Counted from the first letter of the stretch, positions 1-64,000 are shown. The stretch is DNA of 64,000 bases from Deferrivibrio essentukiensis (GCF_020480685.1 NZ_JAJAFU010000009.1:1-64000), one strand, 5' to 3'. Made by a program: numbers and translations. Notes: generated by a model not told the origin, from the letters alone.

Positions 1-1166
1 TCATTTTCAATTACTACATCGGCAAAGCGAAAAGCTATTTTCCCATCGGGGTAATAAAAAGCACCTTTTTTATACTGTAACTCTGTATAACACATAAATT
101 TTTCTACTTTTGAAGTTAAAGATATCTTTTTTAAGTCAATGTAAATTTCATCCCCGCTAACATCAATAAATCTATAAAATTCCCCATTTGAGCAGGCATT
201 AGGTTGATACTTGCCAAAAATAATCCTCTTTTCAAAAATCTCTTTTGCAAAATCAAAACCGTAAAGCTCTTTACCCATTAAAACAAAATACACACTATCT
301 TTATATCTTATTTTTTCAATATTTTTAAAATCACTGTTAAAATAATTTTTTAAAGTTTCCGTTAAAATAATATAACTTCCCGATTTAGAAATAAAACTTC
401 CATCTGTCAAATTATCTTCAACAGTTAAATTATCCAAATTAATCCTTAACAGTGAGTTATCGCGCTGTAAATAAAAATTACCATTCTCAAAAACTGCATA
501 CTCCAAGTCAAACTTTTTTGAAGCATCCATTGTCTTATCAATCAAATTTACTGTTACAAAATTATTTTTATCATCTATCAAATATACCTTATCCTTATAA
601 ATATGCCCTTTTAATATTCTATTAAATAAATTACCTGAAAGATAAACAGACTTATCCAGATTTAGTATTTCAAAATACCTGTTTTCAAAAACTAATATTT
701 TGTCCCCATAAGCCTCAATGCCCTTTTGCTTAGCATTTAAAGAAAATATCAAACCACAAGCCTGCAGGTCATAAATTTGGAAACTATTTTCATTTCTCAC
801 AGAAATAAACAAATCACTGATTTCAACTTTTTCAAATGCTTCATTTAATAATATTTCATAGCAATTTTCATAATTAGTCTGAATTTTATCATTTTTTAAT
901 ATCGCTATCAGCCCTTTTTGAAAATCAAAATCACGAACGTTTTCAGCTATTTTTTTTGTATAAAAGCCCTTTTTAAAATGCACCGCCGAATTTAAAATAA
1001 GATTACTTTGCGGTATTTTTTTTTCAAAATCTTCAGGAGTTTCAACAGAAACTGTTTGGTAATCCATGATATTGGTAATTTTATATTTTGTATTATTTTG
1101 ACGTTCAACTGTTACAGTCGCACAACCAACCAAGAACAATAAAGATACTAAAAAAAATATTCTCAT
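1..1166 (-). CDS. putative outer-membrane-anchored lipoprotein, 3' end cut by window
   Basis: The frame opens at ATG 1166 and stays open to the window edge (388 codons). Residues 1-15 form a lipoprotein signal: a short basic start, a hydrophobic run and a lipobox LVGC with Cys15 as the predicted lipidation site. The rest is soluble, rich in Asn, Lys, Phe and Tyr, with alternating short hydrophobic stretches that suggest beta structure, possibly a propeller-like fold. I do not recognise the family. It lies 29 bases after the enzyme I gene and is probably the last or a late gene of the long minus-strand run. Function unknown; the link to the PTS is only positional. Confidence 0.7.
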   Translation of the reverse strand, partial: MRIFFLVSLLFLVGCATVTVERQNNTKYKITNIMDYQTVSVETPEDFEKKIPQSNLILNSAVHFKKGFYTKKIAENVRDFDFQKGLIAILKNDKIQTNYENCYEILLNEAFEKVEISDLFISVRNENSFQIYDLQACGLIFSLNAKQKGIEAYGDKILVFENRYFEILNLDKSVYLSGNLFNRILKGHIYKDKVYLIDDKNNFVTVNLIDKTMDASKKFDLEYAVFENGNFYLQRDNSLLRINLDNLTVEDNLTDGSFISKSGSYIILTETLKNYFNSDFKNIEKIRYKDSVYFVLMGKELYGFDFAKEIFEKRIIFGKYQPNACSNGEFYRFIDVSGDEIYIDLKKISLTSKVEKFMCYTELQYKKGAFYYPDGKIAFRFADVVIEN

Positions 1167-1195
1167 CAGCTCGCTAAAATCCTTTTCGCATATAG

Positions 1196-2938
1196 CTAAT
1201 TTATAAACAAATTACCTGCAAATTGATTTACAAAGCCGCTTAATTTTTCTTCGGCTACCCTTGCATATTTACACACAGCCATTTCAGACACCAATTTTTT
1301 ACATTCGGTTGTATCTATTTGACTTATTAACAATTTGGCTTTTAGCAGCTGTGATGGACTCATGCTTAAATTTGTATATCCAAGACCTAACAAAATTGGG
1401 ATATACATCGGGTCCCCTGCCATTTCTCCACAAACAGTTGCATCTATCTCAAATTTATTTGCACTTTCAATAATATTCCTCAAAAGTGTCAAAACTGCAG
1501 GATGAGACGGACGGTAAAGATAGGCAACATATTCATTATTTCTATCAATACCAAGAGTATATTGAATCAGGTCATTTGTGCCCACACTAAAAAAATCAAC
1601 CTCCTGCGCAGCCAAATCGGATATAAGGGCAATAGATGGAAGCTCTACCATGATACCTATTTTTATATTTTCATTAAATTCAATGTTTTCTCTTTTTAAT
1701 TCTTCTTTGGATTCTTCAAGGAGCTTTTTAGCCTTATCAATCTCTTCAAGCCCCGAAATCATTGGAAACATTATCCTCACATCCCCAAAGGCCGAAGCCC
1801 TCAATATAGCTCTCATCTGTTTTTTAAAGAATTCTTTAAATCTCAAGGAATAACGTATCGCTCTCAACCCCATTGCCGGATTACTTTCATCTGGATGAGG
1901 CAAAAGGTTTGATAATTTCTCTCCTCCCAAGTCAAAAGTACGCACTGTAAGTTGTTTTCCTTGAATTAATTCTACAGCCTCCTTTAAAATTTTAAATTGC
2001 TCATCTTCAGGCAAATCCCCCTTTTCAAGGTAAAAAAATTCAGTCCTGTAAAGCCCTACCCCTTGAGACCCATATTCTAATGCCAGGGGTATTTCATCAT
2101 TAATTTCCACATTGGCAAGTAGATTAATTCCTACTCCGTCCTTTGTATAAACATCACTTTCCTTAAATTTATTTAAAGCCGATACAAAATTTAAATATCT
2201 CTCCTCTTTTTCCCTATATTTCCTCAAAGTTTCATCATCAGGGTCTACAATTACCTGTCCATTTATGCCATCAATAATTACTGTGTCACCGTCAGAAATA
2301 CTATAGGTAGCATTCTCGATACCTACCACTGCAGGCACACCAAGAGCTCTTATAATTATAGATGTATGAGATACCTTGCTCCCCATATCAAGGGCAAAGC
2401 CTTTTACATTTTGTTTAAAAAGATGGGCTGCTTCATAAGGGGATAAATCATGCGCAATTACTATTAAATCTCTGTTTATATCGCATGCATACTGATACCC
2501 CTTGTCTACCATAAAGTTAAGTAATTTTTTTACTATATGTTTTATATCATTTTTACGTTCTTTCAGATATTCGTCATTAGACTTACCAAACATTTTCATA
2601 AGATTGCCGGAAACAACACTTAAAGCGTATTCGGCATTAACAAGATGCTCCCTTATATACTTTTCTGTTTCTCCAATAAGAGCCTCATCTTTTAAAAGCA
2701 TCATATAAACATCAAAAATAAATTTATGGCTGCTTGAAAAATCATTTTCGGACATCTCTTTTATGGCAACCATATACTTTTCCGTTTCACTGACAGCATT
2801 TTTTAATTTCTGTACTTCATTTTCGACCTCAAACTCTTTAATGTTTCTCTTTTTTATATTAATCGTCCGTTTATCAAATATATACGCTCTACCAATAACT
2901 ACACCATCAGAGATTTTAATCCCATTTAAAGTAATCAT
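1196..2938 (-). CDS. ptsI: PTS enzyme I (phosphoenolpyruvate-protein phosphotransferase)
   Basis: Cytoplasmic enzyme that takes phosphate from phosphoenolpyruvate and passes it to HPr. At 580 residues it has the usual family length. The order is an N-terminal HPr-binding/phosphohistidine part with the active site GSKVSHTS (His191), then the PEP-binding barrel with the Arg-containing segment LYRTEFFYLE and the C-terminal CGEMAGDP motif holding the conserved Cys. The start ATG overlaps the HPr stop by four bases, so the two are translationally coupled. It is the last enzyme of a block holding HPr, mannose-family EIIABCD, RapZ, HprK and PtsN. No key residue is missing. Confidence 0.96.
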   Translation of the reverse strand: MITLNGIKISDGVVIGRAYIFDKRTINIKKRNIKEFEVENEVQKLKNAVSETEKYMVAIKEMSENDFSSSHKFIFDVYMMLLKDEALIGETEKYIREHLVNAEYALSVVSGNLMKMFGKSNDEYLKERKNDIKHIVKKLLNFMVDKGYQYACDINRDLIVIAHDLSPYEAAHLFKQNVKGFALDMGSKVSHTSIIIRALGVPAVVGIENATYSISDGDTVIIDGINGQVIVDPDDETLRKYREKEERYLNFVSALNKFKESDVYTKDGVGINLLANVEINDEIPLALEYGSQGVGLYRTEFFYLEKGDLPEDEQFKILKEAVELIQGKQLTVRTFDLGGEKLSNLLPHPDESNPAMGLRAIRYSLRFKEFFKKQMRAILRASAFGDVRIMFPMISGLEEIDKAKKLLEESKEELKRENIEFNENIKIGIMVELPSIALISDLAAQEVDFFSVGTNDLIQYTLGIDRNNEYVAYLYRPSHPAVLTLLRNIIESANKFEIDATVCGEMAGDPMYIPILLGLGYTNLSMSPSQLLKAKLLISQIDTTECKKLVSEMAVCKYARVAEEKLSGFVNQFAGNLFIN

Positions 2939-3222
2939 CTCTCTTCACCAAATTTGTTATTTATCAGTGTTACTAAATCAGCCAACGCTTCTTCTGCACC
3001 TTCTCCGCTTACATTTATTTTGATAAATGAGCCTTTTGGCGCAGCAAGCATCATTACCCCCATAATACTTTTCCCATTAACTTCCATTCCATCCTTTTCA
3101 ACTTTCACCTCACACGGATATTTGCCTGCAACTTTTACAAAACTTGCAGCTGCTCTCGCATGAAGCCCAAGCTCATTAACAATTTGAACGGTTTGAGATT
3201 TAATATCAACAGAATTATTCAT
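2935..3222 (-). CDS. ptsH: phosphocarrier protein HPr
   Basis: Small cytoplasmic phosphocarrier between enzyme I and EIIA proteins; 95 residues, normal for HPr. The active site NELGLHARAA places the phosphorylated histidine at His21. The regulatory site GKSIMGVM keeps the serine (Ser52), the residue phosphorylated by HPr kinase in other bacteria. Because hprK lies upstream in the same run, Ser-HPr control is likely retained. Overlaps ptsI by four bases and follows the EIID gene by two bases. Confidence 0.96.
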   Translation of the reverse strand: MNNSVDIKSQTVQIVNELGLHARAAASFVKVAGKYPCEVKVEKDGMEVNGKSIMGVMMLAAPKGSFIKINVSGEGAEEALADLVTLINNKFGEER

Positions 3223-3224
3223 AA

Positions 3225-3923
3225 CTACATACCCCTTACATAAACTATTAGTAACAATAAAATCAGTGCAACTATAAATGCCAAAGACACATCAAGCCTT
3301 TTAGCAAACAAAAATCCAAGTACAGCGAAAAAACTGACCAAACTTAGCAAATCTACATTAAAACCTATATTTATTTTAATCAGCATAGAAAGCAAAATTC
3401 CAAATCCAAAAACAGCAATAAGGTCCCCATATTTAGACCAACTATTAAACTTTATATAATTAAACCAACTTATCACCTCTTTACCAAGTTTAAAACCGGC
3501 ATCAAAACCTATCCATAAGAAAAAGATATGAAAAATATTAAAGAAAACAAAATAAAAAATAAGGCCAACAACAGGCTCATATATGGCAAGAATTGCACTT
3601 AATACGAAAGACAAAGGTCTAAGTGTATGCCAGAAAAAGCTGTCACCAAGAGCAGCCAAAGCTGAACCATAAACCTTTTTAAAATAGTCAGGATCACCTT
3701 TGTTAAGATACTCCTTAAACCACATCCCAATAATAAAATTAATCATAAATGGGTGCGAATTGAAATAACCAAGCTGATTTCTTAAAGTTTCATTATCTAT
3801 ATTTATCTTATTTTTATTTGAAATCTCATCAACAAGATACTTATAACCTGTCCCCTGCATATTTGTAATATTTTGATTAGCAGTAAAGAATAAACTTTTA
3901 AGCAATATTAGCCCCTTTTTCAT
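3225..3923 (-). CDS. PTS mannose/fructose/sorbose-family EIID component
   Basis: Membrane subunit of a mannose-type permease. I place the start at ATG 3923, which forms an ATGA overlap with the EIIC stop; a GTG twelve bases earlier is the alternative. About 232 residues, shorter than the usual ManZ-type EIID of roughly 280. The family core GDSFFWHTLRPLSF is present near residue 105-120, followed by three or four hydrophobic segments in the C-terminal half. Together with EIIC it forms the membrane part. The substrate is unknown: no sugar-metabolic genes accompany the set. Confidence 0.85.
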   Translation of the reverse strand: MKKGLILLKSLFFTANQNITNMQGTGYKYLVDEISNKNKINIDNETLRNQLGYFNSHPFMINFIIGMWFKEYLNKGDPDYFKKVYGSALAALGDSFFWHTLRPLSFVLSAILAIYEPVVGLIFYFVFFNIFHIFFLWIGFDAGFKLGKEVISWFNYIKFNSWSKYGDLIAVFGFGILLSMLIKINIGFNVDLLSLVSFFAVLGFLFAKRLDVSLAFIVALILLLLIVYVRGM

Positions 3924-4573
3924 ATTACAAACCACCCAATTATCGCTCCAGCGACAAAAACCAAATATTTGTATACGCTTTTAAAAGATAAAAACCTAAT
4001 AAGATAGCCAGCTAAAAATATAATCATTATCAGAAAATACTGATTGGTTTCCCCAAAAATCCTCAAATCAAGTTCCAACTGATTTAACATAAAAAAAACT
4101 AACATAAATACAGCATTATAAATTATAACCCCTTTCAAAAATGATAACAAAAAGCTTCTGACTATAAGTCTTTTAGGGTCTAACAAATTCTTTTTCATAA
4201 AAGACTCATACATTGCCATATTAATTTTTCTCAATGAATATTCCAAAAAAGTAACCGGATAAACAAATAGAATTGCCAAAAATGCTGCCAATATAAAATC
4301 AGTCGGAGTGGTTAAAGCCTCAAAACCTATAAGCAAAGACATAATATATGCCATAAAAGTATCATCTTTTGGTATTTTAGTGCCAACAGGCACATCAACA
4401 CTTCCATAAATTTCAATCATTATTCCGCATAAAAGGCACAAGTATAAATGGGAAGTAAGAAGCCCCACGACCAGAGAAACAATCAAAGGGCGCGAAAACA
4501 TCATATGAAGGGCAGTACTTCTATCAGCAGAAATAAGCCCTGAAAAAAATATTATAAATGCCCACTTAGCCAT
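3920..4573 (-). CDS. PTS mannose/fructose/sorbose-family EIIC component
   Basis: Polytopic inner-membrane protein of 217 residues with about six hydrophobic segments. The conserved early segment around residues 30-60 contains SRPLIVSLVVGLLTS and a GIMIEIYG-type stretch typical of the family, and is followed by VPVGTKIPKDD. It would form the translocation unit with EIID. Its start overlaps the end of EIIB by eight bases and is preceded by a GAGGAAA ribosome-binding site. It is shorter than the usual ManY-type EIIC (about 265 residues), in line with the compact EIID beside it. Confidence 0.85.
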   Translation of the reverse strand: MAKWAFIIFFSGLISADRSTALHMMFSRPLIVSLVVGLLTSHLYLCLLCGIMIEIYGSVDVPVGTKIPKDDTFMAYIMSLLIGFEALTTPTDFILAAFLAILFVYPVTFLEYSLRKINMAMYESFMKKNLLDPKRLIVRSFLLSFLKGVIIYNAVFMLVFFMLNQLELDLRIFGETNQYFLIMIIFLAGYLIRFLSFKSVYKYLVFVAGAIIGWFVI

Positions 4574-5057
4574 TTTCCTCCAAAAGGTACAGAAAGTTTT
4601 TAATCTCTACCTCAGTTTCCCAAGGTAATTTTTTTATATGTATATCATATAGTTCCCTTAATTCGCTGAGCATTTTTATTTCATTCAAATCTAAAAATAC
4701 GGTATCCGTTATCTCAATTTTATGTTCTCTTGATGCTACACAACCTACATTTATATAATAATCGGCGGTCAATATATTTTTCAATTCGTACAAGTCTTTC
4801 ACCGACTCTACCAATATCATTGTCTTATTAGTTAATTTATATAAAAAATCAGCCGTAAAGTTACTTTTATTTAAAATATTCAAAGTACACTCGGGTGGAA
4901 CAATACTTGAGTAAATCATCTTTTGCAAAGGGTCACCGGCAATTCGGTCATTTAACAGAACTAAATCTTTAAGTTTCAGATACTTAACCCACCCTTCTAT
5001 TACCTGGCCATGTATTAATCTGTCATCTACTCTGAAAATAATCTTCCCAATACTCAT
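4566..5057 (-). CDS. PTS mannose/fructose/sorbose-family EIIB component
   Basis: Cytoplasmic phosphotransfer subunit, 163 residues, normal length. The N-terminal motif FRVDDRLIHGQVIEGW carries the phosphorylated histidine (His16). It receives phosphate from the EIIA encoded just upstream and passes it to the sugar held by EIIC-EIID. Start overlaps the EIIA stop by four bases and its own end overlaps EIIC, so the set is translated as a coupled unit. Confidence 0.92.
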   Translation of the reverse strand: MSIGKIIFRVDDRLIHGQVIEGWVKYLKLKDLVLLNDRIAGDPLQKMIYSSIVPPECTLNILNKSNFTADFLYKLTNKTMILVESVKDLYELKNILTADYYINVGCVASREHKIEITDTVFLDLNEIKMLSELRELYDIHIKKLPWETEVEIKNFLYLLEENG

Positions 5058-5452
5058 TTTTTTAATAATTCTCCCGCAATGATAATACTATCTTTTGCTG
5101 TATTAGATGCAAATTTTGCAAGCTCCTGTGGGGATGCAACATCTTTTCTAATACTGAAAGCCTTTATTATCATTGGTAAATTCACACCTGTAACAACTTC
5201 TACATTTTTGTCATCCAGATATGCCATGGCAATATTTGAAGGGCTACCCCCAAACATATCCGTTAGGATTAAAAGACCATCATTTTGATATTTCTCTTTA
5301 AGTGAGTCCAACCTTGTAGCAAGTTCACTAAGTGATGACCCGCTCTGAACAGATAAAATGTCTACTTTGTCCTGCTTACCGATTATCATCTCTGCTGTCT
5401 TCAATAACTCCACGCCAAGTGAGCCGTGAGTTAAAATAATTATCCCAATCAT
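5054..5452 (-). CDS. PTS mannose-family EIIA component
   Basis: Single-domain EIIA, 132 residues. The active-site segment LTHGSLG places the phosphohistidine at His9; the DMFGGSPSN motif typical of the family lies near residue 66-74. Here EIIA is a separate protein rather than fused to EIIB as in E. coli ManX. It starts one base after the rapZ stop. In organisms with few sugars to import, such EIIA proteins can serve mainly as signalling partners; that role here is inference. Confidence 0.93.
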   Translation of the reverse strand: MIGIIILTHGSLGVELLKTAEMIIGKQDKVDILSVQSGSSLSELATRLDSLKEKYQNDGLLILTDMFGGSPSNIAMAYLDDKNVEVVTGVNLPMIIKAFSIRKDVASPQELAKFASNTAKDSIIIAGELLKK

Positions 5453-5453
5453 T

Positions 5454-6305
5454 TCAGCTCCTGTTTATATCTCTGTGTTTTACATAAACTTTCTGCGATG
5501 TTTTTCTAAATATATAATCACCAATAAATTTTGCAATTGCAACTGACCTGTGTTTTCCACCTGTGCAACCAAAAGATACTGTCAAAAATTTTTTCCCTTC
5601 TTGAATAAAATTAGGGATTAGAAAGGTTAAAAGAGGTTTTATTTTCCTCAAAAACTCCTTTGTCCTTTTATCTGAAAATACATAACTAAAGACTTCATCA
5701 TCCAAACCTGTCTTCCCTCTCAAATGTTCCTCAAAATGAGGATTTTTAAGAAATCTCACATCCAAAACTATATCCGATTCAGGTGGAACACCATACTTAA
5801 AACCGAATGATTGCACTGTAATATACATTGAGTTTGATGAGTCAATGAAATAGCTTTCAATCTGTCTGGACAACTCGTGCACATTCATATCTGAAGTATC
5901 AATAACAATATCAGCTATCTCTTTTATATCCTTTAGCATATCTTTTTCTTTTCTAATCGAGGCCACAAGGTCTTCCCCCATAGGGTGAGTCCGCCTGGTT
6001 TCTTTATACCTCTTTATCAAAGAATCTTCATCTGCATCAAGAAATATGACATCTGCCGCATACTTTGATTTTAGAATAGATATAATTTCGCCGACTTTTT
6101 TAATGTCCTTACTCCTTGAATCAAGCACAAGGGCAATCTTTTGCACCTCAACATTGAAATCAAAAAGCACCTGCACAAATTTGTCCATAATAAAAAGCGG
6201 CAAATTATCTATTGTATAATAGCCTAAGTCTTCCAATGCCTTTGCTGCTGTAGATTTCCCGGCACCGGAACAACCGGTCAAAATAACAAGCGATAAATTA
6301 TACAA
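5454..6305 (-). CDS. rapZ: RapZ-family nucleotide-binding protein
   Basis: RapZ/YvcJ family, 283 residues as usual. A Walker A P-loop GCSGAGKS occupies residues 11-18. The C-terminal part holds the conserved block GCTGGKHRSV and ends with KHRDINRS. In E. coli RapZ directs decay of the GlmZ small RNA and so controls glucosamine-6-phosphate synthase; in other phyla the target is unknown. The frame starts with TTG directly after the hprK stop, without a strong ribosome-binding site, which suggests coupled translation. The location next to hprK and PTS genes is a common arrangement. Confidence 0.93.
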   Translation of the reverse strand: MYNLSLVILTGCSGAGKSTAAKALEDLGYYTIDNLPLFIMDKFVQVLFDFNVEVQKIALVLDSRSKDIKKVGEIISILKSKYAADVIFLDADEDSLIKRYKETRRTHPMGEDLVASIRKEKDMLKDIKEIADIVIDTSDMNVHELSRQIESYFIDSSNSMYITVQSFGFKYGVPPESDIVLDVRFLKNPHFEEHLRGKTGLDDEVFSYVFSDKRTKEFLRKIKPLLTFLIPNFIQEGKKFLTVSFGCTGGKHRSVAIAKFIGDYIFRKTSQKVYVKHRDINRS

Positions 6306-7283
6306 TTACTCAACCCCCTGAGTCCTCATTACCTTTTTGATTTCAACTTTTCTGTTACTCTCTATTTTTTTAAGCAGCTTCTCTTCAAACTCCTTTGCCG
6401 CATCATATCCCATATACTTAAGCAAATGTTTTTTGGCTGCAGCCTCTACAATTACAGCCATATTTCTTCCAGGTGAAACAGGTAAAGTAATTAATGGTAA
6501 TTTCAAGCCCAAAATATCATACCTTTGTTCATCAAGCCCAGTTCTATCATAATATTCGTCCTGCTTCCAATCTATAAAATTAACCACAAGCTCAACCCTT
6601 TTACGAAGTCTAATGGCATTGACACCATACATATCTTTTACATTTAATATCCCAAGCCCTCTGACCTCTAAATTATATTTTAAGAGGTCATTACTTGTCC
6701 CAACAAGGTAATCCTGCTTTCTGCTAATATGAACAGCATCGTCTGCTATAAGCCTGTGCCCCCTCTTAATAAGCTCAAGTGCACACTCACTTTTTCCTAT
6801 TCCACTTCTCCCTATAACCAAAACACCAATCCCATGAACATCCATCAACACACCATGGACAATTATCTCAGGTGCAAGTCTGTCCTCAAGATATGAAGAT
6901 ATCCCGGAAATAGCCATTGAGCTTAATAGCCTTGTACGAAACAAAGGGATTTCAAATTCTTTAACTATTTCAATTAATATATGAGGAATTCTAAGATTTT
7001 TCGTAACTACAAAACACGCTATATCTTTTTCACACAATTTTCTGAGATTATTTAATGCCACACTTTCAGACAACCCTGAAAGATATGATATCTCTGTATT
7101 ACCAAGTATTTGAACTCTACCAGAATGAATATGATCGGTATAACCCGCCAGTGCAAGCCCCGGTTTCTGGATTCGGTAATTTGTAAGTAATTTGGAGTGG
7201 ATACTTTTTTTGCCGTAAATTAATTTAAGCTCCAAATCTTTGGCTTCCGGAAGCAATAATTCAGAAACTGGGACCTTTTCCAT
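6306..7283 (-). CDS. hprK: HPr kinase/phosphorylase
   Basis: Bifunctional enzyme that phosphorylates or dephosphorylates the regulatory serine of HPr; 325 residues, normal. The N-terminal domain covers residues 1-130. The catalytic domain has the P-loop GRSGIGKS at 158-165, the preceding HGVLMDVHGIGVL segment, and the signature EVRGLGILNVKDMYG. Its target serine is intact in the HPr encoded in this window. Adjacent genes are ptsN (one-base overlap) and rapZ. Confidence 0.96.
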   Translation of the reverse strand: MEKVPVSELLLPEAKDLELKLIYGKKSIHSKLLTNYRIQKPGLALAGYTDHIHSGRVQILGNTEISYLSGLSESVALNNLRKLCEKDIACFVVTKNLRIPHILIEIVKEFEIPLFRTRLLSSMAISGISSYLEDRLAPEIIVHGVLMDVHGIGVLVIGRSGIGKSECALELIKRGHRLIADDAVHISRKQDYLVGTSNDLLKYNLEVRGLGILNVKDMYGVNAIRLRKRVELVVNFIDWKQDEYYDRTGLDEQRYDILGLKLPLITLPVSPGRNMAVIVEAAAKKHLLKYMGYDAAKEFEEKLLKKIESNRKVEIKKVMRTQGVE

Positions 7284-7744
7284 TACACTTTACTTTCCTC
7301 TTCGACCAATATTTTCAATACTTCTTCAGCATTTGTGGCATTAACAGCCCTATTTTTAAAATCAGTCAGTTTTGCAAGTCTTGATATTTTTGCCAATGTT
7401 TTTAAGTGCCCGGCTATATTTGATTCAGGTGACAAAACTACGAAAAAAACTTTCACAGGCAGCTTATCGGGAGCATCAAATAAAATACCATTTTTAGATA
7501 TGGAAATGACTATACATGTGTTGTCAATATCCTTAAACTTTGCGTGGGGGATAGCAATCTCTTCCCCCACGGCAGTACTTCCTAATTTTTCCCTTTCAAG
7601 CAAAGAGTTATAAACTTCATCAAAATTCTTAATTTTCCCTCTTTCTACAAAAATCTCCGAAAATTTTTTAAAAATATCATCTTTTGTAAAATCACCATCA
7701 AGAAAAATTATATCATTTTTTTCTACTATTTCTGATATCACCAT
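7283..7744 (-). CDS. ptsN: PTS regulatory protein EIIA(Ntr)
   Basis: Fructose-type EIIA used for regulation of nitrogen and potassium in proteobacteria. I choose ATG 7744, preceded by AAGGA, over a TTG one codon upstream; this gives 153 residues. The active site EEIAIPHAK places the phosphohistidine at about residue 67. The order hpf-ptsN-hprK-rapZ after rpoN is the familiar sigma-54 cluster. No EI(Ntr) is present in the window, so enzyme I encoded here may be its donor through HPr (inference). Confidence 0.92.
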   Translation of the reverse strand: MVISEIVEKNDIIFLDGDFTKDDIFKKFSEIFVERGKIKNFDEVYNSLLEREKLGSTAVGEEIAIPHAKFKDIDNTCIVISISKNGILFDAPDKLPVKVFFVVLSPESNIAGHLKTLAKISRLAKLTDFKNRAVNATNAEEVLKILVEEESKV

Positions 7745-7755
7745 CAATCCTTCAC

Positions 7756-8286
7756 CTATGGCTGAATTAAGCCTATATTTCCGTCATCCCTTCTGTAAAC
7801 AACATTAACTTCAGAGTTTTTGGCATTTCTGAAAACAAAGAAATTTTTATTCAACAAATCCATTTGCATAACAGCCTCTTCAATATCCATAGGCTTAACA
7901 GGTATCTCTTTTGTAATAATTGAAACAGGTTTATCATCGAAGCTTTCACTTTCATAAACGTCCAACTTCAAAGGTACTTCAAACTTTTTATCAATGAGTT
8001 TTTTAGACTTCAGCTTCTCTTTATACTTAACAAGCTGTCTTTCTATTTTATCGATAGCCAAATCTATTGAAGCATATAAATCTTCTGACTTCTCGATACC
8101 TTTTAAAAATACTCCTTTAGCATTAACTAGAATTTCAGCCATGTGAACATTCTTTTGAACATCCAACACAACATGTACATCAACCACCTGGTCAAAATAC
8201 TTCTTTACTTTTGAAACTTTTTTTTCAACATAACTTCTAATAGCATCCGTAAGCTCGACATTTTTTACTGTAATCTGAATATTCAT
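7756..8286 (-). CDS. hpf: ribosome hibernation promoting factor, long form
   Basis: 176 residues, matching the long HPF class. The N-terminal S30AE domain (about 1-100) binds the 30S subunit. A linker leads to the C-terminal dimerisation domain, recognisable by FFVFRNAKNSEVNVVYRRDDGN split across residues about 146-170. It would join two ribosomes in inactive 100S particles during starvation. The start has a strong GGAGG ribosome-binding site and lies one base after rpoN, the standard neighbour. Confidence 0.95.
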   Translation of the reverse strand: MNIQITVKNVELTDAIRSYVEKKVSKVKKYFDQVVDVHVVLDVQKNVHMAEILVNAKGVFLKGIEKSEDLYASIDLAIDKIERQLVKYKEKLKSKKLIDKKFEVPLKLDVYESESFDDKPVSIITKEIPVKPMDIEEAVMQMDLLNKNFFVFRNAKNSEVNVVYRRDDGNIGLIQP

Positions 8287-8287
8287 A

Positions 8288-9682
8288 CTACCTCCTCATT
8301 TTTTTTCTCACTGATGTACCTGGGATATTTAGCTCATCCCTATACTTTGCTACAGTCCTTCTAGCAATCTTTATACCTTTTTTTGACAAAATTTCCACAA
8401 TTTTCTGGTCAGAGTAAGGCTCGTCTTTGGGTTCTTGTTCTATCAAATCATTTATCAAATCTTTTATTTTAGAAACACTTATCTCGCTTCCGTCGTGTCC
8501 AGAAAGCCCTTTCATAAAAAATGATTTAAGTTCAATAACACCGTATTTGCACATCGCATATTTATTTGATGTAACTCTACTTACAGTTGATTCATGAAGC
8601 CCCGTTTCATGAGCGATATCTTTCAACTTTAACGGCTTTATAAACTTTAACCCTTTATCCAAAAAATCCTTTTGATGTTTTATAAGAGCCTCTACGACCT
8701 TTAATATTGCCTTTTTCCTCTGATTCATGCTTTTTATAAACCAGATAGCGTTTTTTACCTTATCTTCAATAAACTCTCTTGAAGTAGAGTCAAGAGTGTC
8801 CCCTTTAAGCATTTTTATATAATAGCTGTTTAGCTTTATAGCCGGCACTTCATCTTCATTTAAAACAGCTTCATATTTACCGTCCTTTTCTAAAATATAA
8901 ACATCAGGCACTACAAACTTTCCTTCAGAAGAAAATTTAAGCCCCGGTTTAGGGTCAGTCCTTTTTATAAAATCAATAATTTCTCCAACATACTCTTCAC
9001 TAAGCCCCAACTTTTCTGCAACCATTTTATGATTGCCAAAAGCAATCTCCTCATAGCATTCTTTCAGGATAATTTCAGCTATTTCAATATCAATAGGGTC
9101 AACCCCCATGTGCTCCAATTGCTTTAGTAAACATTCCACTAAACTAACACTGCCAACCCCGGAAGGGTCAAATTCTCTAATCAAAGACAAAACTTTCAAT
9201 ACACTTTCTTCATCACCGTTAAAATAACTAACTATCTCACTTACGGAAATCGTAAGATATCCATTTTCATCAATATTGCCAATTATGTATTTGCCTATAT
9301 CAAGTAAATAATCATCCAGTCCTAAAATATTCAACTGAAAAAGTAAATGCTCGTACAGATTTTCTTTCTTCCCTATGAATTTGTCAAAATTGACAGAATC
9401 TTCATCATCTGGAACATAAGACAAACTTTCTGAAATATCACTAAAATAATCCTGCCAGTCAACCTTTTGCAACTCCCTTAAAAACTCATCTGTATTTTTA
9501 TCTTCCTTAACCTCTTGCACTTCAACTTCTTCAAGGACAGGGTTTTCTTCCAACACATTATTCAATTCGGTAATTAGCTCCATATATGGCATTTGCAAGA
9601 TTTTTAATGATTGTTTCATCTGGGGGGTAATCAGAAGCTTTTGCCCTAATTTTGTCTCCAGATTTATTTTCATTTTATTCAT
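8288..9682 (-). CDS. rpoN: RNA polymerase sigma-54 factor
   Basis: 464 residues, usual for RpoN. Region I at the N-terminus is Gln- and Leu-rich (LKQSLKILQMPYMEL) and contacts activators. Core-binding and helix-turn-helix parts follow, and the C-terminal RpoN box ARRTVAKYRDELNIP is intact. It recognises -24/-12 promoters and needs enhancer-binding ATPases, none of which is in this window. The gene overlaps the end of lptB by four bases. Confidence 0.96.
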   Translation of the reverse strand: MNKMKINLETKLGQKLLITPQMKQSLKILQMPYMELITELNNVLEENPVLEEVEVQEVKEDKNTDEFLRELQKVDWQDYFSDISESLSYVPDDEDSVNFDKFIGKKENLYEHLLFQLNILGLDDYLLDIGKYIIGNIDENGYLTISVSEIVSYFNGDEESVLKVLSLIREFDPSGVGSVSLVECLLKQLEHMGVDPIDIEIAEIILKECYEEIAFGNHKMVAEKLGLSEEYVGEIIDFIKRTDPKPGLKFSSEGKFVVPDVYILEKDGKYEAVLNEDEVPAIKLNSYYIKMLKGDTLDSTSREFIEDKVKNAIWFIKSMNQRKKAILKVVEALIKHQKDFLDKGLKFIKPLKLKDIAHETGLHESTVSRVTSNKYAMCKYGVIELKSFFMKGLSGHDGSEISVSKIKDLINDLIEQEPKDEPYSDQKIVEILSKKGIKIARRTVAKYRDELNIPGTSVRKKMRR

Positions 9683-10401
9683 TGCAAAGTAAACCCCTCG
9701 CCTAAATATCTGTTTACAACTTCCCGATGGTTGATTATATGCTCTTTATCCCCTTCTGCCAACACTTTCCCTTCAAATACGATATAACTTCTGTCAGTAA
9801 TTTTCAATGTCTCTCTGACATTGTGGTCTGTAATTAGCACTCCTATCCCTCTCTTCTTAAGAGTAAAAACCATATTTTGTATATCGGTAACCGAAATAGG
9901 GTCAATACCGGCAAATGGCTCATCAAGTAAAATATATTTAGGATTGACCGCCAGACATCTGGCTATTTCAACCCTTCTCCTTTCACCCCCGCTGAGTGCA
10001 TAACCGTAAGATTTCCTAACCTTTTCAAGCCCAAATTCGTCAATAAGTTCATTACACCGCTCTTTTATAGAATTTTTTGGATATTTTATTATCTGAAGTG
10101 CGGATAAAATATTCTCTTCAACAGTTAACTTTCTAAAAATGGAAGCCTCTTGAGGAAGATAACCTATCCCATATTTTGCCCTTTCATGTATCGGTAAATT
10201 TGTAATTTTTTTGTCATCCAAATAAACATCTCCGGAATCAGGGCGTACAATACCCACTACCATATAAAAAGTGGTAGTTTTCCCCGCTCCATTCGGACCA
10301 AGCAAGCCGACAATCTCACCTTCCCTAACTTTAAGACTCACCCCGTCAACAACATTTCTATCTTTATATCTTTTTATCAACTCATTAGTTCTTAGTTCCA
10401 T
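9679..10401 (-). CDS. lptB: LPS export ABC transporter ATPase LptB
   Basis: ATPase of the LptB2FGC complex that extracts lipopolysaccharide from the inner membrane. About 240 residues. Walker A GPNGAGKTT lies near residues 35-43, the ABC signature is LSGGERRRVEIA, and Walker B YILLDEPFAGIDP follows. I use ATG 10401; an in-frame GTG at 10410 is possible, and neither has a clear ribosome-binding site. It overlaps the end of lptA. LptF and LptG, the permease partners, are not in the window. Confidence 0.95.
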   Translation of the reverse strand: MELRTNELIKRYKDRNVVDGVSLKVREGEIVGLLGPNGAGKTTTFYMVVGIVRPDSGDVYLDDKKITNLPIHERAKYGIGYLPQEASIFRKLTVEENILSALQIIKYPKNSIKERCNELIDEFGLEKVRKSYGYALSGGERRRVEIARCLAVNPKYILLDEPFAGIDPISVTDIQNMVFTLKKRGIGVLITDHNVRETLKITDRSYIVFEGKVLAEGDKEHIINHREVVNRYLGEGFTLQ

Positions 10402-10858
10402 TATCCTCACTCTCAGGAAAAAATATAATTTTAACTCTCGAGTTATCCCCTTTATTTACAATAACTCTATTCTCTTTATTGTAGATTATGACTTCATCCC
10501 CTTCTAAATAATTTTGCCCCTGCCATACTTTTACATTTTTCCTTAAAACAGCATTATCTAAGTCAACATTTATTTCCGCATATTCGGATAATGAATACAA
10601 GTCCCCTTTAGTTACCTGAACATTCCCCTCACTTAATATTCTATCAACTTTTTTATCTTTTTTAAAAAATACAGTCATATTGTCAGATTTTATTACGATA
10701 TCTTCATAGTGAGCAACAACATTCCCTTTAAATACGGAAATATTACTATCACCTGAAAAAACAAGTGAATCAGATTCTACTTTAACAGAAGGCTTGTCAG
10801 CGCCAAAAGATACTCCAACAAAAATCATTAAAAGTGCCAATATAATTCTAATATTCAT
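10385..10858 (-). CDS. lptA: periplasmic LPS bridge protein LptA
   Basis: 157 residues with a cleavable signal peptide (residues 1 to about 19, ending GVSFGA). The mature part is an OstA-type beta-jellyroll, seen as repeated short strands such as VEIKSDNMTVFF-like and NVDLDNAVLRKNVKVW segments. LptA links inner and outer membrane for LPS transport. It sits between lptC and lptB, overlapping both, the standard operon order. The assignment depends mainly on context plus the signal peptide and strand pattern. Confidence 0.88.
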   Translation of the reverse strand: MNIRIILALLMIFVGVSFGADKPSVKVESDSLVFSGDSNISVFKGNVVAHYEDIVIKSDNMTVFFKKDKKVDRILSEGNVQVTKGDLYSLSEYAEINVDLDNAVLRKNVKVWQGQNYLEGDEVIIYNKENRVIVNKGDNSRVKIIFFPESEDNGTKN

Positions 10859-11369
10859 ACTCTACCTCAACAGCCCCTTTAAACTCTACCGTATTTAGTT
10901 GCTTATTAAAATACACGCTTTCTGAATATACTTTAGAAGTATTTGAACTTATTTGCAAGTTGCCATTTGCAAAGCCGGTCTCATTATCAAAAAAATATAC
11001 AAAATAACCTTCATCTCCACTTGCAAAAGAGTATTCGTTAAAATTACCTTTAATCTTATTAAACATTTCAAGCTTTACATTGTTATAAATTTTACATTTT
11101 AAAGATTTGGCTTTTAAGGTATTCCCTCTGTCCTGGAAAATTACAGAACAGTTATCCATATCTATAATTTTATAATTATCATATACATAGGCTTTATCAG
11201 TAGTAAGCTCATAAAAGCCGTCATCACCAATATTTTCTTTCAAAGTCATTTTCTTCAAAAGTAAGGTATTTTTTTCAACCTTCGGTAACGGGACTTTTTC
11301 CTCCCTGTTAAACACCAAAATCAGGATAATGGCAATTAAGCCAAATAAGATTTGAATATATTTTCCCAC
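10848..11369 (-). CDS. lptC: LPS export protein LptC
   Basis: 173 residues with one N-terminal membrane anchor (about residues 5-21) and a periplasmic beta-rich domain, the LptC layout. LptC passes LPS from LptB2FG to LptA. The predicted start is GTG 11369 inside the 3' end of kdsC, an overlap of 34 bases. Sequence conservation in this family is low, so the call rests on topology and on its place between kdsC and lptA. Confidence 0.85.
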   Translation of the reverse strand: MGKYIQILFGLIAIILILVFNREEKVPLPKVEKNTLLLKKMTLKENIGDDGFYELTTDKAYVYDNYKIIDMDNCSVIFQDRGNTLKAKSLKCKIYNNVKLEMFNKIKGNFNEYSFASGDEGYFVYFFDNETGFANGNLQISSNTSKVYSESVYFNKQLNTVEFKGAVEVEYEY

Positions 11370-11836
11370 TGCCCATTTCTCATTAAAATCGCTTCAATAA
11401 AATCCCTGACAGCACCATTTCCACCACTAAATTTTGAAATAAAGTGAACATTTTCTTTAACATACTCCGGTGCATCATCAACTGTACCTGAAAATGCACA
11501 TTCTTTTAAGATACTTAAGTCGTTAATGTCATCACCTATAAATGCTACTTCATCCGTTAAATTAATTTTTAATTCCTCACATAATTGCTTAAGGCAAGCA
11601 AGTTTATTATCCACCCCTGTAAAAATATGCTTGATCTCTAATTCATTTGCTCGAAGCTCAGTTACTTTTGATTTTCTTCCCGAAATAATTGCTATAACAA
11701 TACCGGCCTTTTGAGCCATTTTAATCCCAAGGCCATCCCTTACGTGAAAATTTTTTGTTTCAGCTCCACTCTCATTATAAATAATCTTTCCATCAGTTAA
11801 TACACCATCAACATCTAACACCAACAGCTTAATCAT
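11336..11836 (-). CDS. kdsC: 3-deoxy-D-manno-octulosonate 8-phosphate phosphatase
   Basis: HAD-superfamily phosphatase removing phosphate from Kdo-8-phosphate; 166 residues. Motif I LDVDGVLTDG places the catalytic aspartates at 8 and 10; motif II is IAIISGR and motif III-IV is VAFIGDDINDLSIL. No cap domain, as expected for the tetrameric C0-type KdsC. Start codon overlaps the kdsD stop. Part of the kdsB/A/D/C set that makes CMP-Kdo. Confidence 0.95.
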   Translation of the reverse strand: MIKLLVLDVDGVLTDGKIIYNESGAETKNFHVRDGLGIKMAQKAGIVIAIISGRKSKVTELRANELEIKHIFTGVDNKLACLKQLCEELKINLTDEVAFIGDDINDLSILKECAFSGTVDDAPEYVKENVHFISKFSGGNGAVRDFIEAILMRNGQWENIFKSYLA

Positions 11837-12795
11837 ACTATTTTTGCCCTTAACAAGTCATGCAAGTGAATTATTCCATCAATTTTTTTATTTTCATCCA
11901 CAATCAATAAAGAGGTAATAGAATTTTCTTCCATTATCTTCAATGCTTTGGCAGCAAGCTCATTTTTGGTGATCAATTTAGGGGAGTTAGAGCCAAGCTC
12001 TTCAACTTTTCTTTCAAATACATCTGTATATTTTTGCATACCACGCCTTAAGTCACCGTCAGTAATAATCCCCACAACGATTTTATTTTTATCTACGATG
12101 GCAGCACAGCCAAACCCTTTACTACTAATAATATACACAGCATCGGCAACCTTTGTCCCTATTTCGACTATAGGCACAAGGTCACCTTTATGATAAAGGT
12201 CTTCTACCCTTGTTAAAAGTTTTTTCCCCAAAGAGCCTGATGGGTGAAAAACAGCAAAATCCTCTTCTTTAAACCCTTTTCTTTCAAGAAGGGCTACAGC
12301 CAAAGCATCCCCTATTGCAAGAGCAACTGTAGTGCTTGCGGTAGGAGCAAGATTCAAAGGGCAAGCCTCTTTTTGGACACTTGCATCAATTACGCAATCA
12401 CTCCTTTCGGCAAGAGTAGAGTTTAATCTCCCAACAATTGAAATAATCTTCACGCCAAACCTTCTAATAACCGGTAAAAGTGCAATAATCTCCTCCGTTT
12501 CTCCGCTATTTGAAATAGCCACCACAACATCTTCCGAGCGTATAATTCCAAGGTCACCATGGACACCTTCTGCAGGGTGTAAAAAAACAGCAGGCGTGCC
12601 GGTAGAGGAAAGTGTAGCAGCGATTTTTTTGCCTACCTGCCCTGATTTCCCCATACCTGTCACAACTACTTTACCTTTACAGTTTAACATCAAATCAACA
12701 GCAACTTCATATTCCTTACCAACCCTATTATAAACATCGTAAATAGAGTCAGCCTCAACTTTTAATGTTTTCTTTACAGACTCGATGATTTCCAA
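11833..12795 (-). CDS. kdsD: D-arabinose 5-phosphate isomerase
   Basis: 320 residues: an N-terminal SIS sugar-isomerase domain (about 30-190) with GMGKSGQVGKKIAATLSSTG and HPAEGVHGDLG, then two CBS domains (about 205-315). Converts ribulose 5-phosphate to arabinose 5-phosphate, the entry step to Kdo. The predicted start is TTG with a GGGAG ribosome-binding site six bases upstream, located within the end of kdsA. Next to kdsA and kdsC in a complete Kdo pathway block. Confidence 0.95.
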   Translation of the reverse strand: MEIIESVKKTLKVEADSIYDVYNRVGKEYEVAVDLMLNCKGKVVVTGMGKSGQVGKKIAATLSSTGTPAVFLHPAEGVHGDLGIIRSEDVVVAISNSGETEEIIALLPVIRRFGVKIISIVGRLNSTLAERSDCVIDASVQKEACPLNLAPTASTTVALAIGDALAVALLERKGFKEEDFAVFHPSGSLGKKLLTRVEDLYHKGDLVPIVEIGTKVADAVYIISSKGFGCAAIVDKNKIVVGIITDGDLRRGMQKYTDVFERKVEELGSNSPKLITKNELAAKALKIMEENSITSLLIVDENKKIDGIIHLHDLLRAKIV

Positions 12796-13556
12796 TTTAA
12801 GCTCCCTATCGCATCTATATCATCCAAAATATTTTCAGTGGTCTTAAAATCAATCATGTTTGGTCCGTCACAAAGCGCAGTCTCAGGCTTTGGGTGAACT
12901 TCCATAAAAAACCCATCTACACCAAAAGCTGCAGCAGCTCTTGAAAGATAAGGGACAAACTCCCTCTGGCCAGACGAAGATTCTCCCGCCCCGCCGGGTA
13001 ACTGAACAGAGTGAGTAGCATCAAAAACCACTTTAACACCTAACTCTTTCATAATCTTAAATGATCTAAAGTCTATAACAAGATTGTTATAACCAAAAGT
13101 GGTACCCCTTTCAGTAAGTATGATATCTTTTGCATTATAATATCTTAATTTTTCAACAACATTTTTCATATCCCAAGGAGCAAGAAACTGCCCTTTTTTT
13201 ACATTAACAATTCTACCTGTTTCAGCAGCTGCCTTAAGCATATCAGTCTGCCTGCATAAAAATGCAGGGATTTGAATCATATCTGCCACTTCACCGGCTA
13301 TAAAAGCTTCAGTTGGGGTATGTATATCAGTGACTATTTTAACTTTATACTTTTCTTTTACCTTCTTTAGAAATTCCACACCAGCCTTGATGCCTGGGCC
13401 TCGATAAGATTTTACGGAACTTCTATTTGCCTTATCATAGGAAGACTTAAAGTAAAAGTCATAGCCTCTTGCTTTTGCAATTCTCGACAAAAATTCACAC
13501 GTATTAAATACTATTTCCTCACTTTCAAGGACACACGGACCGGCAAGCAAAATCAC
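12774..13556 (-). CDS. kdsA: 3-deoxy-8-phosphooctulonate synthase
   Basis: Condenses arabinose 5-phosphate and phosphoenolpyruvate to Kdo-8-phosphate. 260 residues in a TIM-barrel fold. Recognisable parts are AGPCVLES at the start, [16 protein letters not shown], and [13 protein letters not shown]. The GTG start overlaps the pyrG stop by four bases. A Cys lies in AGPCVLES at the position used for metal binding in class II KdsA enzymes, so this may be a metal-dependent form (inference). Confidence 0.95.
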
Positions 13557-15178
13557 TTTTCACTCTCCTGAATACTACTTTTATCCTGACTAAACTTGTA
13601 AGCAGCATTTATAAATCCGCTAAAAAGTGGGTGTGGTTTTGTAGGCTTTGACTTAAATTCAGGGTGAAACTGACAACCGACAAACCACCTGTGAGACTTA
13701 AGCTCTATAATTTCAACCAAGTCTCTTTCTGGATTAACCCCCGAAATGATTAAACCGGCTTTAACCAACTCATCTCTAAATTTGTTATTAAACTCCAGTC
13801 TATGTCTGTGCCTTTCAAAAATTGTCTCCTCTTTATATGCACTGTAAGCTCTTGTACCCTCAGTCAACTTACATTCATAGGCACCCAACCTCATTGTACC
13901 GCCAAGCTTTTTAATCTTTTTCTGCTCTTCCATATAATCTATAACCGGATGCTCGGTCTTAGGGTTAAACTCTGTACTGTGTGCATCATCATATTTCAAA
14001 ACATTCCTTGCAAACTCAATCACTGCACACTGCATACCGAGGCAGATACCAAAAAATGGGATATCTTTGTTTCTTGCAAAATTAACAGCTCTAATTTTAC
14101 CTTCAACACCTCTCTCACCAAATCCACCCGGCACCAAAATACCGTCGACATCATCCAAAAACTTATCAGGATTTTGTGTTTCCAAATCTTCAGCATCAAT
14201 CCATTTAATATTAACTTTTACTTTATTATCTATTCCACCATGAATTAATGATTCCGTCAAACTAATATAAGCATCTTTTAAACCTACATATTTTCCAACC
14301 ACACCGATAGTTACCGTGTCTTCAGGGTTTTTAATCCTGTAAACAATCTCTTCCCACACAGACAAATCAAGCTCTCTCTCTTCTAAACCAAGTTTGTTTA
14401 GAATAAATCTGCCTGCACCTTCTTTGTTCATCAATAGCGGTACTTGATATATTGTCGAAGCATCTATAGCATTTATAACTGCATTTTTTGATACGTTGCA
14501 AAACAAGCCTATTTTTTTCCTAATACTATCATCAAGTGGATACTCTGACCTGCAAACAAGCATGTCCGGCTGAATACCTATCTCTCTTAACTCTTTTACA
14601 GAATGTTGAGTAGGCTTTGTTTTAAGCTCCCCTGCACTCTTAATGTATGGGACAAGGGTAACATGAAGATACAATACGTCGTTTTCGTCCAGATCAAACC
14701 TAATCTGTCTGATAGCTTCCAAGAAAGGTAAGCTCTCAATATCACCTACAGTACCACCTATTTCCACAATAACAATGTCATATTCTTCTGAAAGACTGTA
14801 TATGCTGTTTTTTACCTCATCGGTTATATGAGGAATTACCTGAACCGTTCCACCGAGATAATCCCCTTTCCTCTCCTTTTCCAAGACCTTGTAGTATATT
14901 TTCCCAGCTGTAACATTACAATCTCTGGTAGTACTCGAATTTAGAAATCTTTCATAGTGACCAAGGTCAAGGTCGGTTTCTGCACCATCATCAGTAACAT
15001 ATACCTCTCCGTGCTGAAAGGGGCTCATCGTACCAGGATCAAGGTTTAGATACGGATCAAATTTTTTGATTATAACTTTGTAGCCTCTTGCTTCAAGCAA
15101 TGTTCCTATTGATGCAGCTGTAATACCTTTTCCCAATGAGGATAAAACCCCGCCTGTAACAAATATAAATTTAGCCAT
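13553..15178 (-). CDS. pyrG: CTP synthase
   Basis: Makes CTP from UTP, ATP and glutamine; 541 residues, normal. The N-terminal synthase domain (1 to about 265) opens with [16 protein letters not shown] and contains [10 protein letters not shown]. The C-terminal glutaminase has the nucleophile motif FFGICLGMQ, with the His-Glu pair in [15 protein letters not shown] is also the cofactor for KdsB, which may explain the placement among Kdo genes; pyrG next to kdsA is widespread. Confidence 0.97.
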
Positions 15179-15193
15179 TAATTCACCTTAAAT

Positions 15194-15919
15194 TTATTTA
15201 TTTTTATTTTTTATATACTCTTCAGCCAACCTAAGGTCGTCTTCCGTATCAACAGAAATCGGTTTATAATTTGTTTGCAATACTTTTATCTTAAAACCGT
15301 TTTCAAGTGCCCTTAACTGCTCTAATTTTTCAATATTTTCCAACCTTGTCTGCGGCATATCAACATATTTAAGTAAAAACCCCCTTTTAAAACCGTAAAT
15401 GCCAATATGTTTATAGTAATCACATGCCTTTTTATCTCTATTGTAAGGGATTTTTGCCCTGGAAAAATATATCGCATTCATCTCTTCATCAAACACTACC
15501 TTTACTACATTGGGATTCTCAGCCTCTAAACCATCAATTTTTGTACAAGCTGTATTCATTAATACATCTTTATTGGACTGTAAATCATCAATAAGGGTGT
15601 TAATAAGTTCATACGGTATAAATGGCTCATCCCCCTGAACATTAATAATTATTTCATCATTTAAATACTTTGCAGCTTTTGCCACCCTGTCAGTTCCTGA
15701 TTTTATATCCGGACTACTCATCGTAACTTCTAAACCTTCAACTTTTTCACATACTTCAAGAATTTCTTTGCTATCAGTAACTACTATGACCCTATCTGCC
15801 TTACTCTTCATACATTCGGTGGCAACCCTCACTATCATAGGAATACCATCAATCTTCTTTAAAGGCTTTCCCGGCAGCCTTTCAGAAGCAAATCTTGCGG
15901 GGATAATAACTGCACTCAT
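15194..15919 (-). CDS. kdsB: 3-deoxy-manno-octulosonate cytidylyltransferase
   Basis: Activates Kdo as CMP-Kdo for lipid A-core assembly. 241 residues; nucleotidyltransferase fold with the N-terminal motif IIPARFASERLPGKPL, the DRVIVVTDS segment and INVQGDEPFI metal-binding part. The gene lies between acpS and pyrG with gaps of 11 and 15 bases. No anomalies. Confidence 0.96.
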   Translation of the reverse strand: MSAVIIPARFASERLPGKPLKKIDGIPMIVRVATECMKSKADRVIVVTDSKEILEVCEKVEGLEVTMSSPDIKSGTDRVAKAAKYLNDEIIINVQGDEPFIPYELINTLIDDLQSNKDVLMNTACTKIDGLEAENPNVVKVVFDEEMNAIYFSRAKIPYNRDKKACDYYKHIGIYGFKRGFLLKYVDMPQTRLENIEKLEQLRALENGFKIKVLQTNYKPISVDTEDDLRLAEEYIKNKNK

Positions 15920-15930
15920 AATCTTCCTTC

Positions 15931-16278
15931 TTAAACATTTTTTATCATACTAACTGACATAGCGTATTCTTTACAGTGTGATATACTCACTTGTATATTT
16001 TCCTTAAGCTCGCCGTTTATATAAATCTTTAAAGCACCAAACTCATCAGGCAAAATAGAAATACCTCCAAAAGATAGATTACCTCTAATGCCCGTTTTAA
16101 GAGCTTTTGAAATGGCTTCCTTAGCTGAAAATCTCCCGGCCAAAAACTCAACCTTATTACTTCTTTTTAAAAAAATTTCAAGCTCTTCTTTGGAAAGTAT
16201 CCGCCTGACAAACTTATCTCCATAAGTTTCATAACTTTTCCTGATTCTGCTTAGCTCTATTATATCGCAGCCTAACAT
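15931..16278 (-). CDS. acpS: holo-[acyl-carrier-protein] synthase
   Basis: Transfers phosphopantetheine from CoA to acyl carrier protein; 115 residues, slightly short but in range. The two family motifs are visible: GCDIIELSRI near the start, and the FSAKEAISKAL block near residue 50. The start overlaps the pdxJ end by seven bases. The pdxJ-acpS pairing is the standard one. Confidence 0.93.
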   Translation of the reverse strand: MLGCDIIELSRIRKSYETYGDKFVRRILSKEELEIFLKRSNKVEFLAGRFSAKEAISKALKTGIRGNLSFGGISILPDEFGALKIYINGELKENIQVSISHCKEYAMSVSMIKNV

Positions 16279-16997
16279 TTTAACGTGCTATTTATAATAC
16301 TTTTCATTTGGCTGACAGCCTCTTTTAGACCTACAAAAATACTTCTGCCTATTATAGAATGCCCGATATTGACTTCATAAAGCATAGGAATTTTAACAAT
16401 ATCTCTCACATTGATATAATTTAAACCATGACCTGCACTAACTTTAAACCCTTTATCTATGGCATGTGCAGCTGCAACCTTCAAACGTTTAAGCTCCATT
16501 TTCTGCTCTTCACCCTTTGTATCGGCATATCTACCGGTATGCAGCTCAATAACCTTTGCCCCTGTTTCAAAAGCTTTGTCTATCTGTTTTGTATCAGGGT
16601 CAATAAAAATACTTACCTCAATACCTGCTTCTGATAATCTTTTTACTGTAGAAGCAACTAAATCAAAATTTTGAATCACATCAAGCCCACCTTCAGTAGT
16701 CACCTCTTCCCTTTTTTCAGGGACAAGTGTACACATGTCAGGTTTGACATCAAGAGCAACTTCAATAATTTCATTTACACAAGCCATTTCAAGATTAAGC
16801 CTTGTCTTTGCAACTTCCTTAATAAGATAGACATCCCTATCTTGAATATGACGTCTGTCTTCCCTCAAATGAATTGTAATACCATCAGCTCCGCCAAGCT
16901 CAGCCAACGTTACCGCATAAACAGGATCAGGCTCATTGATTCTCCTTGCTTGTCTAACAGTAGCTACATGATCAATATTAACTCCAAGCTTAACCAA
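16272..16997 (-). CDS. pdxJ: pyridoxine 5'-phosphate synthase
   Basis: Last step of DXP-dependent vitamin B6 synthesis. 241 residues; TIM barrel with LGVNIDHVATVRQARR at the N-terminus, GITIHLREDRRHI, and the C-terminal VNIGHSIIGRSIFVGL. The predicted start is TTG, but an AGGAGG ribosome-binding site five bases upstream supports it strongly. Follows glmM by 24 bases. Confidence 0.95.
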   Translation of the reverse strand: MVKLGVNIDHVATVRQARRINEPDPVYAVTLAELGGADGITIHLREDRRHIQDRDVYLIKEVAKTRLNLEMACVNEIIEVALDVKPDMCTLVPEKREEVTTEGGLDVIQNFDLVASTVKRLSEAGIEVSIFIDPDTKQIDKAFETGAKVIELHTGRYADTKGEEQKMELKRLKVAAAHAIDKGFKVSAGHGLNYINVRDIVKIPMLYEVNIGHSIIGRSIFVGLKEAVSQMKSIINSTLKC

Positions 16998-17021
16998 CTC
17001 TGCCTCCTGAAAATTTCATTT

Positions 17022-18374
17022 TTATTTATCATTCTTATTAATTTCATCTAAAGCAATCTGTATAACTTCGTCACAATAAGCTGTTATTATTTTTTCATCT
17101 TCACCTTCAGCCATGACTCTGAGTTTATTCTCAGTCCCTGAATATCTTACAAATATGCGACCCTGCCCTTCCAATTTTTCTTCAATGGATCTAATTTTTT
17201 GCACCGTTTTTGTCATTTCATTCAAAGGTCTTTTATACGGTACCTCAACATTTTTTAATACCTGTGGGTATAAAGATATAAACGATTTCAGTTCACTTAA
17301 AGGTTTACCTGTTTTAACCAAAATTTTTAATAACTGCAAAGCACTTATCAGACCATCCCCAGTAGTATTATAATCTGAGAAAATAATATGCCCCGATTGT
17401 TCACCACCTAAATTATAACCACCTTTAATCATGTCCTCCAGAACATATCTATCCCCTACCTGACTTCTTAATACATTAATCCCTTCTCTTTTAAGGGAGT
17501 TTTCAAAACCGATATTACTCATTACCGTTGCAACCAAAGTGTTTTTATTAAGAATTCCTTCAGCTTTCATATCCTTTGCACAAATACCAAGAATAAAATC
17601 TCCATCAACAAGTTCGCCATTTTCATCGCAAAAAATTACTCTATCCGCATCTCCGTCAAAAGATATACCCACATCCGCTTTCACATCTTTAACTGTCTGA
17701 CAAAGCTGCTCAGGGTAAACAGCACCACAATTTTCGTTAATATTCTTACCGCTTGGTCTGTCATTTATAACTACAACATCCGCCCCCAATTCACTGATTG
17801 CCATTGGAGCAACCTTATAAGCAGCTCCATTTGCACAATCAAGTACAATTTTCAGGCCTTTCAAATCATATCTTTTATCAAACGATGCTTTGGCATATTC
17901 CACATACCTGCCAATAGCGGTTTCTATTCTGTAAGCTTTCCCCACATCCTCAGAACTTGCACATTCAAGATTCTCATCCAAAAGCTGCTCTAATTTAAAT
18001 TCCAAATCATCTGGAAGCTTATATCCTTCTGATGAGAAAAATTTTATCCCGTTATCATAATACGGATTGTGAGAAGCAGATATCACTACACCGGCATCCG
18101 CTCTTAAGCTTCTTGTAATAAATGCAATTGCCGGGGTAGGTAAAACACCGACAATTATTGCATCCACACCCATTGAACAAATACCCGACACTATTGCATT
18201 TTCAAACATATACCCTGATATTCTTGTATCTTTACCGATGACGATTTTATGTTTTTTACTGCCATTTTTAAATACTTTTGCCGCTGCCATCCCAAGCTTT
18301 AATGCAAATTCAGCAGTCATTGGAAAAACGTTAGCTTTTCCTCTTACACCATCAGTTCCAAAATACTTTCTCAT
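17022..18374 (-). CDS. glmM: phosphoglucosamine mutase
   Basis: Interconverts glucosamine 6- and 1-phosphate for UDP-GlcNAc, hence peptidoglycan and LPS. 450 residues. The active-site loop VISASHNP contains the phosphoserine at Ser101, the metal loop is DGDADR, and the C-terminal phosphate-binding loop is RYSGTENKLR. The cdaA-cdaR-glmM order is known from Gram-positive bacteria, where CdaR and GlmM control the cyclase CdaA. Confidence 0.96.
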   Translation of the reverse strand: MRKYFGTDGVRGKANVFPMTAEFALKLGMAAAKVFKNGSKKHKIVIGKDTRISGYMFENAIVSGICSMGVDAIIVGVLPTPAIAFITRSLRADAGVVISASHNPYYDNGIKFFSSEGYKLPDDLEFKLEQLLDENLECASSEDVGKAYRIETAIGRYVEYAKASFDKRYDLKGLKIVLDCANGAAYKVAPMAISELGADVVVINDRPSGKNINENCGAVYPEQLCQTVKDVKADVGISFDGDADRVIFCDENGELVDGDFILGICAKDMKAEGILNKNTLVATVMSNIGFENSLKREGINVLRSQVGDRYVLEDMIKGGYNLGGEQSGHIIFSDYNTTGDGLISALQLLKILVKTGKPLSELKSFISLYPQVLKNVEVPYKRPLNEMTKTVQKIRSIEEKLEGQGRIFVRYSGTENKLRVMAEGEDEKIITAYCDEVIQIALDEINKNDK

Positions 18375-19273
18375 CTATCCACCTTTACTCTTACTTTATC
18401 AGGATTAATAGATACTACCTCTATGTCATCTTTTAAAAGCTTATCTACCTTTAAAAGATATTTCCCCGGCTTATCTACCTTAGAAACATCCACATATAGC
18501 TCTAAAAGTTTTTTTGCATTGTCTGAATTTAGTCTGTCAGATCTGCCTTTAAGTTTTACATTTATCTCCTTGTCAATAATTTCATACTTAAAGTCAGGAT
18601 TAGCTCCTCTGAAATTTATAACAAAATCATTGAAACTATATTCCACAATATCTTCGGAAAACTTTACTATCGCATCAATCTGCGTATTTTCAACGACACT
18701 AACACCGTCAGGCAACTTCAATCCGACACTATAAATTAAAGTCTCATATCTTGAAGACAAATTAATGGGCAGTGTGTCAACAAAATCAAGTTTCGATAAT
18801 ATTCTCTTAGCACCCTGCAATTTAACTGAGTCAGGAATCATATTAACACTCGACACCTTGTACCCTTTTAAAGGCTCACCTATAAAAGTAGGGTTAACTT
18901 TTACACTCTTGGTAATTACTTCGTCTACCAAGAAAACGGCTTCAGAAGGCACAATTTCTACAACAATTATCCCAGCCGGCACTTTGACTTCGCTAAGCTT
19001 TATTCTGTATTTTATCTCACCCACATTGAAGTTTGACGCATCAATACTTATTTTTATATCGTTGTATGACATATTCTTAAGTGAAAAGTTAGGCCCCCTT
19101 AAAACAACATTTACAAGACCTGTTTTATTTATGGCTACCAGGCTACTGTCAAGATTTTCTATCTTTATAGGTACAGTAAAACTTACCTCCGTATAATCTG
19201 AAGTGGCTATAAAAAACCATAGACCGATAGCCAAAATAACACTTGTAATTTTAAGTAAAAGATTATTAGTCAC
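18371..19273 (-). CDS. cdaR: YbbR-domain protein, CdaA regulator-like
   Basis: 300 residues: one N-terminal membrane helix (about 5-22) and a long extracytoplasmic part made of YbbR-type repeats, seen as recurring segments such as VNVVLRGPNFSLKNM and VKVNPTFIGEPLKGY with similar spacing. Homologues in Firmicutes bind CdaA and adjust c-di-AMP synthesis. The GTG start overlaps the end of cdaA and its own end overlaps glmM. Function here is inferred from the three-gene arrangement. Confidence 0.87.
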   Translation of the reverse strand: MTNNLLLKITSVILAIGLWFFIATSDYTEVSFTVPIKIENLDSSLVAINKTGLVNVVLRGPNFSLKNMSYNDIKISIDASNFNVGEIKYRIKLSEVKVPAGIIVVEIVPSEAVFLVDEVITKSVKVNPTFIGEPLKGYKVSSVNMIPDSVKLQGAKRILSKLDFVDTLPINLSSRYETLIYSVGLKLPDGVSVVENTQIDAIVKFSEDIVEYSFNDFVINFRGANPDFKYEIIDKEINVKLKGRSDRLNSDNAKKLLELYVDVSKVDKPGKYLLKVDKLLKDDIEVVSINPDKVRVKVDR

Positions 19274-20051
19274 TTACTTTCCCTTTTTTACTATTACTTT
19301 TATACATATTTACAATATCAAATAATGAAGATTTCAGCAATTCTGCATCAAGCTCACTTGAAATTTTACCCTTGTAAGTCAATGAAATAGTACCTCTTTC
19401 TTCACTGACCACAATACATATAGCATCGGTTTCCTCGGTAATGCCAAGGGCTGCCCTGTGTCTTGTACCAAACTTTTTATCAATATTCTCTTTCTTGGTT
19501 AAAGGTAAAATGGAACCAGCAAATTTTAGCTTCCCTTCCGAGATAATAACGGCACCATCATGCAGCGGAGAATACGGAATAAATATGCTCACAAGCAAAT
19601 CCTTTGTAACCAAAGAATCTATAAGCGTACCTGCCTGAATGTAGTGCTCCAGCTTTGTCTCATTTTCCAAAACAATTAAAGCACCTATCTGCCTGTTTGC
19701 AAGTATGGTTGCTGCTTTTGTAATTTCATCAATAATTTTTTCATAACTTACCACACCTGTACCAAAAACCTTTGTATCGCCTATAAATGCCAAAGCTCTT
19801 CTTATTTCAGGTTGAAACAGCACAATAATCGTCAAAAACAGGTAACCAGAAAGATTGCTCATTACCCAGCTGGTTGTCTTTAGTCCCACATATTTTGAAA
19901 TAAGTGATAAAATGATTATTACAACAATCCCGAATATCATGTTGAAGGCTCTCGTCCCTTTAATGAGGATAAGAGCTTTATAAATAATAAAGCTGATTAT
20001 TGCGATATCTATAACATCAACAATGGAGAACGATTTTAATATTTCAACCAT
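19266..20051 (-). CDS. cdaA: membrane diadenylate cyclase
   Basis: Makes the second messenger c-di-AMP from two ATP. 261 residues: three membrane helices in the first 90 residues, then the DAC domain with the catalytic motifs SPLHDGAVII (DGA) and GTRHRAALGI (RHR). Both are intact. Forms a set with cdaR and glmM. Overlaps the end of folP by eight bases. Confidence 0.95.
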   Translation of the reverse strand: MVEILKSFSIVDVIDIAIISFIIYKALILIKGTRAFNMIFGIVVIIILSLISKYVGLKTTSWVMSNLSGYLFLTIIVLFQPEIRRALAFIGDTKVFGTGVVSYEKIIDEITKAATILANRQIGALIVLENETKLEHYIQAGTLIDSLVTKDLLVSIFIPYSPLHDGAVIISEGKLKFAGSILPLTKKENIDKKFGTRHRAALGITEETDAICIVVSEERGTISLTYKGKISSELDAELLKSSLFDIVNMYKSNSKKGKVSD

Positions 20052-21231
20052 TAATATTCACCTTTTTATAAAAATCGACAACAGTAAGTATTTTGCTCAA
20101 GCTCTCCACGTCATGCGTCCTAATAATATCTGCACCATTTACAACACTAATTGCCTCAAGTGCCTTAGATGTCAAATCCCTTTCGCCAGCCCTACTTCCA
20201 TCTACCTTACCTATCAAAGATTTTCTTGACAAGCCAATCAACAAAGGGAAGCCAAGCTTTTCAAACTCACTAAGATATTTAATTATAACATAATTATCTT
20301 CCAATGATTTCCCAAAACCTATACCCGGATCAATTATTATTTTATTCTCGTCGATTCCCATTTTTAAAGCGTAATCTATACGGTCATACAAAAAGTATTT
20401 TATCTCTTCAAGCATATTTACATAGTCAGTATTTTCTTGCATATCTTTTGGTCTCCCTTTGATATGCATAATACAGACAGCAGCTCCAAAATCAGCACAA
20501 ACTCTTGCCATATCAGCATCAAATGTAAGTCCGCTGATATCATTTATCAAGTGAGCCCCTTTATTAAGAGCATATTCTGCAACCTTTGATTTTGTAGTAT
20601 CAACAGAGATTACCCTATCAGTCAGCTCCAATGCCCTTTCAAGTGGGTAAGAAATTCTGTCTTTCTCCTCACTATCAGTAATCTCAACAGCTCCAGGCCT
20701 TGTCGACTCACCGCCGATATCTATAATATCCGAATACTTGTTTAAAAATGTAAGCCGCTCATCAATCCTTTCCTTTGAAAGATACTCCCCTCCGTCACTA
20801 AAAGAGTCAGGAGTGGCATTTAATATACCCATAACAACAGTCTTTGATAATTCAATCTTTTTATCTCTTGCCAAAAAATAATTTTTCCTATTTTCAGACA
20901 TAAAATAAATAATATCTTCTGCCAATTTTTCCAAACCGAAAGGCTGAAGCTTAAGCCGATTTACAAGCCTTGCTACTCCATTTATGTTTCCCAAAATTAA
21001 AATATCTGTCTTCTCTTTTGCCCCTGATACTGTGCCTCTGGATACTACAGCATCAATACCACTTGCAATTGCTTCTTGCTTAATAATATTTGCCTGAGCA
21101 TAGCTTATATTTTTAAGCTTTATATTGATATTGACCCCTTTTTCCCACATCTTCAGGGCATATGGGTCAGCACCTATCTTTTTAATTTCATATATCAGCC
21201 TGTCTTTCTCTGGACTAATCTGCTGTAACAT
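20044..21231 (-). CDS. folP: dihydropteroate synthase with N-terminal extension
   Basis: Folate pathway enzyme. I start at ATG 21231 (GAAGGAAG just upstream), giving about 395 residues. The catalytic TIM barrel occupies the C-terminal 270 residues: [41 protein letters not shown], and the C-terminal [10 protein letters not shown]. The first 120 or so residues are an extra domain found in some long DHPS proteins of anaerobic and deep-branching phyla. The gene starts inside the end of ftsH. Confidence 0.93.
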
Positions 21232-23050
21232 CTTCCTTCTTTTCAACTTCTTCGCTAACTTCAGCACCATTTATAATTAAATCAATATCTTTGCCATCAA
21301 TAGTCTCTTTTGCCAACAACAACTTAGATACAGCATGAAGCACATCCAAATGTTCTTCCAAAATCTTATAAGCTCTTCTATAGCTTGTTGTTACAATAGC
21401 TTTTACCTCTTCATCTATCATTACTGCAGTCTTTTCACTAAAATTTTTGTGAGTTGACAATTCTTTTCCTAAAAATATCGCTTCATCCTTCTTTCCGAAA
21501 GCAAGTGGCCCCAACTTTTCACTCATACCCCAAGAACAAACCATATTCCTTGCTATATCCGTAGCCCTTTCTATATCATTCGCTGCACCTGTCGTATATC
21601 TATTAAAAATCAATACTTCAGCTGCTCTGCCACCCATCAATACAGCCAACCTTCCCTCAAGATATTCTTTTGTATACATATATTTATCATCCTTAGGCAA
21701 TTGCTGGGTAACACCAAGCGCCATACCTCTTGGAATAATACTCACCTTGTGAACAGGGTCACTGCCAGGGATAAATTTTGCTACAATGGCATGACCAGCC
21801 TCATGATAAGCAGTATTCTCCTTCTCCTCCTCGGAGATAACCATACTCCTTCTCTCTTTCCCCATCATTACCTTGTCTTTGGCCTCTTCAAATTCTGCCA
21901 TACCAACTTTATCTTTATTTTTTCTTGCCGCAAGGAGCGCTGCTTCATTTACAAGGTTTGCAAGCTCAGCACCTGCAAATCCCGGCGTCCCTTTTGCTAT
22001 TACTTCCAAATCAACATCATCTGCCAGCGGTGTCTTAGAAGCATGAACTTTTAATATTTCAAATCTACCCTTAAAGTCTGGCCTTGGAACTACTACTTGT
22101 CTGTCAAATCTTCCTGGCCTTAAAAGAGCAGGGTCTAACACGTCAGGCCTGTTAGTAGCTGCTATGAGAATTACCCCTTCAGCCGACTCAAAACCATCCA
22201 TTTCAACAAGAAGCTGATTCAATGTCTGCTCTCTTTCATCATGGCCTCCGCCAAGTCCTGCACCTCTATGTCTACCTACCGCATCAATTTCATCTATAAA
22301 AATTATACATGGAGCATTCTTTTTACCTTGTTCGAATAAATCTCTTACCCTTGAAGCTCCAACACCGACAAACATTTCAACGAAATCAGAACCACTTATC
22401 GTAAAAAAGGGAACACCAGCCTCCCCTGCTACCGCTTTTGCAAGAAGTGTTTTACCTGTCCCCGGAGGGCCAACTAAAAGGACACCTTTTGGAATCTTTC
22501 CACCCAACTTTTGGAATTTGTGAGGATCTTTTAAAAACTCTATTATCTCTTCAAGCTCTTCTTTAGCCTCTTCAACCCCTGCAACATCTTTGAAAGTAAC
22601 TTTATGTTGATCCTGAGTTAAAAGTTTAGCCTTACTTTTGCCAAAACTAAACGCTTTTCCGCTTCCTCCCTGCATCTGCCTCATAAAGAAAATCCATATT
22701 CCTATCAGAAGAATCATCGGAAGCCATGAAATCAAAATCTGTAAATACCAAGGGTTTTGTTCAGGTGGCTTGACAAATATTTGAACATTATGCTCTCTCA
22801 ACATTTTGACAAGTTCGTTATCATCTGGAGCAAATGTTTCAAATTGTTCGCCATTTTGAAATGTCCCTGTTATAAGCTTATCTTTTATAAGGACTGTCTG
22901 CACCTGGTCAGTAGCTACTTTATTAATAAAATCCGAATAAGATATTTTTTGTCTTACCCCTTGGCCTGCATCAAAAAAATTAAACATTACTACCATTAGT
23001 AATGCTATTACAAACCATAAAGAAATGTTTTTATAAAAATTGTTCTTCAT
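21215..23050 (-). CDS. ftsH: ATP-dependent zinc metalloprotease FtsH
   Basis: Membrane-bound AAA+ protease for quality control and regulated proteolysis, including LpxC in E. coli. 611 residues. Two membrane helices (about 9-26 and 103-123) flank a small periplasmic domain. Walker A GPPGTGKT is at 194-201, Walker B is [13 protein letters not shown], the second region of homology is RPGRFDRQV, and the zinc site HEAGH is at 416-420. All catalytic residues are present. AGGAGG-like ribosome-binding site. Confidence 0.97.
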
Positions 23051-23058
23051 TATTCCTC

Positions 23059-23598
23059 CTAATTATCTTCACTAATAATTAATTTGTATATTTCAGGCAA
23101 ATTTCTATATCTGTTATTAAAATCAAGCCCATAGCCTACAACAAATTCATCCGGTATTTCAAAAGCAGAATAATCCGGATTAATCGGAGCTACCCTTCTT
23201 GACGGTTTATCCAAAAGAGTACAAATACTGATAGATTTTGGTTTTCTTACCGACAGAAGCTTTTTCAAGTAATTTAAGGTCAAACCTGTATCAACAATAT
23301 CTTCCACTAAAATCAAATTTTTACCCTCAAGCGGTCTGTCTATATCACACATTAAACGAACAACACCACTTGTGGTAGTCTTCTCCCCTACGTAGCTTGA
23401 AACACTTATAAAACTAATTTCAACATCGAGATCTATATTCTTAGACAAATCACTAAGAAACATCCAGGCACCTTTCAATACACCAACAAGTAACACCTTC
23501 TCACCCTTAAAGTCTCTGGTAATTTTCTCACCTAACTCCTTTACCTTAACTGCTATATCTTCCTTTTTTATAAAAGGTTCCAAAACATGCTTGTCCAT
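23059..23598 (-). CDS. hpt: hypoxanthine phosphoribosyltransferase
   Basis: Purine salvage enzyme, 179 residues. The PRPP-binding motif [14 protein letters not shown] is intact near residues 95-108, and the N-terminal part has [16 protein letters not shown]. The C-terminal segment [20 protein letters not shown] is typical of bacterial Hpt. The order tilS-hpt-ftsH is widespread in bacteria and is kept here with gaps of eight bases. Confidence 0.95.
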
Positions 23599-23606
23599 AC
23601 ACTCTC

Positions 23607-24839
23607 CTAATCTATCATTATTATTTTTATATTTTCACTCTCTGTAATGTTTTCAACATAAATAATTTTGCCACAACTTTCAACTACACATGAAATATCT
23701 CTTAAAAAAAGGTCTATTTTTTTATCTATAAAAAGGTCTTTTACTTTTTTCCCTTTAAATCTATCCCCGGGGAGCCTGTTTCTAACAGTTAACTCCTTTT
23801 GAACAAACTCTCCTGAAAACTCAATATGTTTACCAATTTCACTTATAAAAATATTACTTACTCCGGAGCTTTTATTATATTTAAACCCTCCCAGCATATT
23901 TTTATTAAAAAAATAGATTTTATCATAACTTTTTTCAAAAATATAGTCTTTTGGTAAATTTATTCTCACAGAGTGCTCACTCTTTTCAAAACATTCTAAA
24001 GCCAACTCAACATGTACTTTTTCTACTCTAAAAAAATTTTTAAAAAATTCTGCTAAAACAAACTTTTTTTCATAAGAATCTAATTTGACAATCCTTTCCA
24101 AATTACAGGAATAATAACCACTATGCCTATCAAACTCTACATTTCTTGTTTTATGCAAAAGATAATTTTTCAACTCACCAGATTCATTTTGAAGCTTAAT
24201 AACATTTTTTAAATATCCAGCACTATAACTCTTAATCGCAGGGATAATTTCTGCTCTCAGCCAATTTCTAACATAATCTGAAGAAAAATTAGTCTCATCA
24301 ACAACAAATTGAATATTTTTCTTTTCAATAAAATCAAGAATCACTCCCTTTTCAACGTAAAGTAACGGTCTTTTTAAAAACTCTTCATTAAATCCAAACC
24401 CCTTTAAGTTGTAAATAGAGCTTCCTTGAAAAAGCTTTACAAAAAATGTCTCTACAAGATCATCCAAATGATGTGCAGTAAAGATATAATCGGCATTTTT
24501 CTCTTCAAACACCTTAAATAACTCTTCATATCTAAGTTTTCTTGCAGCATCCTCAACACTAACATTATTTTTATTTACATATTCGGGGACATTTATTCTC
24601 TTTACTATCAATTCAATATTAAGTTTTTTGCAAAAATCCTCGCAAAACTTTTCATCCCTATCTGCAAGCTCTCCCCTTATGGAATGATTCACATGGCAAG
24701 CAATTACATCAAAATTATTTTTTACGAGAGCATACAAAAGAGCTGATGAATCAGCCCCACCTGAAAAGGCAACAAGTATTTTTTTATTCTTACAGTAAGT
24801 TAGATTTTTTAACAGCTCTTGTTCAAATAATGTACTCAT
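23607..24839 (-). CDS. tilS: tRNA(Ile)-lysidine synthetase
   Basis: Modifies the CAU-anticodon tRNA-Ile so that it reads AUA, a frequent codon in such AT-rich genes. About 410 residues. The PP-loop ATPase motif LVAFSGGADSS is near residue 23-33, with CHVNHSIRG, AHHLDDLVET and VRNWLRAEIIP following; a smaller C-terminal domain ends near GDRFKGKKVKDLF. Start set at ATG 24839 within the end of pgi; a TTG one codon earlier is possible. Confidence 0.93.
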   Translation of the reverse strand: MSTLFEQELLKNLTYCKNKKILVAFSGGADSSALLYALVKNNFDVIACHVNHSIRGELADRDEKFCEDFCKKLNIELIVKRINVPEYVNKNNVSVEDAARKLRYEELFKVFEEKNADYIFTAHHLDDLVETFFVKLFQGSSIYNLKGFGFNEEFLKRPLLYVEKGVILDFIEKKNIQFVVDETNFSSDYVRNWLRAEIIPAIKSYSAGYLKNVIKLQNESGELKNYLLHKTRNVEFDRHSGYYSCNLERIVKLDSYEKKFVLAEFFKNFFRVEKVHVELALECFEKSEHSVRINLPKDYIFEKSYDKIYFFNKNMLGGFKYNKSSGVSNIFISEIGKHIEFSGEFVQKELTVRNRLPGDRFKGKKVKDLFIDKKIDLFLRDISCVVESCGKIIYVENITESENIKIIMID

Positions 24840-26178
24840 CAATTTTACTATTCAGTTTTTTAAATTCCATAAGTTTTTCTTCAAAACCTTTTCTACCTAA
24901 AATTCCATATGCAAACTGTTTTCCTTCCTCAACACCGGGCTGGTCAAACGGATTAACATTTAAACTAAGACCTACTATAGCGGTAGTAAGTTCATATAAC
25001 ATAAAAAGATACCCCAAAGAAAATTCATCAAGGTAGTCTACAATTATTTTTAAACTTGGCCTTTTACTTTTTAAAAGGGCTGCTTCAGTGGCAGCAAGCT
25101 CGGTATTTAAAAGATTTGACAGCTCTACCCCTTTCAAATAATTGAAATCTTCATAAAAAGGCTCCTTGATAGATTTCTCCAAAGTGTGACTTTTCACTTC
25201 CACAAATGTAACCAATTTGTCATCAGGGCCTTCTCTAAAAAGCTGTACCAATGAGTGTTGGTCATTAGCACCTATTGCAGGAAACGGAGTCGTCCCCGTA
25301 AACACTTCATTGCCGCTTAAATCATACTTTTTACCAAGACTTTCAGCCCAAAGCTGAGAAAACCAAAAAGAAAACTTTTGTAAACTTGAACTGTAAGGCA
25401 TTAACACGTTAATCCTTTTCTCAAGATAATAGTGCAAATAAAGAGCTGAAAGTGTTAAAAACTGTCTTTCATTTTCAAGGGCAGCTTTAGCACCTTCTAA
25501 TAATTTTTCTGCCTTTACGCCCAAAATTGCAGCAGGTAAAAGCCCCACCGCAGATAAAACTGAAAATCTCCCACCTACATTCTTTTCCACCTCAAATGAC
25601 TGAATACCTGATTCATTCACATATTTTCTCAAACTCCCGCTTTCAGGGTCGGTAATCGCCACAACATGCTTATTAATATCAACACCGGACTCTTTAAGCC
25701 ATTCCACGACAACAGAAGCATTTGCGGCTGTTTCAACGGTGCTACCCGATTTTGTCACTATCAAGACCAAAGTATCCTCTGGATTGCACTTTTTAAGTAT
25801 CCACCCTATCTTTACCGGGTCAATATTATCTGCTACCCAAAGCCTTGGAAAATATCCTCTTTCCGCAAGGCTTAATGTATTAAAATTAAATGGTAAAAGA
25901 GCATTTTCTATAGCTTCCAACCCCAGTGATGAGCCACCAATCCCAATTACAATCATATCATTAAACTGCCCGCTTACACTTTTTGCATAATCAACAATCT
26001 TACTTAAGTCTTTGTCAGGCAACTTAGTAAATCCTACCTCACCACTTGAAACCATTTCCATAAGTTTGGAATAGCCTGACTTGACTTGATTTATCTTTTT
26101 TAGCAAGTCATCGTATGAAATAGATGAATTAACGTTATCGCTCATACAAAAATTATAGTCCAATTTAATACTGTTCAT
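24823..26178 (-). CDS. pgi: glucose-6-phosphate isomerase
   Basis: Interconverts glucose 6-phosphate and fructose 6-phosphate. I start at ATG 26178 because GGAGG lies six bases upstream; this gives about 451 residues. SIS-type segments include MIVIGIGGSSLGLEAIENA and LVIVTKSGSTVETAANASVV; the catalytic Glu/His region is FSFWFSQLWAESLGKKYDL and GANDQHSLVQLF. The start lies inside the helicase gene, overlapping it by 14 bases. Confidence 0.94.
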   Translation of the reverse strand: MNSIKLDYNFCMSDNVNSSISYDDLLKKINQVKSGYSKLMEMVSSGEVGFTKLPDKDLSKIVDYAKSVSGQFNDMIVIGIGGSSLGLEAIENALLPFNFNTLSLAERGYFPRLWVADNIDPVKIGWILKKCNPEDTLVLIVTKSGSTVETAANASVVVEWLKESGVDINKHVVAITDPESGSLRKYVNESGIQSFEVEKNVGGRFSVLSAVGLLPAAILGVKAEKLLEGAKAALENERQFLTLSALYLHYYLEKRINVLMPYSSSLQKFSFWFSQLWAESLGKKYDLSGNEVFTGTTPFPAIGANDQHSLVQLFREGPDDKLVTFVEVKSHTLEKSIKEPFYEDFNYLKGVELSNLLNTELAATEAALLKSKRPSLKIIVDYLDEFSLGYLFMLYELTTAIVGLSLNVNPFDQPGVEEGKQFAYGILGRKGFEEKLMEFKKLNSKIDEYII

Positions 26179-27949
26179 AACTATCCTCCAAATCATTAAG
26201 TGCAGACTGCAAATCATCATATATTCTATTTTTATCTATTTCTTCAAGGAAATACTTCCCATAATTTTTAGTAAGTACCCTGTCATCCAAAATTATACAA
26301 ACACCTGAATCATCTTCACTTCTAATCAATCTTCCGATAGACTGTTTGAAATATATAACTGCGCGCGGCAGATAAAAGTCTTTAAAAGAATTTTTGCCGT
26401 TTTCTTCAATATCTTTTGCCTTCATATTCAGATAAACATCACTGATATTTTCAAAGGGAAGTTTGTCTATAATTACACATTTTATTTTGGAATTTGTCTT
26501 TATGTCTATCCCTTCCCTCAAAACAGCACAACCAAGTATTACATCTTTGCTATCAGCAAAAAACTCACCCATATTTACACTTTGCTGCAAAATAATATTC
26601 TTATTTTTAACATTATCTTTTAATATTTCATACATTTTATTCATCATGCTTATGCTGTTAAAAATTATAAGCATAGGCGCATCAACTCTACTTACATAAT
26701 CTATATATAACTTCGACTTATCTTTGATATTTTTAGGAATTACATATACGGAATTTTTTCTAAAATTGTTTTGATCGACAATATATTCAGAGATATTGTT
26801 TGGCAAACCAAGTTCTTCCTTGAAAAAATCAAATGATTTGTCGGTAGTAAGGGTAGCACTGATAAAAGTAGCACTAATAGCTGTTTTAATAAGCCCTTCG
26901 TAAAATATATCATTAACTTTAAGTGGCAATAATTTTATAATTGCAGATTGTTTGGTGGGCTCAACCAACTTTACCCCCGTATGCTCAAGTATAAACTTAA
27001 AGCTTTTTTCAATCTTTTTAAAATTTTCCCTTTCGTCATTATCCAATAAATCCAATATGTTTTCTCTTATAAAATTTAAGATGTTCTCAAATGTGGTTAT
27101 ATGAATTTCATTCAGAGTTTCTTTATTTTTAATTTTTGCTTCAAAAACTCTAATTTTGTTTCTTATCTCTATGTATAAGTCAATTCTCATTAAATCTTTG
27201 TTATCCTTTAAAAAGGATTTCAAGTTGTTTAAAGATACCTCTTCCCCGGCAAACATAGGAAAAATATCAACAATCGAGTGAGCTTCATCAAAAATAATAT
27301 GGTCAAAATTTTCAAAGTTTGACAAAAAGCCCGATTTACTTTTTGACGCTATATCAGTGAGAAGCAAATAGTGATTTGTTATGACAATATCAGACATATT
27401 GGCAATCTCTTTTGCTTTATAAAAATGACACACCCCGAAATATTCACACTTGCCGGCACTGCACTGAAAACTGTCAGCAGTTATCTTATCATAGGTTGCT
27501 TCATCAAATCTATAATACGGGACTTCTACAATCTCTTCATTTTTATTATCGCTATACCACGCCACTACATCAGGATATTCATCTGCAAAGGGCAATATAT
27601 ACTTAAAATATCTCTGAAGACAGAAATAGTTTTTTTTACCTTTCAGTACGCTTACATACTTATCCCACATGGTGAGTTGCTTAAGTGCCGATATATCCTT
27701 ATAGTAAAGCTGATTCATAAGTTGTTTAGATTTAGTAGATATTATCACCTTTTTATTTGATAAGAATGCTGGAATAAGATATGCCAAGGTCTTGCCGCTC
27801 CCGGTTGGAGCTTCTATCACAGATGTCTCATAATTTTCTATCGTATCATTAATAAATGCAGACAAATCCCCTTGGTATTTTCGCACTTTAAAATCAGGAA
27901 GAAGCGAAATAAGAGGGGAATCTGCAGAAAAAAAGGTCTGTATATCCAT
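26165..27949 (-). CDS. DinG/XPD-family ATP-dependent DNA helicase
   Basis: Superfamily 2 5'-3' helicase, 594 residues. Walker A is APTGSGKTLAYL near residue 47, the DEAH box is HIIFDEAHSI, and the C-terminal helicase motif VI is QSIGRLIRSEDD. Cysteines at NYFCLQRY and the group CSAGKCEYFGVC would ligate the 4Fe-4S cluster typical of XPD/DinG proteins. There is no N-terminal exonuclease domain, so it is DinG/YoaA-like rather than the Gram-positive fusion. Its role is probably in repair of structured DNA (family knowledge). Confidence 0.9.
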   Translation of the reverse strand: MDIQTFFSADSPLISLLPDFKVRKYQGDLSAFINDTIENYETSVIEAPTGSGKTLAYLIPAFLSNKKVIISTKSKQLMNQLYYKDISALKQLTMWDKYVSVLKGKKNYFCLQRYFKYILPFADEYPDVVAWYSDNKNEEIVEVPYYRFDEATYDKITADSFQCSAGKCEYFGVCHFYKAKEIANMSDIVITNHYLLLTDIASKSKSGFLSNFENFDHIIFDEAHSIVDIFPMFAGEEVSLNNLKSFLKDNKDLMRIDLYIEIRNKIRVFEAKIKNKETLNEIHITTFENILNFIRENILDLLDNDERENFKKIEKSFKFILEHTGVKLVEPTKQSAIIKLLPLKVNDIFYEGLIKTAISATFISATLTTDKSFDFFKEELGLPNNISEYIVDQNNFRKNSVYVIPKNIKDKSKLYIDYVSRVDAPMLIIFNSISMMNKMYEILKDNVKNKNIILQQSVNMGEFFADSKDVILGCAVLREGIDIKTNSKIKCVIIDKLPFENISDVYLNMKAKDIEENGKNSFKDFYLPRAVIYFKQSIGRLIRSEDDSGVCIILDDRVLTKNYGKYFLEEIDKNRIYDDLQSALNDLEDSYEQY

Positions 27950-27950
27950 A

Positions 27951-29495
27951 TTAAATATTTATATTGGCATACCTCTTGAAAAGCTCCAAATCATTTGAAA
28001 AAGTCTCTGCCACATCATACTCAATAGTACCTTTGTTAAATAATTCTGCAAGCTTTTTCTCTATCGGAATAAAATCAGGAGTCCCTTTAAGTTGGTTATC
28101 AATATAAGAGAAATTTTTATCTTTAATTGCCTTTTTAAGCTTAAATGCGTTAAATATCGATTCATAAACCAAAATTCTTCTATCAATCCCTTTTACAGGA
28201 ACAAGACGCATATTTATAATGCCGTTTATCATATCTGCAAGCCTGCTCAAATAGTAGTCGCTGGCACCTGCAGCAATCAGGTTTATCTTTTCAAAAAATA
28301 CACTAATACTGCCACAATCCATTGCAACAAATACAGAAACCCCTGACTCACATATATTTAACAGCATATCAAGTGTTTCAACATCCGGGATGTCAGAAAC
28401 AAAAACAACATCGGGGTCCAATTCGTTAGCAATTCTCAATTTCTTTGAAAACTGACTCTTTTCTTCGCACTCAATTATAGTAACAACTGACTTATTCTGA
28501 GGAATATAATTTTCAATATTAGTATCAATCATTACAATATTAAAAGGCTTAGTCTTGTTATATAGATTTACAATGGAAGAAAATACGGTGCTCTTTCCGT
28601 GTCTGTACGGAGCGGTAAAAATAGTCAGCCCTTTTGGGACTTGGACTAAGTATTTTTGTATATCTTCTTTAAATCCCAAGTTTTCAATATCAGGAATAGT
28701 TGATGATGCATCTTTTACATGGATACTAAACTTATCTTGGCTTTTAAAAATTAAAAAGGAATATGTTTTATTGTTAAACTCTTTTTTAAAATTAACATAC
28801 CCATCCTTAACAAGCTTTTTACGTTCATCTTCCCCTGTTGTCTGTTTAATAAACTCAAGAATCTTAGCCCTTTTAATCTCATCAAAAACAAGTCTGTAAT
28901 TTACTCTTGATTTTCTAGCAACAGGCCTCTCCCCTTCCATAAATATTACATATTTCAATGAGTTGTCAAAATCTTCAAGCACCTTTAAAAAGTCTGCAAG
29001 GGTGTAATTGGAATTAAGCTTATCCTTAGCAAATACCTTGAAAGGTTTAAACTCATAATCTTTAACGCCGTAAGGAAATTTAGAAAAATCACTCATAATC
29101 TTTTCAAACATCGAATCTTTGAAAAAATACGGAATAACCTTCTTCCCTAATCTTTGGTTTAACGAATCGATTTCAGTCAAATTGTTAAAATTATTAATCC
29201 CAACATAAATCGATTTATCATCAGCCTTGAAAGGGATAATCCCATAATTTATAACATAATTAAAATCTACCATCTTTTGTAGACTTGCAGGGATATTTAC
29301 TGTTTCTTCCAAATATTTCGGCACATTATACTTTTCTATTAAAAAATTCGACAGATCCTGCTCAGTAATAAATCCAAGTTTTACCAATATATTGCCCAAT
29401 CTTTCCTTAGTAACCTTTTGCCTTTCAAGAGCTGTACTCAGCTGCTCTTTTGATATCAAACCTTTTGCTAACAGATCTTCACCTAAACGATTCAT
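27951..29495 (-). CDS. GspE/PilB-like protein with degenerate ATPase motifs
   Basis: I start at ATG 29495, preceded by AAGGAG. The 514-residue product opens with a type II secretion E N-terminal domain (MNRLGEDLLAKGLISKEQL onward, residues 1 to about 110). The C-terminal half has a secretion-ATPase fold but altered motifs. The P-loop reads APYRHGKST instead of GPTGSGKTT, the Walker B/Asp-box region reads DPDVVFVSDIPD in place of the usual DPDxxxxGEIRD, and the zinc tetracysteine is absent. It may bind nucleotide weakly or act as a regulator or scaffold. First gene of the long minus-strand run. Confidence 0.78.
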   Translation of the reverse strand: MNRLGEDLLAKGLISKEQLSTALERQKVTKERLGNILVKLGFITEQDLSNFLIEKYNVPKYLEETVNIPASLQKMVDFNYVINYGIIPFKADDKSIYVGINNFNNLTEIDSLNQRLGKKVIPYFFKDSMFEKIMSDFSKFPYGVKDYEFKPFKVFAKDKLNSNYTLADFLKVLEDFDNSLKYVIFMEGERPVARKSRVNYRLVFDEIKRAKILEFIKQTTGEDERKKLVKDGYVNFKKEFNNKTYSFLIFKSQDKFSIHVKDASSTIPDIENLGFKEDIQKYLVQVPKGLTIFTAPYRHGKSTVFSSIVNLYNKTKPFNIVMIDTNIENYIPQNKSVVTIIECEEKSQFSKKLRIANELDPDVVFVSDIPDVETLDMLLNICESGVSVFVAMDCGSISVFFEKINLIAAGASDYYLSRLADMINGIINMRLVPVKGIDRRILVYESIFNAFKLKKAIKDKNFSYIDNQLKGTPDFIPIEKKLAELFNKGTIEYDVAETFSNDLELFKRYANINI

Positions 29496-29538
29496 TATAT
29501 ACTCCTTCTCAACCAAAGTATTTACAAAATCATAACAT

Positions 29539-29547
29539 ATTTTAGCA
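29539..29547 (-). promoter_or_regulatory. extended -10 promoter candidate for the long minus-strand run
   Basis: On the minus strand TGCTAAAAT forms an extended -10 element about 45 bases before the ATG at 29495. The -35 region (ATTAAA, 17 bases upstream) is weak, as is usual when TGn is present. The 97-base space between the two divergent genes is the only gap in the run with room for a dedicated promoter. Confidence 0.4.
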
Positions 29548-29592
29548 GATATTTCATTGAATTTAATTATTTTTTCAATTATTATTATACCC

Positions 29593-30837
29593 ATGCTGGA
29601 CAACCTTATCAAATCACTAATTATTTTACTTATTGCAGCAAGCTTTGCATTTTCCTCCCATAGGGAGACTGAAGTCGTCAAAGCAGTTAAACTCATTAAA
29701 AATAGTGTAATTAATATAAGAACTGAAAAAATCGTTCAGCGGGATTTTAACCCTTTTTTTGATGACCCCTTTTTTGGTGAATTTTTCGGCTTTAAAAAAA
29801 CATATAAAACAGAAAGCTTAGGTTCAGGCTTTTTTATCGACACAGTTGGAACAGCTGTTACAAACTATCATGTTATAAAATCGGCTTCTAAAATTTATGC
29901 TGTAGCCGGGGATGAAGTCCAATACGAAGCTGAGCTGATAGGTGGTGACGAAGACCTGGATATAGCAATAATAAAAGTAAAAAATATTAAAAATGTTACC
30001 CCTGTAACTCTTGGCACAAGTAGTGATATTATGCTTGGAGAAACTGTTATCGCAATGGGTAATCCTTACGGACTTGAAAGCTCAGTAAGTACAGGCGTCG
30101 TGAGTAACACTAACCGTATTTTAAATATAAACAACTCTTTTTCAACTTTTATACAAATTGATGCACCTATAAATCCTGGAAATAGCGGTGGTCCCTTAGT
30201 AAACTTAGACGGAGAAGTTATTGGGATAAATTCTGCTATTTATAAAGAAGCTCAAGGTATAGGCTTTTCAATACCAATAGACATATTAAAAAGGGTCACA
30301 GAAGAAATAACAAAATACGGTAAAATAAGACCAACATACACAGGGATGATAATAGAAGAAACAAAAGATGGTCTTAGCGTAGAAAAGGTAGACAAAGGGA
30401 GCTCTGCCGAAAAGATAGGGTTAAAAAAGGGGGATATAATCTATAAGCTCAATAATATTCCTGTTGCTACAAAATCCGCCCTTAAATATATTTTTAAAAG
30501 TTATCCGCCGGGCAATTCCTTTGAAATAATAGCAAAAAGAGGGGATAAATTTTTAAAGGGTAAAATCAAGACTGACACAATGCCTGAAAATTATGGGTTA
30601 AAACTTCTAAATGATTTTTTTGGTATCAAATTTAAACAAAGTGGGGATTACGTAAAAGTTACAGACAGCTCCATACCGGCATATCTTAAAAAAGGGGATA
30701 TTCTTCTTGCAATAAATAATATAGAAATCAAAAAGATTTCGGATATAAATGAAATTATCATAAACAACATATTTGATAAAAATATTTTTACAATTTACAG
30801 AAATGACAGAATTTTTAAATTTGAGCTCTTTTTCTAA
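29593..30837 (+). CDS. HtrA/Deg-family periplasmic serine protease
   Basis: Periplasmic protease/chaperone. I start at ATG 29593, which gives a standard signal peptide (residues 1-22); ATG 29557 is an in-frame alternative, and neither has a clear ribosome-binding site. 414 residues. The trypsin-like domain has His93 (TNYHVIKSA), Asp123 (DLDIAIIKV) and Ser198 (NPGNSGGPL). Two PDZ domains follow (about 250-330 and 340-414); the second is short and divergent. Divergently transcribed from the GspE-like gene. Confidence 0.93.
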   Translation: MLDNLIKSLIILLIAASFAFSSHRETEVVKAVKLIKNSVINIRTEKIVQRDFNPFFDDPFFGEFFGFKKTYKTESLGSGFFIDTVGTAVTNYHVIKSASKIYAVAGDEVQYEAELIGGDEDLDIAIIKVKNIKNVTPVTLGTSSDIMLGETVIAMGNPYGLESSVSTGVVSNTNRILNINNSFSTFIQIDAPINPGNSGGPLVNLDGEVIGINSAIYKEAQGIGFSIPIDILKRVTEEITKYGKIRPTYTGMIIEETKDGLSVEKVDKGSSAEKIGLKKGDIIYKLNNIPVATKSALKYIFKSYPPGNSFEIIAKRGDKFLKGKIKTDTMPENYGLKLLNDFFGIKFKQSGDYVKVTDSSIPAYLKKGDILLAINNIEIKKISDINEIIINNIFDKNIFTIYRNDRIFKFELFF

Positions 30838-30891
30838 CTTGAAAAAATCTTAAAAATCCTTAATATTCTGATAAAAATTAAAGGAGTCAAA

Positions 30892-32013
30892 ATGGCTAAT
30901 GCATTTCTTGTGTTGGAAGATGGCACGTTTTTTAAAGGTATAAGTTTCGGCGCGGAAGGGGAAATAACCGGTGAGGTTGTTTTCAACACTTCAATTACAG
31001 GTTATCAGGAAATCTTAACCGACCCTTCTTATTACGGACAAATGGTTACAATGACTTATCCTCTAATTGGAAATTATGGTATAAATGAAGAAGATTTTGA
31101 ATCCATAAAACCTTTTGTATCTGCTTTTATCATAAAAGAATATAGCACAGTCTATTCTAACTATCGTGCTACAACGAGTCTTGGAGATTTTCTAAAAAAA
31201 CATAATATTATAGGGATAGAGAAAATTGACACAAGAAAGCTCGTCAGACATATAAGGGAAAAAGGTTCAATGAATGCCGTAATATCAACAGTAAGTGACA
31301 ACATAGATGAGTTAACTGAAAAGGCAAAAAATATTGCGTCTATAGTTGGTAAAGACCTTGTCCAATATGTCAGTTGCAAATCACCTTATGAGTGGACAGA
31401 AGGGACATGGGATTTGGAAAACGGCTATAAAAAATATAACAACTTTGATTTACACATTGTTGCAGTTGATTTCGGAGTTAAGAGAAATATCTTGAGGTAT
31501 TTTGCCGATAATGGATGTAGAGTCACTGTTGTGCCTTATACTTACACATTTTCTCAAATAAAAGAACTTAAACCTAACGGTATATTTCTTTCAAATGGAC
31601 CTGGTGACCCTGAGCCAATAAAAAGTGGTATAGAAATAGCCAAACAATCTATCGAAAATAATATCCCAACTTTTGGAATATGCCTTGGCAACCAAATTAT
31701 GTCCCTTGCCCTTGGCGGAAAAACGTATAAGCTCAAGTTTGGTCATCATGGCGGGAATCAGCCAGTTATGGATTTAAGAACTCAAAAGGTTGAAATAACT
31801 GCGCAAAATCACTGCTTTGCTGTTGATGTAGAGTCCATAAAGGATAAAGTCGAAGTCAGCCACATAAATCTTAATGACAAAACAGTAGAAGGGATAGAAG
31901 TAAAAGGGAAACCGGCTTTTGCAGTTCAATACCATCCTGAAAACGGACCCGGGCCTCATGATGCAGCCTATCTGTTTGAGAGGTTTGTAAAGCTTATTAA
32001 GTCCCACAAGTAA
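30892..32013 (+). CDS. carA: carbamoyl-phosphate synthase small subunit
   Basis: Glutaminase subunit supplying ammonia for carbamoyl phosphate (arginine and pyrimidines). 373 residues. The N-terminal domain holds GEVVFNTSITGYQEILTDPSY and SYYGQMVTMTYPLIGNYG-like parts. The C-terminal class I amidotransferase has nucleophile motif FGICLGNQ and the His-Glu pair in FAVQYHPENGPGPHD. Ribosome-binding site AAAGGAG. The large subunit carB is not in the window. The stop overlaps the next start as TAATG. Confidence 0.96.
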   Translation: MANAFLVLEDGTFFKGISFGAEGEITGEVVFNTSITGYQEILTDPSYYGQMVTMTYPLIGNYGINEEDFESIKPFVSAFIIKEYSTVYSNYRATTSLGDFLKKHNIIGIEKIDTRKLVRHIREKGSMNAVISTVSDNIDELTEKAKNIASIVGKDLVQYVSCKSPYEWTEGTWDLENGYKKYNNFDLHIVAVDFGVKRNILRYFADNGCRVTVVPYTYTFSQIKELKPNGIFLSNGPGDPEPIKSGIEIAKQSIENNIPTFGICLGNQIMSLALGGKTYKLKFGHHGGNQPVMDLRTQKVEITAQNHCFAVDVESIKDKVEVSHINLNDKTVEGIEVKGKPAFAVQYHPENGPGPHDAAYLFERFVKLIKSHK

Positions 32014-33008
32014 TGCTTAAAAAATTTTTCTTATTAGCTATAATTTTGACTTTTACTATCACCACACTCTTAGGGGTGTGGATTATTAATTGTAAAAACT
32101 TCCTTGAAAGGACTTTTATAACTTACAACCTTAAAATTGAAAAAAATGAACCATTCACTTCAGTATACAATAAGATTTTTACCCACTTAAAAACACCTGT
32201 TTTATTCAAATATTATCTAATAAAGGTGCATCACTTTGATAAAAAAATAAAATATGGGACTTATAAATTTGAAAATATTTCAATTAATGAAGCTCTAAAC
32301 TATATTATCAACGGTAAAACATATCAAATCAAGGTTACAATACCGGAAGGTTATAATATTTATGATATAGCAGGCACACTTGACAAATTGAACATTGCCA
32401 AATTTGAGAAATTTGCAGAAAAATGCCTTGATGCTCAATTTGCATCTTCTGTTATCGGCATTAATGTCAAAAATGTGGAAGGCTTTCTGTATCCTGAAAC
32501 ATATTTTTTCGATGAAAATACCGAACCTGAAAAAATAATAGAAAAAATGGTTGAAACATTTTTTAAAAATCTACCCAAACAGTTTGAAGAAAAAGCTAAA
32601 AACATGGGGTTAAATATTTACGAAGCGGTGATACTCGCATCTATTATTCAAAAAGAATCTTATTACAAAGATGAATTACCTTTGATATCGTCCGTATTTC
32701 ATAACAGGTTAAAGAAAAGAATGAGACTTGAATCCGACCCGACAATCATATACGGAATATATGAAGATTTTGACGGTAATATTAGAAAAAAAGATTTAAC
32801 CGACAGAAGTAATATATACAACACTTACAAAATATCCGGACTGCCACCTACCCCTATTTGCAACCCTGATAAATATTCTCTTGAAGCCGCAATAAATCCA
32901 GCGTCTACAGATTACCTATACTTTGTAGCAGATAAGGAAGGAAAACATCACTTTTCAAAAACATACGCAGAGCATTTAAAAAAGGTGTACAAGTTTCAAA
33001 AAAGGTAA
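32013..33008 (+). CDS. mltG: endolytic peptidoglycan transglycosylase MltG (YceG family)
   Basis: Inner-membrane lytic transglycosylase that terminates nascent glycan strands. 331 residues: an N-terminal membrane helix (about 5-25), then the YceG domain. The catalytic region ILASIIQKESYYKDE holds the proposed Glu, followed by SSVFHNRLKKRMRLESDPTIIYG and GLPPTPICNP, all typical. Translationally coupled to carA by TAATG. Converges tail to tail with the pseudopilin gene, leaving only four bases, so no terminator fits between. Confidence 0.93.
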   Translation: MLKKFFLLAIILTFTITTLLGVWIINCKNFLERTFITYNLKIEKNEPFTSVYNKIFTHLKTPVLFKYYLIKVHHFDKKIKYGTYKFENISINEALNYIINGKTYQIKVTIPEGYNIYDIAGTLDKLNIAKFEKFAEKCLDAQFASSVIGINVKNVEGFLYPETYFFDENTEPEKIIEKMVETFFKNLPKQFEEKAKNMGLNIYEAVILASIIQKESYYKDELPLISSVFHNRLKKRMRLESDPTIIYGIYEDFDGNIRKKDLTDRSNIYNTYKISGLPPTPICNPDKYSLEAAINPASTDYLYFVADKEGKHHFSKTYAEHLKKVYKFQKR

Positions 33009-33012
33009 AAGA

Positions 33013-33375
33013 CTATTTAACAAATCCGGTAGTGTTATCATAAATATAGGGTTTTCCAAATGGGTCAAGCAAGGTTTTCCCTTCTAAACGCTCATCAAAC
33101 CCAAGCATCTTTGCAGTTTCCTCATCCAGTACTTTCTCATCTATAATATCCGTTAAGTATTTGGGATATTTGCCGTTTTTTATCTGATACAATTTTATCG
33201 ACAAAGATATCGTATTTACTTCCATTTTTCTCATATTTGCCAAAGCTTCATCCCGAATAGTGTTATATTTATTATAAATAATTGCCACAAAAACAGATAT
33301 AACGCAAAGCACAATTATGATTTCAACTGTTCTTGAGATTCTATGAGTAGGTTCAGGGTGTCTGCCTAATGTCAT
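33013..33375 (-). CDS. GspG-like pseudopilin with an atypical leader
   Basis: About 120 residues from ATG 33375; an in-frame ATG at 33405 overlapping gspF is possible. One N-terminal helix (EIIIVLCVISVFVAIIY) is followed by a charged helix and a C-terminal DPFGKPYIYD segment, the hallmark of GspG major pseudopilins. The usual Gly before Phe at the prepilin peptidase site is missing: the stretch reads THRISRTVE, with only the +5 Glu kept. It may be processed differently or not at all. Paired with gspF just upstream. Confidence 0.72.
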   Translation of the reverse strand: MTLGRHPEPTHRISRTVEIIIVLCVISVFVAIIYNKYNTIRDEALANMRKMEVNTISLSIKLYQIKNGKYPKYLTDIIDEKVLDEETAKMLGFDERLEGKTLLDPFGKPYIYDNTTGFVK

Positions 33376-33377
33376 AA

Positions 33378-34595
33378 TTATTTTATAACTTTTATCATAT
33401 CCCACATTGGGAGGAATACACCAAGGGCAAGCAATATTACCATGCCAGCTATTAATACAAGAAGAATCGGCTCTATGGCAGTTGATAGATTTTTAATAGC
33501 GTAATCAGTTTCTTCATCATAATAATCGGCAATTTTCTCAAGCATTTCATCCAGCCTACCTGTTTCTTCCCCTGCAGCAATCATATCCGTAACTACCTCT
33601 GGAAAATACTCAGAATAACCAAAAGAAGCGGCAATATTGTTACCTTGAGACACTCTGATTTTAACATTTTGTATCTCTTTTTTGATTATTTCATTTCCGC
33701 TAACTTCAGACACAATATCAAAACTTGAAACAACTGGAATACCACTTCTATAAAGTAGTCCTAATATCCTTGTAATCCTTGATATGTATATTTTATGCAA
33801 AATTGGTCCGATTATTGGAATTTTAAAAACAAGCAAATCGATCTTAACTTTCCCCTTTTCCGTGGACTTATACTTTTTATAGGCAAAAATAGCGGAAAAG
33901 ATTATAAAAATAATAAGCCACCAATAGTTTTGCACAAAGTAATTTATCCATATTAATATCTTGGTAGGTAAAGGAAGCTCCGCTTTAAATTTATTAAACA
34001 AGCCAACAAATTTTGGAATAACAAACACTACCAAGATGCTAAAAGCTACCGCTATTGCCCCTACGGTAAGCTTCGGATATCTCGTCGCATGTTTAATCCT
34101 GTTTCTTGTCTCAAGGTCGGTTTCAAGGATATCAGCCAGCCTGCTTAGTACAATATCAAGGACTCCGCCTTCCTCACCTACTTTAAGCATATTTATATAT
34201 AAAGGTGAAAAAATCCCCTTCTGCCTTCCAAAAGCCGCACTTAGTGAAAGTCCTGCTTCTACATCCTCTTTAATTTTCAAAATTGCAGTTAAAAGTTTTT
34301 CGGAAAAGTTCTGTTTTGACATTCTATCAAGTATTTTAACAACCGGAATCCCCGCATCAAACAGAGTGGCAAACTGCCTTGTCAAAACGATAAGCTCTTC
34401 CAGCTTAACTTTTGATGTTTTTGTTTTAAACGCTTTTATCTTGTAGAGATACTCATCAATAAAACCTACTTCTTTCAGATTAATTAAATTTATCCCCTGA
34501 TCAAATAAAATGAGAGACGCCTCATTTGAGTCTGAAGCATCAATAATGCCGTTTACCTTAATATTGTTTTTTTCGCCGGTATACTTAAATCGCAT
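33378..34595 (-). CDS. type II secretion/type IV pilus inner-membrane platform protein (GspF/PilC)
   Basis: 405 residues with the family layout. A short N-terminal domain (MRFKYTGEKNNIKVNGIIDA) is followed by two homologous halves, each with the pattern GxPxxxxLxxx and membrane helices: LFDAGIPVVKILDRM in the first and LLYRSGIPVVSSFDIV in the second. Three or four membrane helices lie near 175-235 and 380-400. The rest of a secretion system (GspD, C, L, M) is not in the window; the GspE-like gene 5 kb away could be a partner (inference). Confidence 0.92.
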   Translation of the reverse strand: MRFKYTGEKNNIKVNGIIDASDSNEASLILFDQGINLINLKEVGFIDEYLYKIKAFKTKTSKVKLEELIVLTRQFATLFDAGIPVVKILDRMSKQNFSEKLLTAILKIKEDVEAGLSLSAAFGRQKGIFSPLYINMLKVGEEGGVLDIVLSRLADILETDLETRNRIKHATRYPKLTVGAIAVAFSILVVFVIPKFVGLFNKFKAELPLPTKILIWINYFVQNYWWLIIFIIFSAIFAYKKYKSTEKGKVKIDLLVFKIPIIGPILHKIYISRITRILGLLYRSGIPVVSSFDIVSEVSGNEIIKKEIQNVKIRVSQGNNIAASFGYSEYFPEVVTDMIAAGEETGRLDEMLEKIADYYDEETDYAIKNLSTAIEPILLVLIAGMVILLALGVFLPMWDMIKVIK

Positions 34596-34601
34596 AGTTT
34601 C

Positions 34602-34610
34602 ATTATATCA
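34602..34610 (-). promoter_or_regulatory. extended -10 promoter placing the gspF transcript start at its ATG
   Basis: TGATATAAT on the minus strand is a near-perfect extended -10 box. Its end is six bases from the gspF start codon, so the expected transcription start coincides with the A of the ATG and the message would be leaderless. No ribosome-binding site precedes that ATG. Confidence 0.45.
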
Positions 34611-34678
34611 CAAAAAAAATATTTTTAAATATTTAATGTAGTATGACTTGTTCTTTTTTATCAAATAATTTGGCAACT

Positions 34679-35542
34679 TTATTTTTCACTAAACTTGTTA
34701 ACAATGAAAACACCGGTTATTGTAACCATACCACCGACCAATGCAGCCAAACTAAGCCTTTCACCCAAGAGTATAAAACCTATTAACACTCCAAACACAG
34801 GCACAAGGTATATAAAAACAACTGTTTTTGATGCTCCAATTTTCTTTATCCCATCGTAAAACCATATAAACCCCAAAACTGTAGCCAAAACTGAAAGCAC
34901 CAAAATGCTAAGCAAAGATTTAGCATTAATATGATAAAAATTTTCAATATTTTCACTTAAAAATAAAGGGAATAATATAAATGTCCCCCATATAACCGAA
35001 TATGTTGTCGACTCTATTGCAGAGATATTAGTCAATACCTTTTTACCAAATAATGTATAACACGACCAAGAAACCGCCGCAAATAGTATAAAAATATCCC
35101 CTTTATTAAATCCGCCTGTCAAAATCAAATCAATTCTCCCTTTGGTAATAAGCAGTATTATCCCCAAAAATGCCAATATAATGCCAACAATTTGCTTAAT
35201 ATTTATCTTCTCTTTAAATAAAAAAACTGCGCCTATTACCGATAAGACGGGATTGATAGCAACAATAATTGATGCTTTGGACGCCATAGTGATTGAAAGC
35301 CCTTTAAGGAAAAAATAATTATAAGCAAATATCCCGGTCAATCCTCCAAATATACAAAAAACAAACTCCTTGAGCTTAAACCTGTAATTATAAAAATAAA
35401 AGATTGCTATCAATAAAACTGAACTAATAAAAAATCTATAAAATGCTACGGTATATACAGGCAAATATCTCACTGCCACTTTACCTGCTGTAAATGAGCT
35501 ACCCCAAAACAAGACTGCAAATAGAAGTTTCAAGTAAGTCAT
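34679..35542 (-). CDS. EamA/DMT-family inner-membrane transporter
   Basis: 287 residues with about ten hydrophobic segments in two EamA repeats (about 1-135 and 150-285). The first opens with LLFAVLFWGSSFTAGKVAVR and the second with FILFAAVSWSCYTLFGKKV, the typical repeated Trp-containing starts. Substrate cannot be told from sequence; family members export amino acids or metabolites. Start overlaps the end of the ketopantoate-reductase-like gene by four bases, suggesting co-transcription. Confidence 0.9.
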   Translation of the reverse strand: MTYLKLLFAVLFWGSSFTAGKVAVRYLPVYTVAFYRFFISSVLLIAIFYFYNYRFKLKEFVFCIFGGLTGIFAYNYFFLKGLSITMASKASIIVAINPVLSVIGAVFLFKEKINIKQIVGIILAFLGIILLITKGRIDLILTGGFNKGDIFILFAAVSWSCYTLFGKKVLTNISAIESTTYSVIWGTFILFPLFLSENIENFYHINAKSLLSILVLSVLATVLGFIWFYDGIKKIGASKTVVFIYLVPVFGVLIGFILLGERLSLAALVGGMVTITGVFIVNKFSEK

Positions 35543-36459
35543 AAATAAGAGCTCTCAATCCCCTTAATAATCTCAAAAAAGATTTTATTATAAGGGGTAT
35601 CAATACCATGCTTATTTGCCAGTTTTATAACTTTACCTGCGAAAATCTCCACTTCAGTTTTCCTTTTTGCCTCAATATCTTGAAGCATAGATGTCTTTGC
35701 AGTAGGAGAAAGGCTGTGAAGCACTTTAAACCATTTGACATTCAAGTCTTCGTCTTCATTAAGATTAATATTTTCATATTGAGAAATCAAAATTACCTCT
35801 TTCATCAGCCCAAGCATAGGGGCTCTTGCAGCTTCACTTTTCTGAAACCCACCATAATTAAGGCCAAGTACCGCAGATGCCTGATTAATCCCTACATTTA
35901 CCATGAATTTCCACCAAATAGATTTCATTATATTTTCAGGTATTTCGTAAGCAACTTTAGCAGTATCAAAAATACTCTTTACCAACTTTACATTTTTTAT
36001 TTGATTGGCTTTTTTTGCACCAAAGACTAGTTTGCCAAAATTCTCACAAGTTACAGAGCCATCAGCATTTCTAACAGAGTCCATACCAACTGTCATTGAA
36101 TATACTACCCTTTCTTCTCCATACATATTTGCAATTATATCTTCACTATCAAGACCATTTAAAAGAGACACAAAAACAGTATTTTCTCCAATTAACTTAT
36201 AAAGGTTCCTGATTGATTCATCCAACTGAAAAAACTTCACTGCAACTATTACCAAGTCAAACGGCTTGTCCGAATAGTTTTCAATATCAATTACTTTAAA
36301 ATCATATTTTTTTTCGTTAAATATAAATATGTGATCTTTTAGCCTTTTATATCTCTCACCACTTGCCCCAAAACACACATTTATTTTTTCAGAGCTTGAA
36401 AGTTGGGCGGCATACAAAAGCCCCATAGCGCCTGCTCCAATCACCAAAACATTATACAT
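35539..36459 (-). CDS. panE: 2-dehydropantoate 2-reductase family protein
   Basis: I start at ATG 36459, preceded by GGGAG with a six-base gap, giving 306 residues. The N-terminal NADPH-binding motif is VLVIGAGAMGLLYAAQL. The ApbA/PanE C-terminal helical domain has the lysine segment MKSIWWKFMVNVGINQASAVLG and the TAKTSMLQDIEAKRKTEVE block typical of ketopantoate reductases. The likely reaction is ketopantoate to pantoate for CoA, but many homologues of this family have other substrates. Confidence 0.82.
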   Translation of the reverse strand: MYNVLVIGAGAMGLLYAAQLSSSEKINVCFGASGERYKRLKDHIFIFNEKKYDFKVIDIENYSDKPFDLVIVAVKFFQLDESIRNLYKLIGENTVFVSLLNGLDSEDIIANMYGEERVVYSMTVGMDSVRNADGSVTCENFGKLVFGAKKANQIKNVKLVKSIFDTAKVAYEIPENIMKSIWWKFMVNVGINQASAVLGLNYGGFQKSEAARAPMLGLMKEVILISQYENINLNEDEDLNVKWFKVLHSLSPTAKTSMLQDIEAKRKTEVEIFAGKVIKLANKHGIDTPYNKIFFEIIKGIESSYL

Positions 36460-36494
36460 AATATGCTCCCATTGAATCATTTTTTAAAAAAAGC

Positions 36495-36523
36495 ACTATA
36501 TATATAAAACATACATTTTACAA
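36495..36523 (-). promoter_or_regulatory. promoter candidate for the panE-EamA pair
   Basis: Minus strand TTGTAA (36523-36518) and TATAGT (36500-36495) with a 17-base spacer, 36 bases before the ATG at 36459. It lies back to back with the tRNA promoter, one base apart. Confidence 0.4.
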
Positions 36524-36524
36524 A

Positions 36525-36553
36525 TTGAATTTTTTATAAAGTTGAAGTATGTT
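36525..36553 (+). promoter_or_regulatory. promoter candidate for the selenocysteine tRNA gene
   Basis: TTGAAT (36525-36530) and TATGTT (36548-36553) are separated by exactly 17 bases. The predicted transcript starts a few bases before the tRNA 5' end at 36564. It lies immediately next to the divergent panE promoter candidate. Confidence 0.45.
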
Positions 36554-36563
36554 TAAATCGCAT

Positions 36564-36661
36564 GGGAGTGGATGGGGTTCTGGTGTCCCCCGCGGCCTTC
36601 AAAGCCGACTGTCCCGCCTTTTTGGTTGGGAGGGAGGTTCGATTCCTTCACACTCCCGCCA
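36564..36661 (+). tRNA. selC: selenocysteine tRNA (anticodon TCA)
   Basis: A 98-base gene whose features match bacterial tRNA-Sec. The acceptor stem starts GGGAGTG and pairs with CACTCCC, with discriminator G and an encoded CCA. The D stem is GGGG/CCCC, and the anticodon arm CGGC-CTTCAAA-GCCG carries TCA. A long variable arm follows, then a T arm with loop TTCGATT. Its presence implies that the host inserts selenocysteine at UGA; SelA, SelB and SelD are not in the window. The tRNA 3' end points at the integrase gene and probably served as integration site. Confidence 0.93.
36638..36661 (+). other. predicted attachment site (attL) in the tRNA 3' end
   Basis: Inferred, not shown. The integrase gene ends 31 bases beyond the tRNA, and tyrosine recombinases of this arrangement normally cross over within the T arm and acceptor 3' half. 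I looked for a second copy of this 3' end downstream to position 64000 and found none, so attR is either beyond the window or too diverged to see by eye. Confidence 0.4.
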
Positions 36662-36691
36662 TATTCTCATTTATTACCAATAAGATAGCTT

Positions 36692-37873
36692 TTAGGTGTT
36701 ATCAGTTTCTGACAGTTTTCTGCAATTTTGTTTAGAGAATAAATCAGATATTTTACTTTTAGATAAATAATCTTTTAAATACTTTGCGTACCTGCGAAAG
36801 AAAGTTTCTAAATTTGTATGTCCTAATCTTTTAGCAATATCATGCACGTTATCACCTGCAAGAATACTTAAAATTGCATGCGTATGCCTCATTTGATACA
36901 TATTTCTGTATCTAAAGCCAAGTTTTTTTAAAGCAGGTTTCCAGTATAACTCTGCAATTTTATCAGGTCTTGTAAAAGGTTTATTGTACTGATTCACAAA
37001 AACATATTCACTTTTTAAATATGTATATTGTTTATGTTTGTGTATAATAGGTATTAAAATATCAGGCAAAACAATTTCCCTATGGCTTTCAACTGTTTTA
37101 GTTTTATTTTTTACTTGTCCATTAACAATAACATTATTAACTAAATAAGTATTTCTATTAAAATCAAAATTTTTCCATAGCATACCAATTATTTCCGACA
37201 ACCTCATCCCAGTAAAAAAACCTACAGCAAAAAATAAATGTAAATGTTGGTATTTTTGCTCAAAATGTTTTAAAATAGATATTACTTCTTCTGCAGTAAA
37301 AGGATCTATATCCACTTTTTCGTTTTTTAAACTTTTTACAAATTTAGCTAAATCTTTAGTCAGTAAATCTTCTTCAAAAGCAGATTTTAATATTAATCTG
37401 CACGGTATTAATAAATTATTTACAGTTTTATTTTTTTTGTTTTTTGCTAAATAAGTTATGTAATCTTCAACATCAATTTTAGTTATTTCATTTAATTTTT
37501 TATACCAAAATTCGCTTTCTTTAAGTTTTTTATAGCCTGTTATATACGCTCTTAAAGTACCTTTATCCATTAATTCAGCTTCTACTTTTTTTTGCGTGCG
37601 TACTAACCAGTTATTAGCGTACTCACAAAATAAATATTCTTTTTTTCTAATTATACCAAGTAATTCTAATTTTTTACTTTCAGGAAAATACTCCGCATAA
37701 TCTAAAGTATCTAATAGAATCTTTTGCTCTATTTCACTTGCTAAACGTTCAGCAAATCGCCAATTTTGTTTCGTATTATCAATTCCGAGATATTCCCTGC
37801 ATCGAACATTTTTGTAATAAAAATCTAATAAAAGCTTTCCTTTATCTGTTCTAACTTTTACAGTTTTTCTCAA
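36692..37873 (-). CDS. int: tyrosine recombinase (integrase)
   Basis: 393 residues. Arm-type DNA-binding part (about 1-60), SAM-like core-binding domain (about 80-175) and catalytic domain (about 190-370). The active-site residues are Arg224 in TGMRLSE, Arg329 in YQMRHTH, His352 in LGH and the nucleophile Tyr362 in FRRYAKY. The first His of the HxxR box is Tyr here, a substitution I believe is common in phage-type integrases. The start is TTG with AAAGG upstream. Direction and closeness to the tRNA 3' end mark the left end of the element. Confidence 0.93.
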   Translation of the reverse strand: MRKTVKVRTDKGKLLLDFYYKNVRCREYLGIDNTKQNWRFAERLASEIEQKILLDTLDYAEYFPESKKLELLGIIRKKEYLFCEYANNWLVRTQKKVEAELMDKGTLRAYITGYKKLKESEFWYKKLNEITKIDVEDYITYLAKNKKNKTVNNLLIPCRLILKSAFEEDLLTKDLAKFVKSLKNEKVDIDPFTAEEVISILKHFEQKYQHLHLFFAVGFFTGMRLSEIIGMLWKNFDFNRNTYLVNNVIVNGQVKNKTKTVESHREIVLPDILIPIIHKHKQYTYLKSEYVFVNQYNKPFTRPDKIAELYWKPALKKLGFRYRNMYQMRHTHAILSILAGDNVHDIAKRLGHTNLETFFRRYAKYLKDYLSKSKISDLFSKQNCRKLSETDNT

Positions 37874-37904
37874 TTTTCAACCTTTATATTTTCTTAAAAT
37901 AGTA

Positions 37905-38123
37905 TCAAAATTTCGCAATCTTATCAATTCTATTTATAATATCCTTTTTGAATAAAACTTTAGATTTTTTAGCAGTACCTAACTTAATATAATCTCTACC
38001 CGGCTTAAATTTACCCTCCACCATCCACTTTCTCAAAGTGCAAACCTTTAAATGTAAAATATTTGCTAACTCCACATAATTAATAAATTCATTATTTTCG
38101 TTTAAATTATTATTTATTTGCAT
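37905..38123 (-). CDS. excisionase-like helix-turn-helix protein
   Basis: 72 residues. The segment YVELANILHLKVCTLRKWM followed by KPGRDYIKLG fits a MerR/AlpA-type winged helix used by excisionases and directionality factors. It lies 31 bases upstream of the integrase on the same strand, the usual place for such a gene. DNA-binding role inferred from fold pattern and position; it could instead regulate integrase expression. Confidence 0.65.
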   Translation of the reverse strand: MQINNNLNENNEFINYVELANILHLKVCTLRKWMVEGKFKPGRDYIKLGTAKKSKVLFKKDIINRIDKIAKF

Positions 38124-38212
38124 ATATATATCCTTTAAAATATATATTTTTTATTATATACATTTATATATAACATAAAATGTCATTTTTTTAAAAAAAA
38201 ATATAAATAAAT

Positions 38213-38437
38213 TTAAATATATTTTTGTATTACGTGTACAGTTAAATTAGGGTACACTTGCCTAAGCGTTTCTATCAAAATATCTTTTTTATCTTTATTT
38301 GACAAATATTTATAATCTTTATTTAACTTAGCTTTAACTTTTTTTATGTATCTTTTTAATTCAATTTTTGTCGGTTTTTTATATTTTTTATTTTTCTCTA
38401 AAACAATATCAAAAATTAAATTAACATCGGCATACAT
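38213..38437 (-). CDS. small basic protein of unknown function
   Basis: 74 residues, very rich in Lys, starting at ATG 38437 with a good AAGGAG ribosome-binding site. The sequence looks all-helical with the pattern KKVKAKLNKDYKYLSNKDKK in the middle. No family recognised. It lies three bases after the ArdC-like gene stop, so it is probably expressed with it. Confidence 0.5.
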   Translation of the reverse strand: MYADVNLIFDIVLEKNKKYKKPTKIELKRYIKKVKAKLNKDYKYLSNKDKKDILIETLRQVYPNLTVHVIQKYI

Positions 38438-38440
38438 AAG

Positions 38441-39457
38441 TTATCTCCTTTTTACATATATTTTTTTATTTGTATCTTCTTTTTTTATTTGCCTGCCTGC
38501 CTCATTTAAATACTCAACAGCTTTTTGTGCTGCTTTGCTTGCTTGCAACAATATTTTTTTGTCGTTTTCCAGTATTTGTATCCAGCTTTTAATATAAGCA
38601 GCTTGATTTTGTATTACTTTTTGTATACCAAATTGCCAACACAAAAATGCTGATCCGAGTTCTGCGATGAGTTCTTCTTTTGCGTATTCTTGGGAACCAA
38701 AATCTAATCCTTCAGCTTTACGATTTAATCTACTGTCGTGTAAAGTACTATGTACAAGTTCATGAAAAAGTGTAGAGTAATATTCATCAATACCAACAAA
38801 AAGTGATTTTTTTGGTATTTGTATTGTATCTGTCGAAGGAATGTAACAAGCTCTACCTATTGCGGTATTTATTATTTTCGGTTTATTTTCGATCGAATTT
38901 AAAAAATTTTCTATTCTTTGTATTTTATCATCATCTTTTAAATTTGATATTTTAACTTCATTAATTTCCTCGTTAATTATTTTATCTTTTAAATTAGTTT
39001 GACAAACATTGAAAACGAAATGTCTTTTTAGCACTGGATATGTATATATATACATACCTTCTTTTTCTGAATGTTCTACTATATTTGCCTCAGGTCTTTT
39101 TTCTATAATTTCATCTTTTTCTTCAGCAGTTATCTCCTTTTCTTTTACGGTAAAATAGACAACAGGATGTGCTTTTTCACCTTTATTAACCATACCTTGT
39201 AGACTCTGGACTTGTACAAAACCCAAAAAATATTTAGATTCATAATTATTTTTTAAAATAGCATTATTAAGCAAAAGTACATTAATGCCTTTATACTGCT
39301 CTTTTGTTGTAAAGTTTGCAGGTAACCCAGTTTTAGCAAATGGACGTTGCCAAGGAATGTTACCCTCTTTTAAGCTCTGTAAAATTATATCAGTCACTTC
39401 TGCATATATACTTTTTTCAGTTTTATTATTGTTATTACTACTACTTAATTTAAACAT
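38441..39457 (-). CDS. ArdC-like antirestriction/zincin protein
   Basis: 338 residues from ATG 39457 (AGGAG six bases upstream). The N-terminal 150 residues match the ArdC single-strand-DNA-binding domain: WQRPFAKTGLPANF, YKGINVLLLNNA and FVQVQSLQGMVNKGEKAHPVVYF in pieces. The C-terminal half is a metallopeptidase-like domain with HELVH at 232-236 and a downstream acidic ligand in EELIAELGSAF. In plasmids, ArdC proteins protect incoming single-stranded DNA from restriction. The first domain in particular fits a conjugating element. Preceded by the shared upstream box. Confidence 0.85.
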   Translation of the reverse strand: MFKLSSSNNNNKTEKSIYAEVTDIILQSLKEGNIPWQRPFAKTGLPANFTTKEQYKGINVLLLNNAILKNNYESKYFLGFVQVQSLQGMVNKGEKAHPVVYFTVKEKEITAEEKDEIIEKRPEANIVEHSEKEGMYIYTYPVLKRHFVFNVCQTNLKDKIINEEINEVKISNLKDDDKIQRIENFLNSIENKPKIINTAIGRACYIPSTDTIQIPKKSLFVGIDEYYSTLFHELVHSTLHDSRLNRKAEGLDFGSQEYAKEELIAELGSAFLCWQFGIQKVIQNQAAYIKSWIQILENDKKILLQASKAAQKAVEYLNEAGRQIKKEDTNKKIYVKRR

Positions 39458-39468
39458 CACTAACTCCT

Positions 39469-39535
39469 TTTTTTGTTTTCAACAAATATACTGTGATTTT
39501 TAAGTAAAAAATTTTTAAATTATTAATAAATAATG
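39469..39535 (-). promoter_or_regulatory. shared upstream box, copy 1
   Basis: On the plus strand the core reads ATATACTGTGATTTTTAA, on the minus strand TTAAAAATCACAGTATAT, followed by GTTGAAAACAAAAAAAGGAG leading to the ArdC-like start. Four other copies exist in this element. The flank ATTATTAATAAATAAT is shared with copy 3. Confidence 0.6.
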
Positions 39536-39561
39536 GGAATTTCGTAGAGATTTTATTTTGC

Positions 39562-41166
39562 TTAATATCTTTTAGCTTTGTACTTATTTTTATTTGCAAA
39601 CAAATAAGTAAATATTTCTGTTTTTAGCTCTTTTTCGTTGCCTATATAATTTTTTATATTTTTATAAGAAAAATTTTGCTTTCTATATGCAAAGTTTTTT
39701 TGCATCTCCTGTTGTCTTTTAGCGTACAATTCTTTAATTTTTTTATAATATACTTGTTTAGTTATTTTTTTATTTTGTGTTATGTTATTAAAATTATTTA
39801 TACAAGCATTATTAAAAAGCAAGCTATAATCTGCAGCTTTTATCGGCTCTTCTTTTTCGATTTTTGTCAACAAATTATAGTATTTTTGCAGTTGCTCAAT
39901 ATTTATATTATTATTTATATTACCGATATTACCGTCTGTTAATAATGCACTAACATAATTATAATTATTTTCCTTTAAAACTTTTCTAACATTACTTATA
40001 TTTTTATATTTGCTTTTATTAAACGTATAAACATACTTAGTGTTGTTTATAATAAAAGTAAAACCTAACTTTACACTATTTTTTGTATGCCATTTTACTT
40101 TTATATTACTGTTAACATTTAAGTTGTCTAATAATTCTTTTTCGTTTTTACTAACATTAATTGCATAATTAACTATAATATTTAATGTTTTAAATATATC
40201 ACTATACTTGTTTTTATTATTAGTATTATTTGTTTTAGTAGTAGTTGAAAAATCTATTGTTTTTATTAATGTACTAACAAAATCAACATCTTTAGTTATA
40301 TTTAAGTGATCAAAATTTATATAACTTTTGCTATAATTAAAATTATAACAATAACGTATATACTCACGTAACAATTTGCTATTACTAAAATTTTTTAATT
40401 TTTCTATATCTTTTTGTTTAATTAATTCTAAAATTTCAAAATATTGTTCTTCATATATAAAATCAAATAATTTTTCATTTGCTAAATCATTAATCTTTTT
40501 TATTAACTTATTAATAAAACTATAATTTTTATAATTTTCAACATAATTAAATAACAAGTTTTCAAAATTTTCTATGTTACCAAATCTTTTTTTAATTTCA
40601 TTTTGTACATTAAAATCCGGGGTTGACTCGCTATTGCGTATTATTTGCCAAAAAAAGTTTTCCAGCTTTATTTTTAAATATTTATTTTTATTAACATAAT
40701 TTTCATTTTCAAAACTTATATTTTCTAAATTATATTTTTTTGATATATTTGCCAATAACTTACGTAATTGTATATATTTATTACCTAAATTTTTAGCTTC
40801 TTTTTTATTAAATAAAAAATGCAGGTGCGGGTGATCTATTTTATCTAAATGTGCAGCAATTTTAAAATTAGTTATTTGCAAAGTGCGTGCATACTGCTTA
40901 CCGTTTCTACGCTTTTCTGTGTAGCTATACCCGTTTTCAATTTGCTCTGTAAATTCATTTAAAATATTTTTCAGTACCTTTAAAATATCGTTTTTTGTCG
41001 TATAACCCGCTTTAAAAAAACTTAAATCGTTAAAACTAAATTTTAAATGCACAAAATTTTGCTTATGTTTTTTAAAGTCTTCTTTTGCAAAGCCAACTTC
41101 CTTTCCATAAGCATTATTTTTTTCTATATGTGCGTGCAAGTTCCAGTTAGTTTTCATTTTTGACAC
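39562..41166 (-). CDS. putative HUH-type relaxase
   Basis: 534 residues, very Asn/Lys rich. The only clear motif is at residues 106-117: HLDKIDHPHLHF, resembling the metal-binding motif III (HxD...PHxH) of MobV and related relaxases. A candidate nucleophile Tyr lies upstream, but several Tyr residues are possible. The remaining 400 residues are unlike anything I recognise and end in a Lys-rich helix. Position directly after the coupling-protein gene supports a transfer role. Start may be GTG 41166 or ATG 41157. Confidence 0.6.
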   Translation of the reverse strand: MSKMKTNWNLHAHIEKNNAYGKEVGFAKEDFKKHKQNFVHLKFSFNDLSFFKAGYTTKNDILKVLKNILNEFTEQIENGYSYTEKRRNGKQYARTLQITNFKIAAHLDKIDHPHLHFLFNKKEAKNLGNKYIQLRKLLANISKKYNLENISFENENYVNKNKYLKIKLENFFWQIIRNSESTPDFNVQNEIKKRFGNIENFENLLFNYVENYKNYSFINKLIKKINDLANEKLFDFIYEEQYFEILELIKQKDIEKLKNFSNSKLLREYIRYCYNFNYSKSYINFDHLNITKDVDFVSTLIKTIDFSTTTKTNNTNNKNKYSDIFKTLNIIVNYAINVSKNEKELLDNLNVNSNIKVKWHTKNSVKLGFTFIINNTKYVYTFNKSKYKNISNVRKVLKENNYNYVSALLTDGNIGNINNNINIEQLQKYYNLLTKIEKEEPIKAADYSLLFNNACINNFNNITQNKKITKQVYYKKIKELYAKRQQEMQKNFAYRKQNFSYKNIKNYIGNEKELKTEIFTYLFANKNKYKAKRY

Positions 41167-41167
41167 A

Positions 41168-42811
41168 CTAACTAAACATTTTATTTAATTTAAAATTATA
41201 AGTACTAGCAGTATCAACATGCAAGTACTGCGATTTACAATAAAATATTTTACCGTCTTTTATTATTATACATTGCCCATTAGAAAACTCCTGCAAATGT
41301 ATCGTACTTATACGATTTTGTTCTGTTGCTTTGTATGTTTTTTCATACGATGTAATATTTTTAAGCACATCGACACTGTTTGCTGTGTATTCCGTTCTTT
41401 CAAAAACCTTTTCTTTGCCGGCAAGTTGCTCTATTTTTTGCAAAGTATTCGGCTCCTTTGCTTTTAAAAATATTTGTGTATTAGTATTACTCAACACACT
41501 GTCTAAAAGTTTATCCTCGTCCCTGTTTTTTAAGCTTGTCAACTCTTGCATAGCTACAATTACTGCAACATTTAAGCTACGTGCTTGTTGCATTATAGTA
41601 GTTAATTCACTTGTAGAATATGCTCCAAATTCATCTAACATTAATAAAAACGGTATTTCCGTTCTTAAATCTAAATTTGTTAGCTGTGCAGCCGTGACCT
41701 GACGAAGCATAGTAATAATTAACTTTCCTAATTTTTTAAGTGTTTCATTAGACTTTTCAAGTGCAGGCAATGCAACGTACAAAATACTGTTATTTTTAAT
41801 AATTTCTTTTAGGTCAATATCAGCGTCATCACTATTGAATATATGCCCAAATTGGCTGCTTAAAATTTCCAAGCCATTTTTTAACGTGCTAAAAGCATAC
41901 TGATGTTGTCTAATCGTTTCTTCGTTAAAATCATTACTTTCATAATTTACGTGTCCCATCGCATCAAAATATTCCACAGTTAACTGTTTGATCGTTTTAT
42001 TTATTTTTTCATCTTTAAAATTTACATCGATACCTTTAAAATTATTTTTATATAAATTAACTAAATTGTTTAAATTACTTGTTATACTAATTATTTGTTG
42101 TATATTAATTTTTTGTTTAGCTATATCTCGCAAATACACTAAACAACTAAGTGCAATTTGCAGCAGACTTAAAGCATTGTCATAAAAATACTGATTATCA
42201 CCGCTTACCCCTTCAGGTACGATTAAATTAGTGAGTACTTCTTTCATTTCAATACTACTACCACTTAATATATTGATAGTATTAGTTTTTTGATTGCTAA
42301 TAAAATTTAATATAAATAAATCGTCTTCTCTGTTTTGCTTTTGTGCTATTGCTATAATTTTTTGTTGTATATCTACATCCGCTTTTCCATCCACAAAAAT
42401 TAAACCACCACCTTTGTCTACATGCTGACCGATTATATTTATAAAAGCCGTAGTTTTACCGCTTCCTGTTGTACCTAAAATTAGTGTATGTTTTGTTAAG
42501 TCGTTATAACTAAAATAATAATCTATTTCAGTTTTAGTTTTTAATATATCTAAATTTTTATTGTATAATGTTGCACTACCAAAAAAGATATCCCCTTTGC
42601 TATCAATATTTTGCAACTCTTCTTTTTTTAAATTTTTTATTTTTTTATAATATTTAAAAGCAATTAAATTTGTTAAGAAAAAGAAAAAAGACAGAGGTGT
42701 ATTTAATGTACCAACTGTAAGTATTGTATTAGCAACAAATAAAGCTCTGCGTTTTTTTAGTATATCATCAAAATTTTTTAGCTTTTCAGTTTCAATAATT
42801 TTATAACTCAT
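41168..42811 (-). CDS. VirD4/TraG-type coupling ATPase
   Basis: 547 residues. A hydrophobic N-terminus (about 22-52) with one or two membrane helices is followed by a RecA-like ATPase. Walker A is GTTGSGKT at 113-120, and Walker B is FLLMLDEFGAYS, with QQARSLNVAVIVAMQEL after it, the typical T4CP run. These proteins bring the relaxase-DNA complex to a type IV secretion channel. No VirB4 or other channel gene is visible, so the element is either mobilisable or its channel genes lie elsewhere. Confidence 0.85.
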   Translation of the reverse strand: MSYKIIETEKLKNFDDILKKRRALFVANTILTVGTLNTPLSFFFFLTNLIAFKYYKKIKNLKKEELQNIDSKGDIFFGSATLYNKNLDILKTKTEIDYYFSYNDLTKHTLILGTTGSGKTTAFINIIGQHVDKGGGLIFVDGKADVDIQQKIIAIAQKQNREDDLFILNFISNQKTNTINILSGSSIEMKEVLTNLIVPEGVSGDNQYFYDNALSLLQIALSCLVYLRDIAKQKINIQQIISITSNLNNLVNLYKNNFKGIDVNFKDEKINKTIKQLTVEYFDAMGHVNYESNDFNEETIRQHQYAFSTLKNGLEILSSQFGHIFNSDDADIDLKEIIKNNSILYVALPALEKSNETLKKLGKLIITMLRQVTAAQLTNLDLRTEIPFLLMLDEFGAYSTSELTTIMQQARSLNVAVIVAMQELTSLKNRDEDKLLDSVLSNTNTQIFLKAKEPNTLQKIEQLAGKEKVFERTEYTANSVDVLKNITSYEKTYKATEQNRISTIHLQEFSNGQCIIIKDGKIFYCKSQYLHVDTASTYNFKLNKMFS

Positions 42812-43598
42812 AAAGCACTTCCCCTGATTTTATTTTTTTATATACATTAATATATTTTTTTATTTGTGTATTTTTTTTAGTTGCTTTTAAACTTTTTAAA
42901 AACAAATATAAGTTATTATCGTTAAATAAATGTCTATGCTTAATTAAATTTATTTTTTTATCAGTATTTTCGAATATATAACCAAAATAAACATTGCTGT
43001 TATAAAAATCAGCATTTTTATTTAAAAATATTAAATCAGTAGTTCCGTATTTTTCGACATACTTATCAAAATTTGCTTTTAAACGTATTATGTCTGTTGT
43101 ATTAATGTTATTAATACTATTAATTAAATGATTTAATGTTTTATATGTTGTTGTTTTTTTATTATTTGCTGCATTGTCTACAAAAAATACATTTATAAAA
43201 AATTTGATTACTTGTTTAAATAAAAAATACAAAATTAATAAACTACACATAATTACTAAGTAAAATAATGCTATATATTTATTTACTAAAAAATAATTTA
43301 TATTAAAAAATTGATTATTATTAATAACAAAAAACAAATTATTATATAAGTTTACTGCACTTTCAAAAAAATTGAGTAAATGTAATTTTTTCAAAATAAC
43401 TAAAATGTTATATATTACAATAGTGTTTAATTTTATAAAATATATATAAAAAGAAGTTAGATAATTATTAACAAAAGGAATAAATTGATTAACATCAGTT
43501 TTAAACCCAACAAATAAAAAAAACTGCAATGCAACAATAATACCTACACTTAATTTGTACAAGTTTCCTTTTGCTGCATGTTTTTTTTCGTTGTACAT
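42801..43598 (-). CDS. membrane protein of unknown function, co-encoded with coupling ATPase
   Basis: 265 residues. Hydrophobic segments at about 16-34, 43-70 and 108-140 suggest three membrane helices, followed by a C-terminal cytoplasmic part of about 120 residues. No family recognised. Its end overlaps the coupling ATPase start by 11 bases, so the two proteins may interact, much as small membrane partners assist T4CPs in other plasmids. That comparison is inference from position alone. Preceded by upstream box copy 2. Confidence 0.55.
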   Translation of the reverse strand: MYNEKKHAAKGNLYKLSVGIIVALQFFLFVGFKTDVNQFIPFVNNYLTSFYIYFIKLNTIVIYNILVILKKLHLLNFFESAVNLYNNLFFVINNNQFFNINYFLVNKYIALFYLVIMCSLLILYFLFKQVIKFFINVFFVDNAANNKKTTTYKTLNHLINSINNINTTDIIRLKANFDKYVEKYGTTDLIFLNKNADFYNSNVYFGYIFENTDKKINLIKHRHLFNDNNLYLFLKSLKATKKNTQIKKYINVYKKIKSGEVLYEL

Positions 43599-43610
43599 TA
43601 CTTATAACTC

Positions 43611-43680
43611 CCTTTTTTTTTGTTTTCAACTAATATACTGTAATTTTTAAATGGAATTTTTATAAATGATTGATAGTATT
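43611..43680 (-). promoter_or_regulatory. shared upstream box, copy 2
   Basis: Core on the plus strand ATATACTGTAATTTTTAA, preceded by TTTTTTTGTTTTCAAC as in copies 1 and 4. The distal flank TTTTTATAAATGATTGATAG is identical to that of copy 4. It lies between the 180-residue gene and the membrane protein and points toward the latter. Confidence 0.6.
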
Positions 43681-44221
43681 ATAAATGTCGACTGAAAGCA
43701 GGGGATGGACGTTTTGCTTGTTCTATTTCTTTTTCTTTTTCTATTTTTAATAGTTCATCAAGTATTTCGTCAGCTAACTCAGTATTTTTATAATTTTTTG
43801 CTATTGCTTTTAATACTTGTACAGTATCTTTATTTTGCTTTTTGTTATTAAGTAAATTATTTGTAATAAAAAACATATTTAAACCGTAGCTAAAATATTG
43901 AAAAGTATTAACAATATTAAAAAAATTAGATATATTTTTACTATGTATCGTGTTTACAATAATATTTTCAAAAAAATAGTCTTTACTAACATTTTGAAAT
44001 AGCTTTTTCATTTCAGTTTTAACATCTTTATCTTTATTGTATTTATTTTTTATATATAAAAAAAACTCGTTAATAAACTTTAATTGCTCATCTTTTTTAA
44101 TATTAACAACAACATATTTAAAATTAGATAAAATTAAAATAACATCTTCTTTGCTTAATTTATTAACTTCTTTTACAAAATTTAAATGTATTATTTTTGC
44201 AAAATTAGTATTACTTTGCAT
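43679..44221 (-). CDS. hypothetical protein (element-specific)
   Basis: 180 residues, probably all-helical, Asn/Lys/Phe rich, with a charged C-terminal helix (ILDELLKIEKEKEIEQAKR). AGAGGTG lies upstream of the ATG. No signal peptide, membrane segment or recognised domain. Follows the 330-residue coiled-coil gene by 13 bases and is likely co-transcribed with it. Confidence 0.5.
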   Translation of the reverse strand: MQSNTNFAKIIHLNFVKEVNKLSKEDVILILSNFKYVVVNIKKDEQLKFINEFFLYIKNKYNKDKDVKTEMKKLFQNVSKDYFFENIIVNTIHSKNISNFFNIVNTFQYFSYGLNMFFITNNLLNNKKQNKDTVQVLKAIAKNYKNTELADEILDELLKIEKEKEIEQAKRPSPAFSRHL

Positions 44222-44234
44222 ATGTCACCTCTTT

Positions 44235-45227
44235 TTATTTTAATTTAAAAGAAATTTTAGGAATATTAATTTTTTGCTGTTTTTGTTGTTTTTGCACTTT
44301 TTTTTCTTGTTTTTGTTGTTTTTCTTGTTTTTTTTGCAAACTCTGCAATATATTTATTTTTTTACTTTTTGCTACACTATTGCTATTTGTAAATCGTTTT
44401 ATTTCTTTTTTTAACTGTCTGTCTGTTTTAATTAATAATGCGTTATTATGTATATGCTTCAAAACATCGTTAAAAGTTAGTGTATTTTTTTGTTTTTTTT
44501 GTATTTCGTGCATATTTTTAATTTGTTTTACAATAAGTGGATTTTCTAAATTTAAAATAAATTTTTCATGTTTTTTTGTAGTTTTTTCTAGCATTTCAGT
44601 TGCTTTTTTGAATTTGTCAAACTTTTCTTTTTGCTTCTTTTTGTCGTATTCTTTTTTAATTTCCATCAATACTTTTAAAAACAACATTAATTGCATAAAT
44701 TGTAGCATTAGAGTTAATTGTGTAGCTTTAACGGTTAAGTCAACAACAGGATTGCTTGTATGAATATTTATGTTTAAATGGTTTAGTGTATGTTTTTCAA
44801 CTTTTTCTAATACATTTTCAATTTGCATATTCACATTGTTTTTTTTAGTAAAATCTTTTTCTAAATTTAAACCTAAATTTGTTTTTGCATACTCTATATA
44901 GTCTTTGTATTGCTCATCATTTATATTATTTTCGATTAAAAAATGTTTAATATTATCGTACAAGTCCTTGTCATTACTAAATTTTACCTCTTCCGGCAAA
45001 TTTAGTCTTAACCTGATATTATCGTCTTCGTTAACATTATCAGCTAACATGCCCAGCAAATGCTCAAAAAAATTATATTTTTTTTCTTCTTCTTGCTCTT
45101 CTGCTTCTTCTTTAGTAATATCCTCTTCTATTTTTTGCCAAAAATCATTCAAACTAATTTCTACTCTATTATCAATATGTTCAGCTTGCAGTTCCAATTC
45201 TTTTTCGTTAAGTTCTATAGTTTCCAT
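44235..45227 (-). CDS. hypothetical coiled-coil protein with Gln/Lys-rich tail
   Basis: 330 residues. The N-terminal 60 residues are strongly acidic (runs of Glu), the middle has one hydrophobic segment near 165-190 (VVDLTVKATQLTLMLQFMQL and LMLFLKVLM), and the C-terminal half is a long Lys/Glu coiled coil. It ends with repeated KQEK/KQQK units. The hydrophobic part could be a membrane segment or an amphipathic helix. Family unknown. Polar charge segregation suggests a structural or DNA/nucleoid-linked role, but this is a guess. Confidence 0.5.
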   Translation of the reverse strand: METIELNEKELELQAEHIDNRVEISLNDFWQKIEEDITKEEAEEQEEEKKYNFFEHLLGMLADNVNEDDNIRLRLNLPEEVKFSNDKDLYDNIKHFLIENNINDEQYKDYIEYAKTNLGLNLEKDFTKKNNVNMQIENVLEKVEKHTLNHLNINIHTSNPVVDLTVKATQLTLMLQFMQLMLFLKVLMEIKKEYDKKKQKEKFDKFKKATEMLEKTTKKHEKFILNLENPLIVKQIKNMHEIQKKQKNTLTFNDVLKHIHNNALLIKTDRQLKKEIKRFTNSNSVAKSKKINILQSLQKKQEKQQKQEKKVQKQQKQQKINIPKISFKLK

Positions 45228-45244
45228 AGTTTAACCCTTCTTTT

Positions 45245-45514
45245 TTATTTTTTGCGTTTTAAAACAAAATTTTCATACGCTTTTTTGTACATGTCGGGGT
45301 TTTCTAGTGCCCATTTCAAATCATCCTGAAGCCACTGCTCTTGTTCTTTTTTTTCCGCTTCTGTTAACCTGCCTTCCCTATCTCTTTTTTTCCAGTCTTT
45401 GTACTCTTCATCTTGCTGTTTCAAAAAAGCCTTGAAGTCATCCGAAATTTTTTTGTAATACGCTGTGTCTTCCCTTAATGTTTTTTTGATGCTACCTATC
45501 AACCAATTAAACAT
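45245..45514 (-). CDS. small charged helical protein
   Basis: 89 residues with unusually many charged and aromatic residues (DDFKAFLKQQDEEYKDWKKR, later EQEQWLQDDLKWALENP). Less Asn-rich than its neighbours and different in composition from them. The ATG at 45514 has AGAGGTG upstream. No family recognised. Upstream box copy 5 lies 33 bases before the start, inside the end of the preceding gene. Confidence 0.5.
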   Translation of the reverse strand: MFNWLIGSIKKTLREDTAYYKKISDDFKAFLKQQDEEYKDWKKRDREGRLTEAEKKEQEQWLQDDLKWALENPDMYKKAYENFVLKRKK

Positions 45515-45533
45515 ATTTGCACCTCTCTTTTCT

Positions 45534-46385
45534 TTATCTGCTCATACAATATACTGTAGTTTTACCTTTATTTTTCTGTAAATTATTATCATTATTAAAT
45601 AATTCAGCCTCTTTAATTTGTTGGTTGTATGTTTGCAACTCTTTAGTTAAACTAAATTTTTTGTCGATATAGTTATATTCTTTTAACTTTTTAATAATAG
45701 TATTTAACTTGTTTTTAACTTTTATGTTATTTACATTGTTTAAATAAACATTAAACAAAAAAGCTTCTCTTTCCTCTTTTGATATATTTATAAAAAAATT
45801 AGTAAAAAAAGTATTATTAGTATTTAATTTGTGTAATGTAGTTAATACAGTTTTAATATCTGTAAAATCAATATTATTATTACTATTTGTATCAAAAAAA
45901 TCAACAGAGGCAATGCTATCGTCATAGCTTACATAGTCGTTATAATACTGTGCCGCTGCCGACAAGTCTGCTGTGTAATTAATATTTTTACTTGTGTTTT
46001 TAATATTACTTTTATTTAATCCGACGGCAAATATGCTTTGTATGTTTATGTCATTACCAATTAACAAATTGATTTTTTGATCCAAAAGATTTGTTATTTT
46101 AGCATATTTTTTATTATTAATATTATTAGCATAATCGTTGACATCGACATTAACACTATTAATAATATTAAGTTCATTTTCAGTTAGGTTTAATCTTTTT
46201 TTCGCAATATTGCTTAAATAAGTTTTTAAAGCATTACTATAATTAATATTTCCGCTAACAGATTCTAACATAAAGAGAAAATCAACAATATATTCTATAT
46301 GTATATTTTTTGCATAATGTAGAAATAACAAAGAACGCAATGCATCTTTTTCGTGTTTAGCCACTTTTATTGTTTTTAAATACAT
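45534..46385 (-). CDS. hypothetical Asn-rich protein (element-specific)
   Basis: 283 residues, extremely rich in Asn, Lys and Ile, with segments such as NNINNKKYAKITN. Probably cytoplasmic; no membrane segment or known motif seen. GGAGGTAAAAA precedes the ATG. The 1.1-kb non-coding region with iteron-like repeats lies directly upstream, so its transcription may respond to replication control. Function unknown. Confidence 0.5.
   Translation of the reverse strand: MYLKTIKVAKHEKDALRSLLFLHYAKNIHIEYIVDFLFMLESVSGNINYSNALKTYLSNIAKKRLNLTENELNIINSVNVDVNDYANNINNKKYAKITNLLDQKINLLIGNDINIQSIFAVGLNKSNIKNTSKNINYTADLSAAAQYYNDYVSYDDSIASVDFFDTNSNNNIDFTDIKTVLTTLHKLNTNNTFFTNFFINISKEEREAFLFNVYLNNVNNIKVKNKLNTIIKKLKEYNYIDKKFSLTKELQTYNQQIKEAELFNNDNNLQKNKGKTTVYCMSR
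45547..45566 (-). promoter_or_regulatory. shared upstream box, copy 5
   Basis: Core on the plus strand ATATACTGTAGTTTTACC, matching copies 1-4 over the first ten bases. Unlike them it lies within a coding sequence (the end of the 283-residue gene), upstream of the 89-residue gene on the minus strand. Confidence 0.45.
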
Positions 46386-46737
46386 TTTTTACCTCCTTTT
46401 TATATACTAAATATATTTTGTTATAGAAAATCATAATAACATCCTATTCAGGTATATAACATGAAAAAAATTTCAAAAAACTAAAAAATAAAAAAAATAA
46501 ACTTTTTTTTCTTTTTTTTATCAATAATTTATAGAGGTTAATTTAATTAAATGAAATTTTTTATAATTAAAAAAATAGAATATAAAAAATTATATAACTT
46601 TTTTTTTTGAAAAATATAGAGAGGGCTTATAGAAAAAATATATACATATAAAGTTATATATTATTAAATCAATTTAAATATAATATACTAATTTAATTTA
46701 GTATATTTTTAATATATTTTGTAAAAACAAAAAAAAA

Positions 46738-47165
46738 GGTGAGAAAAAGTTAGAAAAAAATTCTCACCTTGAAAATCCAATAATAACAATGATTTAGCTT
46801 AAAAAAAAAGCAAAAGGTGAGAAAAGTGAGAAAAGGTGAGAAAACAATTCTCACCTTAAAAATTCTTAGTTATCAATAAGTTAACCCTAAAAAATAGGCA
46901 AGGTGAGAAAAATTTGGCTATTTTTTACATTTTATATACTCAAAATATATGATAATACAACACTGTTTTAAAATACGGTATCTGGAAACACTTTTTATTG
47001 TATAAATTACTAAAAAATTCTCACCTTTTATAATAAATAATTGATATTATTGGAAAAATACTGATTTTAAAATTCTCACCTTTTCTCACCTGACTACGTA
47101 AATTATTGATAGATAACAACTTCGAGGTGAGAAATTTTGACAGTAAAATTCTCACCTTTCTCACC
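46738..47165. repeat. iteron-like array of twelve GGTGAGAA motifs
   Basis: Exact 8-mers: plus orientation at 46738, 46816, 46835, 46902 and 47126; minus orientation (TTCTCACC) at 46761, 46848, 47018, 47073, 47083, 47149 and 47158. A near-copy lies at 46825. Two neighbouring pairs are 9 or 10 bp apart, one helical turn. Three opposed pairs could form hairpins (46738/46761, 46835/46848, 47126/47149). I did not notice clusters of this motif elsewhere in the window. Confidence 0.8.
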
Positions 47166-47185
47166 TTTTAAAAAGTACTACAGCA

Positions 47186-47303
47186 CACAAAAAAGGCAAA
47201 AAGCCCGATTAAGAAGGAAAGGGGACTTTGTGTCGACAGCTCTAAGATATTGACAACATTACAGTTTCTGCATCAGGGAGCAACTTTTTTCTTTAACCGG
47301 GAA
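47186..47303. repeat. conserved ~100-bp intergenic repeat, copy 1
   Basis: Shares ordered blocks with copies 2 and 3: TTGTGTCGACAG, TTGACAACATTAC and TCAGGGAGCA, followed by a T-run and TTTAACCG. TGTCGACA is a perfect palindrome. The left flank, AAAAAAGGCAAAAAGCCCG, is shared with copy 2. Confidence 0.8.
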
Positions 47304-47379
47304 AAATTTTTTAAGTAAAAAGTCCATTCAAAAAAAAGAATGAATAAAAAGTACAATATTTTTTTTGAGTTTTTTAGCA

Positions 47380-47491
47380 CAAAAAAGGCAAAAGCCCGAT
47401 TAAAAAGGAAATCGGACCTTGTGTCGCCAGTTTTAAATTGTTGACAACATTACACTTTTGAGTCAGGGAGCAGCTTTTCTTTGTTTAATCG
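47380..47491. repeat. conserved ~100-bp intergenic repeat, copy 2
   Basis: Contains GGACCTTGTGTCGCCAG, GTTGACAACATTAC, GAGTCAGGGAGCA and GTTTAATCG. On the minus strand its end forms a hairpin CCGATT-TCCTTTTT-AATCGG followed by a T-rich run, which could terminate transcription of the replication gene or of a small RNA covering the repeat. Confidence 0.8.
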
Positions 47492-47524
47492 TAAAAAAAC
47501 AAAAAAAAGGCTGATAACAAATAG

Positions 47525-49291
47525 TTACCAACCGTTTTTTGTTATAGATTCCTCTAAATCATTATTAGTATTATAAAAATCATAATCTTCAAAATCTTCT
47601 ACATTATTTATAGTATTTAAACAGTTTATTGTATTGTTTTCAACATTATTATTATTATTATTATTATCGTTATCTATATTTATACCTAGTTCAATTAATG
47701 TATTTTTAATTACATTTATTTCAAAAAGTACACCGAAAACACTTACACCGCTTACTTTATATGTTTTGCTTTCGTCGCAGCTTAAAATATCAAATATTTC
47801 TGTTTTTCTGTATCTTGCCTTTTTGAATTCTGATTCATCAAATTCTGTTTTTAATATATATTCAAAAACTTTAGTTAATCTTTTTATGATAAGTTTGTTT
47901 TTATAAAGTATAAAGTCATCTAAAATATTCTCATATTTTAATATAATTTTACTAAGTGTTGCGTATGTTGCATTATATTCGAAATTTGTTTCTTTAAGTT
48001 TTAAGTATTCCGCTACATTATAAATTATATAATAAAATTTTTGTTTTATTAATGTATCTAAATTTAATGCTTTTATTTTATATTTATTGTTAAATTGCTC
48101 TAAAAAATCTGTTGCTTTATTATAAGCTTCGTGTTTACCTAAATTTATATAATACTTAATTAATTTGTTAATATAGTTATAAATATAATGCTTAACAACT
48201 AAATAAAATTTGTACCTATCTTTTTTAAATAATTCGATATTACTAAGTTTTTTTGTATTTTTTATTTTAATAACAGAAACTCGATCCAAAATTTGCTCGT
48301 CAACTCCGTTTGTAAAGCTTTCGGAAAACTCTTTGCTTAAAAATAACTTAGCATAAACAGGTACTACACTGCGTAGCTGATTTTTACTTTCAACTCTAAA
48401 GTAATTTGTTAAATCTTTCATCTCATGTGGAAAATATTTAAATTCGTCGACCACCAGCACAAATGTATTTAAAAAATCTTGAGGAGACAAACCTGAAGGC
48501 TGCTTTGTTAAATCTACATAATTTATTTCATGTGCTAAACCTATCTCAAATAGTATATTTTTAAAAAAAGATTTACCCCATTCCGCCGGTGCGTTTACAT
48601 ATAAAAAAGATTTGCGTCGGTTTTCGGTAAATCTGCAAGCAACTAAAAACTGCATAATTTCGTCTAAATGCTCAAAATGATTTTTATAAGCTGCTATTAT
48701 TTCATTGTATTCTTTTTTTGTTATATTAATGTTTAATTTAAACGTATTAATTTTTATTGTATTTAATATAATATGTAATACAGTATCTTTTTTGTACAAT
48801 TGCACTTTAGTAGCAAAAGGATCGATTTCGTATTGTATCGTTTCGACATAATTTTGTATTAATAACTCTTTCAAAAAATTTTCATCGACATTATTTTTTA
48901 ATAAATAGCGTCGGTTTAGCACGTCAATTAATTCGTTTTTATTTTTAATAATTTTTAAGTCGTTACTTATGCTATCTAAAAATAAATATTTATTTTGTGT
49001 AATAAATACTCTGCTTGCAATATTATTCATCACAGCTGCTTGTCGGTTGTGTGTATATATACTATCGTTTTTAAACTTTAAACCAACTTTACAAATCCAT
49101 TCATTTTGTTTGCTAAACCAGTTGCCAAAATTTTCAGTTATAACTACATCGTTTAATTTATTTATAGTATTATTATTGACATTTTGTGTTGTATTTGCTA
49201 AATTACAATTAGCGTTATTTACGTTTGTTTTTGCAATTTTTTCAGCAGGCTGCACTACATTTTGTTGTGTAGCCTTCTCTTTTTTTGACAT
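47525..49291 (-). CDS. SF3-like helicase/replication protein
   Basis: 588 residues with Asn-rich ends. The central ATPase has a P-loop NAPAEWGKS (233-241), Walker B VLVVDEF (278-284), a motif C-like segment AKLFLSKEFSES (314-325) and an arginine-finger DRV (336-338). This is the superfamily 3 pattern of plasmid and phage replication helicases related to D5/RepA primase-helicases. No primase domain is obvious in the first 200 residues. Adjacent to the iteron-like array, so probably the replication initiator or helicase of the element. AGAGGTG ribosome-binding site. Confidence 0.7.
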   Translation of the reverse strand: MSKKEKATQQNVVQPAEKIAKTNVNNANCNLANTTQNVNNNTINKLNDVVITENFGNWFSKQNEWICKVGLKFKNDSIYTHNRQAAVMNNIASRVFITQNKYLFLDSISNDLKIIKNKNELIDVLNRRYLLKNNVDENFLKELLIQNYVETIQYEIDPFATKVQLYKKDTVLHIILNTIKINTFKLNINITKKEYNEIIAAYKNHFEHLDEIMQFLVACRFTENRRKSFLYVNAPAEWGKSFFKNILFEIGLAHEINYVDLTKQPSGLSPQDFLNTFVLVVDEFKYFPHEMKDLTNYFRVESKNQLRSVVPVYAKLFLSKEFSESFTNGVDEQILDRVSVIKIKNTKKLSNIELFKKDRYKFYLVVKHYIYNYINKLIKYYINLGKHEAYNKATDFLEQFNNKYKIKALNLDTLIKQKFYYIIYNVAEYLKLKETNFEYNATYATLSKIILKYENILDDFILYKNKLIIKRLTKVFEYILKTEFDESEFKKARYRKTEIFDILSCDESKTYKVSGVSVFGVLFEINVIKNTLIELGINIDNDNNNNNNNVENNTINCLNTINNVEDFEDYDFYNTNNDLEESITKNGW

Positions 49292-49305
49292 AAGTGCACC
49301 TCTTT

Positions 49306-49524
49306 TTATAAAATATTTAAGTTTTGTAACTGCTTGTAATTATTATCAAAATACTCTTTTAAAGCATCCTCAATTACAGCTGAAGCTGACTTGTTAATTA
49401 GCGCACTTAATATTTTTAATTTTTTGTAAGTGGTTAAACTTAAAGATATCCCGGTATACTTAATGTCGTTTTTAATGTCGTTTTTAATTTCATTTTTGTT
49501 TGTTTTTTGCAGTTTGCAACTCAT
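49306..49524 (-). CDS. ribbon-helix-helix DNA-binding protein
   Basis: 72 residues. After a Lys/Asn-rich lead with repeated IKND units comes ISLSLTTYKKLKILSALINK followed by SASAVIEDALKEYF, the strand-helix-helix pattern of CopG/Arc proteins. AAGGAGG lies upstream. Located just ahead of the replication gene, it probably regulates that gene or copy number, as CopG does in small plasmids (inference). Confidence 0.7.
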   Translation of the reverse strand: MSCKLQKTNKNEIKNDIKNDIKYTGISLSLTTYKKLKILSALINKSASAVIEDALKEYFDNNYKQLQNLNIL

Positions 49525-49526
49525 TG

Positions 49527-49628
49527 TTACCTCCTTTTTTTGTTATATATATTATTTGTTATATATATTATTTGGTATATAACAGGGGTTTCAAATTTTT
49601 TAAAAAAAAAATTTAATTTTTTTAACAT
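49527..49628 (-). CDS. possible 33-residue leader or small protein
   Basis: ATG 49628 is preceded by GGAAGGTGATAACTA, a reasonable ribosome-binding site. The frame runs 33 codons and stops inside the ribosome-binding site of the ribbon-helix-helix gene. The peptide is mostly Lys, Phe, Ile, Tyr and Asn, as any AT-rich frame would be. It may be a translational leader, or chance. Confidence 0.2.
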   Translation of the reverse strand: MLKKLNFFFKKFETPVIYQIIYITNNIYNKKRR

Positions 49629-49649
49629 TAGTTATCACCTTCCTTTTAT

Positions 49650-49702
49650 ACATATACTGTAATTTTTAAGTGAAAAAGCTTTAACTTATTAATAAATAAT
49701 TA
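49650..49702 (-). promoter_or_regulatory. shared upstream box, copy 3
   Basis: Core on the plus strand ATATACTGTAATTTTTAAGT; the distal flank TTATTAATAAATAATT matches copy 1. It lies 126 bases before the ribbon-helix-helix gene and 22 bases before the possible leader frame, which gives that short frame some support. Confidence 0.55.
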
Positions 49703-49800
49703 GAATATTAAAAAGGGAATGGGACCTTGTGTCGACAGTTTTAAGATATTGACAACATTACTTTTTTTGAGTCAGGGAGCAACCTTTTTTGTTTAACCGT
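49703..49800. repeat. conserved ~100-bp intergenic repeat, copy 3
   Basis: Contains GGGACCTTGTGTCGACAG, AGATATTGACAACATTAC, GAGTCAGGGAGCAAC and GTTTAACCG, nearly identical to copy 1 in the core. It lies 43 bases beyond the stop of the ParA-like gene. The 318-base gap 49525-49842 contains only this repeat, box copy 3 and the possible leader frame. Confidence 0.8.
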
Positions 49801-49842
49801 AAAAAAAAATTTTTGAGTTTAAATTACAAAAAAAAGGGGAGA

Positions 49843-50517
49843 TTACTCCCCTGCTTGAAATATTTTATCGAACTGATCAAAGTAATGTTTATACATGTAG
49901 GAAGCATAAGCCTTTTCGATTACATGTAAATTTTTAGTGTTATTAATATCAGTATAATGTATTTTATTTTCCAATACCTTTTTAACAGGACGTTTATTTA
50001 AATCGTGCAATTTAAAAAAAGTATATTCTGTATCGTAGTTTACTTCGCCAAAATATTCATTTTTAAATACATGTGCAGGCTGATTAAATGCAAAAATATT
50101 TTTTAAGTATTTTACAGTATTTTCGTCTGCCGTTACTATACTAAACACATTAATATTAAATAAATCATTTAAAATTGTTAATACATTTAATTCTTTTAGA
50201 AACGCCAAAAAGCTTTTGCTAATGCTTGTACCTACGTCAACCGCTATATTTTTATTATTATTTTTAGTTACTAATTCGACAAAATCGTAAAATTTATCTT
50301 TATCAATATCGTCCAGCTCCGGATTAACAATATCAACTGTAATAACTTTATTATTAAACCATTCTGACAACGTGTTTTGTTCTGCATCTACATCAAAGCC
50401 TATAACATCTACCTTCCTCTTATACATATAATATTGCATTAGCATATTGCTTATTAAGCTTTTACCTACACCGCCTTTGCCTTGCATAACTAAGTTTAAG
50501 TTAAATTTTTTGCTCAT
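49843..50517 (-). CDS. ParA/MinD-superfamily ATPase, TraL-like
   Basis: 224 residues with the deviant Walker A QGKGGVGKS (residues 12-20) followed by VIGFDVDAEQNTLSEWF. The short form, the MQGKGGVGKS start and FDVDAEQ segment resemble the TraL group of conjugative plasmids more than chromosomal Soj. TraL/ParA proteins position plasmid DNA or transfer complexes. The gene lies 30 bases after the 271-residue partner gene, with a 10/11-bp tandem array further upstream. Confidence 0.8.
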   Translation of the reverse strand: MSKKFNLNLVMQGKGGVGKSLISNMLMQYYMYKRKVDVIGFDVDAEQNTLSEWFNNKVITVDIVNPELDDIDKDKFYDFVELVTKNNNKNIAVDVGTSISKSFLAFLKELNVLTILNDLFNINVFSIVTADENTVKYLKNIFAFNQPAHVFKNEYFGEVNYDTEYTFFKLHDLNKRPVKKVLENKIHYTDINNTKNLHVIEKAYASYMYKHYFDQFDKIFQAGE

Positions 50518-50547
50518 AGTTCTTACCTCCTTTTATTTTATTTTATT

Positions 50548-51363
50548 TTATAAATTATATGCAATACGTTGGTATTGCTGTATTGTATCCAGTGAATAGT
50601 AATCAATCGGGGTTAAAGCATCCCATTTCAAATATATTGTATTATTTTTAATTCCGACAGTTAATTGCTTATTTAAAAACTCGGTATTTAATAAAATTGT
50701 ATCTTCCAAATTTTTAGTTAATTGAAAATGAAATGGAAATCTGACTTTTACTACTTCATTATTTACTACAGTTTCGATATAACCTTTTAAAATATTATTA
50801 TAATATTCCAGTTGCTTTTGTTTATATGTGCTTAAATTACTTTCTTGTTTTAATTTTGTAATTTTGCTTTTAATTTCATTTTTATCTAAATTTAGATATT
50901 CTTCAAATTTATCAAACGTAATAACATAAAAATCATCTTCTTTTTTAATAAATTCATTATTATCAATATGTTGTATAGTTTTTACATTATTTGGTAATTC
51001 AATTTGTACATTATTATTATTATCATTTTGTACATTATTATTATCATTATTATTATTTTGTACATTATTATCATTATTTATATTTTGTTTTTTAGTTTTC
51101 TTTTTAGTACCAGTTCGCAACAAAAAGGCTTCATATTCAGCAGGATAAAACTTTTTTAAAAAATTAGAATAACTCATTATATTGCTTTTTATTTTATAAG
51201 CTTTACATATTACTTCCAGTTGCAAATGTAACGGCAAATTCGATTCTAATAATTTTAAAATATCTTCTGTTTTTACAGTTTTAAAAATAAATCTTTTTTT
51301 CTTTTTGTTTTGCTCACCATATTCTATTTTTACTTCGTCGATTAATTTTTCTAGGTTATCCAT
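50548..51363 (-). CDS. hypothetical partner of the ParA-like ATPase, with Asn repeat linker
   Basis: I start at ATG 51363, preceded by AAGGAGG, giving 271 residues; an ATG nine codons earlier lacks a site. Residues about 1-85 are a basic helical domain (KKKRFIFKTVKTEDILKLL, SYSNFLKKFYPAEYEAFL). A linker of alternating Asn, Asp, Val and Gln follows, then a C-terminal domain of about 130 residues. A two-domain DNA-binding adaptor encoded just before a ParA would fit a centromere-binding protein, but no ParB motif is seen. Confidence 0.5.
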   Translation of the reverse strand: MDNLEKLIDEVKIEYGEQNKKKKRFIFKTVKTEDILKLLESNLPLHLQLEVICKAYKIKSNIMSYSNFLKKFYPAEYEAFLLRTGTKKKTKKQNINNDNNVQNNNNDNNNVQNDNNNNVQIELPNNVKTIQHIDNNEFIKKEDDFYVITFDKFEEYLNLDKNEIKSKITKLKQESNLSTYKQKQLEYYNNILKGYIETVVNNEVVKVRFPFHFQLTKNLEDTILLNTEFLNKQLTVGIKNNTIYLKWDALTPIDYYSLDTIQQYQRIAYNL

Positions 51364-51373
51364 TTTTACCTCC

Positions 51374-51440
51374 TTTTTTGTTTTCAACATATATACTGTA
51401 ATTTTAAAGTAGAATTTTTATAAATGATTGATAGTATTTT
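51374..51440 (-). promoter_or_regulatory. shared upstream box, copy 4
   Basis: Core on the plus strand ATATACTGTAATTTTAAAGT, preceded by TTTTTTGTTTTCAAC. The distal flank TTTTTATAAATGATTGATAG is identical to copy 2. Points toward the ParA operon on the minus strand. Confidence 0.6.
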
Positions 51441-51446
51441 ATAATA

Positions 51447-51642
51447 TTTGATAAAGTTTTATAGAGTTTTATAGAGTTTGATAAAGTTTTATAAGAGTTT
51501 TATAGAGTTTTATAGAGTTTGATAAAGTTTTATAAGAGTTTTATAGAGTTTTATAGAGTTTTATAAAGTTTTATAAGAGTTTTATAGAGTTTTATAAGTC
51601 TTTTATAAGTCTTTTATAAGTCTTTTATAAGTCTTTTATAAG
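51447..51642. repeat. tandem array of nineteen 10/11-bp units
   Basis: Units are TTTTATAGAG, TTTGATAAAG, TTTTATAAAG, TTTTATAAGAG and TTTTATAAGTC; the lengths sum exactly to the 196 bases of the array, the last unit being 9 bases. A 41-bp higher-order group recurs, and the distal end is a uniform run of TTTTATAAGTC. The spacing matches one DNA turn. Located directly upstream of the ParA operon promoter region, where plasmid centromeres often lie. Confidence 0.85.
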
Positions 51643-51662
51643 AAAAATAAATTGAAACTATC

Positions 51663-51707
51663 CGCAAAAAAAATTTGCGTGTATTAACTACTTTGCTTTC
51701 GCAAAGT
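51663..51707. terminator. two small hairpins after the 83-residue gene
   Basis: CGCAAA/TTTGCG (51663-51679) and ACTTTGC/GCAAAGT (51690-51707). On the minus strand the second has a GAAA tetraloop closed by C-G, and the first contains a T-run. Neither is a strong intrinsic terminator. The gap 51364-51734 otherwise holds box copy 4 and the tandem array. Confidence 0.3.
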
Positions 51708-51734
51708 TTGTATTATTTCCTGCAGAATTAGTTT

Positions 51735-51986
51735 TTATTCAAACCAACTCCTATTATTTACGTTAAAATTCTGAATTTTTATGTCTAGTTCATTAAGATA
51801 AATATTACCATTTTCAGTTATTGCAACATTAAGTAAAGCTTTAAAAGGGAAAGCATGTTCCGTTTCAACTCCATCACCTTTTTTTAAATCACTTGAAGAT
51901 CCCCATTGTAAATAAACAAAAACATAGCCTTTTATTTCCACTAAAATTAAATCATTTTTAATATTCAATATTAATATCTTTAACAA
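51735..51986 (-). CDS. small protein of unknown function, start uncertain
   Basis: The longest frame begins at TTG 51986; a GTG at about residue 16 is another choice, and neither has a good ribosome-binding site. Up to 83 residues. The region VYLQWGSSSDLKKGDGVETEH and the C-terminal NVNNRSWFE look like a real folded protein, with a more balanced composition than the neighbours. No family recognised. Overlaps the end of the next gene by 29 bases. Confidence 0.4.
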   Translation of the reverse strand: MLKILILNIKNDLILVEIKGYVFVYLQWGSSSDLKKGDGVETEHAFPFKALLNVAITENGNIYLNELDIKIQNFNVNNRSWFE

Positions 51987-52215
51987 AATAGTGAGTTGCT
52001 AAGCAATCTAATTCATTTATATAATTCTCTATTGTATAAGCAAAAAGTTCTTTATGAATGGAATAATTATAAAGTTTATTTTTTATTTTATCCTTAGTTT
52101 CTTGAATAGTATAAAAAAAGTCACTAAATGCTTTAACTACCTCAATCACATATTCTTCAATTTCAACCCTATTAATATTAAATGTATTTTCATTAATATG
52201 AGTGTACTTATTCAA
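51958..52215 (-). CDS. small helical protein, possibly truncated at its 5' end
   Basis: 85 residues from TTG 52215, no ribosome-binding site. The frame stays open upstream into the IS21-like end at 52254-52290 with no in-frame ATG. The insertion may therefore have removed the true start, leaving a 3' part. Sequence is helical (EEYVIEVVKAFSDFFYTIQE). It overlaps the 83-residue gene, an arrangement seen in toxin-antitoxin and toxin-immunity pairs, but no such family is recognised. Confidence 0.35.
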   Translation of the reverse strand: MNKYTHINENTFNINRVEIEEYVIEVVKAFSDFFYTIQETKDKIKNKLYNYSIHKELFAYTIENYINELDCLATHYFVKDINIEY

Positions 52216-52253
52216 TATTTTTATTGATTTATTTATTTTGTGTAAATTTTCAT

Positions 52254-52405
52254 GTAAAATTGACCCAGTTTTTTCATTAAAATTGACCCACCTGTGAATA
52301 TAATAAGCCTCCAGAGAGTTAACTGTGGAGGTGAAAGGGGTGATAAGTATGGAAGATTGGGTAACAATAAAAACTTTTAAAAACGTAGTCCTTTTTTATC
52401 AGTAA
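52254..52405 (+). mobile_element. IS21-family remnant: terminal repeats and broken istA start
   Basis: Two direct copies of AAAATTGACCCA (52256-52267 and 52279-52290) form the multiple terminal repeats usual for IS21 ends. ATG 52349, after GGAGGTGAAAGGGG, encodes MEDWVTIKTFK, the usual start of IstA, then the frame is lost and stops at 52405. The rest of the element is gone. The 246-base gap 52216-52461 contains only this remnant. Confidence 0.65.
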
Positions 52406-52461
52406 GTAAATTACAAACAAAAGTTTACATTACCTGACCTATTTTTATAGCTTTGATACAA

Positions 52462-52956
52462 TCAAATACTATAAATAGAGTCTTTTAAATTAAAGGTAGT
52501 ATTCAATAGAGAGTATGTGTATTTATAAATACTATTCTTACATTTGGATTCTCTATTGCCTGCTACGTTTAACACTTTTATACCGTTCTTTTGTAGCCAC
52601 TCAACAACACTCTTAGCATTTTCTAAAATATCATCTTTCATATTTATGAGGATGTAAGGTTTGTCATGTTTCTCGCAATATTTAACAGTTAATTTTGTTC
52701 CTCCAGATAAACTACAAAACACAATTAATGTGCCATCAGATTCCATTATATTCTTTTCTGTTCTTACTTTATAATCTGAGCTATTAGTTTCAACTAAGTT
52801 AGGGTACTTTTCTTTAGTTAACCCACCATCTTCTGATTTAAAACCTTTTGGAACATAACCGCCGTATGGGAAACCATTAGCAATTGCAAAATCTAAACCA
52901 GCCCTATCAGCTCCTGATTGGCCGCCAGAGACAATCTTTATTTTATCCTTCATCAT
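52462..52956 (-). CDS. SLOG-family (cpYpsA-related) nucleotide-binding protein
   Basis: About 164 residues from ATG 52956 (GGGAG five bases upstream; the next ATG is also possible). The Rossmann-like core shows VSGGQSGADRAGLDFAIANG, GGYVPKGFKSEDG, the SDGTLIVF strand and LSGGTKLTVKYCEKHDKPY. This fits the family once called putative molybdenum carrier, now placed in the SLOG superfamily of nucleotide sensors and enzymes. SLOG proteins occur in anti-phage systems such as Thoeris-type sensors; a defence role here is inference. Confidence 0.8.
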   Translation of the reverse strand: MMKDKIKIVSGGQSGADRAGLDFAIANGFPYGGYVPKGFKSEDGGLTKEKYPNLVETNSSDYKVRTEKNIMESDGTLIVFCSLSGGTKLTVKYCEKHDKPYILINMKDDILENAKSVVEWLQKNGIKVLNVAGNRESKCKNSIYKYTYSLLNTTFNLKDSIYSI

Positions 52957-53209
52957 GACAACTCCCTTCGTACAAAACCTTGTTAGTACCTGTTTCAAGA
53001 ATAATAACAGAAGAACTCTTAAGGCATAAGTCTTCAATAGAATATATTATAAACCAAACATCTTTGTTTTCATACTCAGAAATATTGTAGATGAAACAAT
53101 TGGAAGGCAATCCTTTTCCGTATTCGTAAATCTTAATTTTCCTATACAAATTTCTTTTTTCAATCTGAAAAACTATATCCTTTATCTGGTTAATATTCAG
53201 CTCTTTCAT
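52943..53209 (-). CDS. small protein of unknown function
   Basis: 88 residues, mixed alpha/beta by appearance (VWFIIYSIEDLCLKSSSVII). Start overlaps the end of the secreted 109-residue protein, and its end overlaps the SLOG gene start by 14 bases, so the three are likely one transcript. No family recognised. Confidence 0.5.
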   Translation of the reverse strand: MKELNINQIKDIVFQIEKRNLYRKIKIYEYGKGLPSNCFIYNISEYENKDVWFIIYSIEDLCLKSSSVIILETGTNKVLYEGSCHDEG

Positions 53210-53535
53210 AGGCTTTTGCTCGATTCATCCTTCATTTTTTGTTTGTGTAGTTTATCAATAATTTGCTTTCTATATTTATCAAATATTTCATTCCCTTGAT
53301 TTATTGTTATGTCTCCCCTACCTGTTTTGAGACATAGCCCCAACCACAAAGCGTGCAATGTTTGTACGTTCATATCATCAGGATATTTTTTTATTAAATC
53401 CTCATATTCCTGTAATGTTTCCTTGTCGTTACAATAGTAGCCATCATCAGTTTTATTGTCTTGTGCAAAGCCTACGTCAAAGAAAATAAAGAATATAAAT
53501 AGAATTACCGTAATTATAAATACCTTAGTTTTCAT
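53206..53535 (-). CDS. small secreted protein of unknown function
   Basis: 109 residues. Signal peptide of about 24 residues (MKTKVFIITVILFIFFIFF then DVGFAQ). The mature part has two Cys (YYCNDKE and LGLCLKTGRG) that could form a disulfide in the periplasm, and a Lys-rich C-terminus. Four-base overlap with the 88-residue gene. No family recognised. Confidence 0.5.
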   Translation of the reverse strand: MKTKVFIITVILFIFFIFFDVGFAQDNKTDDGYYCNDKETLQEYEDLIKKYPDDMNVQTLHALWLGLCLKTGRGDITINQGNEIFDKYRKQIIDKLHKQKMKDESSKSL

Positions 53536-54421
53536 TGTAGCTTTTCTCTATTAATTGTTTGGCTTTCTCTAAATCAGTCCTATTTTTAATAATAACCTCT
53601 AAATCTCCTGTTCCATAATGTCCTACATGAGTAACATCTCTAGAAAAACCTTCCTCTAATTCTACTTTTGTGGGGTCTATCTTTAAATATAAGGTTAAAC
53701 ACTCCTTAGAAGGATGTACTTCTAAGCAAACAAAGTTCTTAAAACGTTTATAAGCTATGTAATATTTTAGGAACTTTTCCTGAACATCGTCGCCTAAAGA
53801 TTTTAAGTAATTCCTTAAGTCTTCGAGTAAATCAGAAAGCTCTCCATTCAGCTTTGGTATAAAGTCTGATACTCCTGAGTATTTCTTTTCACCATTATTC
53901 TTTGGTTTATTTTCGGCTGTAACAGTATTTACTAATTCCAGTAATAATAAATCGTCTTCAAAATACTTATACCTTATAAGCTCAATATTCCTATTCATTA
54001 CTTGAACGGCGTACAGGTCATATTTAGTAAAATCACCTGCTATACAAATAAGTCTCGGCATACTCCAGTCAATTCTTTTCCGTTCATCAATTCCTAATAT
54101 ATCTTGGACAAGAAGTTCATATTCTGCTTTGTGACTTAAAAGCCAATCTAAATAAAATAAACCTTGATTGATTACGTTTTCAGTCATTGTTCTTTTATAT
54201 TCTATTATTACTGGATTACCATTTTCATCCAAGCCCAAAGTATCAATTCTTCCTGCATGTGTTTTACCTGTTGTATGCTCAGAGCATATAAATTTAATAC
54301 CTAATATTTCGTTTAAGTTTTTTTCTATTAAATTTTGTAAGGATTTTTCCAAAGTTACATTTGTTCCATAGAGCTCAATAGCTTTACTATTTTTAATCTT
54401 GAATAGTTTTATGTCAGCCAT
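53525..54421 (-). CDS. PD-(D/E)XK nuclease-like protein with DUF5655 domain
   Basis: 298 residues. The N-terminal nuclease-like fold has TGKTHAGRIDTLGLDENGN followed by PVIIEYKR, giving the D...ExK core at about residues 58-76. The C-terminal 110 residues match the DUF5655 pattern: SGVSDFIPKL, LRNYLKSLGDDVQEKFLKYY, and VEHVGHYGTGDLEV-like ending. Proteins of this type are often annotated as DUF91-type or transporter-associated. Biochemical role is unknown; a nuclease in DNA repair or defence is plausible. Confidence 0.75.
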   Translation of the reverse strand: MADIKLFKIKNSKAIELYGTNVTLEKSLQNLIEKNLNEILGIKFICSEHTTGKTHAGRIDTLGLDENGNPVIIEYKRTMTENVINQGLFYLDWLLSHKAEYELLVQDILGIDERKRIDWSMPRLICIAGDFTKYDLYAVQVMNRNIELIRYKYFEDDLLLLELVNTVTAENKPKNNGEKKYSGVSDFIPKLNGELSDLLEDLRNYLKSLGDDVQEKFLKYYIAYKRFKNFVCLEVHPSKECLTLYLKIDPTKVELEEGFSRDVTHVGHYGTGDLEVIIKNRTDLEKAKQLIEKSYNEN

Positions 54422-54436
54422 AACTTCACCTTCATT

Positions 54437-55162
54437 TTACATTTCTCTCCACATCCAAACCACCCTGCCCATTATCCTAAAATCACTATCCTCAAGATTT
54501 ATAGTTAATGGTGGGTATTGCTTATTATCTGATACAAGCTCAACTGTTTTATTGTCAATAACGTGTATATGCTTAATTGAAAGCCCATAGCTTCCAAATC
54601 CGTCAGGGATTTTTACAAGGTAAACATTTGTTTTAATTATTGTTTCTAAAGATGGTTGTTCTTGATAAGGTAGTATAGCTACTAAATCGTTATCACAAAG
54701 GTATGGCTCCATACTATCGCCTTTCACTCTAAAAGCATAACATCTTTCAGATATATTTTTAGGTAGGTTTTTAGCATCTATACAAACCCAACCATCTACT
54801 TTATCATCTGCAATTTCAATAATACCTGGATAAGCACCTACTTTACATTCCATAAGAGGTAGTTTGATATAATTATCGTATTTGTTATTAATATATTCTT
54901 CATCACCATAGGTAACAAACACATCAGATAAAGAATTTTCTTCATAAGCATTAAAATCTTTAAAAAAAGTATCCATATTTATCTCCAATGCTTTAGATAT
55001 TTTGTAAACTACATCAATGTTATTTAACTTTCTTTCACCATTTAAATAACGATATAAAGAAACTTCGTGAATACCTGCTTTTTTAGCTACTTTTCTAACA
55101 GATAGACCAGATTCTTCTATAGCAGTTTTCAGTCGTTTAATAAGAACATCAAAATTAAACAT
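54437..55162 (-). CDS. S24-family (LexA/CI-like) transcriptional repressor
   Basis: 241 residues. N-terminal XRE helix-turn-helix (about 5-65: GLSVRKVAKKAGIHEVSLYR). C-terminal S24 peptidase domain with catalytic Ser150 (VKGDSMEPYL) and Lys197 (SIKHIH). The likely self-cleavage region is GAYPG (109-113), where the usual Ala-Gly is replaced. It would hold the element or its cargo silent until DNA damage. An 18-bp operator-like palindrome overlaps its own promoter. Confidence 0.88.
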   Translation of the reverse strand: MFNFDVLIKRLKTAIEESGLSVRKVAKKAGIHEVSLYRYLNGERKLNNIDVVYKISKALEINMDTFFKDFNAYEENSLSDVFVTYGDEEYINNKYDNYIKLPLMECKVGAYPGIIEIADDKVDGWVCIDAKNLPKNISERCYAFRVKGDSMEPYLCDNDLVAILPYQEQPSLETIIKTNVYLVKIPDGFGSYGLSIKHIHVIDNKTVELVSDNKQYPPLTINLEDSDFRIMGRVVWMWREM

Positions 55163-55167
55163 ACTTA

Positions 55168-55196
55168 ACTATAGCCGATTGGTTATAATATTGCAA
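55168..55196 (-). promoter_or_regulatory. repressor promoter with overlapping operator
   Basis: Minus strand TTGCAA (-35) and TATAGT (-10) separated by exactly 17 bases. The imperfect palindrome TATAGCC-GATT-GGTTATA (55170-55187) covers the spacer and -10. The expected transcript starts at or next to the ATG at 55162, so the message would be leaderless, as with the lambda cI message from PRM. Confidence 0.5.
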
Positions 55197-55363
55197 ATTA
55201 AATTTAAAATAAATGAATCACTATTATATTGAACAACTTTACCTTCTTGTTTATTTTTGAAAAATCCTCGACAACCATTAAGTTCCATAGTAAAAACATT
55301 TAGGAATATTCGGTGAAATATTAAAGCAAATGTCACAAATATTATAATAAAAGGTGAATCGAT

Positions 55364-55882
55364 ATGAAAAAATTGTTATCAATCTTGATTCTTTTATTCT
55401 CAGTTACTGCCTTTGCAGGCACACCTGCTCGTATAACAAAAATAAGTGACGGTGATACCTTCCATATTTTACAAGATGGCAAAGATATTACATTAAGACT
55501 TATTTGGATTGACACACCTGAAAAGTTTAATTCCAAAAAACTTGAAAAGGATGCTTATAAATGTGGAGTAGATAAAGGTAGGATGATAAAATTAGGTAAT
55601 TTAGCTACAAGTTATGCTAAAAAATATTTTTCAGGTTCTAAAAATGTAGAAGTCGATTTTTATGGCAAAGGCTATTATCAGCGAAGTCTTGCTGTAGTTT
55701 ATAAAAGAGGTTCTGAGATACCATATAATTTTGATATAGTAGCAGATGGCTATGCATGTATCTACAAAAAAGAAAAGTATCCTAAACAAGTATTAGATAC
55801 TCTTTTAGAGAGAGCAAAGTTAGAACGTAGAGGACTTTGGGGAGTTGATTATAAAGTAATGAAATGTTTATGTGGAGAATAA
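55364..55882 (+). CDS. secreted thermonuclease (staphylococcal nuclease family)
   Basis: 172 residues with a signal peptide (1 to about 18, ending AFAG). The nuclease core keeps the known catalytic set: Asp29 and Asp31 (SDGDTF), Arg45 (LRLIW), Asp50 and Glu53 (IDTPE), and Arg107 (YYQRSLA). Would cut DNA and RNA outside the cytoplasm using calcium. AAAGGTGA ribosome-binding site and a TATAAT about 15 bases before the start. Divergent from the repressor; such nucleases are common on mobile elements. Confidence 0.9.
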   Translation: MKKLLSILILLFSVTAFAGTPARITKISDGDTFHILQDGKDITLRLIWIDTPEKFNSKKLEKDAYKCGVDKGRMIKLGNLATSYAKKYFSGSKNVEVDFYGKGYYQRSLAVVYKRGSEIPYNFDIVADGYACIYKKEKYPKQVLDTLLERAKLERRGLWGVDYKVMKCLCGE

Positions 55883-55898
55883 GATTAGGAGGTTACAA

Positions 55899-56321
55899 AT
55901 GAAAAAAGAATTATCTCAAGATGAATGCATTTTAGTTACATTGGATAAGGACATGAATATAGCACTACCTTTATACTTAGATATAAATACAGGCGAAATT
56001 ATTGTTTGTGTTAAACCAGTTATATCATATTTAAAAAGCAGGTGGGATAAAGCAAGTACTAACGACAAGTCTATGGAAAATTTCATAAAATTAGCTAATA
56101 AAGGTAAAATAAGAAGAATAATCCACAGTATTAATGTCAGTTTTGCACGTGAAATAGGATGGAGTAAAGGTTCTAATTTTTCTGCTGTTAATTTTACTCC
56201 ACTAAACGAACTATGTAACAATATTGAAGATATTATGGCAGATGAAATATCGACAAATGAAGTACAAAAAGGGTTCACAGAGATACTTAAAATTATTAAT
56301 AAAAGTGTGTTCAGTAAATAA
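55899..56321 (+). CDS. hypothetical protein downstream of the nuclease
   Basis: About 140 residues from ATG 55899, chosen because AGGAGG lies six bases upstream; a GTG at 55872 is the longer option. Mixed composition with IRRIIHSINVSFAREIGWSKG in the middle. No membrane segment or family recognised. Probably co-transcribed with the nuclease 16 bases upstream. It could be an immunity or regulatory partner, but nothing in the sequence shows this. Confidence 0.5.
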   Translation: MKKELSQDECILVTLDKDMNIALPLYLDINTGEIIVCVKPVISYLKSRWDKASTNDKSMENFIKLANKGKIRRIIHSINVSFAREIGWSKGSNFSAVNFTPLNELCNNIEDIMADEISTNEVQKGFTEILKIINKSVFSK

Positions 56322-56449
56322 AACTGAATAACTCTACTAAAATTTGCAAATTAAAATATGGGTAGCTAGGATTTAACTACTTATAGATACTCACTAATTG
56401 GATTGAGAGATGTTTTAAGAAACTTAAAGATAATATCAGAACTAGGTGA

Positions 56450-56612
56450 TATTATCACTCAGAGAAAAGAGCCAATAAATTATTATACTTACTCTTTAAT
56501 GACAAGAGCTTAAAATATCAGCTAAGAAAATTAAGATATTCACATATTCTTGAAGAAACCTTCAATGAATAAAAAGATTTCAAGGGGGATGGATGACACA
56601 ATTAAATTGACA
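56450..56612 (+). pseudogene. decayed coding fragment with IS-like end
   Basis: A 40-codon open stretch (56450-56572) reads as a protein tail (EKRANKLLYLLFNDKSLKYQ, later RYSHILEETFNE) without a start. An overlapping frame just upstream also looks protein-like, as after a frameshift. It is followed by TGACACAATTAAATTGACAC, similar to IS termini. The parent gene is not identified. The 375-base gap 56322-56696 holds this fragment and the presumed promoter of the next operon. Confidence 0.3.
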
Positions 56613-56696
56613 CTACCGTTATTTTTATAGAAAAAAAATTATGTTATGTTAAAATGTATCTGAATGTTTAAAGTGTTATTTTAACGGAGACTTTCG

Positions 56697-59600
56697 ATGA
56701 ATAGTCGTGTGTTTAATGGCAAACAGAAACTACCGGTAGGTACAATACTTAAGGAACATATCAAAGAAGGCTCAAAAATTTCAATAGCTGCTTCTTCAAT
56801 ATCTATTTATGCTTTTTATGAATTAATGAAAAATCTTAACAATGCATCTGAGTTTAGATTTTTGTATACTAACCCAGTTTTTGTGGGAACAGAAAACAAA
56901 TTATTAAAAAACCAAATAAAGCCCTTCGAAGAAGCCCTTTTTGGAATCGATGATGAAAACATTTATAGGAATAAATTAAATACTTCATATATTGCCAATA
57001 AATTTTATGAGTGGGTAAAAAGTAGTGCTCAATTTAAATCTATAACAAACAATAAAATCGAGGGTAATTTATATAATATTGAAAATGAGAATAAAAGTAT
57101 TGTTATTATAGGCGGAACACCATTTACTACAAGTGGATTAGGATTTATTACAACATCAAACAATTACATTGTTACAGCATTAGAAGAAAAAAGTAACAAT
57201 AACTATTTAACTTGGTTCAATAATATTTGGAACAATAAAAAGTTAGTCAAAGATGTTAAACAAGAAATCTTAAGAAAAATAGAATTGCTATTTAAAGATA
57301 ACACGCCTGAATTCATATATTTTGTTACATTATATAATATATTCAATGAGTTTTTAGAAGATAACAAATTTAGAGAGAATATTCAATACCGGACAGGTTT
57401 TAAAGACACTAACATATGGAATAAATTATATAATTTTCAAAAAGATGCTGTTTTGGGAGCTATTAATAAAATTGAAACTCATGGTGGTTGTATAATTGCT
57501 GACAGCGTTGGATTAGGAAAAACTTTCGAAGCGTTGGCAATAATTAAGTATTACGAACTTAAAAACTATAGAGTTTTAGTTTTAGCTCCAAAAAAGCTTA
57601 GAGAAAATTGGCTGATTTATAGGCAAAATGATAGAAGAAACATATTGTTAAACGATAGATTTTCATACGATTTATTAAATCATACTGATTTATCTCGAAA
57701 ATTTGGAAAAAGTGGAGATATTGACTTAGAACATATTAATTGGGGAAATTATGACTTAGTCGTAATTGACGAATCACATAATTTTAGAAACAACGAACCC
57801 AGGAATGACAGAGAAACAAGATACGAAAAGTTAATGCGGGACATAATAAAAGCAGGGATAAAGACAAAAGTTCTCATGTTGTCAGCGACACCAGTAAATA
57901 ATAAATTACAGGATTTAAAAAATCAGATTGCATTTATTACAGAAGGCAGAGATGATGCTTTGGCTGAAACCACAAATATACCAAGCATTAATACTACATT
58001 AAAAAATGCACAAACAATATTTAATAAGTGGTCACAACTTGATGAGCATAAAAAAACAACAGAAAAATTATTAGATATGATGAATTGGGATTATTTTAAG
58101 ATGCTTGATGCACTAACAATTGCTCGTTCTAGAAAGCATATAGAAAAATATTATAATATAAAAGAGTTAGGTAGTTTTCCTATTAGAAATAAACCTAAAA
58201 ATATTAAAGAGGCAATAGATGTAAATAATGAATTCCCTGAAATAAAAAAAATAAACAATGATATTTTAAGATTAAAATTAGCTGTTTATTCTCCAATGAA
58301 ATATATACTTCCCCAAAGAACAGAATATTACAGTAAAAAGTATGATACTGTTATTAAGGGAGGAAAAACTGTCTTTAAGCAGACGGACAGGGAAAGTAGC
58401 TTAATTTATTTAATGAAATCTAATATTTTTAAAAGGCTTGAAAGTTCTATATTTTCATTTTCTAAGACCTTAGGGAATATAATTGAGAAAATAGACTTAA
58501 TTTTAAATAAGATAGAAGAACATACGAGCTCTTTTGAGCTGACTTTAAAAGAATTAGAACAGTTGATTGAAGAGTATGATGAATTTTACGTGGGCGATAA
58601 TATAAAAATATTATTAGAAGATATTGATTTAGTTAAATGGAAACAAGATCTTTTATATGATAAAGAAATTTTAGAATCCCTTTTACAATCCTCTAAGAAA
58701 ATTACTCCGGATAGAGATAAAAAATTAAAAAGTTTGCAGCAGGAAATAGAAGAGAAACTTAATAATCCGATAAATCCCAATAATAAAAAGATACTCATAT
58801 TTACCGCATTTGCAGATACTGCCGAATATTTATATGAAAATATAGCAAAATGGCTAAAAGAAAATTTTAATATAAATTCTGCATTAGTAACAGGAGCAAA
58901 AAACCCAAAAACTACAATGAAATTAGATAGGGTTGATTTTAATAATGTATTGTTAAACTTTTCCCCGATTTCAAAAGAAAGAGATAAAATTTATCCAGAT
59001 ATGCAAGATGAAATAGATGTTTTAATTGCTACGGACTGTATTTCAGAAGGACAAAACTTGCAAGATTGTGATTATATGATTAATTACGATATTCATTGGA
59101 ACCCTGTTCGGATAATTCAAAGGTTTGGTAGGATTGATAGAATAGGGAGTAAAAATAAATATATCCAACTTGTCAATTTTTGGCCACCTATGGAGTTAGA
59201 TGAATATATAAATTTAATTAATAGAGTAAAAGAGCGAATGGTCATGGTCGATGTATCTGCTACCGGAGAAGAAAATATAATTGATGAAAAGCTTAACGAA
59301 ATGAGAGACTTAGAATACAGGAAAAAACAACTATTAAGCTTGCAAAATGAAGTGCTTGATCTCGAAGATATTCAAGGGAATATTTCTCTTACTGATTTTA
59401 CATTAGATGATTTCAGAATAGACCTTTTGACATACTTGGAGAGTCATAAGGGTGAAATATTAGAAGCTCCAAAAGGAATTTTTGCAATCGTTAAAAATGA
59501 AAACGAAAAAATAAATGATATCATAAAAAGAGGCGTAATCTTTTGTTTGAAAGAGGTCAAATACAACGAAGCTAATAATCTTAAAAATCCACTTTATCCC

Positions 59601-59930
59601 TATTACTTGGTCTATATCGATGAAAATGGCGATATTTTATATAAATATACAAACGTAAAGAAAATTCTTGATATTTATCGTAGTCTGTGTCTTGGCCAAA
59701 ATAAAGTATTTGGTGAATTAGTTGATGAATTTAAAAAAGAGACCAATAATTGTAAAAATATGAATAAATATTGTGATTTGTTGGTTAAAGTGAAAGATGA
59801 AATAATTGAAAAAATAGAAGAAAATGTGACATTGAATATTTTTCAAATAGGCAATCTAAAAGAAATGGTCAGTGATTCAAAATACGATTTAGAAGATTTT
59901 GAAATTATTACTTTTTTGCTTATTAGGTGA
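56697..59930 (+). CDS. SNF2-type helicase with degenerate PLD-like N-terminus
   Basis: 1077 residues. The first 180 residues resemble a phospholipase D fold (YNIENENKSIVIIGGTPFTTSG) but lack the His-x-Lys catalytic pair. The SF2 helicase follows: ADSVGLGKT (268-276), DESH (358-361), SATP (396-399), then a C-terminal lobe with LIATDCISEGQNLQ and motif VI QRFGRIDRIG. GGAG precedes the ATG by seven bases. The first gene of a four-gene operon with a Type III Mod and Res. It may translocate on DNA in restriction, or use its PLD-like part to recognise DNA. Confidence 0.88.
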   Translation: MNSRVFNGKQKLPVGTILKEHIKEGSKISIAASSISIYAFYELMKNLNNASEFRFLYTNPVFVGTENKLLKNQIKPFEEALFGIDDENIYRNKLNTSYIANKFYEWVKSSAQFKSITNNKIEGNLYNIENENKSIVIIGGTPFTTSGLGFITTSNNYIVTALEEKSNNNYLTWFNNIWNNKKLVKDVKQEILRKIELLFKDNTPEFIYFVTLYNIFNEFLEDNKFRENIQYRTGFKDTNIWNKLYNFQKDAVLGAINKIETHGGCIIADSVGLGKTFEALAIIKYYELKNYRVLVLAPKKLRENWLIYRQNDRRNILLNDRFSYDLLNHTDLSRKFGKSGDIDLEHINWGNYDLVVIDESHNFRNNEPRNDRETRYEKLMRDIIKAGIKTKVLMLSATPVNNKLQDLKNQIAFITEGRDDALAETTNIPSINTTLKNAQTIFNKWSQLDEHKKTTEKLLDMMNWDYFKMLDALTIARSRKHIEKYYNIKELGSFPIRNKPKNIKEAIDVNNEFPEIKKINNDILRLKLAVYSPMKYILPQRTEYYSKKYDTVIKGGKTVFKQTDRESSLIYLMKSNIFKRLESSIFSFSKTLGNIIEKIDLILNKIEEHTSSFELTLKELEQLIEEYDEFYVGDNIKILLEDIDLVKWKQDLLYDKEILESLLQSSKKITPDRDKKLKSLQQEIEEKLNNPINPNNKKILIFTAFADTAEYLYENIAKWLKENFNINSALVTGAKNPKTTMKLDRVDFNNVLLNFSPISKERDKIYPDMQDEIDVLIATDCISEGQNLQDCDYMINYDIHWNPVRIIQRFGRIDRIGSKNKYIQLVNFWPPMELDEYINLINRVKERMVMVDVSATGEENIIDEKLNEMRDLEYRKKQLLSLQNEVLDLEDIQGNISLTDFTLDDFRIDLLTYLESHKGEILEAPKGIFAIVKNENEKINDIIKRGVIFCLKEVKYNEANNLKNPLYPYYLVYIDENGDILYKYTNVKKILDIYRSLCLGQNKVFGELVDEFKKETNNCKNMNKYCDLLVKVKDEIIEKIEENVTLNIFQIGNLKEMVSDSKYDLEDFEIITFLLIR

Positions 59931-59934
59931 CTTA

Positions 59935-60702
59935 ATGACTGATTTTTTTGAAATTATAGAGTTAAATAATAATGTTAAGCCAATTAATAAAAAAATTGAT
60001 AAAAAATTGTTATTTGAACAAATCGATTTAAATACCACAGATAAAAAAATTATTTCAGAATTTATTGAAAAAATCCTAATTGTTAATGTATTAAATAAAT
60101 ACAATGTAAATATTCAACCATACACTGATGATGAAATAATATATGAATCAGTTTTATTTATAAAAGTTGAAATTAGAAAAAAAGAAAAGATTCAAAAGAT
60201 TGCTGAGCTACTAAATTATGCTATCCCAAACCCGATAGTCTTAGTTTTTTCATATAAAAATGAAATATTAATATCGACAGCTCATAAAAGGTTAAACAAA
60301 GTTGACAAAAACAAAACTGTATTTGGTATTATAAATTTTACTCATTGGATAGATTTAAATAAAATAAGCAATATAGAACAGAAATTTATAAACTCTTTAA
60401 AATTTGCCAATTTACCTTTTACAACTTTCTATGATTTATATGCATATATTGATGATGCAGTATATGTTTTGAGCAATGTTGAATTTTTTAATGATTTTAG
60501 AATGTTTGATAGTTTTGAAGAAAAAGAAAAAATTAAATCGCTGATAGAAGAAGTTAAGGTTTTAAAAGAAGAGCTTGCTAATATAAAAAATATGATAAAA
60601 AATGAATCGCAATTTAATAAAAAAGCTGAATATAATATAAAAGCTACTCAATTAAGAGATGATATTGTCTCTTTGAAAAATCAAATTAAAACGAGGTGGT
60701 AA
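59935..60702 (+). CDS. DUF4391-family protein
   Basis: About 255 residues from ATG 59935, chosen for the AGGTGA site; an ATG 36 bases earlier inside the helicase gene is less likely. The core segment AIPNPIVLVFSYKNEILISTAHKR with following NFTHWI fits DUF4391. The C-terminus is a coiled coil (about 205-255: IEEVKVLKEELANIKNMI). The family's function is unknown; members occur beside helicase and Type III restriction genes. It starts four bases after the helicase stop. Confidence 0.75.
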   Translation: MTDFFEIIELNNNVKPINKKIDKKLLFEQIDLNTTDKKIISEFIEKILIVNVLNKYNVNIQPYTDDEIIYESVLFIKVEIRKKEKIQKIAELLNYAIPNPIVLVFSYKNEILISTAHKRLNKVDKNKTVFGIINFTHWIDLNKISNIEQKFINSLKFANLPFTTFYDLYAYIDDAVYVLSNVEFFNDFRMFDSFEEKEKIKSLIEEVKVLKEELANIKNMIKNESQFNKKAEYNIKATQLRDDIVSLKNQIKTRW

Positions 60703-60703
60703 T

Positions 60704-62545
60704 ATGGATGAAATCAAGAAAATGGATGGCAAATCTCTCGATTTAACAAATGAAAACATAGAAATATTAAAAAAGCTTTTCCCTGAAGTCGTCACCGAAG
60801 GAAAAATAGATTTTGAAAAGTTAAGGGTTATTCTTGGGGATGAAATAGAAAAATCAGATGAGAAGTATGAATTTACCTGGTATGGAAAGACTAACGCAGT
60901 TAGACTATCTCAAACTCCATCGATGGGAACTTTAAGACCTGATAAAGGAAGCAGTAAAAACTGGGATACAACAGGAAATCTTTATATTGAAGGTGACAAT
61001 CTCGAAGTTTTAAAACTTTTGCAAAAAGCGTACTTTGGCAAGATAAAGATGATTTATATAGATCCACCTTACAATACCGGTAATGATTTCGTTTACAAAG
61101 ATGATTTTAGAGACAATATTAAAAATTATAAAGAAATGACTCATCAAACAAGCCAAGCAAATACAGAGACAAACGGAAGATTTCATACCGATTGGTTAAA
61201 TATGATGTATCCAAGATTAAAGTTGGCTAGGAATTTGTTAAGAGAAGATGGGATTATTTTTATCAGCATTGATGATAATGAAGAGGCAAATTTAAAGAAA
61301 ATTTGTGATGAAGTTTTTGGTGAAAATAATTTTATTGGTAACATTATTTGGAATTCAACTAAATCAGTAACAAATACTGCATTAATTTCAGTCTCCCATA
61401 CTTATAACTTAGTTTACTGTAAAGAGATTGATTTCTATATTAAAAATAGGGAAAAATTTAGATTTAAAGAAGATGGGGAAGGATTTATAAACCCTGATAA
61501 CGATCCAAGAGGACCTTGGAAAGCTGATCCATTTCAGGTTGGAGGTTGGAGACCGAATCAACAATATGAGATAGTAAATCCAAAAACAGGGGTTGTATAT
61601 AGACCAAATCCAGGTTGTAGTTGGAAAAATGATTACAAAAAGTTTAAAGAGTTATTAGCAGATAATAGAATTGTATTTGGTCTTACTGGTGAAGGTGCAC
61701 CTATGCGCAAAAGATTTATGTATGAGGCAATAGAAAGAGGAAAAGTTGCAAAAACTTTATGGACAGAAATTGAAACAACAACTAATGGAACACAATTATT
61801 AAAGAAGCTATTTGATAATAAGATCATCTTTGAAAACCCTAAACCAGTTGAATTAATAGAAAAGATGTTAGAACTAGGTACTTATGGGGATGAAGATATT
61901 ATTTTGGACTTTTTCTCCGGATCAGCTACTACTGCGCATTCAGTGATTAAATTTAATGCTGAAAACAATAAAAAACTAAAGTTTATTTTAGTGCAGTTAC
62001 CTGAAAATACTGATGAAAAGTCAGAGGCATATAAAGCCGGTTATAAAAATATTTGCGAAATCGGAAAAGAACGCATCCGTCGTGCAGGCGATAAGATTGT
62101 CGAGGAAACAGGAAAAACGGATTTAGATATCGGCTTTAAAGTGTTTAAGCTCGATGATTCAAATATAAAAACGTGGGATCCTGATTATAGTAATGAAAAC
62201 ACTGTCCAATATCTTCTTGATATGGTGAACAATATTAAAGAAGATAGGGCTAAAGAGGATGTATTATTTGAAATCTTGCTTAAATTAGGTTTTGAGTTAA
62301 CTACTGCAATTGAAGAAATAGAAGTGAATAAACATAAAATATATAATGTTGCCAAAGGTGCATTACTGGTATGTCTTGAAGATGAGATATCAAAAGATAT
62401 TTTGGATGAAATCCCAAAACATAAATCAGAATTTGTGGAAACAAGGGTAGTTTTTAGAGATAATGCTTTTCAAAGCGATGCGGATAAATTAAATGCAATT
62501 CAAAACCTAAAACAACAAGGCATCATTGATGTAAGGAGTATCTAA
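60704..62545 (+). CDS. Type III DNA methyltransferase (Mod subunit)
   Basis: N6-adenine methyltransferase, 613 residues, beta-class order: catalytic motif IV DPPYNTG (120-126) first, AdoMet motif I DFFSGSATTAHSV at about 405. The region in between (about 210-380) would be the target-recognition domain: it sets the methylated sequence and cannot be read from here. Starts one base after the DUF4391 stop and its stop overlaps the Res start (TAATG). Confidence 0.93.
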   Translation: MDEIKKMDGKSLDLTNENIEILKKLFPEVVTEGKIDFEKLRVILGDEIEKSDEKYEFTWYGKTNAVRLSQTPSMGTLRPDKGSSKNWDTTGNLYIEGDNLEVLKLLQKAYFGKIKMIYIDPPYNTGNDFVYKDDFRDNIKNYKEMTHQTSQANTETNGRFHTDWLNMMYPRLKLARNLLREDGIIFISIDDNEEANLKKICDEVFGENNFIGNIIWNSTKSVTNTALISVSHTYNLVYCKEIDFYIKNREKFRFKEDGEGFINPDNDPRGPWKADPFQVGGWRPNQQYEIVNPKTGVVYRPNPGCSWKNDYKKFKELLADNRIVFGLTGEGAPMRKRFMYEAIERGKVAKTLWTEIETTTNGTQLLKKLFDNKIIFENPKPVELIEKMLELGTYGDEDIILDFFSGSATTAHSVIKFNAENNKKLKFILVQLPENTDEKSEAYKAGYKNICEIGKERIRRAGDKIVEETGKTDLDIGFKVFKLDDSNIKTWDPDYSNENTVQYLLDMVNNIKEDRAKEDVLFEILLKLGFELTTAIEEIEVNKHKIYNVAKGALLVCLEDEISKDILDEIPKHKSEFVETRVVFRDNAFQSDADKLNAIQNLKQQGIIDVRSI

Positions 62546-64000
62546 TGAAGCTGCAATTTAATGCTAACTTACAATATCAGATTGATGCGATAAATTCTGT
62601 AGTTGACATATTTAAAGGTCAACGCCGTACAGGATCCAATTTTACAATTAGTATGCAAGAATCTATAGGGATAGTAATAAAAGATTTAGGGATTGGGAAT
62701 AGGTTAGAGCTTATAGAAGAAGAGATTCTTAAAAATGTCCAAGAAATTCAGATGAGGAATGGACTTCCAAGAAGTGAAAAGTTAGATGGACTTAATTTTA
62801 CAGTAGAAATGGAAACAGGGACAGGTAAAACATATGTCTACCTGAGAACGATTTACGAATTAAATAAAGCATATGGGTTTACTAAATTTATAATTGTAGT
62901 CCCTTCTGTTGCCATTAGGGAAGGTGTCTTCAAATCTCTTCAAATTACAAAAGAACATTTTGATGAGTTATATGACAAAACACCTTTAGATTATTTTATT
63001 TACGATTCGTCAAATCTGAGTCAAGTTAGAAATTTCGCAACATCAAGCAATATTCAAGTAATGATAATAAACATTGATGCTTTTAGAAAAAGTTTTGAAG
63101 ACCCTGAAAAAGAAAGCAAAGCTAATATAATACATAGACCAAATGATAGACTTAGTGGGCTTAGACCTATAGATTTTATAAGAGAAACAAATCCTATATT
63201 GATAATTGATGAACCTCAAAGTGTAGATACAACAGCTAAATCTAAGGAAGCAATATCTTCTTTAAATCCATTATGCACTCTTAGGTATTCAGCGACCCAT
63301 GTAGATAAATACAACATGGTTTATAAGCTTGACCCTGTAGATGCATACCAGCAGAAGCTTGTAAAAAGAATTGAGGTATTTTCAGTTAAATCAGACGAAT
63401 CTTTTAATACTCCATACATCAAATTGGTTAGTGTAAGTGAAAGAAAAGCTGAAGTAGAGATTGATTTGGAAAACAAGGGAAAAATTAAAAGGACAAGTAA
63501 GACTGTTAAATTGGGTGATGACCTCTATGAAATTTCTGGAGAAAGATCTATTTACAAAGGATATAAGGTAGAAGATATTAGCTGGGGTGAAGATGATAAA
63601 TATATTGAAATAAACGGTATTAGAATTTATCTAAATCAATCAGTAGGTGATATTGACGACGATGAAATAAAAAGATTTATGATTAGAAAAACAATTAAGG
63701 AACATTTGGATAAAGAGTTTAAATTAAGGGGCAAAGGTATAAAAGTATTGAGCCTCTTTTTTATCGATAGGGTGGCAAACTATAGAAGTTATGATGATGA
63801 CGGCAATGTTATTGATGGAAAATATGCAATTATGTTTGAAGAAGAATTTAAAAAAGCTGCAAGTAAACCTAAATATAAAGAGCTATTTAGTTCTATTGAA
63901 AATATTGATACTTATGTAGAAAAAATACATGATGGTTATTTTGCACAGGATAAAAGTGGAAGATTTAAGGACACGAAAGAAAATAGAATGAATGAATCAG
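62545..64000 (+). CDS. Type III restriction enzyme (Res subunit), 3' end cut by window
   Basis: 485 codons present, open to the edge. SF2 helicase domain: Walker A METGTGKT (89-96), the variant box IIDEPQ (220-225, DEPQ rather than DEAD), and LRYSATH as motif III. The endonuclease domain expected at the C-terminus lies beyond the window. Together with Mod it would cut DNA with unmethylated sites in head-to-head orientation. Confidence 0.92.
   Translation, partial: MKLQFNANLQYQIDAINSVVDIFKGQRRTGSNFTISMQESIGIVIKDLGIGNRLELIEEEILKNVQEIQMRNGLPRSEKLDGLNFTVEMETGTGKTYVYLRTIYELNKAYGFTKFIIVVPSVAIREGVFKSLQITKEHFDELYDKTPLDYFIYDSSNLSQVRNFATSSNIQVMIINIDAFRKSFEDPEKESKANIIHRPNDRLSGLRPIDFIRETNPILIIDEPQSVDTTAKSKEAISSLNPLCTLRYSATHVDKYNMVYKLDPVDAYQQKLVKRIEVFSVKSDESFNTPYIKLVSVSERKAEVEIDLENKGKIKRTSKTVKLGDDLYEISGERSIYKGYKVEDISWGEDDKYIEINGIRIYLNQSVGDIDDDEIKRFMIRKTIKEHLDKEFKLRGKGIKVLSLFFIDRVANYRSYDDDGNVIDGKYAIMFEEEFKKAASKPKYKELFSSIENIDTYVEKIHDGYFAQDKSGRFKDTKENRMNES

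Follow-up and report, generated by a model that had tools for sequence, protein, structure and literature searches.

The locus beside the tRNA-Sec gene of Deferrivibrio essentukiensis raises the question of what kind of mobile element carries genes for integration, replication and DNA transfer on one strand, and of where such an element ends. A sequence-only reading of the window (the whole stretch of DNA analysed, 64,000 nucleotides on contig C9) had taken positions 36692-52215 to be an integrative element with its own replication, partition and transfer modules but no channel genes, and had suggested that it belongs to a family particular to the phylum. We find that this DNA is part of a 33.2-kb island in the 3' end of the tRNA-Sec gene. 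The element is real and well bounded, probably functional as judged from its sequence, and about twice the reported size. We consider it likely that it is an integrative mobilisable element (IME) that brings along a conditional replicon and a coupling protein of its own. The attachment sites, an empty site, a relaxase signature, a coupling protein, an SF3 helicase with iterons and a genome free of VirB4 matches over the cut-off support the earlier description of it as integrative, probably mobilisable, self-replicating and devoid of a channel. The proposed partition module is not supported.

The intact tRNA-Sec gene, which served as the integration target, lies at 36564-36661 on the plus strand (ARAGORN; Rfam RF01852, 61.6 bits), and the stop codon of the integrase gene is 30 bp from it. 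The left attachment site, attL (36635-36665, plus strand), is the 31-bp 3' end of this gene. Within the 64-kb window there is no other att copy of the tRNA-Sec 3' end, which is why the element had been left unclosed. A whole-genome search locates attR, with the identical 31 bases, at C9:69852-69882, which is 5.9 kb past the end of the window. The element is therefore 33,248 bp long including both repeats, with a GC content of 26.0%, and the proposed right end at 52215, giving 15.5 kb, had missed half of it. The impression of a very AT-rich block was correct, given 19-31% GC per kb versus approximately 33% in the flanking chromosome (24.0% over 36635-52215).

An empty site is present in another genome of the same genus (G013), where an intact tRNA-Sec gene runs uninterrupted into the DNA found on the attR side. 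Specifically, the G013 DNA directly 3' of tRNA-Sec matches the 103-bp stretch that begins at attR and extends to the right (74.5%, E 9.6e-12), and the DNA to the left of tRNA-Sec also matches the left side in G013 (76.5%). The repeat pair thus reflects an insertion rather than a chance repeat. Entry occurred by recombination within the 31 bp of the tRNA 3' end and left the tRNA-Sec gene intact. Outside the element, a type I restriction-modification operon (L027:8006-13301; HsdM and HsdS by sequence) begins approximately 120 bp beyond attR on the right. Different genes occupy this position in G013, so insertions other than this element have entered the site as well.

The genes listed in the earlier reading, from the integrase to the TraL/ParA-like ATPase, are all on the minus strand and lie where that reading had placed them. 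The first encodes a tyrosine integrase of 393 aa (36692-37873; Arm-DNA-bind_2 2.6e-20, Phage_integrase 1.2e-16). The small helix-turn-helix protein that follows (37905-38123, minus strand) had been listed as an excisionase, an assignment that we leave as unconfirmed and putative, given that weak HTH/MerR scores (0.015) and its position are what stand behind it. A left arm-type site, TTCTGACAGTTTTCTG (36707-36722, plus strand), lies 41 bp inside attL, and a tandem pair of the same site marks the right end (C9:69706 and 69717).

The same genome holds a second, sister element with the same ends at tRNA-Pro(GGG), whose left end is at C8:77510-78676 (L003) and whose right end is at C16:9881-10058 (L092), with the interior split over contigs. 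It also has the arm-type site (C8:77517), and its counterpart of the putative excisionase is 82% identical. The right ends of the two elements are 81% identical over 166 bp, and that of the sister element finishes with 25 bp copied from the 3' end of tRNA-Pro; SbcC/SbcD-like genes are found nearby (L092:3622-8117). The DNA identity between the two integrase genes is 96-100% over codons 1-60 and 90% over codons 61-90, and then drops abruptly to 52-64% over the next 90 codons. No other proteins of the tRNA-Sec element were found in the assembled parts of its sister. Their sequences indicate that the two elements have a common integrase arm domain, diverged core domains and differing known interiors.

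A decayed relative occurs in another genus of the same order (G010, contig C1), in which the same arm-type sites and a broken integrase adjoin a 62-bp exact copy of tRNA-Ala(GGC) (L094:660-1620 and L093:1387-1460). With ends at tRNA-Sec, tRNA-Pro and tRNA-Ala, the conserved ends have therefore used three different tRNA genes. In the well-preserved pair, the arm domain is common and both the core domain and the target differ. By analogy with lambda-type integrases, we infer that the core domain sets the target. This integrase pair, with a common arm domain and an exchanged core domain, is the most surprising part of our findings and amounts to a natural domain-swap experiment for target choice.

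The left backbone spans 36.7-51.6 kb, and its genes named below are all on the minus strand. A small protein of 74 aa (38213-38437) is followed by an ArdC-like antirestriction or single-stranded DNA-binding protein with a zincin domain (38441-39460), an identity that is well borne out by matches to ArdcN (1.2e-25) and MPTase-PolyVal (9.3e-38). Next is a protein of 534 aa (39562-41166) carrying the motif HLDKIDHPHLHF, which had been proposed as a relaxase. At full length it matches no family in the profile libraries (Pfam, PHROG and NCBIfam). When its N-terminal 175 aa are used, residues 85-147 match PF03432 Relaxase (2.6e-4) with 21.7 bits, below the Pfam cut-off of 24.6, and HLDKIDHPHLHF falls inside the matched stretch; the VirD2 score is 0.035. 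A structure predicted for the N-terminus from one sequence reached a mean pLDDT of 65.9 (35-42 for the other four models), and the top Foldseek matches to that poor model have low TM-scores and rmsd values mostly of 12-15. We keep the protein as a candidate divergent relaxase of the HUH type, MOBP-like in its sub-threshold nuclease signature, which agrees with the proposal as far as that signature goes and stops short of a canonical MOB family. A search of the intergenic regions for oriT returned candidate regions with repeats only and no proven nic site. This counts against a mobilisable element, as do the sub-threshold relaxase score and the uninformative structure comparison.

The coupling ATPase of the earlier reading (41168-42811) is readily recognised as a type IV coupling protein, and a TrbC (IncI)-like one (NCBIfam NF041447 TrbC, 3.7e-54; TraG-D_C, 2.7e-13). 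It scores 184 bits versus the 800-bit equivalog cut-off of NF041447, and its sequence marks it as a relative rather than a member of the TrbC (IncI) coupling proteins. Among its plasmid relatives, the best score (6e-52, approximately 30% identity) belongs to a protein encoded on Deferribacter desulfuricans pDF308, a plasmid typed as MPF_I (PLSDB). A predicted membrane protein of 265 aa (42801-43598) opens the coupling protein-relaxase operon, and beyond it lie four genes without known function (180, 330, 89 and 283 aa; 43679-46385).

Further along the backbone are a ribbon-helix-helix (RHH) protein of 72 aa (49306-49524), for which the match to PF21432 (1.9e-4) agrees with the original call at a level below the cut-off, and a ParA-fold ATPase (49843-50517). 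The latter had been read as part of a partition module. However, its match to conjugal TraL (NCBIfam PRK13886, 2.8e-15) is much stronger than its match to plasmid ParA (5.4e-3), with 56 bits versus the 360-bit cut-off of PRK13886 and approximately 29% identity to plasmid TraL, so we do not count a partition system. No ParB-type partner of the ATPase was recognised, although the RHH protein and repeat arrays are nearby. Another protein (50548-51390) is encoded in the TraL operon, and comparison gave no support to a TraK-like nature.

The replication protein is an SF3-like helicase of 588 aa (47525-49291), in keeping with the first description, and its closest matches are to phage proteins (phrog_35045 'DNA primase', 2.2e-32; phage primases to 4e-27). 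Organised repeats between the genes had also been reported and are real; they include a cluster at 46738-47165 with 12 exact copies of GGTGAGAA/TTCTCACC in both orientations, none elsewhere in the element and a chance mean of 0.012. Lying beside the SF3 gene, this array looks like an iteron origin, and the two together would constitute a conditional replicon. A different repeat, R, of approximately 100 nt, occurs on the minus strand in copies A (47190-47312), B (47381-47508) and C (49700-49815), with 87% identity between B and C across 101 bp. Terminator-like sites follow the SF3 and TraL genes, and all three copies lie behind such sites. We considered a known RNA, but repeat R has no Rfam match and its folding energies are ordinary relative to shuffled sequences (z -0.9 to -1.5). 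There is no convincing match to it elsewhere among 51 genomes of the phylum, and five matches to its pattern in viral contigs all represent one and the same coding segment in a single phage gene, have another spacer and were set aside as chance. Upstream of the TraL operon, a tandem array of AT-rich units of approximately 10 bp (TTTTATAGAG; 51416-51643) is possibly a bent oriT or a centromere-like region. A candidate operator, GGTATATAACA, has exact copies at two places only.

A further sequence, AAAATTACAGTATATTTG, occurs at six sites in the element with up to two mismatches, each on the coding strand and upstream of a gene or operon. Two of the sites precede the genes for ArdC and the 265-aa protein (hence the coupling protein-relaxase operon), two precede the operons of RHH-SF3 and of TraL, and two belong to genes of the right module (66105 and 67472). 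In 36.6 kb of chromosome there is no occurrence with up to three mismatches, a limit at which shuffled versions of the element average 0.7. We infer that this is a promoter-like or operator box. One copy overlaps the listed start at 51390, and the TraL-operon protein therefore probably starts at ATG 51363. Because left and right operons have the box in common, the right module (C9:66105-69645, plus strand) belongs to the backbone. This module encodes seven small proteins without a recognised family, several of which have signal- or membrane-like segments as judged by eye, and GC content is 23% over C9:65485-69851.

Between the two backbone parts lies approximately 13 kb of cargo (51.7-65.5 kb), including type III restriction, an SNF2 helicase and nucleases, which was absent from the earlier description. 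Its first gene (51735-52215, minus strand), once counted as an unrecognised element protein, is instead the frameshifted remnant of a pAgo-associated nuclease (PF18166; PADLOC Aga_Nuclease, profile positions 111-193 and 194-267). It is N-terminally truncated, and no Argonaute gene was recognised beside it. Next on the minus strand (52462-55162) are a cpYpsA SLOG protein, a NucS_C/DUF5655 protein (PADLOC PDC-S18, 4e-139), an HTH-S24 repressor and two unassigned proteins. The plus strand (55364-64000) encodes an SNase, the SNF2 helicase, a DUF4391 protein and a type III methyltransferase, followed by the type III restriction subunit, whose gene extends past the window to C9:65484. With this cargo of defence genes, type III restriction among them, the element may pay its host.

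Given these parts, the element has its own integration and excision genes and att repeats at a specific site, as expected of an IME, and lacks the VirB4 ATPase and channel genes expected of an integrative and conjugative element (ICE): as first noted, no such family is found among the scanned element proteins. Moreover, the host genome (a draft of 64 contigs, searched with one Pfam model) contains no VirB4 (PF12846) over the cut-off, so a helper would either have to be supplied from outside or have escaped the draft assembly; that no helper channel was found in it counts against our reading. The only match there, a weak one in an open frame of the same 725-aa length in G012, was rejected as a VirB4; two related genomes do have a PF12846 VirB4. 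The retention of a coupling protein, TraL and an RHH protein, which are typical of conjugative systems, together with one frameshifted cargo gene, could suggest an ICE that lost its channel genes and is now a decaying island. We consider this unlikely, though it fares best among the alternatives. No channel pseudogene was recognised among the element proteins, the reading frames of the genes for transfer and replication are uninterrupted, the promoter-like boxes are conserved across operons, and the decayed relative in G010, with its broken integrase, looks very different.

As one segment combines iterons with genes for an SF3 protein and a ParA-fold ATPase, the locus might alternatively be an integrated plasmid that captured an integrase, became fixed in the chromosome through it and retains its transfer genes as vestiges. 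This seems somewhat less plausible still. The first 20 kb of the element have no DNA-level match among the plasmids of PLSDB, the ParA-fold protein is TraL-like, and the same integration ends enclose quite different known interiors, as in true integrative elements. Across the element stretches tested at the DNA level, neither a plasmid nor a phage matched. Degenerate patterns, sensitive to close relatives only, found neither the relaxase nor the coupling protein in public genome contigs, and likewise none of SF3, coupling protein or TraL in viral contigs.

An SF3 protein closest to phage primases, a tRNA site and defence cargo, which P4-like elements also carry (PMC8628076), could instead point to a P4-like phage satellite that replicates from its iterons and moves in the capsid of a helper phage. 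We regard this as improbable. Of the P4-like set of Psu, Sid, delta, epsilon, AlpA and alpha (PMC8628076), a Pfam comparison of the element proteins finds none and recovers the tyrosine integrase only, Sid being without a Pfam model. In addition, the element encodes a relaxase-like protein as well as a coupling protein, and its 33 kb contrast with P4-like elements, very few of which are larger than 15 kb (PMC8628076). Least probable of all is a self-transmissible element in which membrane-like proteins of the left operon and the right module, the latter sharing the promoter-like box with the transfer operons, form a minimal channel with the coupling protein and without VirB4.

For an IME with its own coupling protein and replicon, the parts suggest the following course of events. 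The integrase, acting at arm-type sites at both ends with the small excisionase, would excise a circle, which would replicate for a time once the SF3 helicase opens the DNA at the GGTGAGAA iterons. The relaxase, with the RHH and TraL-like proteins as accessories, would nick a putative oriT, and the element's own TrbC-like coupling protein would feed the strand into the type IV channel of a co-resident conjugative element, most plausibly an MPF_I-like one. In the recipient, ArdC would protect the incoming strand before the tRNA-Sec site is re-entered. Through the common promoter-like box, the operons for accessory functions, transfer and replication could be expressed jointly with those on the right-hand side.

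The suggestion of a family specific to the phylum holds for the ends, which recur in the same genome and in another genus, and does not extend to the complete gene set. The SF3 helicase, the relaxase candidate and a right-module protein were found in none of 50 other genomes of the phylum, and the complete set is therefore a single known case. Each function is of a known kind and the combination is new. The element adds to the known mobilisable islands a well-bounded one from Deferribacterota with its own coupling protein and a phage-type replicon, on which a defence cassette of type III restriction, an SNF2 helicase and nucleases travels. It also tests how far such hitch-hikers go in bringing their own transfer parts.

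It is useful to compare this arrangement with established systems. Canonical IMEs do not usually have a coupling protein (PMC5704250), which counts against our reading. Replication functions and defence cargo have already been described in IMEs, as have coupling proteins in those of streptococci (PMC5704250). The present element resembles IMEs in having its own integration functions, a tRNA 3'-end target, a relaxase candidate, no channel, and defence or restriction cargo. Several IMEs likewise have replication functions, and some putative streptococcal IMEs have a coupling protein (PMC5704250). However, the streptococcal proteins are FtsK-like TcpA, whereas the one here belongs to the VirD4 superfamily and is TrbC-like. 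The element also differs in its divergent relaxase candidate, its Deferribacterota host and its SF3-iteron replicon, whereas Rep_3, RepA/RepC, replisome organisers and rolling-circle initiators are those listed for IMEs (PMC5704250). With IncI/MPF_I systems and pDF308 it has a TrbC-type coupling protein in common, but it lacks their channel genes, and the protein itself is distant (approximately 30% identity; 184 versus 800 bits). The ParA-fold ATPase is like the IncP-type TraL of conjugal regions (PRK13886, 2.8e-15), although it reaches 56 versus 360 bits and is found here beside an RHH protein and an uncharacterised protein. Finally, SF3-type replication, tRNA integration and defence cargo are features held in common with P4-like satellites, but in place of capsid-hijacking genes this element carries genes for transfer.
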